Source: Actinomycetota bacterium (GTDB taxonomy: Bacteria > Actinomycetota > Actinomycetes > Mycobacteriales > Pseudonocardiaceae). Taken from it: 48,766 bases of DNA. The notes under the pieces were generated by a model. The model saw only the letters and a list, made by a program, of their open reading frames with translations, did no database searches and was not told the DNA's origin. The position numbers and the translations under genes were made by a program. Positions 1 through 48,766 of the stretch are shown piece by piece; the stretch's first letter is position 1, and each line of letters opens with the position of its first letter. The DNA is taken from contig JAJPIR010000241.1 in NCBI GenBank assembly GCA_021324675.1, positions 1 to 48,766 on the forward strand, written 5' to 3'.

Positions 1-209
1 AGCCGATTTCCAGCACTGAGTTTATAAGTCTTCGGCGCCATCACATGCTGGCAAGAGTGCGGCAGGGCGGTAGGCAAATTGTCGAGAACATTTGAACTCA
101 ACAGTACTATATGGTCAGGTTCTGTGAGTTGTGCAGTCGGTTGGTAGATGGCGCAGTGTTCCCACTTCGATACGGTTGACGGAGCAATCGTTGCGTGTAC
201 GGATGGATA
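1..209. other. Non-coding or gene-edge stretch
   Basis: I see no convincing gene here. Base composition is clearly more AT-rich than the rest of the window, like the gene that follows. It lies downstream of the 3' end of the minus-strand gene ending at 210. No clear terminator hairpin was found. Confidence 0.4.
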
Positions 210-1277
210 TCAGGCCTGCTGAATCTGCATTGTAGAAGTGTGATCGTTGGTAGTGGGTTTCCAAAGTAGGGCGACGCCGTGACCCGGGAGCAACCATGAC
301 CGTACGGTAAGACTTTTTAGTTCTTCCGCCGGGACCCATCCGCTCGCTATTATTTCCGACCGGAACGTGAAAGGTACGACCTGGTAAAGCCACGGATTAT
401 CGTCGATTGTCAATGTGGACGCGCTGAAGCCTATGCGTTCTACATAGCAAGGGTACGGGGCTTGCCAGAAGCAGAAACCGTCTTCCACGCGCCCTAGGGC
501 CGCGAACCGGATAGACAGGTTCTCTATTGAGCCTACAGCATGGTTAACATCGGCGAGTTCGTCTAGGTCGCATTCGAATATTCGTAGGGTAGCCATGTAT
601 CGTGCTGGATCCTGTTGAGGCATTGTTCCCAGTGGTTCACGGAAGAACGTTAAATATTTCGGCCAATCATGATAACGCACTTCTCTTAATTCAATTTTGC
701 TCGGCGCAACCTCGTAATGCGCACCTTCGAGGTCCGTGTATTGAATGCCAATGCTTACCGATGGGAGCATTGCATCCACTGCTCGTTCGAATAGCGACTG
801 ATCAGGCATGAACCAGGATTCGAAAAGCGGCAACCGGCAGGCAAGTGTGATCGAATCGCGAAGTAGCGGATCGCACATGGCGAAAATGACAAACCTGCGA
901 TCGTCCACATTCTCTTTAAAGCTGTAAGTCACTGTGGAGGTAAGCTTGTAGGTATCGAAGTCGATAGGCTGCAACTTGTAATGAACTGTGGTGCTTGTGC
1001 TGATGGTTAAATCGCCGCCACGCGGTTCGACTCCTTCACCCCCTAGTAGGCCGGCGACGAATGCGCGGTTAGCGTCGCTGTCGCCATAAATCTTTGACAG
1101 AAAGGTCGTCATTATCTGCTGCGGGGATAATGCTTGGACCACCAACGGGCCGGATAGTCGAACGAGTTCGTCCACGAGTCGGGGACGCAGCACTCGGCGG
1201 TAGGCAACGACCGACAGCGATGCAGCGGCGGCGACTACAAGAAACGCGGATAAGAACGCCGCCAATACAATTGCCAC
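210..1277 (-). CDS. Membrane-anchored protein of unknown function
   Basis: I do not recognise a family. About 355 residues with one strongly hydrophobic N-terminal segment (roughly residues 1-25, Ala/Val/Leu-rich) followed by a basic stretch, so probably a signal anchor with the rest of the protein on one side of the membrane. The body is soluble-looking with many aromatic residues. A GTG at 1286 is also possible, but a GGGAG motif sits directly against it and about 8 nt before the GTG at 1277, so the latter is preferred. Codon use is markedly less GC-rich than in the genes after 2.5 kb, which suggests a different origin. It is followed on the other side by a GntR regulator on the same strand, with about 80 bp between them. 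Confidence 0.6.
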   Translation of the reverse strand: MAIVLAAFLSAFLVVAAAASLSVVAYRRVLRPRLVDELVRLSGPLVVQALSPQQIMTTFLSKIYGDSDANRAFVAGLLGGEGVEPRGGDLTISTSTTVHYKLQPIDFDTYKLTSTVTYSFKENVDDRRFVIFAMCDPLLRDSITLACRLPLFESWFMPDQSLFERAVDAMLPSVSIGIQYTDLEGAHYEVAPSKIELREVRYHDWPKYLTFFREPLGTMPQQDPARYMATLRIFECDLDELADVNHAVGSIENLSIRFAALGRVEDGFCFWQAPYPCYVERIGFSASTLTIDDNPWLYQVVPFTFRSEIIASGWVPAEELKSLTVRSWLLPGHGVALLWKPTTNDHTSTMQIQQA

Positions 1278-1357
1278 CGTCGGCACTCCCGTCTGCGCTG
1301 CCTGTCACCACATCCTGACGTCACAGCTACGGGTTCGCTAGTGCTAGGCGGGCCGGG

Positions 1358-2176
1358 TCAGCGGTGCAGCCACTCCGGTTCGTCCTCAACGCCCACAAAA
1401 GTGGTCAGATGTACTGGTTGCTCGGTTCCTTCCTGGTGGTTGGTCGCCTGGATCTCGTGGTATGGACCGAGCAGGTGAGTCATCATCGCGGCGCGCGCCC
1501 CGGCTGAGTCACCCCGTTTCAGGAAGTTGACCACATTGTCGTGTTCGGTGCCGGAACGTGCGGGCACGCCGCGGCTACTGAATCGTTGGCGGCGAATCTC
1601 CGTGAGATCTGGAATAAGCATGTGATACGCCGCCACGAGCAAGTCGTTATGGCTTGCGCGTAAGATGGCGTCATGAAAAGCCTCGTCGGTTCTCAGTAAC
1701 TCATCGACGTCGGCGAATGCTGCAATATGATCCTTGCTCAGTTTAGCGATGTCGTCGATCTCGCCCGGGGTTGCACGCGCAGCGGCAAGGCTGGCGGCCA
1801 TCCCCTCGAGCGCCATTCTGACTTCAATTGCTTCGCTGAGCCCGAAGCGCCGCTCAGAAATCCACTCCATGAAGTCGCCCGAAAGATAGTCCGCAGGCTT
1901 GCGCCGGATGAACCAGCCGCGACCCCGGCGCACTTCGACTACGCCGAGCACCTCCAGGCGCTGGAGTGCCGTGCGCACGGAGCTGCGCGCCACGCCCATC
2001 CTCCTGGCGAGTTCGGGCTCGTTAGGCAGCCGCTCGCCAGCAGGCAGTACGCCGCTGTCGATGAGTTCTCGCAGCTTGTCCTCGATGAGCTCGGGTAGTG
2101 GTCGCCGCTGGTCGCCCCTGAGTTCCCACTGAGCGACGCGTGCGGTCCGTCCGTTGCCGCCACGCCCACTAGTCAT
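1358..2176 (-). CDS. FadR-subfamily GntR transcriptional regulator
   Basis: A one-component DNA-binding repressor or activator of 272 residues. Residues about 25-95 form the GntR winged helix (LPNEPELARRMGVARSSV as the helix-turn-helix). The C-terminal part is an FCD ligand-binding domain: helical, with the pattern DEAFHDAIL, then EHDNVV, then a final HLL segment whose histidines usually bind a metal. The ATG at 2176 has AGGAG about 10 nt upstream; a longer reading frame to 2293 lacks homologous sequence at its N-terminus. FCD regulators typically sense carboxylic or hydroxy acids. Strong palindromes 130-171 bp upstream (2306-2347) are the probable operators and suggest autoregulation. The ligand cannot be named; the nearest metabolic gene is the acyl-CoA ligase at 2816. 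Confidence 0.88.
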   Translation of the reverse strand: MTSGRGGNGRTARVAQWELRGDQRRPLPELIEDKLRELIDSGVLPAGERLPNEPELARRMGVARSSVRTALQRLEVLGVVEVRRGRGWFIRRKPADYLSGDFMEWISERRFGLSEAIEVRMALEGMAASLAAARATPGEIDDIAKLSKDHIAAFADVDELLRTDEAFHDAILRASHNDLLVAAYHMLIPDLTEIRRQRFSSRGVPARSGTEHDNVVNFLKRGDSAGARAAMMTHLLGPYHEIQATNHQEGTEQPVHLTTFVGVEDEPEWLHR

Positions 2177-2407
2177 GTCGTCGCTACTCCTGTCCAGCTG
2201 ATGGTTCAGTGTCGGTCTGGCCGCGTTCGGGCGGCCGACCGGACGGCGGTCGATGCGGCATTGCACTGACAGTGGTCCGACCAGACTGTACACCCGTATG
2301 TCGTCTGACTACATTAGTCAGTAGACAGACATCTGATGTCAGTCTACGCTCCATGGTAGGACACGTTCTCGATCTGGAGGCGGATCACCACGGAAGGGGA
2401 AGCGATC
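2177..2407. other. Divergent intergenic region
   Basis: A region between the GntR gene and the small plus-strand genes. Apart from the two palindromes at 2306-2347 I see no further gene. A GGAAGGGG run at 2393-2400 serves as ribosome binding site for the small frame at 2408. Confidence 0.4.
2306..2347. promoter_or_regulatory. Two adjacent palindromes, probable GntR operators
   Basis: Positions 2306-2320 read TGACTACATTAGTCA, a perfect 6-3-6 inverted repeat. Immediately after it, 2321-2347 is a 27-bp dyad centred on 2334: 13-nt arms with a single mismatched pair, including GACATC-T-GATGTC at 2328-2340. The two dyad centres are 21 bp apart, about two helical turns, so dimers would bind on one face. 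They lie between the divergent regulator gene and the small genes starting at 2408. Binding is inferred. Confidence 0.6.
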
Positions 2408-2512
2408 ATGCCAGTTTTTCATCGGAGCACGGCATGCTTTCCCGGTGCCGGGCCTGCGGGCCGCCGCCAGGAGATGCGCTGTCGTGGCGGAACGTTCCGC
2501 AGAACACCGTGA
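2408..2512 (+). CDS. Very short ORF (34 aa), possible leader peptide or small protein
   Basis: An ATG at 2408 lies 7 nt after a strong Shine-Dalgarno run GGAAGGGG (2393-2400). The frame runs 34 codons to TGA at 2510-2512 and ends two nucleotides before the ATG of the next small gene, an arrangement that suggests translational coupling. The product begins MPVFHRSTACFPGAG, is rich in Arg and Gly and has two Cys; I do not recognise it. The next gene has no good ribosome binding site of its own, which supports the coupling idea. It may be only a leader. Confidence 0.4.
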   Translation: MPVFHRSTACFPGAGPAGRRQEMRCRGGTFRRTP

Positions 2513-2514
2513 CG

Positions 2515-2721
2515 ATGCAGTTGCTCAGCGGATTGCTCTTGATATGCCTGGGCATCTTGCTGGGTGCAGCGTGGGCAGTCCAAGCTTGCCAGCCAAAGCT
2601 TCGCCGGCAGGCCGAGGAGCGTCGCCGGCTGAACGAGGAATGGTTAGCCGTCCGCATGGCACGCCGGGAGCATGCTGAATGCCCGCGTTGCGGCTACCTG
2701 GTGATCGGCCGGAAACGGTAA
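2515..2721 (+). CDS. Small membrane protein with C-terminal CxxC motif
   Basis: 68 residues. Residues about 2-22 form one transmembrane helix (LLSGLLLICLGILLGAAWAV). A highly charged, probably coiled helix follows (about 30-55, rich in Arg and Glu), and the tail carries CPRCGY, a possible half zinc site or redox pair. I recall similar short hypothetical proteins in Pseudonocardiales, but no function is known to me. A frame open since 2209 exists, but the residues before 2515 look non-coding and the short form matches the remembered size. Two such chains could share one zinc ion through their CxxC tails; this is inference. Confidence 0.6.
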   Translation: MQLLSGLLLICLGILLGAAWAVQACQPKLRRQAEERRRLNEEWLAVRMARREHAECPRCGYLVIGRKR

Positions 2722-2815
2722 TGATCGACGGGCACTGATCGACCCGAGCTGCGCCATACTCTACCTGTCGGCACCAGCGCCGGAACCGACCTGATGCCTG
2801 GGGGAGGAGATCGCC

Positions 2816-4468
2816 GTGGCCGCGGTGGCTGCGCTCCCGTCGTATGCTTCGGGGCTTGCGGGTATCCCGCTGCTGGGCGACACCATCGGCGACAACTTGG
2901 ACCGAATCGTCGCCCAATACGGGAAGCGCGAAGCGCTCGTCGATTGCCCGAGTGGCGGCCGTTGGACTTACGCGCAGTTGCGAGCAGAAATCGACGCGTT
3001 GGCGCACGGACTGGCGGCAGCCGGGATCGGGAAGGGTGACCGGGTCGGTATCTGGGCTCCCAACTGCCCGGAGTGGCTGTTCACCCAGTACGCCACCGCG
3101 AAGATCGGCGCGATCCTGGTCAACATCAACCCGGCATACCGGGTCACTGAGCTGGAATACGTGCTCAACCAAGCAGGAATCCGGCTGCTGATCGCGGCGC
3201 AGTCGTTCCAGAGCGCCGACTACCCTGCAATGATCGCGCAGGTACGACCCCGCTGCCCTGCGCTGCGGCGCGTTGTGCTCATCGGTTCTCCCGAGTGGGA
3301 AGCGCTGCCCGTAGCCGACAGTGACCCGGCGGCGCTGGCCGCGATGCAGGCGGCACTATCCCCGGACGACCCGATCAATATCCAGTACACCTCAGGCACC
3401 ACGGGCTTTCCCAAGGGTGCCACGCTGTCACATCACAACATCCTCAACAACGGCTATTTCGTCGGTGAACTGTGTGGCTACACCGAAGCGGACCGGATCT
3501 GCGTGCCGGTGCCGCTGTACCACTGCTTCGGCATGGTCATGGGCAACCTGTCCGCCACCTCCCACGGAGCTTGCCTGGTGTATCCAGCCCCATCGTTCCA
3601 GCCGGCAGCGACGCTGCGTGCGGTCGCCCAGCAGCGGTGCACCTCGCTGTACGGGGTGCCCACCATGTTCATCGCGATGCTCGCCGCTGCTGACTTCGAG
3701 GCCCACGACCTGTCCTCGCTGCGGACTGGGATCATGGCCGGCTCACCGTGCCCGGTCGAAGTGATGAAGCAGGTCGTCGAGCGGATGGGTATGACGGAGG
3801 TGACCATCTGCTATGGCATGACCGAGACGTCCCCGGTATCCACCCAGACCCGGCCGGACGATCCGCTTGAGCGGCGAGTGTCCACCGTCGGCCGGGTGCA
3901 CCCGCATCTCGAAGTCAAGATCATCGATCCGGACACCGGCCTGACGGTGCCTCGGGGCACGCCCGGCGAGCTGTGTACCCGCGGGTATTCGGTCATGCTC
4001 GGCTACTGGGAGCAGCCCCAACACACCGCCGAGGTGATCGACCAGGCCCGCTGGATGCATACCGGCGACATGGCGGCGATGGACGGCGAGGGCTATGTCA
4101 ACATCACCGGGCGGATCAAGGACATGGTTATTCGCGGTGGAGAGAACATCTACCCCCGGGAAATCGAGGAGTTTCTCTACACCCACCCGGATATCCTGGA
4201 TGCGCAGGTGATCGGTGTGCCCGACGAACGCTACGGCGAAGAGTTGTGCGCCTGGGTGCGGTTACGCCCGGGGGCGCCGGAGCTTACTGCCGAGGCATTG
4301 CGGGACTATGCCGCCGGCAAACTCGCGCACTACAAGATCCCGCGGTACGTGCATCTGGTGGAGGAGTTTCCGATGACCGTCACCGGCAAGGTACGGAAGG
4401 TGGAGATGCGGGAACGCTCGGTGCAGCTGCTGGGGTTGGCCCATCTCGCCGCTCGGAACTACGCCTAA
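2816..4468 (+). CDS. Acyl-CoA ligase (AMP-forming, FadD/ACSF2-like)
   Basis: Activates a carboxylic acid, probably a medium- or long-chain fatty acid, with ATP and CoA via an acyl-adenylate. At 550 residues it has the full family length. Visible motifs: phosphate loop [11 protein letters not shown] starting at residue 191, YGMTETSP near 333, the TGD hinge region near 421 followed by [16 protein letters not shown], and the C-terminal TGKVRK whose lysine performs adenylation. The GTG start at 2816 follows GGAGGA (2803-2808). It stands alone on its strand, with a cold-shock gene 147 bp downstream. Substrate specificity cannot be read from the sequence; ACSF2/FadD35-type enzymes are the closest group I recall. 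Confidence 0.9.
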
Positions 4469-4528
4469 GGCGGATCTATGTGGCGGGAACAGCCCCAAAA
4501 GAGGCGGAAAGTCGTAAGCTGGAGGGCA

Positions 4529-4554
4529 CGCGTCCCGGGTGCGTTCGGGGCGCG
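4529..4554 (+). terminator. GC hairpin between ligase and cold-shock genes
   Basis: CGCGTCCC (4529-4536) can pair with GGGGCGCG (4547-4554), one G-U pair, with a 10-nt loop, 61 nt after the ligase stop. No T-run follows. It may terminate the ligase transcript or belong to the 5' leader of the cold-shock gene, where structured leaders are common. Confidence 0.3.
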
Positions 4555-4614
4555 TTCGTCTTGCTGGTCGTTCACCTCCGGCAGGCGGTACTCCACGAGG
4601 GAACGGTGAGGTCA

Positions 4615-5001
4615 GTGCCGACCGGCAAGGTCAAGTGGTACGACTCGAGCAAGGGCTTCGGATTCGTCACCCAAGACGGGGGTGCTGACGTCTACGTGCG
4701 CTCCACCGCGCTCCCGTCCGGAGTCACCGATCTGAAATCCGGTCAGCGGGTCGAGTTCGGAGTGGCCGACGGACGACGGGGTCCGCAGGCGCTGTCGGTG
4801 CGGTTGCTGGACTCGCCGCCGTCAGTGGCCGAGGCGCGGCGCCGGCCCGCCGAGGAGCTGCACGGCATGATCGATGACATGATCAGGTTGCTGGAGTCGC
4901 GAGTCCAACCGGATTTGCGCCGGGGTCGCTACCCCGACCGCCGCACCACCAAGCGGATCGGCGAGGTGGTGCGTGCTGTCGCGCAGGAGCTCGACCCCTG
5001 A
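4615..5001 (+). CDS. Cold-shock domain protein with C-terminal extension
   Basis: A nucleic-acid-binding protein of 128 residues. Residues 1-65 are a cold-shock fold: [17 protein letters not shown] contains RNP1 (KGFGFV), and DVYVR is a variant RNP2 where most homologs have DVFVH. The remaining half is a charged, helical extension ([18 protein letters not shown]) as in the longer actinobacterial CspB type (M. tuberculosis Rv0871 is similar in length). The GTG at 4615 starts at the conserved first strand; an open frame reaches far upstream but has no homologous content. Expected to act as an RNA chaperone in the cytoplasm. It is convergent with the MFS gene. Confidence 0.88.
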
Positions 5002-5008
5002 CCCCCAG

Positions 5009-5033
5009 TTGGTAGCTCTTCAAGGACTACCAA
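5009..5033. terminator. Bidirectional hairpin between csp and MFS genes
   Basis: TTGGTAG at 5009-5015 pairs with CTACCAA at 5027-5033 around an 11-nt loop, 7 nt after the cold-shock stop codon and between two convergent genes. There is no T-run, as is usual in actinobacteria. Confidence 0.45.
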
Positions 5034-5144
5034 CCCCCGTCAGAACCGTCTCAAACGACGGCCAACTCCGCGCGTGTCGATGTCTACGCCGACTGGCCGG
5101 CCGGTGGGGTCATCGAACCGGTCTACCGGCGCCTGGCCTGACCG

Positions 5145-6764
5145 CTACCGCGTGGCGAAGCCGGGGATCAGGGACGAACCGCGGCGGGTCAGCAGGGCCT
5201 GGGCCAGCCCCAGCGCCAGCAGCACTGAGACCGATGCGAAGCCGATCCAATAGGTCGGCGGCAGCAGCACTCCCAATGCGCCGCCCAGCACCCATGCCGT
5301 CTGTAGCACGGTCTCGGATCGGCCGAACGCCGAGGCCCGCGATTCCTCGGGAACGGCGCGCTGGATCACCGCGTCCAGGCAGACCTTGGCCATCGCGCTG
5401 GCCGTCGCGGCAACGAGTGCGGTGGCCGCGGCGACGATGATGCCGCCCACCAGGGCGGTCAGCACCGCCATGGTGAGCCCGGCGGCTACGCATCCGAAGG
5501 TGGCCTGATCGGGCCTACCGAAGTGGATCCGGGCGCCGACCGCGTTGCCGAGGAAGCTGCCGGCCCCCGCTGCCGCACCCACGATGCCCAGCAGCGCCAC
5601 CTGCCAGCCCGGCGATCCTTCGGTCTGGGCTTTCACCAGGAACGCCATGAACAGGGTGAGAAATCCAGTGAGCACCCGTGCGCTCCCGGCACCCCACAGC
5701 GCGACGACCACCTGGCGACCCATCGGCCGGCGATGCCGTGCCGAGCCGCGCGCGACGGCGGTCTCGGTGCGCAGTGAGGCCGGCACCTCACCTTCTGTGA
5801 CCTCCACCCACGAGGGGACCCGCAAGCACAGCGCTGCCCCCGCCAGGCAGATCACCGCGGTGAACAGCAACGCTCCGGGCGATCCGGTCAACGTGGCGAC
5901 GCCAGCGGCTATCGCCCCGGACACCGCCCCGGCGCCCAGCCCGAAGGCGGTGAGCCGCGAGTTCGTTTTCACCAGCGTGATCTCTGGTGGCAGCACCCGC
6001 GGGATCACCGCTGCCTGCAGCACACCATAGGACTTAGCCAGCACCATGAAACCCAGCGCCGCTGGGTACAGCAGCCAGTCGTGCACGTGCGCAGCCATCA
6101 CGATCAGCAGGAAGGCGCGCCCGGCAAAGGACAGCGCCATCGCTACCCGGCGGCCGTGCTGGAGCCGGTCCAGCAGCGGGCCGATCACCGGGGCGACCAC
6201 CGCAAACGGTGCCACCGTGATCAGCAGGTACAGCGCCACATTGGTCCGGCTTTCGGCGGTGGCTGCGGCAAAGAACAACGTATTGGCCAGCGCGACGGCA
6301 ATGGCCGCGTTGGCGGCGTAGTCCATCATCGCCGCGTACGTCAACGAGGACAGCCCCGACCGCCCAGCACCGTCGGCCGTGGCGGCTTGGTGGAAGCGCC
6401 GCACGCCGCCGCCGACCAGTTGCCTGCTCCGCCAGGCCGCCACCCGGGTAACGGTGATCTTGCGGGGCGGTGGTGGGCCGCTCGAGGACGGTTGCGAGCG
6501 GGAACCGTCCCTGGCTTCCTTGGCCGGGGGATCGGGCTGGTAGGCAGGGGCGTCCTGGCTCTGCCACGGATAGCGTGCTGATGGATCCGGGGCCGCCCGG
6601 CTGTCCCCATGACCAGTTTCCTCATGATCGGGAGGTGGCGAGGGTTCCGGGTCTTGCCAAGTGACGCGGCGGCCCTCCGGTACCCAGCGCCGGCGGCGGC
6701 CCGCGCGGCGGCGTGGCCGGGAGCCGGGGTGCTCGGCGCCAGAGGGGGACGGGGACCGCTTCAC
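5145..6764 (-). CDS. Major facilitator superfamily transporter
   Basis: Polytopic membrane protein of 539 residues. The first 130 or so residues are hydrophilic, rich in Pro, Arg and Ser and probably disordered; then about twelve hydrophobic segments follow in MFS spacing, with the loop RLQHGRRVAMALSFAGRAF resembling motif A. Closest recalled relative is the M. tuberculosis Rv0876c type, also next to a cspB-like gene; its substrate is not known. A GGGAGG motif lies directly against the ATG at 6773 but 9 nt before the GTG at 6764, so GTG is taken as start. A four-fold 10-bp repeat lies in its upstream region. Confidence 0.82.
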   Translation of the reverse strand: MKRSPSPSGAEHPGSRPRRRAGRRRRWVPEGRRVTWQDPEPSPPPDHEETGHGDSRAAPDPSARYPWQSQDAPAYQPDPPAKEARDGSRSQPSSSGPPPPRKITVTRVAAWRSRQLVGGGVRRFHQAATADGAGRSGLSSLTYAAMMDYAANAAIAVALANTLFFAAATAESRTNVALYLLITVAPFAVVAPVIGPLLDRLQHGRRVAMALSFAGRAFLLIVMAAHVHDWLLYPAALGFMVLAKSYGVLQAAVIPRVLPPEITLVKTNSRLTAFGLGAGAVSGAIAAGVATLTGSPGALLFTAVICLAGAALCLRVPSWVEVTEGEVPASLRTETAVARGSARHRRPMGRQVVVALWGAGSARVLTGFLTLFMAFLVKAQTEGSPGWQVALLGIVGAAAGAGSFLGNAVGARIHFGRPDQATFGCVAAGLTMAVLTALVGGIIVAAATALVAATASAMAKVCLDAVIQRAVPEESRASAFGRSETVLQTAWVLGGALGVLLPPTYWIGFASVSVLLALGLAQALLTRRGSSLIPGFATR

Positions 6765-6823
6765 GCGGTCCATCCTCCCATCACCTGCCGGGCCTGGGGC
6801 GGCATTGGCCCGTGCTACTCGGC

Positions 6824-6863
6824 GCTAATCAGGGCTAATCAGGGCTAATTAGGGCTAATCAGC
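6824..6863. repeat. Four tandem 10-bp repeats
   Basis: Units of GCTAATCAGG at 6824, 6834, 6844 (one change, C to T) and 6854 (last base differs). The period is one helical turn. The array sits between the stop of the cyclotransferase-like gene (6874) and the MFS start (6764), so in the MFS promoter region on the minus strand. Confidence 0.85.
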
Positions 6864-6873
6864 TCTACTGGCG

Positions 6874-7674
6874 CTACCGAGGAACGAAGCGCACCCGAAA
6901 CAGCGAAGGCCAGTGCTTGCCGGTGATGAGGAACTGGTCGGTGCCCGGAATCGCGGCGATGCCGTTGAGCACGTCGTCTCCCGCGGTCAGCGGGCTGAAC
7001 AGGCCCGACGCGTCGACCACGCCGGTCACCACGCCGGTGTTGGGGTTGATGCGCACGATTCGGTCGGTTTCGAAGACATTGGCCCAGACGATGTCCCCGG
7101 TGCATTCTAGTTCGTTGAGCTCCCGCAGGGGCTCGTCGTCTAGGCGGACCTGCACGTGACCCAGGACTGCAAACGTCACCGGATCACGGAAGGTGAGCTG
7201 ATCTGTGCCGTCGCTCATCACCAGCCGGTGCTCGTCGTGGCATAACCCCCATCCCTGGCCGGGGTAGGTCACGACGCGGCGCTGGACCAATGTCGCCGGA
7301 TCGCGCTCGATGGCCATGCCGTTGGTCCAGGTCAGCTGCCATAACGCAGTGTCGGTGACGGTGAGGCCTTCGCCAAACAGGGGAGCGGGCAAGGTGGCCT
7401 CCCGCAGCGGGCTGGCGCTGGGCAGCACGGTGGTCCGGACCCGGGACTGACCGACCAGCCCGCTGCTCTCGTACAGGATCCCGCCGTGCATTTCCAGACC
7501 TTCGGTGTACATGGTCGGGTCATGCGGCAGGGTGGCGAGCACCTCCACCCGCAACTGCTGGGCGCTGGATCGGCGAGTGCCACAGCCTGCGACCGTGGTG
7601 GCTGTCAGGACCAGGATGGCCAGCGCCGCCACGAGCACTGGCCGGATTGTCCAACCGCGATGGCGGTGCGGCAC
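6874..7674 (-). CDS. Glutaminyl-peptide cyclotransferase-like lipoprotein
   Basis: 266 residues. The N-terminus has basic residues, a hydrophobic run and a lipobox ending VAGC, so the mature protein should be a lipid-anchored exported protein. The rest matches the plant/bacterial-type glutamine cyclotransferase beta-propeller: FTEGL-like motif (YTEGLEMHGGILYESSG), repeated DPVTF/DPATL blades, LNELE, WANVFETDRIVRINPNTG and the ending LNGIAAIPGTDQFLITGKHWPSLFRV (a frequent family signature). It would convert N-terminal Gln to pyroglutamate on exported proteins or peptides. A longer frame up to 7797 exists, but the GTG at 7674 precedes the signal peptide. It is divergent from the DUF3027 gene with start codons almost touching, so one or both mRNAs may be leaderless. 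Confidence 0.8.
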   Translation of the reverse strand: MPHRHRGWTIRPVLVAALAILVLTATTVAGCGTRRSSAQQLRVEVLATLPHDPTMYTEGLEMHGGILYESSGLVGQSRVRTTVLPSASPLREATLPAPLFGEGLTVTDTALWQLTWTNGMAIERDPATLVQRRVVTYPGQGWGLCHDEHRLVMSDGTDQLTFRDPVTFAVLGHVQVRLDDEPLRELNELECTGDIVWANVFETDRIVRINPNTGVVTGVVDASGLFSPLTAGDDVLNGIAAIPGTDQFLITGKHWPSLFRVRFVPR

Positions 7675-7675
7675 A

Positions 7676-8443
7676 ATGGGACTCGTGATTGCCGACCCTA
7701 CCGCGCCCGGTACCGACCTCGTTGAGGCCGTCGAGCTGGCCCGGGAGGCCGCGCAGGAGGAGGCCGGTGACACTCCAGTCGGCGAGCATGTGGGCACGCA
7801 GGCCGAGGACGGTGGTGCGGTTACCCACTTGTTCGAGGCCGGCCTGCCCGGTTACCGCGGGTGGCGCTGGGCGGCCACGGTGGCCTCGGCAGGCCCGGGC
7901 ACCCCGGTCACGGTCAGCGAAGTGGTGCTTTTGCCCGGACCCGACGCGCTAGTCGCGCCACCGTGGCTGCCGTGGACCGAGCGGCTGCGTGCGGGTGATC
8001 TCGGCGTGGGTGACCTGCTTCCAGCCGACCCGGACGATCCACGCCTGGTGCCCGCTTATCTCGGTGAGGCAGACCCGGACCTGAGCTGGCTCAGCCCGGA
8101 GCTCGGGCTGGGAAGGCTGCGCGTGCTCAGTCGCCGGGCCCGCCTTGACTTGCTGCAACGCTGGCGCGACGGTGACCACGGTCCCGACTCGGACATGGCC
8201 CGCAATGCTCCCGAGCGGTGCCTGCACTGCGGTTTCTACCTACCACTCGGTGGCCTGCTTTCGGCTGCCCTCGGGGTCTGCGGTAACGAACTGGCCCCCG
8301 CTGACGGGCACGTGGTACACGCTGAGTTCGGCTGCGGGGCGCATTCCGAGGTCCGGGTGGATACCAGCCCCAACGTGCCGGTAGCCGAGCTGGTTTACGA
8401 CGATGCCGAGCTGGAGCTGCTGCCCTGGTCGCCGGTGGAGTAG
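7676..8443 (+). CDS. DUF3027 protein (Rv0877-like)
   Basis: 255 residues, conserved in actinobacteria but without a known function. The C-terminal third carries RCLHCGFYLPLGG, then CGNELAPADG and GCGAHSEV, a cysteine/histidine set that probably binds zinc. Its size and position (between the MFS and the DUF2530/MarR genes) match M. tuberculosis Rv0877. Start: ATG at 7676 or GTG at 7685; neither has a clear ribosome binding site and the former lies 1 bp from the divergent start, so leaderless translation is possible. The next gene follows after 11 nt, so the two are probably cotranscribed. Confidence 0.82.
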   Translation: MGLVIADPTAPGTDLVEAVELAREAAQEEAGDTPVGEHVGTQAEDGGAVTHLFEAGLPGYRGWRWAATVASAGPGTPVTVSEVVLLPGPDALVAPPWLPWTERLRAGDLGVGDLLPADPDDPRLVPAYLGEADPDLSWLSPELGLGRLRVLSRRARLDLLQRWRDGDHGPDSDMARNAPERCLHCGFYLPLGGLLSAALGVCGNELAPADGHVVHAEFGCGAHSEVRVDTSPNVPVAELVYDDAELELLPWSPVE

Positions 8444-8454
8444 CTATAGCCGAC

Positions 8455-11397
8455 TTGTTCGGCACTGATCCGTTCAACACCGCGATGTTGCGTGCTGGCG
8501 TGCTGGCCGCCTGGCGCGGTTCGCCGACCCGGCTCCGGGAAGACGCCAACGCCGAGTCCGACCTGGCCTTGCATGGTTACGCAGACCGGCTGCTCGGTGA
8601 ATTGGCGCAGAATGCCGCGGATGCTGCCCAGCGCGCAGGGGTACCGGGATACCTGCGGGTCAGCATCGAAGGCGGCGAGCTGCGTGCGGCAAACACCGGT
8701 ACGCCGCTTGACGCTGCCGGGGTGGCCGCGCTCGCCGCGCTACGCGCGTCAGCCAAACGGACTGGTGACAGCGTCGGCCAGTTCGGGGTTGGCTTCGCGG
8801 CGGTGCTCGCCGTCACCGACGCGCCGCGGGTGATCTCCCGATCCGGCGGTGTGCAGTTCTCCGCCGACCACACCGCAGCGGTGATCGCCGGAGATCCTGC
8901 ACTGAGCGCGGAGCTGGCTCGCCGCGGTGGGCGGCCCCCGGTGCTGCGGCTGATCTGGCCGGCCGGTGGTGACCCGCCGGCCGGGTTCGACACCGAGGTG
9001 CAGCTGCCGCTGCGCGCCGATGTCGATCCTGAGACGTTGCTCGCCCGCTGCGCCGACGAGGCTGCCGACTTGCTGCTGGCGTTGCCATGGCTGCACCGCA
9101 TCGACATCGGTGATCGGGTGTTGCGTCGCGAAGGTGACGACCCGGTGCTGGTGTATGACGGCTCGCAGCTGCACCGCTGGCGGGTGGTGCGCCGCACCGG
9201 GTCGCTGCCGGCTGCCGCGCTGGCCGGGCTCGGGCCGGAGGCGCGGCGGCAGTGGAGCCTGTGCTGGGCACTGCCTGTCGACGCTAGTGGCGCCCCGTTA
9301 CCCCTGGCCGGGGATGTGCTGCATGCCCCCACCCGCACCGCGGAGCGGCTGACCCTGCCGGCACGGCTGATCGCGGCACTGCCCGTCGATGCCTCCCGGC
9401 GCCACGTGTACCCCGGGCCAGCCGCTGACCTGGTACTCGATGCCGCCGCGGGCGCCTACCCGGAGCTGGCCGCCGCGCTGGCCCCGGATCGGCGTACCGC
9501 GCTGGTGCCGTCGCCGGGCTTTCCGGCCAGCGAGGTCGACGCGGGCCTGCGCGAGGGCATCATGGCGGCGCTGCGCCTGGCCCGGTGGCTGCCCGCCGCC
9601 GGCGGTGGCGAGGTGGAGCCAGCCGGCGCCGTAGTGCTCGACATGCCATTACCGGATCTTGCTGACCTGCTTACGGGGGTTGCTGCTGGCCTGCTCGACG
9701 CTGAGCTGGCCGTCCCTGCGCATGCCACCGCGCTGGCCGCGCTGGGGGTGACCCGCCTGGGCCCGCCAGCCATCACCGCACTGCTGGCCGGGTTGGACCG
9801 GCCCCCGTCGTGGTGGCGGAGCTGCTATGCGGCGCTGACCCCGATGGTGGATGGCGACCCGGCGGCCCGGGAGGAGCTCGGTGCGGTGCCGGTCCCGCTG
9901 GCCGACGGACGAACCGTGACCGGACCCCGCGGTTGTCTCCTGGGCGAGGTCGATGGTGTCGCGCCGCGCGACCTGGCGGGTGAGCTGCGGTTGGTACACC
10001 CGGAGGCCGTGCACCCGCTGCTGGAGCGGCTAGGCGCCCGCCGGGTGGGTCCCGGGGAGCTGCTCGATGCGCTACGCCCGGCCATCGAGCGCAGTGTTGA
10101 TGACGCGGAGGATGGCCTGGACATCGCCGGGCTCGCGCGCGCCGTGCTGTCGCTAGCTGGGCGGTTAACCGTCCAGGAAGCGGCGCCAGCCGCTGCCAGG
10201 CCCTGGCTAGGGGCGCTTGCACTTCCGGCCGACGACGGAATGCCCCGGCGGGCCGACGAGCTGGTGTTGCCTGGCGCAGTGTTGCGGGATGTGCTTGCCG
10301 CGGATGCGCCGCTGGGTGTACTCGACGCTCGCGTGGCAGCCGGGCACCCTGCCGCGGCGCTGCGCGCTGTCGGGGTGTTGGACTCGTTCGCCGTCCTCGA
10401 TGAGGCGGACCCGGATGGCCCGGATCACGATCTGGATGCCGAAGAGCAGTGGTGGGACTGGGTGCTCGATACCGAAGGCAGCCCGCCGGCGCGGTTGCTC
10501 GCCGTCCGGGACTTGGACCTTGTGGACCCGACGCGCTGGCTGGCGGCGCTGCAACTGATCGCGAGTGATCCCGCGGGCCTGGCGGCGCTGCGCGCGCCTG
10601 GCGGCTACACCGGCTGGTGGCTGGCCCGGTATGCCCGGTTCGGCGGCCACCCGCCGGCGTATTGGCGGCTGCCCGACGCTGTTGAGCTTGAGGGTCTCTA
10701 TGACGTCGTACCGCTACTTGATGACGTCGTGCCGCTACTTGATACGTGCGCCGCGTTACTGGCCGCTGCGGGGGTGCGCAGCCGACTCAGCGCTATTGAC
10801 GCTGACGATGCCGCTGACCTGCTGGCCAGGCTGGCCGACCCGGCCCGCGTGGTGACCCCTGCGGTGGTGCACGCGGCGCATACCGCGCTGGCCAGTGCGA
10901 ACCTCGACCCGGCTAGCGTGGAACCTCCGGTTCGGGTACGGACGGTAACCGGTGGGGTGGTCGACGCCGATCGGGCGATCGTGCTCGACGCTCCGTGGCT
11001 GTCCGTGGTGCTCCCGGCTGGCCAGCTGGTGTCTGGCGGTGACCCGGAGTTGCTGGCTGAGCTGCTGGATCTGCCGCTGGCGTCCGAGCAGGTGGCGCCT
11101 GAATTGCTCGACGCGGGCGCCGGGCGGCCGGTGCGGTGGGTTGAGCTGGTGGAGGTGGTCGCTGTGTGCGCCGCTGCCGGGCTCGCCGTCCCGGAAGGAT
11201 CGCTGCGCCTGCACGAGCAGCTGCGGGTACGGCTCAACGGCACTGAGCATCCGGTGCCGTTCTGGGTCGCCACGGACGGTACCGTGCATGCCTCCGACCC
11301 GGTGCGCGCGGTGCTCACCACAGCAATCCCCGCTGAGCGCCCCGGGAGCCCCGCTGGACTGCGCGGCGCTGCCAGTGGATCATCCCTAACCCGATGA
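8455..11397 (+). CDS. Sacsin N-terminal-like ATPase (Hsp90-type GHKL fold)
   Basis: 980 residues. The N-terminal part (about 35-200) has the Bergerat ATP-binding fold: N-box ELAQNAADA near residue 48 and the glycine lid GQFGVGFAAV near 107, as in sacsin and Hsp90-like proteins. The long remainder is Leu/Ala-rich, repetitive and unassigned. Such proteins are common in actinobacteria, annotated as sacsin N-terminal ATP-binding-like, and their role is not established; a chaperone role is inference. The TTG at 8455 is the first usable start after the upstream stop. It contains a 21-bp in-frame duplication at 10701-10742. Its last 83 bp overlap the oppositely oriented DUF2530 gene. Confidence 0.83.
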   Translation: MFGTDPFNTAMLRAGVLAAWRGSPTRLREDANAESDLALHGYADRLLGELAQNAADAAQRAGVPGYLRVSIEGGELRAANTGTPLDAAGVAALAALRASAKRTGDSVGQFGVGFAAVLAVTDAPRVISRSGGVQFSADHTAAVIAGDPALSAELARRGGRPPVLRLIWPAGGDPPAGFDTEVQLPLRADVDPETLLARCADEAADLLLALPWLHRIDIGDRVLRREGDDPVLVYDGSQLHRWRVVRRTGSLPAAALAGLGPEARRQWSLCWALPVDASGAPLPLAGDVLHAPTRTAERLTLPARLIAALPVDASRRHVYPGPAADLVLDAAAGAYPELAAALAPDRRTALVPSPGFPASEVDAGLREGIMAALRLARWLPAAGGGEVEPAGAVVLDMPLPDLADLLTGVAAGLLDAELAVPAHATALAALGVTRLGPPAITALLAGLDRPPSWWRSCYAALTPMVDGDPAAREELGAVPVPLADGRTVTGPRGCLLGEVDGVAPRDLAGELRLVHPEAVHPLLERLGARRVGPGELLDALRPAIERSVDDAEDGLDIAGLARAVLSLAGRLTVQEAAPAAARPWLGALALPADDGMPRRADELVLPGAVLRDVLAADAPLGVLDARVAAGHPAAALRAVGVLDSFAVLDEADPDGPDHDLDAEEQWWDWVLDTEGSPPARLLAVRDLDLVDPTRWLAALQLIASDPAGLAALRAPGGYTGWWLARYARFGGHPPAYWRLPDAVELEGLYDVVPLLDDVVPLLDTCAALLAAAGVRSRLSAIDADDAADLLARLADPARVVTPAVVHAAHTALASANLDPASVEPPVRVRTVTGGVVDADRAIVLDAPWLSVVLPAGQLVSGGDPELLAELLDLPLASEQVAPELLDAGAGRPVRWVELVEVVAVCAAAGLAVPEGSLRLHEQLRVRLNGTEHPVPFWVATDGTVHASDPVRAVLTTAIPAERPGSPAGLRGAASGSSLTR
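10701..10742 (+). repeat. In-frame 21-bp duplication inside the sacsin-like gene
   Basis: Two 21-bp units, 10701-10721 and 10722-10742, with one difference (A to G at the ninth base). They encode DVVPLLD twice in a row. This looks like a recent slippage event in a coding region. Confidence 0.9.
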
Positions 11398-11539
11398 TGC
11401 CGAGCAAGCCCCCGGCCAGGCAGGCCCATATCCATTCCGCCGGCCCACCGGAAACCAGCAGTGTCCCGGCTGCCACGAACCAGGCGACGGTGCCGGTAAC
11501 TACCGCTGGCCGCGGATCGGCCAGACCGCGGGGAAGCAT
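11315..11539 (-). CDS. DUF2530 small membrane protein
   Basis: 74 residues with two predicted membrane helices (TGTVAWFVAAGTLLV and WIWACLAGGLLGIIGLGMI) separated by a short GGPAEW loop, and a basic C-terminal tail. This is the DUF2530 pattern, matching in size and place the protein encoded next to the MarR gene in M. tuberculosis (Rv0879c/Rv0880). No function is known. The gene overlaps the 3' end of the sacsin-like gene by 83 bp in antisense and is divergent from the MarR gene, with 91 bp between the starts. Confidence 0.75.
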   Translation of the reverse strand: MLPRGLADPRPAVVTGTVAWFVAAGTLLVSGGPAEWIWACLAGGLLGIIGLGMIHWQRRAVQRGSRGAQRGLLW

Positions 11540-11630
11540 GAGGGCACGCTACCGTGCGCGGTGGGTGGTGGGCCGGTTGTGTGACGCTGGGTGCTCACCG
11601 ACCAGCCACCTCGCCAGCTAAGCTCACCGC

Positions 11631-12047
11631 ATGGACGCCCTGGCCAGCCGGCTTCGGCTCGCCGTGGTTCGGCTCAATCGGCGGCTACGGGCTCAGCGCG
11701 ACGCCGAAGCGGGTGTTACCCTCACCCAGCTGTCAGCAATGGCCTCATTGCACCGGCACGGTCCGATGACCCCGGGCGAACTAGCCGCCTGCGAGCACGT
11801 GCAACCACCGTCGATGACCCGGGTCGTCGCCGCGCTGGCCGAGCAGGGCTTCGTCTATCGCAGCCCGCATCCCAGCGATGGACGGCAGACCGTGGTGACG
11901 CTGACCGAGGCCGGCCGGGAATATGTGGATGCGGAGGTCAGCGCGAGGGAACGCTGGCTGGACGCCCAGTTGGCTCAACTCACCGGAGATGAGCGAAACG
12001 TGCTGAGGCGGGCGGTGCAGATTATCGATCGGATCGCTGGTCACTGA
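11631..12047 (+). CDS. MarR-family transcriptional regulator
   Basis: 138 residues with the MarR winged helix: TLTQLSAMASLHRHGPMTPGELA then PPSMTRVVAALAEQGFVYRS as recognition helix, and the wing PSDGRQTVVTLTEAGREY. Dimerisation helices lie at both ends. It corresponds in position to Rv0880 of M. tuberculosis. It lies divergent to the DUF2530 gene and its 3' end overlaps the permease gene by 7 bp. The usual logic for the family would be autorepression and control of a neighbouring transporter; the ligand is unknown. Confidence 0.88.
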   Translation: MDALASRLRLAVVRLNRRLRAQRDAEAGVTLTQLSAMASLHRHGPMTPGELAACEHVQPPSMTRVVAALAEQGFVYRSPHPSDGRQTVVTLTEAGREYVDAEVSARERWLDAQLAQLTGDERNVLRRAVQIIDRIAGH

Positions 12048-13195
12048 CGGTCAAGCGGGTGGGCGTGGACTTCCTGCGGGCTGCCGCCCATCACGCGCAG
12101 CATCGCAAGCCCGCCGGTGCGTACGAACCGGACGATGAGCACCACTGCCAGGATGAGGAACCCGATGTTGAGCCAGCTGGTGTAGTTCCACGAGATACCT
12201 TCCTGCATCACCTGGGCGCTGCGGTGCTCCGGGATGAAGCCGGTGATCCCGAAGATCAGCTCGACCAGGTATCCGGCCACGGCCATCGCCGTGAAGAAGG
12301 TGCCCAGCAGGAACAGCGCCATGCGGATGCCGTAGTAGCGCCGGTAGATGTTCAGCACCGGAATGATGATCAAGTCTGCCAGGATGAAGGCGACCAGGCC
12401 GCCGAAACTGATGCCGCCGTTCCACAGCACCGCGGCCAACGCGACATTGCCGATCGAGCACACGAAAGTCAACACCGCCAGCAGCGGCCCGACGATCGGG
12501 CCCCACAGCGCCGCGGCCACCGGGTGACCCGCGAAGAACAGCCGCCCGAACACGTCATGCGGTAGCCAAGACACAATTGCGCCGGCAATGAGCAGCCCGG
12601 CGACGATGTCACGTAGCACCGCGGCCCATTCCATGACGAAGATATGGGATACCGCAGTGAACCCGTCCCGGGAGATCAAGCGCTGCCACCATGGTCGCTT
12701 GCCTTGCACCGACATATCCATCGCGGCGTGGCCTTCCATCGAGCCGGCCAAGCCCTTTGCGACCTGCTCATGCGCCTCGCGAAGCAGCTTGCGCCGCAGG
12801 AGCAGCCGGAACAAGACGGCGAGTACCATGATCATTGTTGGCCCACCGACGTACTCGGCGACCGTAAACTGCCAACCCAACAGCAGGGCCAAGATCACGC
12901 CCATCTCGATCACGAGGTTGGTGGAGGCGATCTCGAAGGCCATCGCCGCGGTGAAGTTCGCACCCTGGCGAAACAACGCACGGGCCAGCGCGACGGCTGC
13001 GTAGGAGCACGACGACGACGCTGCGCCCAGGCCGGACGCGATCAGCAGCGACCGTGGAGAATCACTGCCGAGTAGCCGCACCACCGTGGTCCGGCGGACC
13101 ACCGCCTGCACGACCGACGCCAAGATGAAACCCAGGATCAACGCCCACAGGATCTCCCAGCCCATCAGCCCGGCAGCAACCAACGCCCGCTCCAC
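12041..13195 (-). CDS. Permease of the DUF318/ArsP-like family, probable metal or metalloid efflux
   Basis: 384 residues with about eight to ten hydrophobic segments in two halves. The first half has GLGAASSSCSYAAVALARAL, the second GPLLAVLTFVCSIGNVALA; conserved cysteines in these positions are typical of the permease family that includes ArsP and the SO_0444-type Cu/Zn exporters. A cytoplasmic linker (about 150-185) contains the MEGHAAMDMS segment, rich in Met and His and possibly metal-binding. The GTG at 13195 lies 10 bp from a G-tract palindrome that resembles CsoR-family operators, and an IdeR/DtxR-like box lies about 100 bp upstream. Efflux of copper or another soft metal is inferred from family and operator; the substrate is not proven. 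Confidence 0.75.
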   Translation of the reverse strand: MERALVAAGLMGWEILWALILGFILASVVQAVVRRTTVVRLLGSDSPRSLLIASGLGAASSSCSYAAVALARALFRQGANFTAAMAFEIASTNLVIEMGVILALLLGWQFTVAEYVGGPTMIMVLAVLFRLLLRRKLLREAHEQVAKGLAGSMEGHAAMDMSVQGKRPWWQRLISRDGFTAVSHIFVMEWAAVLRDIVAGLLIAGAIVSWLPHDVFGRLFFAGHPVAAALWGPIVGPLLAVLTFVCSIGNVALAAVLWNGGISFGGLVAFILADLIIIPVLNIYRRYYGIRMALFLLGTFFTAMAVAGYLVELIFGITGFIPEHRSAQVMQEGISWNYTSWLNIGFLILAVVLIVRFVRTGGLAMLRVMGGSPQEVHAHPLDRQ

Positions 13196-13205
13196 GCGCT
13201 CACCA

Positions 13206-13224
13206 TATACCCCCGGGGGGCATA
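13206..13224 (-). promoter_or_regulatory. CsoR-type operator-like G-tract palindrome
   Basis: TATACCCCCGGGGGGCATA forms a 9-1-9 inverted repeat with one mismatched pair. CsoR/FrmR-family repressors bind sites of the form ATACCCCC..GGGGGTAT. It lies 11-29 nt upstream of the permease start, where bound protein would block transcription or translation initiation. No CsoR gene lies in this window. Confidence 0.5.
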
Positions 13225-13296
13225 AGCGGGCCAGGGCTTGCGGTCTGGGATGCAGAAGGCGAACCCTGAAGGAGAAGAACCGGCTTGACGTCCAAT

Positions 13297-13315
13297 TTAG
13301 GTTAGGCTATCTTAA
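13297..13315 (-). promoter_or_regulatory. IdeR/DtxR iron-box-like site
   Basis: TTAGGTTAGGCTATCTTAA matches the 19-bp DtxR/IdeR consensus TTAGGTTAGGCTAACCTAA at 17 positions. It lies about 100 bp upstream of the permease on the minus strand; the nearest plus-strand start is 1.7 kb away, so the permease is the only obvious target. Confidence 0.6.
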
Positions 13316-13371
13316 AAAATAGCCGGCTTCGTGGTGGGAGTCCTGGCAACCAGGTGAAAACCTAGGTGAAA

Positions 13372-13413
13372 CGCGTCGGGCCTGACTCCGGGCTCTCGGT
13401 CGGGCCCGACGCG
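13372..13413 (-). terminator. GC-rich terminator hairpin after the GCS2-type gene
   Basis: CGCGTCGGGCC (13372-13382) pairs perfectly with GGCCCGACGCG (13403-13413), 11 bp around a 20-nt loop, 17 nt past the stop of the ligase gene at 13430. A second outer helix, GGAGTC (13337-13342) with GACTCC (13384-13389), competes with it. Confidence 0.55.
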
Positions 13414-13429
13414 GTCTTTACCGGCCCCG

Positions 13430-14926
13430 TCAGCTAAGGGGCCAAGCGTGCACCGGCAGGTTGCAGTGCATGTACTCCATGTAACGGCGCAGCATGCCGG
13501 TTAATGCGGTGGGGCGGTCCACCCCCCGCTCGCTCAACGACTGCACGGTGGCACGTTGCCAACTCGCCCCGGTGCGCCGTGCCACACAGCGCTGCTCGAT
13601 CACCGCCAGGTAGCGTTCGCGGGCAGCATCGGACATCCCGCAGCTGCGCAGCCCGTCATGGGCTAACGGCAGCAGCTTGCGCAACACCAGCTCATCCGGC
13701 TGTATCCATCCCATGCCGGGCCAGTGAAGTCTCGCCTCCATACCCAGGCGCGCACCCGCGTACAGGTTGTCCTGCCCAGCCTGAAACGACATCTCGCTCC
13801 ATACCGGTGGCTGGACCTCGACCAGCCCCCGCATGGCACCGAAAAAAAACGCCGCGTTGGCCAAGACGTCGATCACAGTCGGTCCCGCCGGCAGAACCCG
13901 GTTTTCAATGCGTAGATGGGGCACACCGTCCGCAACGTCATAAACCGGCCGGTTCCACCGCCAGATCGTGCTGTTGTGCAGCCGTAGTTCCGACAGCGAC
14001 GGTGTGGCGCCCGCCGCCAGCACCGCCAGCGGATCTTCATCCTGGATATCCGGAAGTAATGGCGCGAAATAGCGGACGTTTTCTTCGAATAGGTCAAAGA
14101 CGGAACTGATCCACCGCTCGCCAAACCATACTCTCGGACGGACTCCCTGGTTACGCAGCTCGGGTGAGCGGGTATCAGTGGCCTGCTCGAACAAGGGGAT
14201 ACGGGTTTCATGCCACAGTGCCCGTCCGAGCAGGAATGGTGAGTTTGCGGCCACCGCCACCTGGACCCCGGCCAGCGCTTGCGCGGCGTTCCAATGCGCG
14301 GCGAATTGATCAGGGCCAACTTGCAGATGCAGCTGCGCCGAAGTGCAGCCGGATTCCGGAAGAATCGAGTCAGCGGCGCACCGCAAGCGCTCCGGGTCAC
14401 CGCCGCCCAGCGGCACACCCTCCATGTCGAGCTCCAGATCCTCGGATCGGGTGGCCAGTATCTGCCGGTTGAGGATCGCGTAACGGGACTTGGGGGACAT
14501 CCATCGCTGGTCGAAGTGATCCGGCCGGAGCGTGGGCAGGATGCCGATCATCACCAGACCAACTCCAGCCGCGCGGGCCGCATCGTTGGCGGTGTTCAAG
14601 CCAGCGCGCAATTCCTCCTCAAGTCCTCGCGCTTCGTCGGCGGCCAACGGCCGGGGCGGGACGTTGATCTCGATGTTGTGCTGGCCGAGCTCGGTCTGGA
14701 AAGCCGGGTCGTCGATGTGCTTGAGCACCTGCTGGTTGGCCATCGCCGGATCGAGGTTGTCGTCGACCAGATTCAGCTCGAGTTCCAGCCCCATGCGCTC
14801 GGGGCCCTTGGCGAAGCTGTTCCCGGCCAGCATGCGCGACAGCGCGTCCAGACACCGCTGCGTCTTGTTCCGATAGCGCTGTAGGTCCTGCTTGGTGTAG
14901 ACCGCGTTGATTGCGCCCTTGCCCAT
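13430..14926 (-). CDS. Glutamate-cysteine ligase family 2 (GCS2)-type enzyme
   Basis: 498 residues. The segment PERMGLELELNLVDDN near the N-terminus and NIEINVPPRPL are the carboxylate-amine ligase signature with metal-binding glutamates; LHLQVGPDQF, AANSPFLLGRALW and RIENRVLPAGPTVID further on are also family-like. Such enzymes join glutamate to an amine using ATP. It is longer than the YbdK type (about 370) and different from EgtA, and I recall homologs of this length in Streptomyces without an assigned substrate. Start ATG at 14926. It is divergent from the SpoU methyltransferase with 101 bp between the starts. Confidence 0.75.
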   Translation of the reverse strand: MGKGAINAVYTKQDLQRYRNKTQRCLDALSRMLAGNSFAKGPERMGLELELNLVDDNLDPAMANQQVLKHIDDPAFQTELGQHNIEINVPPRPLAADEARGLEEELRAGLNTANDAARAAGVGLVMIGILPTLRPDHFDQRWMSPKSRYAILNRQILATRSEDLELDMEGVPLGGGDPERLRCAADSILPESGCTSAQLHLQVGPDQFAAHWNAAQALAGVQVAVAANSPFLLGRALWHETRIPLFEQATDTRSPELRNQGVRPRVWFGERWISSVFDLFEENVRYFAPLLPDIQDEDPLAVLAAGATPSLSELRLHNSTIWRWNRPVYDVADGVPHLRIENRVLPAGPTVIDVLANAAFFFGAMRGLVEVQPPVWSEMSFQAGQDNLYAGARLGMEARLHWPGMGWIQPDELVLRKLLPLAHDGLRSCGMSDAARERYLAVIEQRCVARRTGASWQRATVQSLSERGVDRPTALTGMLRRYMEYMHCNLPVHAWPLS

Positions 14927-15027
14927 CGGACCTCCGCTTCCCCCCGGCGCAAGCTCACCGTGACACAGCGACGCAGGCTGTGACCAGCCGCCGAACTGGT
15001 GGGTCCCGGCTTTGCCAAACTGACAGT

Positions 15028-15822
15028 GTGGGCGAGATCGTGGAGGTGCGCGATGCGAATGACCCCCGGCTGGCCGACTTCCGCGATCTCACACTCGCCG
15101 ACCGCCGCCCGGATCGCCCCGGCGGGCGGGGCTTGGTGATTGCCGAAGGGGTCACCGTGGTCCGCCGCCTGCTGGATTCGCCGTACCCGCCGCGGGCCGT
15201 GTTCGGTGTGCCGGCGAAGGTTGCCCAGATCGCCATGGATGTCGCGGCGCCGTGCTACGCGGGATCGGCTGAGCTGATGGCACAGGTCGTCGGGTTCCAC
15301 CTCAACCGCGGGGTACTCGCAACCGCGGACCGTGCGCCGGTGCCACCAGTGCCGGAGTTGATTGCCCGATCGGAGCATGTCGCAGTGCTCGAAGGGATCA
15401 ATGATCACGAGAACCTGGGCGCGCTGTTCCGCAACGCGGCTGCTCTCGGGGTGGACGCGGTGCTACTCGGCCCAGGTTGCGCCGACCCGCTGTACCGGCG
15501 CAGCGTGCGGGTCTCCATGGGTCACGTGCTGCAAGTGCCGTTCGCTCCGTTGCGCCGTTGGCCGCAAGATCTGGAAGTGCTGCGGGCAGCCGGTTTCCGG
15601 ATCGTGGCGCTGACTCCCGCGCCGGGGGCGGTGCCGCTGATGCAGGCGGGCGTGGTCACCAGCCGGGTAGCGTGGCTGCTGGGCGCCGAGGGCTCGGGAC
15701 TGTCCAGCGTCGCGTTGGGCGCAGCGGATCTGGCCGTGCGCATCCCCATGGCGCCCGGAGTCGATTCGCTCAACGTGGCCACCGCCGCAGCGATCGCCTT
15801 CGCCGGTGCACGGCGCGTCTAA
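15028..15822 (+). CDS. SpoU-family RNA methyltransferase (Rv0881-like)
   Basis: 264 residues. N-terminal substrate-binding domain with GLVIAEGVTVVRRLL, then the SPOUT (trefoil-knot) domain: motif 1 around VLEGINDHENLGALFRNAAA, motif 2 LLGAEGSGLS, and motif 3 IPMAPGVDSLNVATAAAI. These are the SAM-binding and catalytic elements of 2'-O-ribose methyltransferases acting on rRNA or tRNA. Start is GTG at 15028; the open frame extends to 14911 without conserved residues. The position next to a DUF2537 gene matches Rv0881-Rv0882 in M. tuberculosis. The target nucleotide cannot be inferred. Confidence 0.88.
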   Translation: MGEIVEVRDANDPRLADFRDLTLADRRPDRPGGRGLVIAEGVTVVRRLLDSPYPPRAVFGVPAKVAQIAMDVAAPCYAGSAELMAQVVGFHLNRGVLATADRAPVPPVPELIARSEHVAVLEGINDHENLGALFRNAAALGVDAVLLGPGCADPLYRRSVRVSMGHVLQVPFAPLRRWPQDLEVLRAAGFRIVALTPAPGAVPLMQAGVVTSRVAWLLGAEGSGLSSVALGAADLAVRIPMAPGVDSLNVATAAAIAFAGARRV

Positions 15823-15833
15823 GGTGGGTCACC

Positions 15834-16115
15834 GTGTCTATGCCGACGGGTGAGCCGACGCCGTGGTCAACCGGCCTTGCCGTCAGCGGGGCCGTGGCGG
15901 TGATCGTCGGGATCGCCCTGCTGCGCCTATCACAGGGACTCCAGCCCAACGGGCATGGAATTGTCGCGCTGGCGAACCTGCTCGTTGCCGCGGGCCTGGC
16001 GCCGTCGATCTGGCTAGCCCGGACGACTCCAGTGTGGCGCTGGATAGCCTACGGAGCTGCTGCCGGCATCGTTCTGACCTGGCTCGCGCTCCTCTTCTCC
16101 CTCCTGGGTCACTAA
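15834..16115 (+). CDS. DUF2537 small membrane protein (Rv0882-like)
   Basis: 93 residues with three hydrophobic helices (GLAVSGAVAVIVGIALLRL, IVALANLLVAAGLAPSIWLA and the C-terminal WIAYGAAAGIVLTWLALLF) and short loops. Length and location directly after the SpoU gene (11 nt gap) match the DUF2537 protein Rv0882. Start GTG at 15834. No function is known. Its 3' end is followed after 9 nt by the first hairpin repeat. Confidence 0.75.
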   Translation: MSMPTGEPTPWSTGLAVSGAVAVIVGIALLRLSQGLQPNGHGIVALANLLVAAGLAPSIWLARTTPVWRWIAYGAAAGIVLTWLALLFSLLGH

Positions 16116-16124
16116 CCCCCTTTC

Positions 16125-16188
16125 CGCAGTCTGGATGCAGACTGCTGTTTTCTTGGCTCCAGAAACAGCAGTCTGCATCCAGACTGCG
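16125..16188. repeat. Dispersed hairpin repeat, copy 1
   Basis: Two 26-bp perfectly complementary arms, 16125-16150 and 16163-16188, with a 12-nt loop. The left arm starts CGCAGTCTGGATGCAGACTG and itself contains the nested inverted repeat GCAGTCT-N6-AGACTGC. It lies between the convergent DUF2537 and DUF559 genes, 9 nt and 40 nt from their stops, so it can act as a two-way terminator. Confidence 0.95.
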
Positions 16189-16228
16189 GGCGTCGGGAGT
16201 GGTTACCGTGCAGTGAGTGCAAGCGGGG

Positions 16229-17101
16229 TCAGTGGCGGGCCAGGGCAGCGCGGACTGTGGCGACCATGCGTGCGGGGTCGGCAAGCAGCGGGGCAGTGAC
16301 GAACACAACCTCCCAACCAGCGGCTTGGACCCGGTTGAGCCGCTCGCGGTCTCGGTTGAGCGCCCACAGCTCGCCCTCACGCCAGGAGCCGTCGTACTCG
16401 ACAGCCACCTGCTGCTCAGGAAAGGCCAAGTCGGCACATGCCAGCCGACCTCGGGGATCAACGATCCAGTACTGCGGCACCGGGCGCAGACCATCAAGCG
16501 TCAGCCATACCCGCATCCGGGACTCCGGTGGCGACTCCGCTCGCGGGTCGGCAAGTTCCTCGGCCCGGCGAGCCGCGACGATGCCGCGGTCGTGCCGCGC
16601 AGCCAGCATCCGACGCAACTCAACGCGGTCTACCAGCCCAGCGTGCAATACGGCATCGAGATCGGCCACGGCGTCGGGCAAGGTGCGGTCAAGCAGCAGG
16701 TCCAGCCCCATCCGAAGCGGTGTCGCCAGGCCGATAGCTCCCCACGGCTCTGATTCACCAGGGCACAGTTCGGTGCGACGGATGTCCAGTCCGGTACGCC
16801 GGAAGACGCGGACAGCCTCAGGAACCACCAGTTCAACCGGATCTTTGGCACGCGCCAGGCGGACACCACGCAGCGTCGCAGCCGATCGGCCAGTGATCAC
16901 TGCCCCGGGATGAACCGCAAGTGCAGCCGCCTCGCAACGCAGCTCGTGGCTGTCCGGGATACCGGCCGGCACGTAGATGTCTTGCAGCACCCGACGGACC
17001 GCTGAACTGCGCAGCTGGGTCGCCGTCAGTACACCGACTCCCACGGCCTCCGATCCGCGGAACGGCCCATTCAGATCGGTTAGGCGAATACCTCTCCCCA
17101 T
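16229..17101 (-). CDS. DUF559 endonuclease-fold protein with AbiEi-like N-terminus
   Basis: 290 residues. The N-terminal part (LTATQLRSSAVRRVLQDIYV) resembles the winged-helix domain of AbiEi-type antitoxins and related proteins. The C-terminal part (about 205-285) has ADLAFPEQQVAVEYDG followed by RDRERLNRVQAAGWEVVFVT, the PD-(D/E)xK nuclease-like DUF559 domain. Actinobacterial genomes carry several such proteins and their role is not established; DNA repair or defence have been suggested by fold. Start ATG at 17101; the open frame continues into the upstream hairpin repeat but this is not credible coding sequence. The gene is bounded on both sides by copies of the same hairpin repeat. Confidence 0.75.
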   Translation of the reverse strand: MGRGIRLTDLNGPFRGSEAVGVGVLTATQLRSSAVRRVLQDIYVPAGIPDSHELRCEAAALAVHPGAVITGRSAATLRGVRLARAKDPVELVVPEAVRVFRRTGLDIRRTELCPGESEPWGAIGLATPLRMGLDLLLDRTLPDAVADLDAVLHAGLVDRVELRRMLAARHDRGIVAARRAEELADPRAESPPESRMRVWLTLDGLRPVPQYWIVDPRGRLACADLAFPEQQVAVEYDGSWREGELWALNRDRERLNRVQAAGWEVVFVTAPLLADPARMVATVRAALARH

Positions 17102-17175
17102 GCGGCCAACACTGCCGATCTCGGCCCAATCGACCAAATCTCCATCCACAGCTTGTCCACAGCCCCGGCCTAGCC

Positions 17176-17238
17176 CGCAGTCTGGATGCAGACTGCTGTT
17201 TCTGAAGCCAAAAAACAGCAGTCTGCATCCAGACTGCG
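17176..17238. repeat. Dispersed hairpin repeat, copy 2
   Basis: Arms 17176-17201 and 17213-17238 are identical in sequence to those of copy 1; the 11-nt loop differs. It lies 36 nt downstream of the ABC transporter stop (17274) and upstream of the DUF559 gene. Confidence 0.95.
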
Positions 17239-17273
17239 CAACGGGCACGGGAAGTGGACTACCGGATAGAGGG

Positions 17274-19184
17274 TCAGGCGAGGGAGGTGCGGTAGGCGGA
17301 GTGCAGGGCGGCGAAGGGGCCGCTTCCTGTGATCAGCTCGGTCGGCGAACCATCCTCGATGATCGCGCCGCTAGCCATGACCAGGACTCGATCGGCGATC
17401 AGGACGGTCGACAGCCGGTGCGCGATGATCAGTGCTGTGCGCCCGGCGAGCACGGTGGCCAACGCGACCTGCACAGCCTGTTCAGACGGGATGTCCAGCG
17501 ATGAGGTGGCCTCGTCGAGCACCAGCACGGCGGGATCCGCCAGCAACGCTCGGGCGAACGACACCAGCTGCCGCTGCCCGGCAGATAGCCGCGCCCCGCG
17601 CTTGCGCACGTCGGTGTCGTAACCGTCAGGCAGCGCGGTGATGAACTCGTCGGCACCGACCGCCCGAGCAGCCGCGATCACGTCCGCCCTGGACGCCCCA
17701 GGCGACCCGAGTGCAATGTTGTCGGCCACGGAGCCAGAGAACAGGAACGACTCCTGGGTCACCATCACCACAGCCTGGCGTAGCTCGGCGTCGGCGACCG
17801 AGCGCAGATCGATACCGTCCAACCGGACGGTGCCAGCTACCGGGTCATAAAACCGGGCCAGTAGTTTGGCCACCGTCGACTTGCCCGCCCCGGTGGCGCC
17901 GACGAGCGCGACGCTCTGGCCAGCCGGAATGGCCAGATCGAGCTGCGTGAGCACGACCGAAGACCTGCTTGCAGGGTCGAGCGTTGACACCGAAGACCTG
18001 CTTGCAGGGTCGAGCGTTGACACCGAAGACCTGCTTGCAGGGTCGAGAGTTGACACCGCGCTGCCGCCGTAGGAAAAGCACACCTGGTCGAACACCACCT
18101 CGCCCCGCACCGGCACCGGCAGCGGAACCGGTTGAAGAGGATCCCCAACGGAGGGGCGCTCGTCGAGCAACCCGGAAATCTTCTCCAGCGCGGCGGCCGC
18201 CGAGGCGTACGAGTTGGCGAACATAGCCAGCTCGTCGAGTGGGTCGTAAAACCGGCGCAGGTACAGCAGGAACGCTGCAAGCACGCCCAGGGTGAGGCTG
18301 CCGTCAAGCACCCGCAACCCACCCATGAGCAAGGTCACCGCAATTGACACCGAACCCACTATCCGCACAGTTGAGGTGAACCGGGCGATCAAGGCGCTCG
18401 CTTCGGTTTCGGCGTCGGCGAAGGCACCGTTGAGCCGGGCCATGATCGATGCGTTGCGTAGCTCGCGGCGAAACGCCTGGACGGCGCGGATCCCGTTCAT
18501 GGTCTCCACGAATTGCACGATCACTTGGGCGATCCATCGGCGGGTGCGGCGGTAGGTGTGCTGGGAGCGTCGCCGGTACCAGTGCGTCAGCACGCCAAGC
18601 GGAAGGAAGCCGGCCAGTGCCACCAGCCCCAGTGGGGTGTCCAGCACCAGCAGCATCACCCCGATGCTGATGATGGACAGCAGCGAGAACAACCCGTCCA
18701 TGCCCTCATCCAGCAACTCCTGCAGTGAATCCAGATCGCTGGTCAGGCGGGAAATCACCCGCCCCGATGTGTAGCGCTCGTGAAACGCCAATGACAGGCG
18801 CTGCACCTGTGCAAACACCCGCTCACGAAGGTCAACGAGCACGTCGGCGCCCACGCGCCCGGACAGGCGCAGGAAGGTGTTGACGATCAGGGCATCGGCA
18901 GCCCCGGCGACCGCGTAGCCGGCCACGCACCAGGCCAGCCCAGCAGGATGACCGGTCACCATGGCTGGAATCCCATGGTCGATCGCTGCCGCGATCACCA
19001 GCGGTCCAGCCAGTAGGGCGACCTGTTCGGCGAGGAGTAGTCCAACGGCCAGGCAAACCCCGCGCAACTGCGGTCGCAGCAGTGAACCGAGCAACCGGCG
19101 CGATCGGGTGGCCAGCCGCAACCCGGTGGCGGTGTCGATCGTGTCGAGATCCTCGGCGGCCACCCCCCGCCAATCCTCGGTCAT
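17274..19184 (-). CDS. ABC exporter subunit 2 (TMD-NBD), catalytically intact half
   Basis: 636 residues: six-helix transmembrane domain (to about 320), then a nucleotide-binding domain. A-loop FSYGG near 371, Walker A GATGAGKS near 431, signature LSAGQ (consensus LSGGQ), Walker B with LVLDEATSSLD near 558 (catalytic Glu present), H-loop IAHRLST. Starts with an ATGA overlap after subunit 1, so the two form a heterodimer. Its altered signature would complement the altered Walker B of the partner, giving one degenerate and one competent ATP site. An 11-residue unit, VSTLDPASRSS, is repeated three times between A-loop and Walker A (about 377-409), where other family members have only a short turn. 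Substrate unknown; Rv1272c/Rv1273c-type pairs are a possible relative. Confidence 0.9.
   Translation of the reverse strand: MTEDWRGVAAEDLDTIDTATGLRLATRSRRLLGSLLRPQLRGVCLAVGLLLAEQVALLAGPLVIAAAIDHGIPAMVTGHPAGLAWCVAGYAVAGAADALIVNTFLRLSGRVGADVLVDLRERVFAQVQRLSLAFHERYTSGRVISRLTSDLDSLQELLDEGMDGLFSLLSIISIGVMLLVLDTPLGLVALAGFLPLGVLTHWYRRRSQHTYRRTRRWIAQVIVQFVETMNGIRAVQAFRRELRNASIMARLNGAFADAETEASALIARFTSTVRIVGSVSIAVTLLMGGLRVLDGSLTLGVLAAFLLYLRRFYDPLDELAMFANSYASAAAALEKISGLLDERPSVGDPLQPVPLPVPVRGEVVFDQVCFSYGGSAVSTLDPASRSSVSTLDPASRSSVSTLDPASRSSVVLTQLDLAIPAGQSVALVGATGAGKSTVAKLLARFYDPVAGTVRLDGIDLRSVADAELRQAVVMVTQESFLFSGSVADNIALGSPGASRADVIAAARAVGADEFITALPDGYDTDVRKRGARLSAGQRQLVSFARALLADPAVLVLDEATSSLDIPSEQAVQVALATVLAGRTALIIAHRLSTVLIADRVLVMASGAIIEDGSPTELITGSGPFAALHSAYRTSLA
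17956..18054 (-). repeat. Three in-frame 33-bp tandem repeats in the ABC NBD
   Basis: Units at 17956-17988, 17989-18021 and 18022-18054; the third differs by one base. Each contains CCTGCTTGCAGG, a small inverted repeat. Because 33 is a multiple of three, the units add 11 residues each without breaking the gene. Confidence 0.95.
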
Positions 19185-20944
19185 CGAGCCACCATCACAT
19201 CGTCGGTGGGTGACAGTAGCCGGCGGTATTCCGGTACCTCGGCGAGCAGCTTGGAATGGGTACCCACCGCCGTGATCTGACCGCCGGCCAGCAGAGCCAC
19301 CCGGTCTGCGAGCTGCACGGTGGATGGGCGGTGGGCCACGACCAGCGCTGTCACCCCACGCAACACCGTGCGCAGCGCCGCTTCGACCTCTGCCTCGGTG
19401 TGTACGTCGAGCGCGGACAGTGGGTCGTCGAGCACCAGCACGGCAGGTTTGCCGATTACCGCGCGGGCCAGCGCAAGGCGCTGCCGCTGGCCCCCGGACA
19501 GCGTCAGGCCCTGCTCACCGATGCGGGTCTGCAGGCCCCACGGCAAGGCGTCGACGAACTGCTCGGCGTGCGCCACCGCAAGCGCGCGGCGTACCTCGGC
19601 GTCGGACGCGTCCGGCACCGCTAGTGCCACGTTCTCCCGTACCGATGCCGAAAACAGCACGGGGTCTTCGAACGCGGTCGCCACGCAGGCGCGCAGCTCG
19701 GCCAATGCCAGGTCCCGCACGTCGACCCCGTCGAGCAGGATCCGGCCGCCTGTGACGTCGGCCAGTCGCGGGATCAACGCGGTCAGGGTGGTCTTGCCGC
19801 TGCCCGTGGCACCGACCAGTGCCACCGTCTCGCCCGGCTTGACGTCGAGATCAACTCCGCGAAGCACCTCGGTGGCCGCACCTGGGTAGCGGAACCGCAC
19901 CGCTTCCAAGCGCAGCTCACCACGGGCGGGCCGCACCAGGGAACACGGGTGCGGTGGGTCAACGACGGCAGGGACGGTGTCGAGCACCTCGCAATACCGG
20001 GTCGTCGCCGCGATCGCTTTACCCGTTTCGGCCAGCAGCCACCCCAGCGAGTCCAGCGGCCAGCGCAGGAAAGTCAGGATCGTGATCGCACCCACCACGG
20101 TGCCCAGCGACAGCGAACCAGCTGCCGCGGCGTACCCTCCGACAGCAAGAATCGCCGCCAGGGCCAGTTCCGGTATTGCGATGACCACTACCCATAATGC
20201 CGCGAGCACCTGGACCTTGGTCAGCTCCGTCCGCCGTAACTCGCGCGCGTGCGCGACGAAAGTGCGGGTGGCGCGTGGACCGTGGCCGAATGACTTGAGT
20301 ACCCGGATACCCAGTGTGGCTTCTTCCACCCTGGTGGCCAGATCGCCCACCTGATCCTGGGCCTGCCGCGCAGCTGTCTCGTAGCGTCGCTCGTAGCGAC
20401 GGCACAGCACCACCAGCGGCACAGCCATGATCGCGGCGAGCATCCCGAGCACCGGTGCGATCACGACCAGCACAATCAACCCGACCAGGACGGTGAGCAG
20501 GTTGACGACCAGAAACAGGCCGGAGAATGTCACGAACCGCCGGATCGTGGTCAGGTCGCTGACCGCGCGGGACAGTAACTGCCCCGACGGCCAACGGTCG
20601 TGGAAGGCCACTGGCAACCGCTGCAGGTGGTGATACAGGTCAGCGCGCATCCATTTTTCGATGGTCGCCGCCGGGCGGGCCACCAGCAGCCGGCGTACGT
20701 AGATCAATCCCGCCTCGGCGATCCCTAGCGCGAGCACCCCGAGCGATAGCAACACCAGCCCGGATTGATCCCGGTGCGCGACCGGACCGTCGATAATGCG
20801 CTGGATGAGCACCGGAATAGCCAGCCCGGCCAGCATCGTGGCCAGTGCGGCGGCACCTGCGCCCAGGAGCCGGCCGCGTACTGGCCGTACATAGGGCCGC
20901 AACCGGCGCAGCACAGCCAAGGAAGGTTTGTGTGGGGAAGCCAT
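19181..20944 (-). CDS. ABC exporter subunit 1 (TMD-NBD), degenerate ATP site half
   Basis: 587 residues with a six-helix transmembrane domain and a C-terminal nucleotide-binding domain. Walker A GATGSGKT near 380, canonical signature LSGGQRQR, but Walker B reads LVLDDPLSALD near 505: the catalytic Glu is Asp. H-loop VAHRPST. This is the standard asymmetry of heterodimeric exporters. Start ATG at 20944 (sequence MASPHKPSL); the frame stays open into the hairpin repeat as far as 21061, which is a chance read-through. It overlaps subunit 2 by four bases (ATGA). Efflux of a hydrophobic compound or lipid is the general family role; no substrate clue is present. Confidence 0.9.
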   Translation of the reverse strand: MASPHKPSLAVLRRLRPYVRPVRGRLLGAGAAALATMLAGLAIPVLIQRIIDGPVAHRDQSGLVLLSLGVLALGIAEAGLIYVRRLLVARPAATIEKWMRADLYHHLQRLPVAFHDRWPSGQLLSRAVSDLTTIRRFVTFSGLFLVVNLLTVLVGLIVLVVIAPVLGMLAAIMAVPLVVLCRRYERRYETAARQAQDQVGDLATRVEEATLGIRVLKSFGHGPRATRTFVAHARELRRTELTKVQVLAALWVVVIAIPELALAAILAVGGYAAAAGSLSLGTVVGAITILTFLRWPLDSLGWLLAETGKAIAATTRYCEVLDTVPAVVDPPHPCSLVRPARGELRLEAVRFRYPGAATEVLRGVDLDVKPGETVALVGATGSGKTTLTALIPRLADVTGGRILLDGVDVRDLALAELRACVATAFEDPVLFSASVRENVALAVPDASDAEVRRALAVAHAEQFVDALPWGLQTRIGEQGLTLSGGQRQRLALARAVIGKPAVLVLDDPLSALDVHTEAEVEAALRTVLRGVTALVVAHRPSTVQLADRVALLAGGQITAVGTHSKLLAEVPEYRRLLSPTDDVMVAR

Positions 20945-21007
20945 CGCGCCCGACGCTAACTCCACTCTTCGCCGTCGGGCACCCACTTTTCTGCCCGGCC
21001 TCTCTCC

Positions 21008-21071
21008 CGCACTCTGGATGCAGACTGCTGTTTCAGAGGCCTCAAAAACAGCAGTCTGCATCCAGACTGCG
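21008..21071. repeat. Dispersed hairpin repeat, copy 3
   Basis: Arms 21008-21033 and 21046-21071; the right arm is identical to the other copies, the left has one base changed (CGCACTCTGG for CGCAGTCTGG). The loop contains the palindrome GAGGCCTC. It lies 17 nt downstream of the sepH stop codon at 21089. Confidence 0.95.
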
Positions 21072-21088
21072 GAAAGCGAGGTGGGAAA

Positions 21089-21883
21089 TCAGGCGCGGGG
21101 GGAGCGGACGCCGAGGAGCACGTCCTCCCAGGAGGGGACGATCGCGCGGTCCTTGCCGCGGCGCTTTGGTGACCGTGGCCCAGCCTGATCACGCTGCTCA
21201 GACGCACGGCATGCCGGGCCTTCATCAGGCACCGCCACGCTCTCAGGACGCTCCAGCGCCGCCGGTGGCACGGTGCGCAGCGGCACGCTGGGTTGCGGAT
21301 CGATCAGGTCGGTGGCGTGGTCGTCCATCGCGGTGACGGTCCCCCCGTGGGCACCGGGGTGCAACGTCCAGTGCGCGCGGTTTTCCGACCTCCCCGCCCG
21401 CCAGCGTAGCTGGAGCACCCACTTGCCGTCTTCGCCGCGCCAAGCGTCCCAGCTGACTGCACCGAGGTCCTGGCCCCGGCGGCGGAACGTCTCGGTGACG
21501 GCTACCTCCAGTGTGCGCAGGTCTGGCCCGTCGGCCCGTACCGGGTGCGCGCGTTGCGCCAGCTGTGCCATTCGAGAACGTTCCAGCAGTACCGGGTAAG
21601 CAAACCGTTCGATGCGTTCGCACGGCATCCCTGTAGCCGTGGCCAGCTGCTCGACCGACGCGCCGGCTCTGATCCGGGCCTGGATCTCCCGAGGGCGCAG
21701 CTGGTTCTCTGGCTCGATTTCGGATTGCTCCAGGCGCGGGAGATCACCTTTCAGCGCGGCGTGCAGGTTGTCGTCCACGGAAAGGGTGAACTGATCTCGA
21801 CGCGCGCCCGGCTGCTGGGCCACGGTCTCTACGATGATCGTGCGGTCGTCGGCCCCCAGACCGACCACCCGCACCGCGCGCAT
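21089..21883 (-). CDS. sepH: Septation protein SepH
   Basis: 264 residues. N-terminal DUF3071 domain begins MRAVRVVGLGADD and includes LRPREIQARIRAGASVEQLA, a helix-turn-helix-like motif that is the best-conserved part of the family. The central VSWDAWRGEDGKWVLQLRW segment is also typical. The C-terminal 80 residues are low-complexity and end with a conserved-looking IVPSWEDVLLGVRS. SepH binds FtsZ and stimulates its assembly in Streptomyces and mycobacteria (Rv0883c). The start at 21883 is chosen because family proteins begin with this MRxVRV segment; five extra codons precede it. It follows serC on the same strand, as in M. tuberculosis. Confidence 0.9.
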   Translation of the reverse strand: MRAVRVVGLGADDRTIIVETVAQQPGARRDQFTLSVDDNLHAALKGDLPRLEQSEIEPENQLRPREIQARIRAGASVEQLATATGMPCERIERFAYPVLLERSRMAQLAQRAHPVRADGPDLRTLEVAVTETFRRRGQDLGAVSWDAWRGEDGKWVLQLRWRAGRSENRAHWTLHPGAHGGTVTAMDDHATDLIDPQPSVPLRTVPPAALERPESVAVPDEGPACRASEQRDQAGPRSPKRRGKDRAIVPSWEDVLLGVRSPRA

Positions 21884-21965
21884 CCAAAACCTCCACATCC
21901 GGCGTCTGCCACCGTAGGCCGGTGCGCAGCCATGCCGGTGGAGGCGCGCCGCCGTGCGTCCGGTT

Positions 21966-23953
<1,988 letters not shown>

Positions 23954-24014
23954 TTTTTCACCCTACCCATCAAGCGCCCAGCGTTGCGTGACCCGCACCG
24001 GTAGGTTGATCGCT

Positions 24015-24503
24015 GTGGACGTCAGCGGCACTTTTGAGAAGCTTGTCGGCGAGTTGGAGTACTCGATGTTCATCGTCACCGTCCGGGCTGGCGAGCAGTT
24101 GGCTGGTTGCCTGGTCGGGTTCAGTTGCCAGACCAGCATCGACCCGCCGCGCTTCCTGGCGTGCCTGTCTCGGGAGAACCACACCTACCGGGTCGCGATG
24201 AGCGCGCCCGAGGTGGCGGTGCACTTCGTGCCGAGGCAGGCCGAGGCGCTGGTTGAGCTGTTCGGCGGCTGCACCGGTGACGTCATCGACAAGTTCTCCC
24301 GATGCACGTGGCAGCCCGGCCCGGCCGGGGTACCGATCTTGCAGGAGTGCCCGAACTGGTTTGTCGGACGGGTACTTGACCGGTTAGATCTTGGCGACCA
24401 CGTCGGTTTCCTTCTTGAGCCGGTCGCGGCCCAGCGGGCTGGCGACCCCCCGTATTACCCCTTCCGGCTGGCCAAGCATCTGGAACCGGGGCATCCGGCA
24501 TGA
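24015..24503 (+). CDS. Flavin reductase-domain protein
   Basis: 162 residues with the split-barrel flavin reductase fold: TVRAGEQLAGCLVGFSCQTSIDPPRFLACLSRENHTY is the family's FMN-binding region (A-S/G-L-x-G-F/x pattern). Such proteins bind FMN and either reduce free flavin with NAD(P)H or act as monooxygenase partners. Start GTG at 24015 (MDVSGTFEKLVGEL). It overlaps the next gene by four bases (ATGA) and likely forms an operon with this reductase. Partner oxygenase not visible nearby. Confidence 0.83.
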   Translation: MDVSGTFEKLVGELEYSMFIVTVRAGEQLAGCLVGFSCQTSIDPPRFLACLSRENHTYRVAMSAPEVAVHFVPRQAEALVELFGGCTGDVIDKFSRCTWQPGPAGVPILQECPNWFVGRVLDRLDLGDHVGFLLEPVAAQRAGDPPYYPFRLAKHLEPGHPA

Positions 24504-25273
24504 CCGCGGTCAAGCTGCGGCGCTTGCTGCCCGATCCCGGAAGCGTCACCGCCGAACAAGCCTTGGACGGCCTGGCGTTGGGCGATCTGGCCCCTGCGAA
24601 CCGCCCGTATGTGGTGGTCAACATGGTGGCGACCGCAGATGGTGCGGCGGCGGTGGGCGACCACACCGCGCCGATCAGCAACACCGCCGACCGGGAGCTG
24701 TTCCATGAGTTGCGGACACATGTTGACGCGGTGCTGGTGGGTGCCGGGACGGTCCGCACCGAGCGGTACGGGCGCCTGGTGCGCGATCCGCAACGCCGGG
24801 CACGGCGTGTCGCCAGGGGCCTGGCAGCAGATCCGCTAGCCATCGTCGCGAGCCACCGGCTGCGGCTCACGCCGGACTTGCCGTTGCTGGCTGATCAGCA
24901 TTCCCGCGTGGTGGTAGTCACTGCCAGCGACGCTGAGTTGCCGGAGTGCGCGGCACAGGTCAGCTACCTGCGCGCGCCGGCGGATGAAGAGGTGGACTTG
25001 GGGGCGATGCTTACGCGGTTGCACAGCGAATACGGGATCCGATCGGTGCTGTGTGAAGGCGGCCCGAATCTCAACGCCTCGCTGCTGCCTGCCGGTCTGA
25101 TCGATGAGCTGTTCCTGTCCATCGCTCCTACCTTGGCCGGCAGCTCCGGGTCCCTATCGATCGTCAACCGCGCACCACTGGCGCACCCGATTGCCCTCGA
25201 ACTGATCTGCCTGCTCGAATCCCAAGGCCAGCTATTCGCCCGCTACGCATTGCGGCCCAAAGTGATCGTGTAA
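24500..25273 (+). CDS. RibD C-terminal-type pyrimidine/dihydrofolate-like reductase
   Basis: 257 residues. PYVVVNMVATADGAAAVG is the N-terminal strand-loop of the RibD-C/DHFR-like fold; DAVLVGAGTVRTERYGRL and VLCEGGPNLNASLL are the NADPH-binding signatures of the RibD reductase domain. No deaminase domain is present. The family includes 5-amino-6-(ribosylamino)uracil phosphate reductases, but stand-alone members in actinobacteria are generally unassigned. Its start overlaps the flavin reductase stop. It is convergent with citA (16 bp gap). Confidence 0.85.
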   Translation: MTAVKLRRLLPDPGSVTAEQALDGLALGDLAPANRPYVVVNMVATADGAAAVGDHTAPISNTADRELFHELRTHVDAVLVGAGTVRTERYGRLVRDPQRRARRVARGLAADPLAIVASHRLRLTPDLPLLADQHSRVVVVTASDAELPECAAQVSYLRAPADEEVDLGAMLTRLHSEYGIRSVLCEGGPNLNASLLPAGLIDELFLSIAPTLAGSSGSLSIVNRAPLAHPIALELICLLESQGQLFARYALRPKVIV

Positions 25274-25289
25274 AGGAGGCGTGACGGCG

Positions 25290-26417
25290 CTAAGGACGCC
25301 CGATCTCCGACCACCCAGGGACGGCTTGCCGGGGACGTGGTGGAGGTCCGATGTATTCGGCTGTCGGGCGCACCAAGCGACCGGTGCATTTTTGCTCCAT
25401 GATGTGGGCGCACCAGCCTGCGGTGCGCGCGCAGGTGAACATCGCCGCCATCATGTGCGGGGGGACCTGAGCGAAGTCGAGGATCACCGCGGCCCAGAAT
25501 TCGACATTCGTCTGGATTGCCCGGTCTGGCCGGCGATCAGCAAGCGCGTCCAGCGCAGCCTGCTCCAGCGCCATCGCCGCGTCAAAGCGCGGTGCACTGA
25601 GCTCCCGGCAGAACCGGCGCAGTACCCGGGCTCGCGGGTCCTCTGCCCGGTACACCCGGTGACCGAAGCCCATCAGCCGCTCGCCGCGATCCAGCACGCC
25701 GCGGACCACTGCGGCGGGATTGCCCGTGCTCTCTACTTTTTCAAGCATCGGCAGCACGCGTGCCGGCGCACCACCGTGTAGCGGGCCGGACATCGCGCCG
25801 ATCGCCCCAGACAGGCAGGCGGCAACGTCGGCACCGGTAGAGGCGATCACCCGGGCAGTCAGGGTGGAGGCGTTGAGTCCATGTTCGGCGACCGAGACCC
25901 AGTAGGCGTCTACGGCTTTGACGTGCGCCGGATCCGGGTCACCGCGCCAGCGGGTCATGAAGCGCTCGGTGATGGTGGAGCACTGATCGATCCGGTTCTG
26001 CGGGACGGCCGGTTGGTGGATCCCCCGAGCGGACTGGGCGACATAGGACAGCGCCATCACCGAAGCCCGCGCGAGGTCGGCGCGGGTCTGTGCGTCGGAA
26101 TTGTCCAGCAGCGGGCGGTAGCCCCAAATCGGCGCGAGCATGGCGAGGGCAGCTTGCACGTCAACCCGAACATCGCCGCTGTGCACCGGCAGGGGAAACG
26201 GTTCAGCGGGCGGTAAGCCATGCCCGAAGCGGCCATCGGTAAGCAACGCCCAGACGTCACCGAAGGTGACGTAACCCGCCAGGTCCTCGATGTTTACTCC
26301 GCGGTAGCGCAGCGCGCCACCGTCCCGATCTGGCTCGGCGATTTCGGTGCGGAAGGCGACCACGCCTTCTAGACCGGGATGGAAGCTGCCCTCCGTTCGC
26401 TCCCTCAACATGGTCAT
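25290..26417 (-). CDS. citA: Citrate synthase 2 (CitA type)
   Basis: 375 residues, the short type as Rv0889c. Condenses oxaloacetate with acetyl-CoA. Catalytic and binding motifs: EHGLNASTLTAR (first His), GPLHGGAPARV (second His), MGFGHRVYRAEDPRA, and NVEFWAAVILDFAQVP with the catalytic Asp. One of two citrate synthases in the window; the other, gltA, lies 1 kb away on the other strand. The start is ATG at 26417, with a GGAGGACGG sequence upstream. Divergent from pdxH. Confidence 0.9.
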   Translation of the reverse strand: MTMLRERTEGSFHPGLEGVVAFRTEIAEPDRDGGALRYRGVNIEDLAGYVTFGDVWALLTDGRFGHGLPPAEPFPLPVHSGDVRVDVQAALAMLAPIWGYRPLLDNSDAQTRADLARASVMALSYVAQSARGIHQPAVPQNRIDQCSTITERFMTRWRGDPDPAHVKAVDAYWVSVAEHGLNASTLTARVIASTGADVAACLSGAIGAMSGPLHGGAPARVLPMLEKVESTGNPAAVVRGVLDRGERLMGFGHRVYRAEDPRARVLRRFCRELSAPRFDAAMALEQAALDALADRRPDRAIQTNVEFWAAVILDFAQVPPHMMAAMFTCARTAGWCAHIMEQKCTGRLVRPTAEYIGPPPRPRQAVPGWSEIGRP

Positions 26418-26640
26418 GCCGTCCTCCTCACGCGATCAGCTCCCTGGACCGGGCACGGACGCGCGGGTCGCTGACCGGGGCAGCGGGCATGGGCGCACGC
26501 CATCGTGCGGCGCCGCGCGAGTGGGCTAACAGTGCACCGGATGCCGCCCGTAGGCAATGCCCGGGCGGTATGACGCGCCGGTTTGGGCCACGATGGGTTT
26601 ACCGCCCGCAACGGGGGCGGCCCGCCAGCAATCACCACCC
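26418..26640. other. Divergent citA-pdxH intergenic region
   Basis: 223 bp that should hold the promoters of citA and pdxH. The pdxH frame is open upstream to 26557, but the residues before 26641 show no PdxH character. I see no clear operator. Confidence 0.4.
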
Positions 26641-27336
26641 ATGTCGGAGCGTGCACCGGTGCCGGACGAGTCCAGCCAACGAGGACAGCACACCATCGAC
26701 CTGGCACGGATGCGCGTTATCTACGCCAGTGACGCGCTGGACGAGGGAGGTCTCGCTGGTACCTGGCACGAGCAGTTGACGCGTTGGCTCGACGACGCTG
26801 TGGCGGCGGGCGTACCTGAACCGAACGCGATGGTGCTGGCGACCAGCGATGACAACGGATTTCCCAGTACCCGGACGGTCCTCGCCAAGGGTCTCGATTC
26901 CCGGGGCCTCGCGTTCTACACGAACTTGACCTCCGCCAAGATGCGCGACCTCGACGCCACCCGGTTCGCCGCGGTCACCTTCCCCTGGATTGCCCTGCAC
27001 CGCCAGGTGCACCTGCGCGGGCCGATCGAGATGCTCAGCCGCCAGGACACCATGTCTTACTGGCAGACCCGGCCGCGCGGGTCCCAGCTGGGTGCTTGGG
27101 CCTCGGCGCAGTCCACTGTGGTGCCCGACCGCCATGCCCTGGACGCCGCGCTGCGCGACGTCGCGGCGCGCTTCGCCGACGCCGAGCAGGTGCCGTTGCC
27201 GCCCCACTGGGGCGGGGTGCGGATCCGTCCGGTGTGCGTGGAGTTCTGGCAGGGCCGCCCGGACCGCATGCACGACCGGCTGCGCTACCGGCGCACCGAC
27301 GACGGCCAGTGGCGTGTTGAGCGTCTCGCTCCCTGA
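26641..27336 (+). CDS. pdxH: Pyridoxamine 5'-phosphate oxidase
   Basis: 231 residues. FMN enzyme that oxidises pyridoxine/pyridoxamine phosphate to pyridoxal phosphate. Evidence: LARMRVIYASDALDEGGL, the strand PNAMVLATSDDNGFPSTRTVLAKGLD with FMN contacts, YTNLTSAKMRDLDA, QVHLRGPIEML, RPRGSQLGAWASAQS, and the C-terminal VCVEFWQGRPDRMHDRLRYRR, all PdxH signatures. Start ATG at 26641 precedes the short disordered N-terminus. It lies between the two citrate synthase genes; gltA follows after 38 nt on the same strand. Confidence 0.93.
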   Translation: MSERAPVPDESSQRGQHTIDLARMRVIYASDALDEGGLAGTWHEQLTRWLDDAVAAGVPEPNAMVLATSDDNGFPSTRTVLAKGLDSRGLAFYTNLTSAKMRDLDATRFAAVTFPWIALHRQVHLRGPIEMLSRQDTMSYWQTRPRGSQLGAWASAQSTVVPDRHALDAALRDVAARFADAEQVPLPPHWGGVRIRPVCVEFWQGRPDRMHDRLRYRRTDDGQWRVERLAP

Positions 27337-27374
27337 CGCCCCCGGGAAACCAGCGCGCGAGCTACCGTGAAGAG

Positions 27375-28667
27375 GTGTCCTCTGAACAAGCCGTGACCTT
27401 GGCCTACCCGGGCGGCGAGCACCACATGCCGGTCGTCCAGGGCACCTTGGGCGCGCCTGCGATTGACCTGAGCACCCTGCGGGCGAAGACCGGACTGGTC
27501 AGCCTTGATCCCGGCCTGGTGAACACCGCCCTGTGCACCTCCGAGATCACCTACATTGACGGTGAAGCCGGCGTGCTGCGCTACCGCGGCTACCCGATTG
27601 AGGTGCTGGCGGAACGCTCTACGTTCCTGGAGACCAGTTACTTGCTGATCTACGGGGACTTGCCGACCAGCGGGCAGCTGGAAAACTTCACCGACTCCAT
27701 CCGCATCCACACCCTGCTGCACGAGGATCTCAAGCGCTTCTTCGACGGCTTCCCGCGTGATGCCCATCCGATGCCGGTGTTGTCCAGTGCGGTGTCCGCA
27801 CTATCGACCTTCTACCAGGACAGCCTCGACCCGTTCGATCACGAGCACGTGGAGATCTCCACGGTCCGGCTGATGGCCAAGCTGCCCACCATCGCTGCGT
27901 ATGCGTACAAGAAGTCCATCTGGCAGCCCTTCCTTTACGCGGACAACTCCCTGAGTCTGGTGCACAACTTCCTCCGGATGACCTTCGGGTTACCAGTGCA
28001 GCCCTACGAGGTCGATCCGGCGGTGGCCGACGCGTTGGACCTGTTGTTCCTGTTGCACGCCGACCATGAGCAGAACTGCTCGACGTCCACCGTCCGGATG
28101 GTCGGCTCCACGCATGCCAACCTCTTCGCCTCCGTATCAGCGGGGATCAACGCGCTGTTCGGTCCTCTGCATGGCGGGGCTAACCAGCTGGTGCTGGAAA
28201 TGCTCGCCCGGATCCATCGCGACGGGGATGACGTCGATGGCTTCGTCAGGAAGGTGAAAGACCACACCGACGGCGTGCGATTGATGGGCTTCGGGCATCG
28301 CGTCTACAAGAACTATGACCCGCGCGCGAAGATCGTGAAGAAGACGGCGGACGAGGTCTTGCACAAGTTGGGGGTCAACGACCCGCTGCTTGACATCGCG
28401 CTGAGGCTGGAAGCGAAAGCGCTGGCCGATGACTACTTCATCGAGCGCAAGCTGTATCCCAACGTCGATTTCTACACCGGTCTGATCTACCGCGCGATGG
28501 GTTTCCCGACCAAGATGTTCACGGTGCTGTTCGCGCTAGGCCGGTTGCCCGGCTGGATCGCGCACTGGCGTGAGATGAACAGTGATCCGGAAACGAAGAT
28601 CGCAAGGCCGCGCCAGGTTTACACGGGCTACACCGAACGGGAGTACATGGCTATCACGCAGCGTTGA
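27375..28667 (+). CDS. gltA: Citrate synthase, long (hexameric) type
   Basis: 430 residues, the length of the Gram-negative/actinobacterial NADH-responsive class (Rv0896/GltA2 type). N-terminal beta-rich domain ends with LRYRGYPIEVLAE; catalytic parts include HADHEQNCSTSTVRMVGS (first His), GPLHGGANQLVLEML (second His), LMGFGHRVYKNYDPRAKI and PNVDFYTGLIYRAMGFP (Asp). Start GTG at 27375, following GAAGAG. Likely the main TCA cycle enzyme, possibly cotranscribed with pdxH. Confidence 0.94.
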   Translation: MSSEQAVTLAYPGGEHHMPVVQGTLGAPAIDLSTLRAKTGLVSLDPGLVNTALCTSEITYIDGEAGVLRYRGYPIEVLAERSTFLETSYLLIYGDLPTSGQLENFTDSIRIHTLLHEDLKRFFDGFPRDAHPMPVLSSAVSALSTFYQDSLDPFDHEHVEISTVRLMAKLPTIAAYAYKKSIWQPFLYADNSLSLVHNFLRMTFGLPVQPYEVDPAVADALDLLFLLHADHEQNCSTSTVRMVGSTHANLFASVSAGINALFGPLHGGANQLVLEMLARIHRDGDDVDGFVRKVKDHTDGVRLMGFGHRVYKNYDPRAKIVKKTADEVLHKLGVNDPLLDIALRLEAKALADDYFIERKLYPNVDFYTGLIYRAMGFPTKMFTVLFALGRLPGWIAHWREMNSDPETKIARPRQVYTGYTEREYMAITQR

Positions 28668-28822
28668 GCACCGGCTGCAGCGGGATCATCCGTTAAGCGG
28701 TGCGCGACGTGGCTCCGGGCGCGTAGGTTGCCGGGGGCTAAAAAACAGGGCCCAGAGGGAAGCCCTCGATGAAGCCCCATCACAGTGTCCACCAACTGAG
28801 CTCACGACGGAGCAAGGTATTC

Positions 28823-29893
28823 ATGCGCACCATCGAGTGGATCGACGGGCATATCGATGTCGTTGACCAGACTGCATTGCCGCAGCAGCGACGAGTGGCC
28901 CTGCACGCCGCCAGTGATGTGGTCGACGCGATCCGCCGGATGGTGGTGCGTGGCGCCCCGGCGTTGGGTGCGGTGGGCGCGCTGGGCGTTGCACTCGCCG
29001 CGGTGCGGTCGGCGGAGCTGGGTTACGACCCCGATGCCGTGCGCACTGACGCCCGGCGGATAGCCGAAGCACGGCCCACCGCAGCACACCTGCGCTGGGC
29101 CGTGCAGCAGGTACTGCCGGCGCTGCCGCGGGGTCCCGAGGCAGCGCTCGCCGCAGCGCAGGCGGTGGTGGATGCCGACGTGCGGGCGTGCGCGACGCTG
29201 TCCCGGCTCGGTGCTGCCCTGCTGCGCAGCTATGTCGGCGACCGGCCCATGGTGTTGCACACGCACTGCAATGCAGGCGCGATGGCCTGCGTGGAATGGG
29301 GCACCGCGCTCGGTGTGGTGCGTGCCCTGCATGCCGACGCACTGATCAAGATGGTGATGGTGGGGGAGACGCGGCCGTTGCTGCAGGGTTCCCGGATCAC
29401 CGCGGTGGAACTTGCCGGCCTGGGTGTGCCCCATCAGGTGGTCGTGGACAGCGCAGGCCCTTCACTCATCGCCAGCGGCGAGATCGATGCGGTGATCGTC
29501 GGAGCGGACCGGATTGCCGCCAACTACGACGTGGTCAACAAGGTGGGCACCTACCCGCTGGCCCTGGCGGCGGCCAGAGCCGGCATCCCGTTCGTGGTCG
29601 CTGCCCCGAGTGCCACGATCGACATGGATACCCCCACCGGGGCATCGGTGCCCATCGAGTACCGGGAACCTGACGAGGTACTGCTCGTGGGTGGTTGGCG
29701 GATGGCACCGGCCGAATCCGGCGCTCTCAATCCGGCCTTCGACGTGACTCCGGCTGATCTGATCACCGCAATCGTGACCGAAGCCCGGGTGATCGAACCG
29801 CATACCCGTCCGACCGAGCCGGTAGGCGTGGCGCACGCGGTCACCGTGCCCGCCATGCGGATGTCCGAGTCCCTTGACGTCCGTGCGGTCTAG
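28823..29893 (+). CDS. mtnA: S-methyl-5-thioribose-1-phosphate isomerase
   Basis: 356 residues. Isomerises MTR-1-P to methylthioribulose-1-P in methionine salvage; related enzymes also act on 5-deoxyribose-1-P. Signatures: RGAPALGAVGALGVALA, THCNAGAMACVEWG with the catalytic Cys, ETRPLLQGSRITAVEL, and VGADRIAANYDVVNKVG with the catalytic Asp. Start ATG at 28823 (MRTIEWIDG) has GGAG upstream at 28809; an earlier in-frame ATG at 28769 lacks homology. No other methionine-salvage gene lies nearby. Confidence 0.92.
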   Translation: MRTIEWIDGHIDVVDQTALPQQRRVALHAASDVVDAIRRMVVRGAPALGAVGALGVALAAVRSAELGYDPDAVRTDARRIAEARPTAAHLRWAVQQVLPALPRGPEAALAAAQAVVDADVRACATLSRLGAALLRSYVGDRPMVLHTHCNAGAMACVEWGTALGVVRALHADALIKMVMVGETRPLLQGSRITAVELAGLGVPHQVVVDSAGPSLIASGEIDAVIVGADRIAANYDVVNKVGTYPLALAAARAGIPFVVAAPSATIDMDTPTGASVPIEYREPDEVLLVGGWRMAPAESGALNPAFDVTPADLITAIVTEARVIEPHTRPTEPVGVAHAVTVPAMRMSESLDVRAV

Positions 29894-29972
29894 CGATTCT
29901 CCAACCGTCCGACCCCGACAGGGAGACTTCGGGCCCGCCCGCAACCCCGGTATATCGCGATGAGGCGTGGGG

Positions 29973-30533
29973 TCAGTCCCCGGCTGCTGGGCCCGTGACG
30001 CGTGCCATGCCGACCACAAACGATAGTTGCCCGGTGTTCGTCGTGGGCAGCTTGACCACAGCCTGGTAGGTGTAACCCTCGCCCGGTGCGAGGCGCTTGC
30101 GCCCCGGGGTTGTGGTTACCGGCACCGCCACATTGTTGAAACGCGCGTCGCGCGGACCTACAGCGCCAGTATCAACGCTGATCGGGATGTCATTGATATT
30201 GACCACCGCGATGGTCAATCGCACGCCACCTTTAATTTTCTCCGGCCGCAGCACCGTCAGCGACATGCCGGCGGCGTCGGTGATAGGTGGGGAGAACGCG
30301 ATTGGGTTGCTTGCCCGTGCCTCCGCCGGTGATGGCAGCGCCCCGTTGGAGGACACCGCGCTGGCTGTCGCCGCGGCCGCTGCCTCCGATGGTCCGTTGG
30401 GCTGGTGCGTTGGCGAGCGTGGACTGGCGACAGCCAGCGCACCAGCCCCGACTGCGGCGCCGACCAAGGCAGCGCCGATAACGGGCAGCCACCCGACCGG
30501 TGACCTTCTGCGATGGCGTGAAGTGGTCGTCAC
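29973..30533 (-). CDS. Secreted or membrane-anchored protein of unknown function
   Basis: 186 residues. One N-terminal membrane helix (WLPVIGAALVGAAVGAGALAVA) after a basic start, a Pro/Ser/Ala-rich linker (about 45-90), then a probable beta-sandwich domain with strands such as GVRLTIAVVNINDIPISVD and GYTYQAVVKLP, reminiscent of DUF4352-like extracellular domains. Start GTG at 30533 has AGGAGG 5 nt upstream. It follows the MBL-fold gene by 49 bp on the same strand. I do not recognise a family with certainty. Confidence 0.65.
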   Translation of the reverse strand: MTTTSRHRRRSPVGWLPVIGAALVGAAVGAGALAVASPRSPTHQPNGPSEAAAAATASAVSSNGALPSPAEARASNPIAFSPPITDAAGMSLTVLRPEKIKGGVRLTIAVVNINDIPISVDTGAVGPRDARFNNVAVPVTTTPGRKRLAPGEGYTYQAVVKLPTTNTGQLSFVVGMARVTGPAAGD

Positions 30534-30582
30534 AACGCCTCCTCGGCTGAAGTTCGCCGGGAGAATCTCACACCGCAGCGGT

Positions 30583-31206
30583 CTACCAGCCGCGCGCCCG
30601 CCATTCCTCGAGGTGCGGGGCCTCCTCGCCGATGCGGGTGGAATCACCGTGGCCGGTGTGGACGGTGGTGTCTGCGGGCAGGGTAAGCAGCTTGTTCCCG
30701 ATCGACTCGATGATCGTGCCGAAGTCGGAGAATGACCGGCCGGTTGCGCCGGGTCCGCCCGAAAACAAGGTGTCGCCACTGAACACGGCGTTCAGCTCTG
30801 GGGCGTACAGGCAGCACGAGCCGGGAGAGTGCCCGGGGGTGTGCAGGATCCGCAACATGATGTCCGCGACGCGCACTGTGTCGCCGTCCGCAAGCTCGGC
30901 GTCGGGCGGGGGCAGGTCAGGGTGCGCGAGCTGCCACAGCTGGTGTTCTGCGGGATGCAGCAGCACCGGTGCGGCCAGCCTGCGGGACAACTCCGGTGCG
31001 GCATTGACGTGATCATCATGAGCGTGGGTACACACGATGGCACGCACTCGCCGCTCGCCCACAGCAGCGGCGATCGCCTCGGCGTCGTGCGCAGCATCGA
31101 CGACGATCACCTCGCGCTCGTCGCCGATCAGCCAGACATTGTTGTCCACCGCCCAGGTGCCGCCATCCAGGCTGAACGTCCCGGACGTCTCCACACGGGT
31201 GATCAT
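30583..31206 (-). CDS. Metallo-beta-lactamase-fold hydrolase, mscR partner
   Basis: 207 residues, glyoxalase II-like. Metal ligands visible: H61, H63, D65, H66 in [10 protein letters not shown]126 in TPGHSPG, D145 in FSGDTLF and H186 in HTGHGD, so a complete binuclear site. The ATG at 31206 overlaps the stop of mscR (ATGA), as I recall for Rv2259-Rv2260. Because MscR makes S-formylmycothiol, the natural inference is a thioesterase that frees formate and mycothiol, but this activity is not proven from sequence. Confidence 0.87.
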
Positions 31207-32306
31207 GTTTCTGACTTGGCCAGCGCGACCACGCTGCGCAGTACCTCCCCACGCTCCATCTTCTCGAAGGCCTGCTCCACGTCATCCAAGTTGATCGTCT
31301 CGGAGACGAACTTGTCCAGCGGTAGCCGGCCTTGCAGGTGCAGCTCCACCAGCATGGGAAAGTCCCGCTCGGGTAGGCAGTCGCCGTACCACGACGACTT
31401 CAACGCACCGCCTCTGCCGAAGACTTCCAGCAGTGGGATGTCCGGCACCATCATGTCTGGCGAGGGCACACCGACCAGGACGACAGTGCCAGCCAGATCA
31501 CGGGCGAAGAAGGCCTGTTCCCAGGTCTCCGGCCGGCCCACCGCTTCGATCACCACGTCGGCCCCAAAGCCGCCGGTGGCCGAACGCACCGCCTCCACCA
31601 CGTCGGATTCCCGGGCGTTGACGGTATGCGTCGCACCGAAATCGGTAGCCCACTCCAGCTTGCGGGGGTCGACGTCGATGCCGATGATCGTGGTTGCGCC
31701 GGCCAGCCGAGCTCCGGCGATGGCCGCATCACCCACCCCACCGCAGCCGATCACCGCCACCGAATCGCCCCGGGTGACGCCACCGGTGTTCAGGGCAGCG
31801 CCGAGCCCGGCCATCACCCCGCAGCCGAGCAGCCCGGCAACTTCGGGAGCTACCGCAGGGTTGACCTTGGTGCATTGCCCGCTGTGGACCAAGGTCTTCT
31901 CCACGAAGGCGCCGATTCCCAAGGCCGGTGACAGCGCCGTGCCGTCCGGCAAGGTCATGGATTGCGCGGCATTGTGGGTGTTGAAGCAGTACCATGGCCT
32001 GCCCCGCCGGCATGCACGGCAGCGACCGCATACCGCACGCCAGTTGAGGATGACGAAGTCACCGGGAGCCACGGTGTCGACGCCCTCACCCACGGCCTCT
32101 ACCACTCCAGCGGCCTCGTGCCCGAGCAGGAAGGGAAAGTCGTCGTTGATCGCGCCCTGGCGGTAATGGAAATCGGTGTGGCACACACCGCAGGCCTGCA
32201 CTGCAACCAGGGCTTCACCAGGGCCGGGATCTGGCACCAGTACGGTCTCCACCGTGACGGGTGCTCCTTTGGCGTGTGCTACGACGCCGCGGACCTCGTG
32301 GCCCAC
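31203..32306 (-). CDS. mscR: S-(hydroxymethyl)mycothiol dehydrogenase
   Basis: 367 residues. Zinc alcohol dehydrogenase that oxidises the formaldehyde-mycothiol adduct (and reduces S-nitrosomycothiol). Catalytic zinc: Cys in [10 protein letters not shown] and GHEAAG; structural zinc: [15 protein letters not shown], four Cys. NAD site [13 protein letters not shown]. The sequence [17 protein letters not shown] and the [14 protein letters not shown] loop fit the mycothiol-dependent class III group. Start GTG at 32306. Forms an overlapping pair with the MBL-fold gene. Formaldehyde detoxification in the cytoplasm is the expected role. Confidence 0.9.
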
Positions 32307-32427
32307 CGTGACCTCCCGCGTTGCTATGACTACATCGATTCGGAGTCGACTGAGGCCAGCCTGCCACTACGTCCGGGGTGCCCGCATGTCAGACGTTGCA
32401 TCAGTTAAGACCGTGCGTCGCCAGTAG

Positions 32428-32826
32428 TCAGCTCTTGCGGCGCTTGCGCCTGCGCTTAGGGGCGGGAGCGGAAATCGCCAGCAGCATTCCGCCAAGCTGC
32501 CCGCAATTGGTCAGGAAGCTTTCCTGGCGAGCTTTGCGTTCGCCAGGGGAAGCAGCACGGGTGAACGGCTGATCAGCGACAGTGGCTGGAATCAACTCGG
32601 CCGCCAGCAATGTCGCGGCAAGTCGAGGCGCCCGCCCCAGCGCCATCAGGAGCCCGGCGGCGATCTTCACCGCAGCACCTGCCTGTACCACCAATGCGGG
32701 ATTGACGGGGGTCTTTGCTACCAACGGCGCAGTGGAATCGATCTTCGGTTTAGGATGAAGCAAGGTGTTTACGCCGTCAGCGACGGCTACGGCGCCAAGC
32801 AGGGGACGGGCAACGCGGCTGAACAC
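32428..32826 (-). CDS. DoxX-family membrane protein
   Basis: 132 residues with about four hydrophobic helices: FSRVARPLLGAVAVADGVNTLL, NPALVVQAGAAVKIAAGLLMALG, RLAATLLAAELIPAT, and FLTNCGQLGGMLLAI, followed by a strongly basic tail. This is the DoxX pattern. Members are linked to redox homeostasis in mycobacteria (with SodA and a thiosulfate sulfurtransferase) but many are unassigned. The frame is open to 32919, but an AGGAG 7 nt before GTG 32826 and the start of the family-like sequence favour 32826. Confidence 0.78.
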   Translation of the reverse strand: MFSRVARPLLGAVAVADGVNTLLHPKPKIDSTAPLVAKTPVNPALVVQAGAAVKIAAGLLMALGRAPRLAATLLAAELIPATVADQPFTRAASPGERKARQESFLTNCGQLGGMLLAISAPAPKRRRKRRKS

Positions 32827-32982
32827 GGCGGCTCCTCTCTGAGCTGTTCGTTTTGCACCGTAGCCTTCCTGCGCCCTACCGACGGGGAAGCCACCCATCC
32901 GGGTCACATGCGCCTTCATCGATCACTAAGTCGGCGCAAAACCCACCCGCGCCCTCGGCGTGTCCCCCGCCCCCACCCCGGC

Positions 32983-33070
32983 GTGTCGCGCCCTCGTGCC
33001 TCCTGTGTCGCGCCCTCGTGCCTCCCGTGTCGCGCCCTCGTGCCTCCCGTGTCGTGTCCTCGTGCGCGAT
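32983..33070. repeat. 22-bp tandem repeat array
   Basis: Units begin GTGTCGCGCCCTCGTGCC at 32983, 33005 and 33027 and are nearly identical over 22 bp; a fourth at 33049 is degenerate, and traces of further units follow to about 33090. The array lies between the DoxX start and the end of the FprA-like gene. The period is two helical turns. Confidence 0.9.
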
Positions 33071-33126
33071 ATGTCGTCACACCGTGCTCGCCGCCTGAGG
33101 CGTCGAACCGACCAATGCCGCGGAGG

Positions 33127-34488
<1,362 letters not shown>

Positions 34489-34530
34489 AGCTGCCGCACC
34501 TCCTGGACACGCTGAGTACCTTGCTCGACG

Positions 34531-35289
34531 TTACGCCACGAGCAGCCGGCGCAGCGCCGCAACGGTCAGTCCGTTCCGAAGTTGCGGGTCCCCGCGCAGT
34601 ACCGATACGCCACCAGGACGGGCCAGATCGTCGAGCACGGCTACCGCGCCGGACAGGTCTTGGTCCCGGGTGTAACCGTTCACCACCGCCACGCACCGCA
34701 GCCCAGCAGCCTGCGCGGCTTGTACCCCGTTGGCTGAGTCTTCGATTGCGACCGCCTCGCTGGCAGGGAGGCTCAAACGAGCCAGCGTCTCGTGGTAGAC
34801 GGCAGGATCGGGTTTGAGCTCGGTAACGTCTGATCCGGTGACAACGACATCGAATACATCAAGCCCAAAAAGAGTGTCGAGTAACGGCAGCACCCAATCA
34901 CTGGTTCCCGTGGTTGCTACGGCGGTGGCCACTTTCTCGGCGCGCAGCTCGGCGATGAGCTGGGCAGCACCCGGACGGGCCTCTAATGCGCCCATTCGGA
35001 TACGTGCCGCGAACCGGCGAGTTTTGTCTTTGTGCAGTTTTGCTGCCAGCGCAGCGACTTCGTCAGGGGAATGCTGTCTGGATCGGAGGTAGCGTTCGAT
35101 ACGTCGCCGGCCGCCGGTAGTGGCGAGTAGTTCACCGTATTCAGCCACGTCCCACCGGTAGCTCAGGCCGGCCGCCGCAAATGCCTCGTTGAAGGCCACC
35201 CGATGACCGTCTCGTTCAGTGTCGGCGAGCGTCCCGTCCACATCGAAGATGACCGCCCGCAGGGCGTGGGCGAGAGTTGGGGAGTCCAC
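34531..35289 (-). CDS. HAD-superfamily phosphatase (CbbY/phosphoglycolate-like)
   Basis: 252 residues. Motif I FDVDGTLADTE with the nucleophilic and acid/base Asp, cap domain in between, motif II VATTGTS, motif III Lys in LKPDPAVY, and motif IV IEDSANGVQAA. These are those of the CbbY/PGMB group of sugar-phosphate phosphatases or mutases. CbbY-type members remove inhibitory pentose bisphosphates in RubisCO organisms, but no RubisCO gene is here. Start GTG at 35289, taken 7 codons before the first strand; a longer frame exists. It lies only 10 nt after the transposase-derived gene on the same strand. Confidence 0.82.
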   Translation of the reverse strand: MDSPTLAHALRAVIFDVDGTLADTERDGHRVAFNEAFAAAGLSYRWDVAEYGELLATTGGRRRIERYLRSRQHSPDEVAALAAKLHKDKTRRFAARIRMGALEARPGAAQLIAELRAEKVATAVATTGTSDWVLPLLDTLFGLDVFDVVVTGSDVTELKPDPAVYHETLARLSLPASEAVAIEDSANGVQAAQAAGLRCVAVVNGYTRDQDLSGAVAVLDDLARPGGVSVLRGDPQLRNGLTVAALRRLLVA

Positions 35290-35299
35290 TTTCGATGGG

Positions 35300-36259
35300 C
35301 TACCCGCCGACTCGCGGCCTAGATTTTGATCGCCGGCCTCGTGCGCCGTGGAACTCGGCGCGCACTGGCTTGGTGTCCCGCACTGGGCTGGCAGGCCGCT
35401 GGAGGCTCGTCTGCAGTCCAAGTTCAGCCGATCGTGAAGATCTCTTGTCTGTGTTCAGTATCGTGTCAGAAGTAGTTTGACGGTTAGTCATCTCCACAAC
35501 CGGCTCGGCAGTATCGTCGCCAGCGGCGGCGTCTCGCGAGGACGGCTCGTGACGGCGGTCTTGCCATCCATCCGTAAGCTCTCGCACGGCGTCGATGAGA
35601 TTACGCACTGAGGCGAAGTTCCCGCGGCGGATGGCCTGCTGGGTGATGATGCCCAGAGACACTTCCACAAGCTTAAGCCATGGGTCTGGGTGACCGGCGG
35701 TCTCCCCCTCGTGCCCACCGTGGTAGCCAGGCGGATGCAACGCCGCAGCGCGCTGGGACAGGTTCAGGTACAGCCCGCTGATGTCTCGCACCTGGGCCTG
35801 CCGCTGCAGGTCGCTGGCCAGCGTAAACGTCTCAACGTTTTCCGGCTGGATGCCCCACTTCCGCCAGATCCGGGATACGGTCGCGAAAGAAATACCCAGA
35901 TGTTGGGCAAGCAGCCGGGAAGACCATTGGGTGGCGCCCAGGTACGCCGGTGGCCGGCCACCGGCAGCAAGTGTGGTGGCCACCACTTCCAGCTCGTCCA
36001 CCACCGGTGGCCGGCCTGGCCTGGGCAAATCGCCCAGTGCGCTGATACCTCCAGCAGTATAGCGATTGCGCCAGTTGATTATGGTCGGCCGGGTGGCTCC
36101 GGTTCGCCGGGCGATCTCGGAATTGGTCAGACCGTCGGCGGACATCAAGATGATCCGCGCTCGCTGCGCCAGGGCCGGCCGAGCCGACGCGGAGCGAGCC
36201 AGCGCCTCAAGGCGTGCACGATCACCCTCGCGCAGGGTCAACGCAGCCACTGCAGCCAT
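35300..36259 (-). CDS. IS630-type transposase derivative lacking the catalytic core
   Basis: 319 residues. The first 150 residues match the IS630-family DNA-binding part: LTNSEIARRTGATRPTIINWRNRY (first HTH) and LAQHLGISFATVSRIWRKWGI (second HTH), then ETFTLASDLQRQAQVRDISGLYLN. The catalytic core that should follow (with two Asp) is missing; after a short odd stretch the sequence resumes with WLKLVEVSLGIITQQAIRRG, the usual segment around the last catalytic Glu. A further 80 residues at the C-terminus are not recognised. The deletion keeps the frame, so this is either a decaying transposase or a domesticated DNA-binding protein. It marks the boundary of the CO-oxidation island. I found no terminal inverted repeats. 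Confidence 0.72.
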   Translation of the reverse strand: MAAVAALTLREGDRARLEALARSASARPALAQRARIILMSADGLTNSEIARRTGATRPTIINWRNRYTAGGISALGDLPRPGRPPVVDELEVVATTLAAGGRPPAYLGATQWSSRLLAQHLGISFATVSRIWRKWGIQPENVETFTLASDLQRQAQVRDISGLYLNLSQRAAALHPPGYHGGHEGETAGHPDPWLKLVEVSLGIITQQAIRRGNFASVRNLIDAVRELTDGWQDRRHEPSSRDAAAGDDTAEPVVEMTNRQTTSDTILNTDKRSSRSAELGLQTSLQRPASPVRDTKPVRAEFHGARGRRSKSRPRVGG

Positions 36260-36477
36260 GCCTCATGTTCTCGCAACTTTGACTGTAAAACAACTATCAA
36301 CACATGGCCCTGCCTGGACGTCTACCGCGGAAAACGCCTAGCTCGGCGGCGCGCGGATGGTCTTGACACGCCGATCCTCAGCCGTGTGGACTAATGGTCC
36401 ACGGACCATAAAACTGGACGTGCGAGCCAACGAGCCCACCGGAAGCCGGCACTGGAGCCAGAGAGAGGGGCCAGACG
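36260..36477. other. Intergenic region at the island boundary
   Basis: 218 bp between the transposase derivative and the small gene at 36478. It is more AT-rich than its neighbours. It contains TTGACA at 36363-36368, a possible -35 element without an obvious -10 at standard distance, and the palindrome at 36394-36409. Confidence 0.4.
36394..36409. promoter_or_regulatory. 16-bp perfect palindrome, probable operator
   Basis: ATGGTCCACGGACCAT is a perfect inverted repeat upstream of the 127-aa gene. Its TGGTCC..GGACCA core resembles operators of FadR-type GntR regulators. A TTGACA lies 31 bp before it. Which protein binds is unknown. Confidence 0.5.
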
Positions 36478-36861
36478 ATGGCGATCGAGTCAACCGGACA
36501 CAGCCGAGGCAATCCCCGCATCTACGAGCTGATTGAAAACGCACCCAAGACTGGGAAGAGCCCGACTATCTGGGCGTGGCCCGAGGTAGTGGACTGGCTT
36601 CGTATCGCTGGTCAGCCGGTACCGGGTCCATGGCCGCCCCACCAGCAGCCTCGGCCGAATCCCGAGGAAGAGAGCCTGCCGGTGGCTGTTGCCGAGCCCG
36701 CACGCGAGCCTCGCCGGGAATACCGGCCGTCCAACGAGCCTGCCGAAACCCGTCCCTCATCGCCACCTCCGCCGCCAAGTGAGAGCCAGTCGACCCCGAG
36801 CAGCTACGGGTCGGCGGACGACGCTCCACCGCGGCACGGTCTCGGCCTGATGGACACCTGA
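36478..36861 (+). CDS. Small Pro-rich protein with HTH-like N-terminus, unknown
   Basis: 127 residues. The first 45 (NPRIYELIENAPKTGKSP then TIWAWPEVVDWLR) look like a short helix-turn-helix of the excisionase/AlpA or MerR-like type; the rest is Pro/Ser/Glu-rich and disordered. GAGAGGGG lies upstream of the ATG. It is not a family I can name. Position directly before coxM could make it a regulator of the cox operon, but this is speculation. A complete gene for a longer regulator is not visible. Confidence 0.55.
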   Translation: MAIESTGHSRGNPRIYELIENAPKTGKSPTIWAWPEVVDWLRIAGQPVPGPWPPHQQPRPNPEEESLPVAVAEPAREPRREYRPSNEPAETRPSSPPPPPSESQSTPSSYGSADDAPPRHGLGLMDT

Positions 36862-36932
36862 GTCTGCTACAGCGACTCGGCTCATTTGCCTGACCTTATT
36901 GGTCGGCGGAGTTTTTAATTGCCTCTTCGTAG

Positions 36933-36957
36933 TGTCCGAATAGGATCCCTACGGACA
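36933..36957 (+). promoter_or_regulatory. Dyad in the coxM leader
   Basis: TGTCCG (36933-36938) and CGGACA (36952-36957) flank TAGG-ATC-CCTA (36941-36951), giving an imperfect nested dyad about 60 bp before coxM. A further GGACAC at 36995-37000 repeats the half-site. Could be an operator or a leader hairpin. Confidence 0.45.
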
Positions 36958-37016
36958 GGTTGATGTGTCGTGCAAACTTTTCCGTGGACTGGTCAGGACA
37001 CTTTAGGAGGGTCTGG

Positions 37017-37886
37017 ATGTACCCGTCTCGTTTCCATTACGAGGCTCCAAGTACGCTCGATGAGGCTTTCGAGGCTATCGAGGCATACGGTGACGAGGCG
37101 AAAATCCTCGCCGGAGGAATGAGCCTCATCCCTCTTATCAAACTACGTTTCGCTGCGCCGGCGTGCATCGTTGACATCAACAATATTCCGGGTCTCGATT
37201 ACCTCGAAGAGGAGTCCGACGGGTCCCTGCGCATCGGTGCCCTGTGCCGCCACAGGACGCTTGAGCGGTCGTCATTGCTCCGGAATAACTACCCCGTGAT
37301 GTTCGCCACCGCGCCGCTCATCGCCGACCCCATGGTCCGCAATCGCGGAACTCTGGTCGGCTCCATCTGCCACGCAGACCCGCAGGGTGACTGGGCGTCG
37401 GTGATGCTGTCGCTTGGTGGCGAGATCATCGCCCGCAACGCTGAGGGTCGCGAGCGTTCCATCCCGGTCTCGCAGTTCGTGGTCGGTCCGTTCCAGAACT
37501 CCCTGCAGACTGGGGAGATCGCGGTGGCGGCCAAGGTGCCACCCGCCCGGGGAACCCGCACCGGAACCTATCTCAAGCTCGAGCGGCGGGTGGGCGACTT
37601 CGCAACCGTCGGCGTGGCCATCAACCTCGAGATGTCCGGCGGCACGATCAACCGGGCTGGCATCGCGCTGACCGGTGTCGGGGGAAACAACATTCAGTGC
37701 ACCTCGGCTGAGCAATCACTGGCCGGTAAGTCGCTCAATGCCAGCACAATCGATCAGGCAGCGCGGCTGGCAGCCGACGCGGCGCAGCCTAAGAACGACG
37801 TCCGCGGCAGCATTGAGTACAAGCGCCACATTGTTTACACCTTCGTCCAGCGTGGGTTGAGCAGCCGAGAGGCCCGGGCGGCCTGA
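37017..37886 (+). CDS. coxM: CO dehydrogenase medium (FAD) subunit
   Basis: 289 residues. Takes electrons from the Fe-S subunit to FAD and on to the respiratory chain. Begins MYPSRFHYEAPSTLDEA, has the FAD loop AGGMSLIPLIKLR near residue 40, and IADPMVRNRGTLVGSICHADPQGD, where most homologs carry a TIGG/TLGG motif. RVGDFATVGVA and the C-terminal domain are normal. The ATG at 37017 has AGGAGG 6 nt upstream (37005-37010). First gene of coxMSL; a 57-nt gap precedes coxS. Codon use is visibly less GC-rich than in the genes before 35 kb. Confidence 0.93.
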   Translation: MYPSRFHYEAPSTLDEAFEAIEAYGDEAKILAGGMSLIPLIKLRFAAPACIVDINNIPGLDYLEEESDGSLRIGALCRHRTLERSSLLRNNYPVMFATAPLIADPMVRNRGTLVGSICHADPQGDWASVMLSLGGEIIARNAEGRERSIPVSQFVVGPFQNSLQTGEIAVAAKVPPARGTRTGTYLKLERRVGDFATVGVAINLEMSGGTINRAGIALTGVGGNNIQCTSAEQSLAGKSLNASTIDQAARLAADAAQPKNDVRGSIEYKRHIVYTFVQRGLSSREARAA

Positions 37887-37943
37887 TGGCTCGAATTCGG
37901 ACCCGAATATGTCCTACAAGCATGGCGACGTCTAGGAGGCGGC

Positions 37944-38456
37944 GTGGAAGAGCGACGAATTAACGTCGTGGTGAACGGGGAACCGGTCTCGGTCGATGTC
38001 GAGCCTCGCATACTGCTGGCCCACTTTCTCCGGGAAATCATGGGCCTGACCGGGACCCACATCGGCTGCGACACAACGAACTGCGGTGTGTGCACCGTAC
38101 TTGTGGACGGTTTGCCCATGAAGTCGTGCACCATGTTCGCCGTCATGACCGACGGGCATGAGGTGACGACCGTCGAAGGTCTTGGCATGCCCAGTGAGCT
38201 GCACCCCATCCAGCAAGGCTTCCGGGAGGAGCACGGACTGCAGTGCGGTTTCTGCACGCCCGGGATGATGCTGGCCTCGAAAGCAATTCTTGACGAGAAT
38301 CCCAACCCAACAGAGGAAGACGTCCGCTGGGGACTAGCGGGCAACCTCTGCCGGTGCACCGGTTACCAAAACATCGTAAAAGCTGTGCTTTGGGCCGCTG
38401 AAAAAATGCGGTCCGAGGGTGGAGCGTACGTGCTGGGCGGCAGAAGCCGACGATAA
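37944..38456 (+). CDS. coxS: CO dehydrogenase small (2x[2Fe-2S]) subunit
   Basis: 170 residues. N-terminal plant-type cluster ligated by C42, C47, C50 and C62 ([10 protein letters not shown] and KSC); C-terminal helical domain with the second cluster at C101, C104, C136 and C138 (CGFCTPGM and CRCTGY). Passes electrons from the Mo-Cu site to the FAD. Start GTG at 37944 with AGGAGG at 37934-37939. Eleven nucleotides to coxL. Confidence 0.95.
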
Positions 38457-38467
38457 GGGAGATTGAC

Positions 38468-40858
<2,391 letters not shown>

Positions 40859-40903
40859 CTTGTGGGTCGATCAGGTAGGTCGGAATAGGTAAGGTCGGTG
40901 ACC

Positions 40904-41893
40904 ATGGACGGGTGGGACGTCCTTGAGCGTGCGCGCGAGTTGTCGCAGCGCGGTGAGGCGTTCGCATTGGCCACAGTTGTGTGGCGGCGGGGCCCGTCCT
41001 CGGGCAAGGAAGGTTACCGGGCTGTCATCACAGCCTCGGGGCAGGTGTTCGGCTTTATTGGCGGGGCCTGTGCCGAACCGGTAGTTGTTCGCGAGGCTCG
41101 GCACATCCTTGCCGAGGGTGTGCCGCGCCTCGTGTTTCTCGGCACGCCTGACGAGCTCGAGTCGGTGGCCGTCCGGGAGGGCATCAGCTATGTACCGATG
41201 TCCTGCCAAAGCGAAGGTGCCTTGGAAATCTACATCGAACCGGTAGAACCCAAGACCCACCTTGTCGTGATCGGGCGGTCACCGATGGTCGAGGCCCTCG
41301 TTCAGATGGGCCAGGCGATTGGCTGGCGGACAGTGCTCGTCGACCCGGACGGTGGGTCGGCAGACAGCCACCCCATGGCACAGCACGTTGTGAGCAAGCT
41401 TGATCTTAAGGCAGCAGGGGTGGATGAACGCTCGCTCGTAGTGGTGGCCACTCAGGGTCATCACGATGAGGAAGCGGTCGAGCAGGCGCTACTAGCGGGG
41501 CCCGCCTACGTAGGTTTAGTGGGCTCGCGTCCGCGGGCAAAATCTGTGTTGGAGTTCCTCGAGGGTAAGGGATTGCCTAAGGAGACTCTGGCTCGGGTGA
41601 AGGTGCCGGCGGGCCTCGATCTCGGAAAAGTTTCACACCGAGAGATCGCCGTGGGTGTACTGGCTGAGTTAGTGCAGCTTCGGGCAGCCGGTGGGTTTGG
41701 CAAAGGCATGCCGCACGAGGTGCCTGAAATCACCGAAGCAATCGATCCGGTGTGTGGCATGACAGTGGAGGTAGGGTCCGCCCGGCACACGGTGGACCAC
41801 GATGGAACCACATACTACTTCTGCTGTCCGGGATGCGCGCGAGCTTTTGAGAAGGATCCCGCTGCATACATTGGGTCGGGAACGAAGTCGTGA
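40904..41893 (+). CDS. XdhC/CoxF-family maturation factor fused to a YHS domain
   Basis: 329 residues. N-terminal XdhC-CoxI region (ERARELSQRGEAFALATVVWRRGPSSGKEGYRAVI pattern) with GACAEPVVVREAR, then a Rossmann-like part from about residue 115 (HLVVIGRSPMVEAL, VVATQGHHDEEAVEQALL, VGLVGSRPRAKSVLEFL). Such proteins bind and insert the sulfurated Mo cofactor. From residue 280 a complete YHS domain follows (IDPVCGMTVEVG, then FCCPGCARAFEKDP), with one Cys in the first strand and CCPGC later: a likely metal-binding site, possibly copper. The fusion is unusual. Starts: ATG 40904 with AAGG 9 nt upstream, or GTG 40898. Confidence 0.85.
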   Translation: MDGWDVLERARELSQRGEAFALATVVWRRGPSSGKEGYRAVITASGQVFGFIGGACAEPVVVREARHILAEGVPRLVFLGTPDELESVAVREGISYVPMSCQSEGALEIYIEPVEPKTHLVVIGRSPMVEALVQMGQAIGWRTVLVDPDGGSADSHPMAQHVVSKLDLKAAGVDERSLVVVATQGHHDEEAVEQALLAGPAYVGLVGSRPRAKSVLEFLEGKGLPKETLARVKVPAGLDLGKVSHREIAVGVLAELVQLRAAGGFGKGMPHEVPEITEAIDPVCGMTVEVGSARHTVDHDGTTYYFCCPGCARAFEKDPAAYIGSGTKS

Positions 41894-41935
41894 ATCGTAT
41901 GGTCGGCCGCGAGTGGTAGGGAGAGCGAGTAGTCG

Positions 41936-42502
41936 ATGCTGATCGAGAACGAGTTCGAGGTTGCTGCACCGCTTGATGCGGTGTGGAAGCACATGCAAGA
42001 CGTGCCGCGGATTGCGCCGTGCATGCCGGGCGCCGAGCTTCTCGATGTCAACGGCGATACATACAAGGGACGAGTAACGACCAAGATGGGGCCGGTGAAG
42101 CTCCAGTTCCTGGGCACCGCCAGAATTGTCCAGCGGGACGAGTCCGCCAAGCGGATCGTGATGGAAGCATCCGGGTCTGAAGAAAAAGGTAAGGGCCAGG
42201 CCACCATGAAGGTGACGTCCACGATGGCGCCTTCGGGAAGTGGGACGCGCGTGAAGGTGGCTCAAGATATTAACCTTTCCGGTGCTGCTGCCCAGTTTGG
42301 TAGGGGCATGGTCCAAGACGTCACCAGCGTGCTCATGAGGAGTTTCGCCAAGTGCATCGCGGATGATATTGGGCGGGCTTCCCGCGGCGAGGCAGCCGTA
42401 CAACGCGAAGCAGTTCCCGTGAAGGGTTTCAGCATCGCCATGCAGGCGTGGATGACTGCACTGAAACGGTTCTTCGGTCGGCTTTTCGGCGGCCGGGGGT
42501 AG
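41936..42502 (+). CDS. coxG: CoxG, SRPBCC-fold CO dehydrogenase partner
   Basis: 188 residues. Residues 1-145 are an SRPBCC domain: MLIENEFEVAAPLDAVWKHM, VPRIAPCMPGAELL, GRVTTKMGPVKLQFLG, ending DVTSVLMRSFAKCI. The C-terminal 30 residues are hydrophobic and basic (AWMTALKRFFGRLFG) and should dip into the membrane as in other CoxG proteins. In mycobacteria CoxG is reported to bring menaquinone to the dehydrogenase. It follows the XdhC-YHS gene and precedes the small membrane protein cassette. Confidence 0.88.
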   Translation: MLIENEFEVAAPLDAVWKHMQDVPRIAPCMPGAELLDVNGDTYKGRVTTKMGPVKLQFLGTARIVQRDESAKRIVMEASGSEEKGKGQATMKVTSTMAPSGSGTRVKVAQDINLSGAAAQFGRGMVQDVTSVLMRSFAKCIADDIGRASRGEAAVQREAVPVKGFSIAMQAWMTALKRFFGRLFGGRG

Positions 42503-42539
42503 TCGAAATAACGGTCCGCGAGCGAAAGAGAGGCCGAGT

Positions 42540-42806
42540 ATGTTCCTCTGGTGGATTGGCAACGCGATCCTACTTTTCGTGGTGTTGCCGATCGTCGCCG
42601 TCTTGATGAACCGAATCGTCACGCCTGTCGATCGGATCCGTAAGACGGTGGATGACATTTTGTACCACGGGGTCATTCTGACTGGCGAGCTGGACAATGT
42701 GCCAGCGATGCTGGCAGAGACGGACGCCACCGTCAATGAGGTGGGTCTTGGAGCTACCCGCTACGTGAAGCGCGTTGGTGGTCTGCTGCAGACACTGGGT
42801 GTCTAA
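42540..42806 (+). CDS. Small single-pass membrane protein A of the cox cassette
   Basis: 88 residues, unknown family. One helix (about 5-25, LWWIGNAILLFVVLPIVAVL) then an amphipathic helical region with VDRIRKTVDDIL and VPAMLAETDATVNEVG. GAGAGG lies upstream of the ATG. First of five genes with the same architecture between coxG and the strong terminator at 44386; weak sequence resemblance to the others in the spacing of hydrophobic residues after the membrane helix. Probable role as membrane component near CO dehydrogenase is inferred only from position. Confidence 0.72.
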   Translation: MFLWWIGNAILLFVVLPIVAVLMNRIVTPVDRIRKTVDDILYHGVILTGELDNVPAMLAETDATVNEVGLGATRYVKRVGGLLQTLGV

Positions 42807-42847
42807 GCGAGCGAATACCTGAGATATCGAGAAAGAGGAGGAAGGCC

Positions 42848-43075
42848 ATGACTGCAGCCGGAGCGGTCACGCTGTTGGCTGTTGCACTGATCGTCGCCGT
42901 AGTGGGCCTCTCGTTGGTGAAGGTGATCGCTCAGCTTCGGCATGTCACGTGGACTCTTGGCACGATCATCGTAGGTGTCAATGCGATCGCGTACCAGACT
43001 CGGACGATTCCTGATGTGATCCCGAAGGTGAACGCCAACTTGGCACCAGTACGAGCTATGGCAGAACAGGTTTAA
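42848..43075 (+). CDS. Small single-pass membrane protein B of the cox cassette
   Basis: 75 residues, unknown family. One long helix (about 7-28, VTLLAVALIVAVVGLSLVKV) and an amphipathic tail with NAIAYQTRTIPDVIPKVNANL, a motif echoed in protein F (IAQQAEVVIPAVEHIN). A strong GAGGAGG precedes the ATG at 42848. The tail's regular hydrophobic spacing suggests a coiled-coil or surface helix. No catalytic residues are visible. Confidence 0.72.
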   Translation: MTAAGAVTLLAVALIVAVVGLSLVKVIAQLRHVTWTLGTIIVGVNAIAYQTRTIPDVIPKVNANLAPVRAMAEQV

Positions 43076-43126
43076 CGGTCAGCTGCAGCCGATGAGGTTG
43101 ATGCTGACATCGAAAAAGGAGTGACG

Positions 43127-43306
43127 ATGCACGAGTTCACGTGCGCACATCAAGAGTGCAGTTCGCAGTTTGCTTCGCACGACAAGGCTACTTTGATGAA
43201 GCAGGTCGCTGACCATGTTAGGGACGTGCACAACGTGCAGGTGCCAACCCAGACGATTCTGGGCTACCTGGAAGCGACTAGCGTGACGACGACTGAAGAT
43301 CGCTAG
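43127..43306 (+). CDS. DUF1059 small protein
   Basis: 59 residues matching DUF1059: HEFTCAHQECSSQF, then ATLMKQVADHVRDVHNV, with two Cys and several His in zinc-finger-like spacing (C-x4-C and H-x4-H). Start ATG at 43127 follows AAGGAG by 5 nt. It is the only soluble member of the cassette. Function unknown; metal binding is plausible. Confidence 0.75.
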   Translation: MHEFTCAHQECSSQFASHDKATLMKQVADHVRDVHNVQVPTQTILGYLEATSVTTTEDR

Positions 43307-43354
43307 TTATTTTAAGTCAGTTGAAATAACTGCTACCGAAAGGAGGGCTGCGGG

Positions 43355-43636
43355 ATGGTGTTTTTGGCACAGGCATCCGGGCCCGCTGAGGCGCACCTGT
43401 TTGGATGGTACCTGGGTTTCGCGATTGCTGTCGTGGTGATCTCCGTGGTGGTCGCTTTGGTGGCCCCGGTTTTGGTCCTCGCAGCCCGAATTGCCCGTCA
43501 GGCTCCACAAATCAACCAGGCCCTGCAGCAGTCATATCGGAACACGCTGCCGTTGGCAGACCTACGACAGACGATTGACCACGCGGAGGTCATCATCGGA
43601 GGTTTGGAACGCGGCCGAGCTAGGCTTGGAGGTTAG
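43355..43636 (+). CDS. Small single-pass membrane protein D of the cox cassette
   Basis: 93 residues. Unlike A, B and F it has a short N-terminal segment before a long hydrophobic region (about 17-45, LGFAIAVVVISVVVALVAPVLV). A tail with RIARQAPQINQALQQS and LRQTIDHAEVIIGGL follows. AAGGAGGG precedes the ATG. Gap to the next gene is 2 nt, so it is translated with it. Family unknown. Confidence 0.7.
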   Translation: MVFLAQASGPAEAHLFGWYLGFAIAVVVISVVVALVAPVLVLAARIARQAPQINQALQQSYRNTLPLADLRQTIDHAEVIIGGLERGRARLGG

Positions 43637-43638
43637 CG

Positions 43639-43971
43639 ATGCCACTGCTATTGGGATATGCGGGCGCTCCTGACGGATATGCCCCTGAGGAGGCCACCTT
43701 CTGGTGGGTCGCGGTAGGAATGGGCTTCGTGGTCTTGGCCGTGGTCATCCTCTTGCTGAGTTCCCTGGTCTCGATGGTCAGATCCATCGACCGAAGCGTG
43801 GTGGGAGTGCGAGACACCCTGCGTGCGATCCCGCAGAATACCGCGAACTGCGCGCTCATCCCTATCACGGCCGATAGGGTCGACGCGGTACTCGCGGAAG
43901 GTCTGCAGCATCACCTGTTCTTGACCCGGGTCCTCACTGGGTCGGGGACGCCGACGGGTGGAAAGGGCTAG
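43639..43971 (+). CDS. Small single-pass membrane protein E of the cox cassette
   Basis: 110 residues. A hydrophilic N-terminus of about 20, one helix (about 23-46, FWWVAVGMGFVVLAVVILLL) and a tail with VRSIDRSVVGVRDTLRAIPQNTANCALIP. The IPQNT/IP spacing recalls proteins B and F. TTGGAGG lies before the ATG. Two nt separate it from gene F. Family unknown. Confidence 0.7.
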   Translation: MPLLLGYAGAPDGYAPEEATFWWVAVGMGFVVLAVVILLLSSLVSMVRSIDRSVVGVRDTLRAIPQNTANCALIPITADRVDAVLAEGLQHHLFLTRVLTGSGTPTGGKG

Positions 43972-43973
43972 AC

Positions 43974-44336
43974 ATGGTTCTCGTTACTATCACGGTAATC
44001 TGCATCGCGGCGTTGATCGCGGTACTGGCGATGTTCCTGTTCATCATCGGTGTGCTGCTTAACCGCATCGCGGACAACCTCGATGACTGCTTGGGGAACG
44101 TGAAGACCATCGCCCAGCAGGCAGAGGTGGTTATTCCTGCCGTCGAGCACATCAACCGCACCGGTGGTGTGGTGGCAGGGGCGCTGCCGCTGCTGTACGG
44201 CGGTGCGGAAAAGATCGCCGCGAAGCTGGCTCCTCCTACGCCCGCGCCGGTCAATGGCCACACCAATGTTCCCGCGTCTGGGCGCCGTCGGTCTCGTCTC
44301 ATGGACACCGTTGGTTTCCGGGGCCGCCATCACTAA
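43974..44336 (+). CDS. Small single-pass membrane protein F of the cox cassette
   Basis: 120 residues. Helix at about 4-29 (VTITVICIAALIAVLAMFLF), then LLNRIADNLDDCL and KTIAQQAEVVIPAVEHIN, a Gly-rich segment and a Pro/Arg-rich, probably disordered tail. GGAAAGGG precedes the ATG. Last gene before the strong terminator, so the operon appears to end here. Best matched in the tail to protein B. Family unknown. Confidence 0.7.
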   Translation: MVLVTITVICIAALIAVLAMFLFIIGVLLNRIADNLDDCLGNVKTIAQQAEVVIPAVEHINRTGGVVAGALPLLYGGAEKIAAKLAPPTPAPVNGHTNVPASGRRRSRLMDTVGFRGRHH

Positions 44337-44385
44337 AGAAGAAGAGCGACAAGTTCGAGTAGCTCTCTCTTCGCCGGTAGCAGCG

Positions 44386-44431
44386 AAATAGTGGGGCGGC
44401 GACCACCTGGTCGCCGCCCCACTATTTTTTT
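44386..44431 (+). terminator. Strong rho-independent terminator of the cox operon
   Basis: A perfect 20-bp stem (44386-44405 with 44408-44427), G+C-rich in the middle with GTGGGGCGGCGACC on the left arm, and a run of T after the right arm to 44431. It ends the plus-strand operon 50 nt after the last gene and lies 11 nt before the end of the opposing GIY-YIG-like gene, so it could also slow readthrough from that side. Confidence 0.93.
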
Positions 44432-44441
44432 CATGTCTAAC

Positions 44442-44885
44442 TCAGTCTATTGGTGCTTCATCGGGACCGCGCTTAGCGAGTGGGCCTGTGAGCTCAGACT
44501 CGTACGAGCCGATCCAATGATCGTCCCAGTGCTGGTCGTACTTGACTTCGTTGCAGTGCGGGTTGTAGACCGCGGCGAGTTCCTGGCAAATTTGCTCTCG
44601 GTGAGACCGAGCCCATCCCTCGACCTCGTAGGTGCAGATGTGCAACTTCCACCGCGAGCCCGCGCGGGCGATCCAGCAGTTGGCTCGTGGGTGTTTGAAG
44701 GGAAAGCCGGCTTGCGCCATGTTGTCGGCGTGACCGACGTAGATCACCGCGTAGCGGTCTGGTTTCGTTTCGGGATCGGGCTTGTACATGATCGCAAAGA
44801 CTGCCGGTCGGTTCGGGGGAGTCCACCCGCCGAGGATCCGGGGGCCCTCGAACGAGTAGCCAGCGAGCGATCCGAGGCGGATCAT
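44442..44885 (-). CDS. GIY-YIG-like protein
   Basis: 147 residues. YAVIYVGHADN in the middle resembles the GIY-YIG core strand, and REQICQELAAVYNPHCNE resembles its last helix with the catalytic Glu and the YNPxxN motif. Otherwise there is no recognised domain. Such proteins are small nucleases, but not all are active; the Arg usually found between the motifs could be one of several in WIARAGSRWKLH. It lies at the end of the minus-strand unit with coxD-coxE. The start ATG at 44885 overlaps the stop of a 7-codon frame (44882-44905). Confidence 0.6.
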   Translation of the reverse strand: MIRLGSLAGYSFEGPRILGGWTPPNRPAVFAIMYKPDPETKPDRYAVIYVGHADNMAQAGFPFKHPRANCWIARAGSRWKLHICTYEVEGWARSHREQICQELAAVYNPHCNEVKYDQHWDDHWIGSYESELTGPLAKRGPDEAPID

Positions 44886-44905
44886 GCCTCGACCTGTGCG
44901 TTCAT
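44882..44905 (-). promoter_or_regulatory. Possible 7-codon leader ORF (MNAQVEA)
   Basis: ATG at 44905 with a GAGGAC Shine-Dalgarno-like motif (44913-44918 on the other strand) about 7 nt upstream. It ends with ATGA overlapping the start of the GIY-YIG-like gene, which has only a poor ribosome binding site itself. Translational coupling is an inference. Confidence 0.35.
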
Positions 44906-44975
44906 CTGAGACGTCCTCGTGCTAGGAGACTTCGTCTTCCACCCTAAACTATGAGTATTTGTGTGCGTCCCCGCG

Positions 44976-45269
44976 TCACATCTCGTACTCTGCGTCGTCT
45001 TCTTCTTCGCTCACAGCCTCGACGCGGACGATCGGGAACACAGGGAGTCCTGCCTTCTGCACCGCGTCGGCGAAATGCTCCTTACCCTTCTTGATCGCTT
45101 CCTCGCGACCGTCCGCAAACACGACCATCTGAGCGCCATAGGTATTGGTACCGATGCCGGTCGCGATGCCGCAGATCGGCGCGACCGCATCGGCCAGCTC
45201 GACGACCTCTTCGACTTTCATGATGCGGTCACCCTCGGCTACGATTCCGACGCTCCATCTCATCAACAT
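44976..45269 (-). CDS. Unknown 97-aa protein coupled to coxE
   Basis: 97 residues, unknown family. A compact alpha/beta look: VEEVVELADAVAPICGIATGIG, TYGAQMVVFADGREEAIKKGKEHFADAVQKAG, then FPIVRVEAV and a very acidic tail (SEEEDDAEYEM). No membrane segment. The ATG at 45269 is preceded by GGGGAGA next to the stop codon of coxE, a gap of 14 nt, so translation is likely coupled. It could be a small partner of the VWA protein. Confidence 0.65.
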   Translation of the reverse strand: MLMRWSVGIVAEGDRIMKVEEVVELADAVAPICGIATGIGTNTYGAQMVVFADGREEAIKKGKEHFADAVQKAGLPVFPIVRVEAVSEEEDDAEYEM

Positions 45270-45283
45270 GGACTCAGTCTCCC

Positions 45284-46414
45284 CTAGCCGAGCTTAGGAA
45301 GCAGCGCGGCGAGCTCTTCGAGGCTGCTTAGGTCGTGGCCAGACAGCAAGACGTCGATGTGCGGATGGGCTGCCATCATGCCGACGGTCTGAGGTTGGTA
45401 GTCGGGATTGTCCCCTTTGTGCGGGTTCATCCACACGATGTTGTGGCACAGCCGGGACAGCCGCTCCATCGAATCAGACAGTAGCTCAGGATCACCCCGG
45501 TCGAGGCCGTCAGAGCAGATCACGACGACTCCACCACGGCACATGCCCCGGCGTCCCCATTTACGCACGAACTTGTCGATCGACTCACCGATCCGGGTGC
45601 CGCCCTCCCAGTCGACCACTAGTTTCGCAGCGCGCTCAAGCGCTTCGTCCGCCCTGCGCGTCTGTAGCGGTTTGGTTATCTGGGTGAGCCGGGTGCCGAA
45701 GCAGAAGACCTCCACCTTCTGGGAGGCACGCTTGGCCGAATAGGCAAACTGAAGAAGCGCACGCGAATAGTCCGACATGGATCCCGAGACGTCGAGAATC
45801 AGGATCAGGGGACGCAGCCGTACACGCCGCCGCCGCCAGTACAGATTCACCATCTCGCCGTTGGTGCGCATCGACTGGCGGATCGTCCGGCGCATGTCCG
45901 GCCTGCGACCGTCGTCAGAGTTCCTGGTGCGGCGAGTACGACGTTTAGGTGGCGTCAGCTTGATGCGTGCCATAATGCGCCGGATTGCAGCAAGCTCTTC
46001 CTCGGTGCACTCGCTAAACGAGCGGTGTTTAAGAGTTTCGACGTTCGAAGCCATCAACCCGAGGAGGGTCTCCTCCTCATCTTCCTTGCCTGATGGCTCG
46101 GTGGCGGGGACCTCAAAGGCGGCCTCTGCTTCCGCGGAAGCCTGCGCCTTGAGCTTCAGCATCTTCTGGACTGGGCTGTCAGACGCCAGGAAGAACGCGC
46201 GGAATACCTCATCATAAACCGGAATGTCCTCGCGCCGAACGATCATCGTGGTTCGCCCGGCCCAGTACAGGTCAATGAGGTCGGTCGGATCCAGCGGAGC
46301 CATCGCCTCGCAAAAAGTCAGGATATCACCCGATCCGACCGCCAGTCCCTTAGCGCGCAGCGCGCGACCGAATTCGGTGAGGACCGTAACGAAGCCGTTG
46401 TGGTTGCGTGGCAT
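45284..46414 (-). CDS. coxE: CoxE-like VWA domain protein
   Basis: 376 residues. N-terminal helical region (to about 190) contains a Lys/Arg-rich stretch and KRRTRRTRNSDD; from about 200 a VWA domain with the MIDAS motif DVSGSMS (208-214), later GGTRIGES and CSDGLDRGDPELL. CoxE works with the AAA+ protein CoxD to sulfurate or insert copper into the CoxL Mo site. 27 nt after coxD on the same strand. Confidence 0.88.
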   Translation of the reverse strand: MPRNHNGFVTVLTEFGRALRAKGLAVGSGDILTFCEAMAPLDPTDLIDLYWAGRTTMIVRREDIPVYDEVFRAFFLASDSPVQKMLKLKAQASAEAEAAFEVPATEPSGKEDEEETLLGLMASNVETLKHRSFSECTEEELAAIRRIMARIKLTPPKRRTRRTRNSDDGRRPDMRRTIRQSMRTNGEMVNLYWRRRRVRLRPLILILDVSGSMSDYSRALLQFAYSAKRASQKVEVFCFGTRLTQITKPLQTRRADEALERAAKLVVDWEGGTRIGESIDKFVRKWGRRGMCRGGVVVICSDGLDRGDPELLSDSMERLSRLCHNIVWMNPHKGDNPDYQPQTVGMMAAHPHIDVLLSGHDLSSLEELAALLPKLG

Positions 46415-46441
46415 AAGTCTCAGCGTGGCCCATTCCGTGTC

Positions 46442-47317
46442 TCAGGCATTGGATGTCACTTCCCTGAGGTTGTCCCGCACCAGCTCGAGATCGTCACGAT
46501 CTTTGATGATGGAACCGAGCGTAACGTCAGCATTGCTGGCGTTCAGGTCGGGTTCACCGAGGAACGAAAGGGTGCGGGCCCAGTCGATGGTCTCCGCAAC
46601 GCCGGGCGGCTTAGCAAGATCCATCTGGCGCAGCCGGTTGACCGCCGCAACTACCTTGTAGGCCAGTGCCGCAGACACCTCGGGTGCCTGCACAGTAACG
46701 ATATCGACTTCCCGTTGCGGATCCGGGTAACCGATCCAGTGGTACATGCAGCGCCGCTTCAACGCGTCGTGCAAATCGCGCGTGCGGTTAGAAGTCAGAA
46801 TCACCAACGGTGGGTGTTCAGCCTTGATCGTGCCTACTTCCGGAATACTTATCTGAAAGTCGGACAAAACTTCCAGCAAGAAGGCTTCGAACTCGTCGTC
46901 GGCGCGGTCAACCTCGTCGATCAACAGTACCGCCTGGTCGCCTGCTTCGACAGCCTGCATCAAAGGGCGCTCGAGCAGGAACCGCGGGCCAAACAGCTTT
47001 TCGACCGCTTCCTCGCCACGGATGTCCTGCTCGGACAGGGCGCGGATGTAGAGCAGCTGGCGGGCATAGTCCCACTCATAGAGTGCCTGGTTGGTATCAA
47101 TGCCCTCGTAGCACTGGAGACGGATCAACTTGCGGCCGAACACCGAGGCAAGTACTTTTGCAAGTTCCGTTTTGCCGACTCCGACCTCTCCCTCGAGGAG
47201 GATGGGCCGCTGCAGGGACATCGCTACGAACACCGCCGTTGCCAATCCGCGGTCCGCGAGGTAATTACCCCGGCGCAACGTTTCGGTAAGTTCTTGGACG
47301 GTCCGCGGGTAGTTCAT
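46442..47317 (-). CDS. coxD: CoxD-like MoxR AAA+ ATPase
   Basis: 291 residues. Walker A GEVGVGKT (43-50), Walker B LLIDEVDRAD (131-140), sensor region VILTSNRTRDLHDALKRRCMYHWIGYP. CoxD is the ATPase that builds the CuSMo centre together with CoxE. Start ATG at 47317 (MNYPRTVQEL) has AAGGAG 8 nt upstream; the frame stays open to 47368 but adds non-conserved residues. Members of this family unfold their substrate, here probably immature CoxL. Confidence 0.9.
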   Translation of the reverse strand: MNYPRTVQELTETLRRGNYLADRGLATAVFVAMSLQRPILLEGEVGVGKTELAKVLASVFGRKLIRLQCYEGIDTNQALYEWDYARQLLYIRALSEQDIRGEEAVEKLFGPRFLLERPLMQAVEAGDQAVLLIDEVDRADDEFEAFLLEVLSDFQISIPEVGTIKAEHPPLVILTSNRTRDLHDALKRRCMYHWIGYPDPQREVDIVTVQAPEVSAALAYKVVAAVNRLRQMDLAKPPGVAETIDWARTLSFLGEPDLNASNADVTLGSIIKDRDDLELVRDNLREVTSNA

Positions 47318-47382
47318 CGAGCGATCTCCTTGACAGCGCTGGCGGCCGCTGGGCGGCGAAGCGATCATATCTTGGTGTTGGA

Positions 47383-47442
47383 TGGGCTCGCGATGCGGCA
47401 GTCAGCAGGGCGAGCCCACCCGAAGGGTCCGGGAAATCCCGG
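47383..47442 (-). terminator. Two hairpins after the 60-aa gene
   Basis: CCGGGA-AA-TCCCGG (47429-47442) is a perfect 14-bp palindrome 6 nt past the stop of the 60-aa gene. Beyond it TGGGCTCGC (47383-47391) pairs with GCGAGCCCA (47410-47418). They lie before coxD and may partly end the upstream transcript. Confidence 0.45.
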
Positions 47443-47448
47443 TGCTGA

Positions 47449-47631
47449 TCAGTTGAGCGTTTCGTACCCGCGACCGTTGAATTGCATCGCACTCACATAG
47501 GACGTCGTCCTCGATACACTGCTAGGTGCTGGCCTAGTGTCCTGGCCCATGCGGTATGACGTGGTGCGGTCCGAAGCTTTGGTCTTCTGGCCGGTTTCCG
47601 TGTTCACCTGTGATCTCTTGCGTCCGAACAT
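47449..47631 (-). CDS. Unknown 60-aa hydrophilic protein
   Basis: Starts MFGRKRSQVNTETGQKTK, is Ser/Thr-rich and ends ETLN; no cysteines, no membrane segment, no known family. AGGAGG lies 10 nt before the ATG. It may be intrinsically disordered. Gap to the 110-aa gene is 53 bp. The strong ribosome site argues for real translation. Confidence 0.5.
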   Translation of the reverse strand: MFGRKRSQVNTETGQKTKASDRTTSYRMGQDTRPAPSSVSRTTSYVSAMQFNGRGYETLN

Positions 47632-47684
47632 GACCCTTATTCCTCCTCATTTGCGGCTGACGGTCGCGAACCAACGATCACTTG

Positions 47685-48017
47685 CTACTCATCCTGCTCA
47701 GCGGAGCCGAAAATGAGCTCCCGAACACTGGTCCCCTGGGACAGCTTGCCTTCGCGCTCCAACTTCTTCTTCCAGGCGGCGCGAAGGTTGCTCGTACCCA
47801 CGGATTGCGCGTCAGCTGACATCCCGACATCTTCCGCCAGACCTTCGAAGCCTACTCCCCGCATGTTCCGGCAGGTGTTGTTGTTGCCACACGCCTCGTC
47901 CAGATCGGCACTCGTTTGACCCTGAGCCTTCCAGATGCCACGCAGCGCGGAGAGTGCCTCCTTGCCATCACCGGTCAAATTGTCGGTTGCTTTTTCGTTT
48001 CCGTGCTCTTGGCTCAT
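47685..48017 (-). CDS. Unknown 110-aa soluble protein between coxD and sodA
   Basis: Acidic at the N-terminus (MSQEHGNEKATDNLTG), helical, with ACGNNNTCRNMRG in the centre where two Cys lie six residues apart, followed by SNLRAAWKKKLEREGKL. No family recognised. Start ATG at 48017 is preferred (GGAGAGGG lies about 10 nt before it); the frame is open to 48041. It is likely cotranscribed with sodA. Confidence 0.6.
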   Translation of the reverse strand: MSQEHGNEKATDNLTGDGKEALSALRGIWKAQGQTSADLDEACGNNNTCRNMRGVGFEGLAEDVGMSADAQSVGTSNLRAAWKKKLEREGKLSQGTSVRELIFGSAEQDE

Positions 48018-48070
48018 GTCCACGTTCCCTCTCCGATACACCTGGCCAGGGGACCCTCTAGAAGACCTGT

Positions 48071-48117
48071 ACCGCGATCCAACTCGGCCGCTTTCGCCGG
48101 CAGGCTAGGATCGCGGT
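48071..48117 (-). terminator. Hairpin across the sodA stop codon
   Basis: ACCGCGATCC (48071-48080) pairs with GGATCGCGGT (48108-48117); the right arm lies in the last codons of sodA and the 27-nt loop contains its stop. There is no T-run. Perhaps a weak terminator or an RNA-stability element for sodA. Confidence 0.4.
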
Positions 48118-48731
48118 GCCTCCTCAAACCGGCGGCCTACCTCTTTCCAGTTCACGACGTTCCAAAAGGCTTCAATGTAGTCGGCACGCGCGGCCTGGTG
48201 CTGCAGGTAGTACGCATGCTCCCACAGGTCGAGCCCAAGAAGAGGAACCTCTTCTGCGGTGAGCGGGGAATCCTCATTGGGAAGGCTGTAAACCAGCAAT
48301 CGGTTGCGCACCAGCACCAACCACGCCCAACCGCTACCCATATGCGCATTGGCAACAGTCGAGAACCTGTCCTGAAATGCGCTGAACGAGCCGAACTCTT
48401 CCCTGAGTGCTGCGGCAAGGGAACCGGATGGTTTCCCACCACCATCAGCACTCAAGATCGACCAAAAGAGGCTGTGGTTTGCGTGCCCGCCGCCGTAGTT
48501 ACGTATCGCGTTGCGGGATTCATCGGATACCTTGCCGATGTTGCGCAACAGGTCCTCGATGGACTGCTCTCCTACGGAGGAGGGCATAACGGTACTTCGC
48601 AAAGCTGCATTCAGCTGGTCGACATAACGACGATGATGCTGGGCATGATGCAACTCCACGGTACGCGCGTCGAAGTAAGGTTCGAGCGCGTCGTATCCGT
48701 ACGGCAGGTCGGGAAGGCTGTAGGCGCTCAT
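48105..48731 (-). CDS. sodA: Superoxide dismutase, Fe/Mn family
   Basis: 208 residues. Converts superoxide to peroxide and oxygen. Metal ligands by alignment with E. coli: H28 (VELHHAQHH), H86 (GGHANHSLFW), D168 and H172 (LDLWEHAYYL). No signal peptide. Fe or Mn preference cannot be told safely from sequence. The ATG at 48731 has AGGAAGGGG upstream. It is the first gene of the minus-strand block in this window and could protect the oxygen-dependent CO oxidation system from superoxide. The next gene upstream lies beyond the window. Confidence 0.95.
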   Translation of the reverse strand: MSAYSLPDLPYGYDALEPYFDARTVELHHAQHHRRYVDQLNAALRSTVMPSSVGEQSIEDLLRNIGKVSDESRNAIRNYGGGHANHSLFWSILSADGGGKPSGSLAAALREEFGSFSAFQDRFSTVANAHMGSGWAWLVLVRNRLLVYSLPNEDSPLTAEEVPLLGLDLWEHAYYLQHQAARADYIEAFWNVVNWKEVGRRFEEAPRS

Positions 48732-48766
48732 GGGCCCCTTCCTGAACTGGGACTGTCGTAGTCCAT

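Follow-up and report, generated by a model that had tools for sequence, protein, structure and literature searches.

The window, the whole 48,766-nucleotide stretch of DNA analyzed here, contains a cox operon on its forward strand. The operon starts with coxM (36960..37886), coxS (37944..38456) and coxL (38468..40858), which encode the FAD, iron-sulfur and large subunits of form I CO dehydrogenase (CODH). CoxM and CoxS were assigned from their open reading frames (ORFs) and the coxM-S-L order conserved in relatives; the top NCBIfam matches of CoxM are FAD-binding subunits in the same enzyme superfamily, all under the cut-off. CoxL is a form I enzyme, matching TIGR02416 with 1064.8 bits (cut-off 991.15) and carrying the AYxCSFR active-site loop as AYRCSFR. 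These genes are followed by one for an XdhC/CoxI-type maturation protein fused to a YHS domain (40898..41893; PF13478, PF02625 and PF04945) and by coxG (41936..42502; PF06240, 70.9 bits). The ORF of the latter ends in a short C-terminal tail with no transmembrane (TM)-like anchor. A CoxE-like VWA protein and an AAA (CoxD-like) ATPase are also encoded in the window.

Downstream of coxG, on the same strand, are five genes for small single-pass membrane proteins, identified from ORFs and profile searches. We named them P1 (88 residues, 42540..42806), P2 (75 residues, 42848..43075), P3 (93 residues, 43355..43636), P4 (110 residues, 43639..43971) and P5 (120 residues, 43974..44336). A gene for a DUF1059 protein (43121..43306; PF06348, 23.5 bits, cut-off 21.1) is located between P2 and P3, and an intrinsic terminator with a 20-pair stem and a run of T's (44385..44428) closes the operon. 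The five starts, the range of 75 to 120 residues, the DUF1059 gene, the terminator and the 2-nucleotide gaps at P3/P4 and P4/P5 are all as a preliminary description of this DNA had them. It had also given each gene its own ribosome binding site; purine-rich Shine-Dalgarno-like stretches are visible by eye before the starts, less clearly for P1. The dN/dS ratios of P1-P5 are 0.06-0.24 against loci L016 and L019 and 0.09-0.37 against L021, indicating that they are real genes under purifying selection. For the DUF1059 gene, the same three comparisons gave 0.11, 0.13 and 0.53. P2 likewise has a DUF1059 neighbor in a small number of loci linked to hydrogenase (L103, L108) and in other loci (L121, L124, L126).

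Hydropathy analysis (Kyte-Doolittle, 19-residue windows) of the 85 rows in alignments A1-A5 revealed one clear hydrophobic segment in each protein. The best segment has a mean of at least 2.34 in every row and the second-best never exceeds 1.68, in agreement with the single membrane helix claimed earlier. Lysine and arginine are in excess on the C-terminal side of the helix in 83 of the 85 rows, which predicts an N-out/C-in topology. The regular amphipathic tails proposed in the preliminary description are borne out in part: the periodicity peaks at 101-106 degrees in all five proteins, and it is clearly better than in shuffled sequences for P5 (0 of 500 shuffles), whereas it is weak for P1 to P4 (15, 26, 39 and 88 of 500, respectively). 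AlphaFold2 models were calculated for P1 and P4 as monomers. P1 was modeled as two helices, residues 2-51 and 54-86 (mean pLDDT 84.5), and P4 as one helix, residues 16-100 (mean pLDDT 73.4). No conserved set of heme or iron-sulfur ligands was noticed in P1-P5, and they are therefore not themselves an obvious electron relay. P5 has a GRRRSR-like stretch near its C-terminus, which is shared by the majority of the CODH-linked rows in A5.

Within the set, P2 is related to P5 and P3 to P4. Three of the ten possible pairs were compared by profile-profile alignment, which gave probabilities of 97% for P2-P5, 95% for P3-P4 and 87% for P1-P4, so the faint spacing motifs noted previously have a basis. 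Searches against Pfam and NCBIfam placed none of the five from the window above a curated cut-off, including those of DUF948, MCP-like and Mce-type families. In alignment A1, none of the 17 members matches any family at E 0.01, and in A5 one of 17 matches DUF2802 (E 0.0074). Mce-type, general-stress and phage families were rejected, with all Pfam, NCBIfam and PHROGs matches below cut-off; weak matches to an AI-2E transporter, GspL, FtsL, CtpM and unnamed PHROGs look like TM-helix noise. In the PDB, the P5 profile matches designed coiled-coil bundles, a result that reflects a heptad-like pattern and not kinship. Other PDB profile matches of P5 and P1 (chemoreceptors, TrpA and others) were likewise taken as pattern only.

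The set is conserved with form I cox genes in relatives, as the preliminary description had expected. In the first locus survey it follows coxG in 12 of 15 loci; coxL was seen in 10, and in L014 and L019 the contig ends before coxL would be reached. The window order, coxMSL-XdhC-coxG-P1-P2-P3-P4-P5, is echoed in nine further loci with coxG-P1-P2-P3-P4-P5 (L088, L090, L093-L099). A second order, P3-P4-P5-P1-P2 upstream of form I coxMSL, is found in three loci (L115, L119, L152). The AYRCSFR loop is present in these three and in the module-linked L020, L026, L090 and L093. L026 is the module-linked cox locus of a named strain, Rhizocola hellebori NBRC 109834.

In profile searches of P1-P5 over 396 genomes from the same phylum, the complete set or part of it was detected in 38, a count that leaves out the window's own genome and a weak match, G198. 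A CODH gene (coxL or coxG) or a [NiFe]-hydrogenase gene is located within 10 kb of it in 33 of the 38. The probability of this association by chance is about 3e-43 under a generous chance model, uncorrected for descent. The set is not specific to CODH. In the other five genomes (G248, G269, G395, G406, G527), neither enzyme was found in the stretches examined, about 1.8 kb for G248 and G395. Among individual loci, L012, L013 and L023 have the set and no CODH or hydrogenase matches, and all or part of it stands without either enzyme in L110, L089, L091 and L092. No cox matches were found in L022 and L028, where hydrogenase was judged from the ORF list only; the L028 cassette looks decayed, with P1 broken and P5 shortened. 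P genes are present in 18 of 19 genomes with the matching hydrogenase clade (best match to the query 53% identical or more) and in 6 of 37 with only more distant matches (30-43%). As a control, we examined 20 loci that have form I coxL but lie apart from the module; none gave a P match. We take their cox operons to be of the mycobacterial type (canonical form I). In the sample, the majority of form I CODHs and of canonical group 1h-type hydrogenases have no module nearby, and it is therefore not needed in general.

Hydrogenase-linked sets occur in more than one arrangement. In L117, L127, L156, L157 and L160 the order is HydS-P3-P4-P5-P1-P2-HydL with all genes co-directional, and the HydL proteins of these loci form one clade together with that of L116. 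In L101, L104, L111 and others, P3-P4-P5 is divergent from HydS. A quick P3-P4-P5 tree, midpoint-rooted and with long branches, recovered the window-type CODH-linked sequences as a group with 100% support that also encloses five unlinked sequences. The second CODH-linked type did not join the window type but fell among modules linked to hydrogenase. This suggested two independent recruitments to CODH; we do not claim two origins because a single CODH clade was not rejected in an AU test (p 0.337).

CoxG has been reported as the menaquinone-binding link for CODH (excerpted text of PMC13240472, citing Kropp et al. 2025). We found a TM-like tail in none of the 22 module-linked CoxG proteins examined. 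The 20 control loci yielded 10 complete CoxG proteins and 2 more that are cut, with no CoxG found in the other 8. Six of the 10 complete proteins have a TM-like tail (L128-L131, L133, L134) and four do not (L142, L144, L145, L147). Tail type may therefore follow phylogeny, and the tails are only partly consistent with the module replacing the anchor; we did not take them as proof.

The presence of the same five proteins beside CODHs and hydrogenases suggests one common membrane device through which electrons from trace gases reach respiration. Based on the recurrence of the set, its association with two unrelated classes of gas-oxidizing enzymes, the several gene orders, the predicted topology and a CoxG without TM anchor, we conclude that P1-P5 is a portable membrane module of soluble trace-gas oxidases. 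Its function, as inferred from these features, is most likely to dock the oxidases and couple them to menaquinone. For the window, P1-P5 probably forms one heteromeric membrane module, likely homologous to HylTM1-5 of group 1l hydrogenases, on which soluble CODH would dock for electron entry into the quinone pool. Each subunit is predicted to span the bilayer a single time, N-terminus outside, and to extend a long helix into the cytoplasm. Together the helices would form a membrane-rooted platform or stalk for docking of a soluble cytoplasmic enzyme. The docked partners would be CoxMSL and the anchor-less CoxG here, and HydSL in other genomes. Both the electron exit of the enzyme and the menaquinone-carrying CoxG would be brought to the bilayer by the platform, and electrons from CO or H2 could then enter the quinone pool. 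A more elaborate version seems doubtful to us, in which P1-P5 is a membrane-rooted heteropentameric helical stalk or tube acting as a universal adaptor for unrelated soluble gas oxidases, namely form I CODH and group 1l-/1m-type hydrogenases, with menaquinone fed from the bilayer and CoxG riding on the stalk as a shuttle in CODH operons.

Alternatively, P1-P5 could help to assemble or mature oxygen-exposed gas oxidases, as a scaffold on the membrane side that is not part of the working enzyme. XdhC, the CoxE-like protein and the CoxD-like ATPase share the neighborhood in the window, HypC, HypD, maturation-protease-like, NifU-like and CooC-like (named by eye) ATPase genes are located in hydrogenase loci, and DUF1059 often accompanies the set. 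However, CODH and [NiFe]-hydrogenase maturation involve unrelated chemistry, while both enzymes have to pass their electrons on to the respiratory chain. In addition, the five genes stand between the two structural subunit genes in the co-directional hydrogenase loci, and the module-less hydrogenase in the window's own genome (L151) also has NifU-like, HybD-like, HypC and HypD matches. We consider this scaffold rather unlikely. It is quite improbable that the set is a general membrane-organizing or stress module whose only tie to trace-gas enzymes is co-regulation in starved cells. The loci that have all or part of it without either enzyme fit such a role, as do longer single-pass proteins nearby (c18/c19), one with a sub-threshold DUF948 match; the proximity of a gas oxidase in 33 of 38 genomes, the lack of stress, Mce or other known families above cut-off and the well-supported CODH-linked group, even with its five unlinked sequences, argue against it. 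That P1-P5 have no functional connection to CODH, being chance neighbors or passengers in the operon, is hardly credible: the cassette persists in L022 and L028, where no cox genes were found, but the latter looks decayed, the order is conserved in named Pseudonocardiales, Rhizocola and genomes outside the class, the genes are under purifying selection and pair recurrently with two enzyme classes, and the idea is already contradicted by the 33-of-38 association and the chance model.

We infer that a membrane platform linked to menaquinone, as first proposed in the preliminary description, fits best. Electron delivery by soluble CO dehydrogenases and actinobacterial-type atmospheric hydrogenases is called unresolved in the excerpted texts of PMC6883350 and PMC6794299. 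A five-protein membrane set found with both enzyme types points toward a shared solution, and provides defined genes to delete, purify and model. If the proposal is correct, the CO and H2 sinks of soil bacteria would be tied together mechanistically.

The window operon resembles canonical form I cox operons in coxMSL, the XdhC-like gene, in part coxG, and the AYxCSFR motif. Unlike the window, the 20 control loci contain no P genes, and in six of them (L128-L131, L133, L134) CoxG brings a TM-like C-terminal segment of its own. The HucM stalk delivers menaquinone to Huc, a group 2a hydrogenase (excerpted text of PMC10017518). Judged from that text, the analogy is one of function: a soluble gas oxidase receives its menaquinone from a helical scaffold associated with the membrane. 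HucM is built as a homotetramer of a single protein, whereas P1-P5 comprises five distinct proteins that each have a TM helix. The large subunit of L104 has HofG (5aa5, 473 bits) as its nearest solved relative, compared to 141 bits for Huc (7utd).

The partner hydrogenases were called group 1l or 1m by gene architecture. For the group 1m cluster (HhmSL), the part of PMC9561532 consulted names two small TM proteins, and these single-TM proteins appear to fit P1/P2. Other components of that cluster, as described there, recur here in varying subsets: NifU-like iron-sulfur assembly, TPR, maturation-protease-like and DUF1059 proteins, as well as HybD-like and CooC-like (both by eye) and BirA-like (Pfam, below cut-off) proteins. 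Relative to that description, P3-P4-P5 is also present here, divergent from HydS, and the enzyme of the group 1m cluster is a hydrogenase and not a CODH.

A close likeness is to the group 1l cluster, whose subunit genes are set apart by those of five short transmembrane proteins, HylTM1-5 (same excerpt of PMC9561532, citing its reference 24). The co-directional HydS-P3-P4-P5-P1-P2-HydL loci match this published arrangement, with five TM genes between hydS and hydL. In the window, the set instead follows coxG in the order P1-P2-P3-P4-P5 with DUF1059 inside. Since this copy is part of a cox operon, it is no member of a hydrogenase cluster but most likely a homologue of the group 1l module. A tblastn search of plasmids with the L127 large subunit returned 12 records, the best 43.2% identical and none of group 1l type by similarity. 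P1-P5 is most likely homologous to HylTM1-5, an identity based on gene architecture and not on sequence comparison. Searches of an open-licence literature library yielded no CODH operon with this five-protein set. In this respect the earlier claim of an undescribed CODH cassette appears to hold, but the set also stands beside hydrogenases and is not an invention specific to CODH. Its link to CODH appears to be new, and the hydrogenase-linked set is, from the excerpts above, partly in print.

A complete form I CO dehydrogenase (CODH) operon lies on the + strand of the window, in the order coxM-coxS-coxL-XdhC-YHS-coxG-P1-P2-DUF1059-P3-P4-P5-terminator. The coxM (36960-37886), coxS (37944-38456) and coxL (38468-40858) genes are followed by an XdhC-YHS fusion (40898-41893) and coxG (41936-42502), and a 20-pair terminator (44385-44428) closes the operon. 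CoxL contains AYRCSFR and, at 1064.8 bits, exceeds the TIGR02416 cut-off of 991. The YHS domain on the XdhC maturation protein is a possible metal site, and our guess is that the fusion delivers metal to the Mo-Cu centre of CODH. Three small minus-strand genes of unknown family (44442-44885, 44976-45269 and 47685-48041), whose products have no Pfam match, are convergent to the operon. Genes of similar appearance recur, mostly near CODH-linked modules, in clusters of 8 loci each to which the window genes were assigned by eye. The same genome holds a second coxG (G000:C246:12506-12925; loci L003 and L148), 87% identical to the first; no coxMSL or P genes were found within the 18 kb fetched around it.

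P1 (42540-42806), P2 (42848-43075), P3 (43355-43636), P4 (43639-43971) and P5 (43974-44336) encode 88, 75, 93, 110 and 120 residues, with gaps of 2 nt between P3 and P4 and between P4 and P5. Re-examination of the reading frames bears out the coordinates and features of the five genes in the preliminary description. Their dN/dS is 0.06-0.24 in comparisons with loci L016 and L019; the more distant L021 gives 0.09-0.37. Each protein contains one hydrophobic segment, close to the N-terminus. Lysine and arginine are more frequent C-terminal to this segment than N-terminal to it in 83 of the 85 rows of the five alignments, so the positive-inside rule predicts an N-out, C-in orientation. AlphaFold2 models of single chains, which have no bearing on assembly, place P4 residues 16-100 in a single helix (mean pLDDT 73.4, pTM 0.36) and P1 in helices 2-51 and 54-86 (mean pLDDT 84.5, pTM 0.37). 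Profile-profile comparison of three pairs gave 97% for P2-P5, 95% for P3-P4 and 87% for P1-P4. These pairs appear related, and the set therefore looks like an expanded family.

Several variants were observed. P5 of L025 (7212-7880) has about 100 extra residues at the C-terminus, the end of which presumably resembles a domain on other actinobacterial proteins. In the close relative L014 (1753-1962), P3 matches window P3 over the first two thirds only; the subsequent frame change is either real or a sequencing error. A tandem pair of DUF1059 stretches lies between P2 and P3 in L021 (9607-10109) and L024 (9622-10104), and no open reading frame with a start was found for the first stretch in either.

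A P1 scan of named genomes gave 15 loci. In 12 of them, which come from MAGs (Pseudonocardiales, Pseudonocardiaceae and one labelled Actinobacteria) and from Rhizocola hellebori, the set lies behind coxG. coxL is seen in 10 of the 12; in L014 and L019 the contig stops short of it, and that of L015 stops after DUF1059. The set is thus conserved beside coxL in relatives, a point on which the preliminary description had left its CODH proposal open to refutation. No cox genes were found in the other three loci (L022, L023 and L028). In L028 the neighbours are HTH, HAD and reductase genes that resemble the ones bordering the window operon, P1 is broken and P5 shortened; the locus looks like the state after loss of the cox genes. 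Within the order, a P1 search of 150 genomes matched 7, four convincingly (the own genome, G100, G023 and G013) and three weakly. Profile searches of 396 genomes of the phylum matched 38 (P4) and 37 (P1), own genome included. The named loci identify this phylum as Actinomycetota, since one of them, L027, and L011 from the search within the order are a single contig. Their union, minus the own genome and the weak match G198, comprises 38 genomes. In the loci examined, all five kinds reach at least 28 bits in 29 of the 38, and the remaining 9 have one to four.

A CODH gene (coxL or coxG) or a hydrogenase gene lies within 10 kb of P genes in 33 of these 38 genomes, and within 5.1 kb in 32 of the 33; in G245 the distance is 7.4 kb. 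G311 is included solely for a P1-P2 pair that is incomplete and lies 4.4 kb from coxL. No gas-oxidase partner was found for G248, G269, G395, G406 and G527, of which G248 and G395 were viewed over about 1.8 kb only. In kind (a), coxMSL-XdhC-coxG-P1-P2-P3-P4-P5 (L090 and L093-L099), CoxL is 78-80% identical to window CoxL; L088 begins at coxG, and a coxMSL of that genome ends another contig (L155). In kind (b), P3-P4-P5-P1-P2 lies upstream of a form I CODH (L115, L119 and L152; CoxL 53-55% identical, AYRCSFR in all three), with a CoxG-like gene before P3 in L119. In kind (c), the co-directional genes HydS-P3-P4-P5-P1-P2-HydL place the set between the hydrogenase small and large subunits (L117, L127, L156, L157 and L160; L158 and L116 hold the two halves at contig ends). 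In kind (d), P3-P4-P5 is divergent from HydS, and P1-P2 is found at a different place in the cluster or on a separate contig (L101, L104, L111 and others). Its companions are varying subsets of HypC, HypD, maturation-protease-like, NifU-like, CooC-like (named by eye), TPR and BirA-like (under the Pfam cut-off) genes. L103 and L105 have two P3-P4-P5 sets each, one of them directly after a divergent extra large subunit of hydrogenase that has no small subunit next to it (L103:3858-5567 and L105:13038-14747).

Other genes occur with the P module. Three longer single-pass proteins, c18a-c19-c18b, frequently joined by a fourth gene, c20, accompany it near both CODH and hydrogenase (L088, L090, L103, L105, L107, L108, L124, L125 and L012); c19 has a sub-threshold DUF948 match. 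YceI proteins bind isoprenoids, and YceI-like genes are adjacent to the module in L012 (9592-10446, the only one examined for the Pfam match), beside coxG in L119 (8253-8963) and 6-7 kb off in L114 (1423-2013) and L121 (14974-15519). In Rhizocola hellebori L026, two divergent coxMSL sets with the form I motif adjoin (6-3174 and 3653-10630). Within the part of the locus covered, coxG and the P module go with just one of them; the locus edge truncates the other.

Scores over the family cut-off were reached by 58 coxL matches from 56 genomes; by a hand count that treats the split contig of G333 as one, the module is near 13 of them. P genes were found at none of 20 form I coxL loci (CoxL 54-62% identical; two contigs only about 7 kb) drawn from the 45 others, nor at second-copy coxL loci of module genomes (L153 and L154). 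Three of the genomes behind the 20 loci (G348, G411 and G517) have the module elsewhere. The hydrogenases linked to the module form a group of their own. For the L104 hydrogenase large subunit, 19 genomes have a best match of 53% identity or more, and 18 of these 19 have P genes; the one without them, G483, is 75% complete. P genes occur in 6 of the other 37 genomes with a hydrogenase match, at 30-43% identity (G000, G238, G245, G248, G269 and G406), and none was found in the 12 kb covered at the hydrogenase of this kind in the window genome (contig C302, L151). Ignoring kinship, co-occurrence of the module-linked hydrogenase clade with P genes gives a Fisher value of ~2e-19, and the 33/38 proximity ~3e-43 under a generous chance model. 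In a quick P3-P4-P5 tree of 55 blocks, all 21 window-type CODH modules and five unlinked modules form one group with 100% support. Kinds (b) and (c) fall on the hydrogenase side, each as one group with 100% support; a single CODH clade was not rejected (p 0.337).

CoxG has been implicated as membrane anchor of a mainly cytosolic CODH (PMC6794299) and reported to bind menaquinone (PMC13240472, citing Kropp et al. 2025). None of 22 module-locus CoxG examined, a set excluding the distant CoxG-like match of L115, has a TM-like C-terminal segment (best 19-residue Kyte-Doolittle mean at most 1.44, or no tail). Their C-terminal stretch appears amphipathic by eye, except in L119, where CoxG stops at the domain. 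At the 20 control loci, CoxG was not found in 8, cut in 2 and complete in 10, with a TM-like tail (at least 1.84) in 6 of the 10 and none (0.58-1.54) in 4 (Fisher 2e-4 for module versus control, phylogeny ignored). This pattern would fit the module taking over anchoring; common descent is another possible cause.

P1-P5 are a conserved set of single-pass proteins positionally tied to two unrelated gas oxidases, both placed in the cytoplasm by literature and families. The long, predicted cytoplasm-facing C-terminal helices most likely form a platform or stalk on which the gas oxidase would dock. With CODH, CoxG would then pass the electrons on to menaquinone; with hydrogenase, they would arrive there directly or by way of the small subunit. 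No conserved metal-ligand set was noticed in P1-P5, so a role in docking and quinone access is favoured over electron relay.

The set is real, widespread and of more interest than first supposed. Its standing as an undescribed system, proposed in the preliminary description, is upheld only for the CODH link, which we did not find in the open-licence literature searched; the set as a whole is not new in kind, its hydrogenase counterpart being already mentioned in print. Within the literature searched, three points appear new: the link to CODH, the sharing of one five-gene set by CODH clusters and those of group 1l and group 1m type, and the presence of P3-P4-P5 in the latter type. Kinds (c) and (d) match the published descriptions of groups 1l and 1m. 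We therefore provisionally equate P3-P4-P5-P1-P2 with HylTM1-5, the five short transmembrane proteins whose genes separate the subunit genes in group 1l clusters, and regard the pair of small proteins in group 1m as P1/P2, with groups and identity as judged from gene architecture and size. PMC9561532 lists for group 1m HybD, an FeS assembly protein, CooC-type ATPase, TPR, BirA, DUF1059 and two single-TM proteins of 82-92 residues, and states that these hydrogenases model best on 5AA5. The L104 large subunit scores 473 bits to HofG (5aa5), of the Cupriavidus actinobacterial-type hydrogenase, and 141 bits to Huc (7utd). Huc is supplied with menaquinone by the helical stalk HucM, as described in PMC10017518. 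HucM offers a functional precedent for P1-P5, a likeness of function that implies no kinship.
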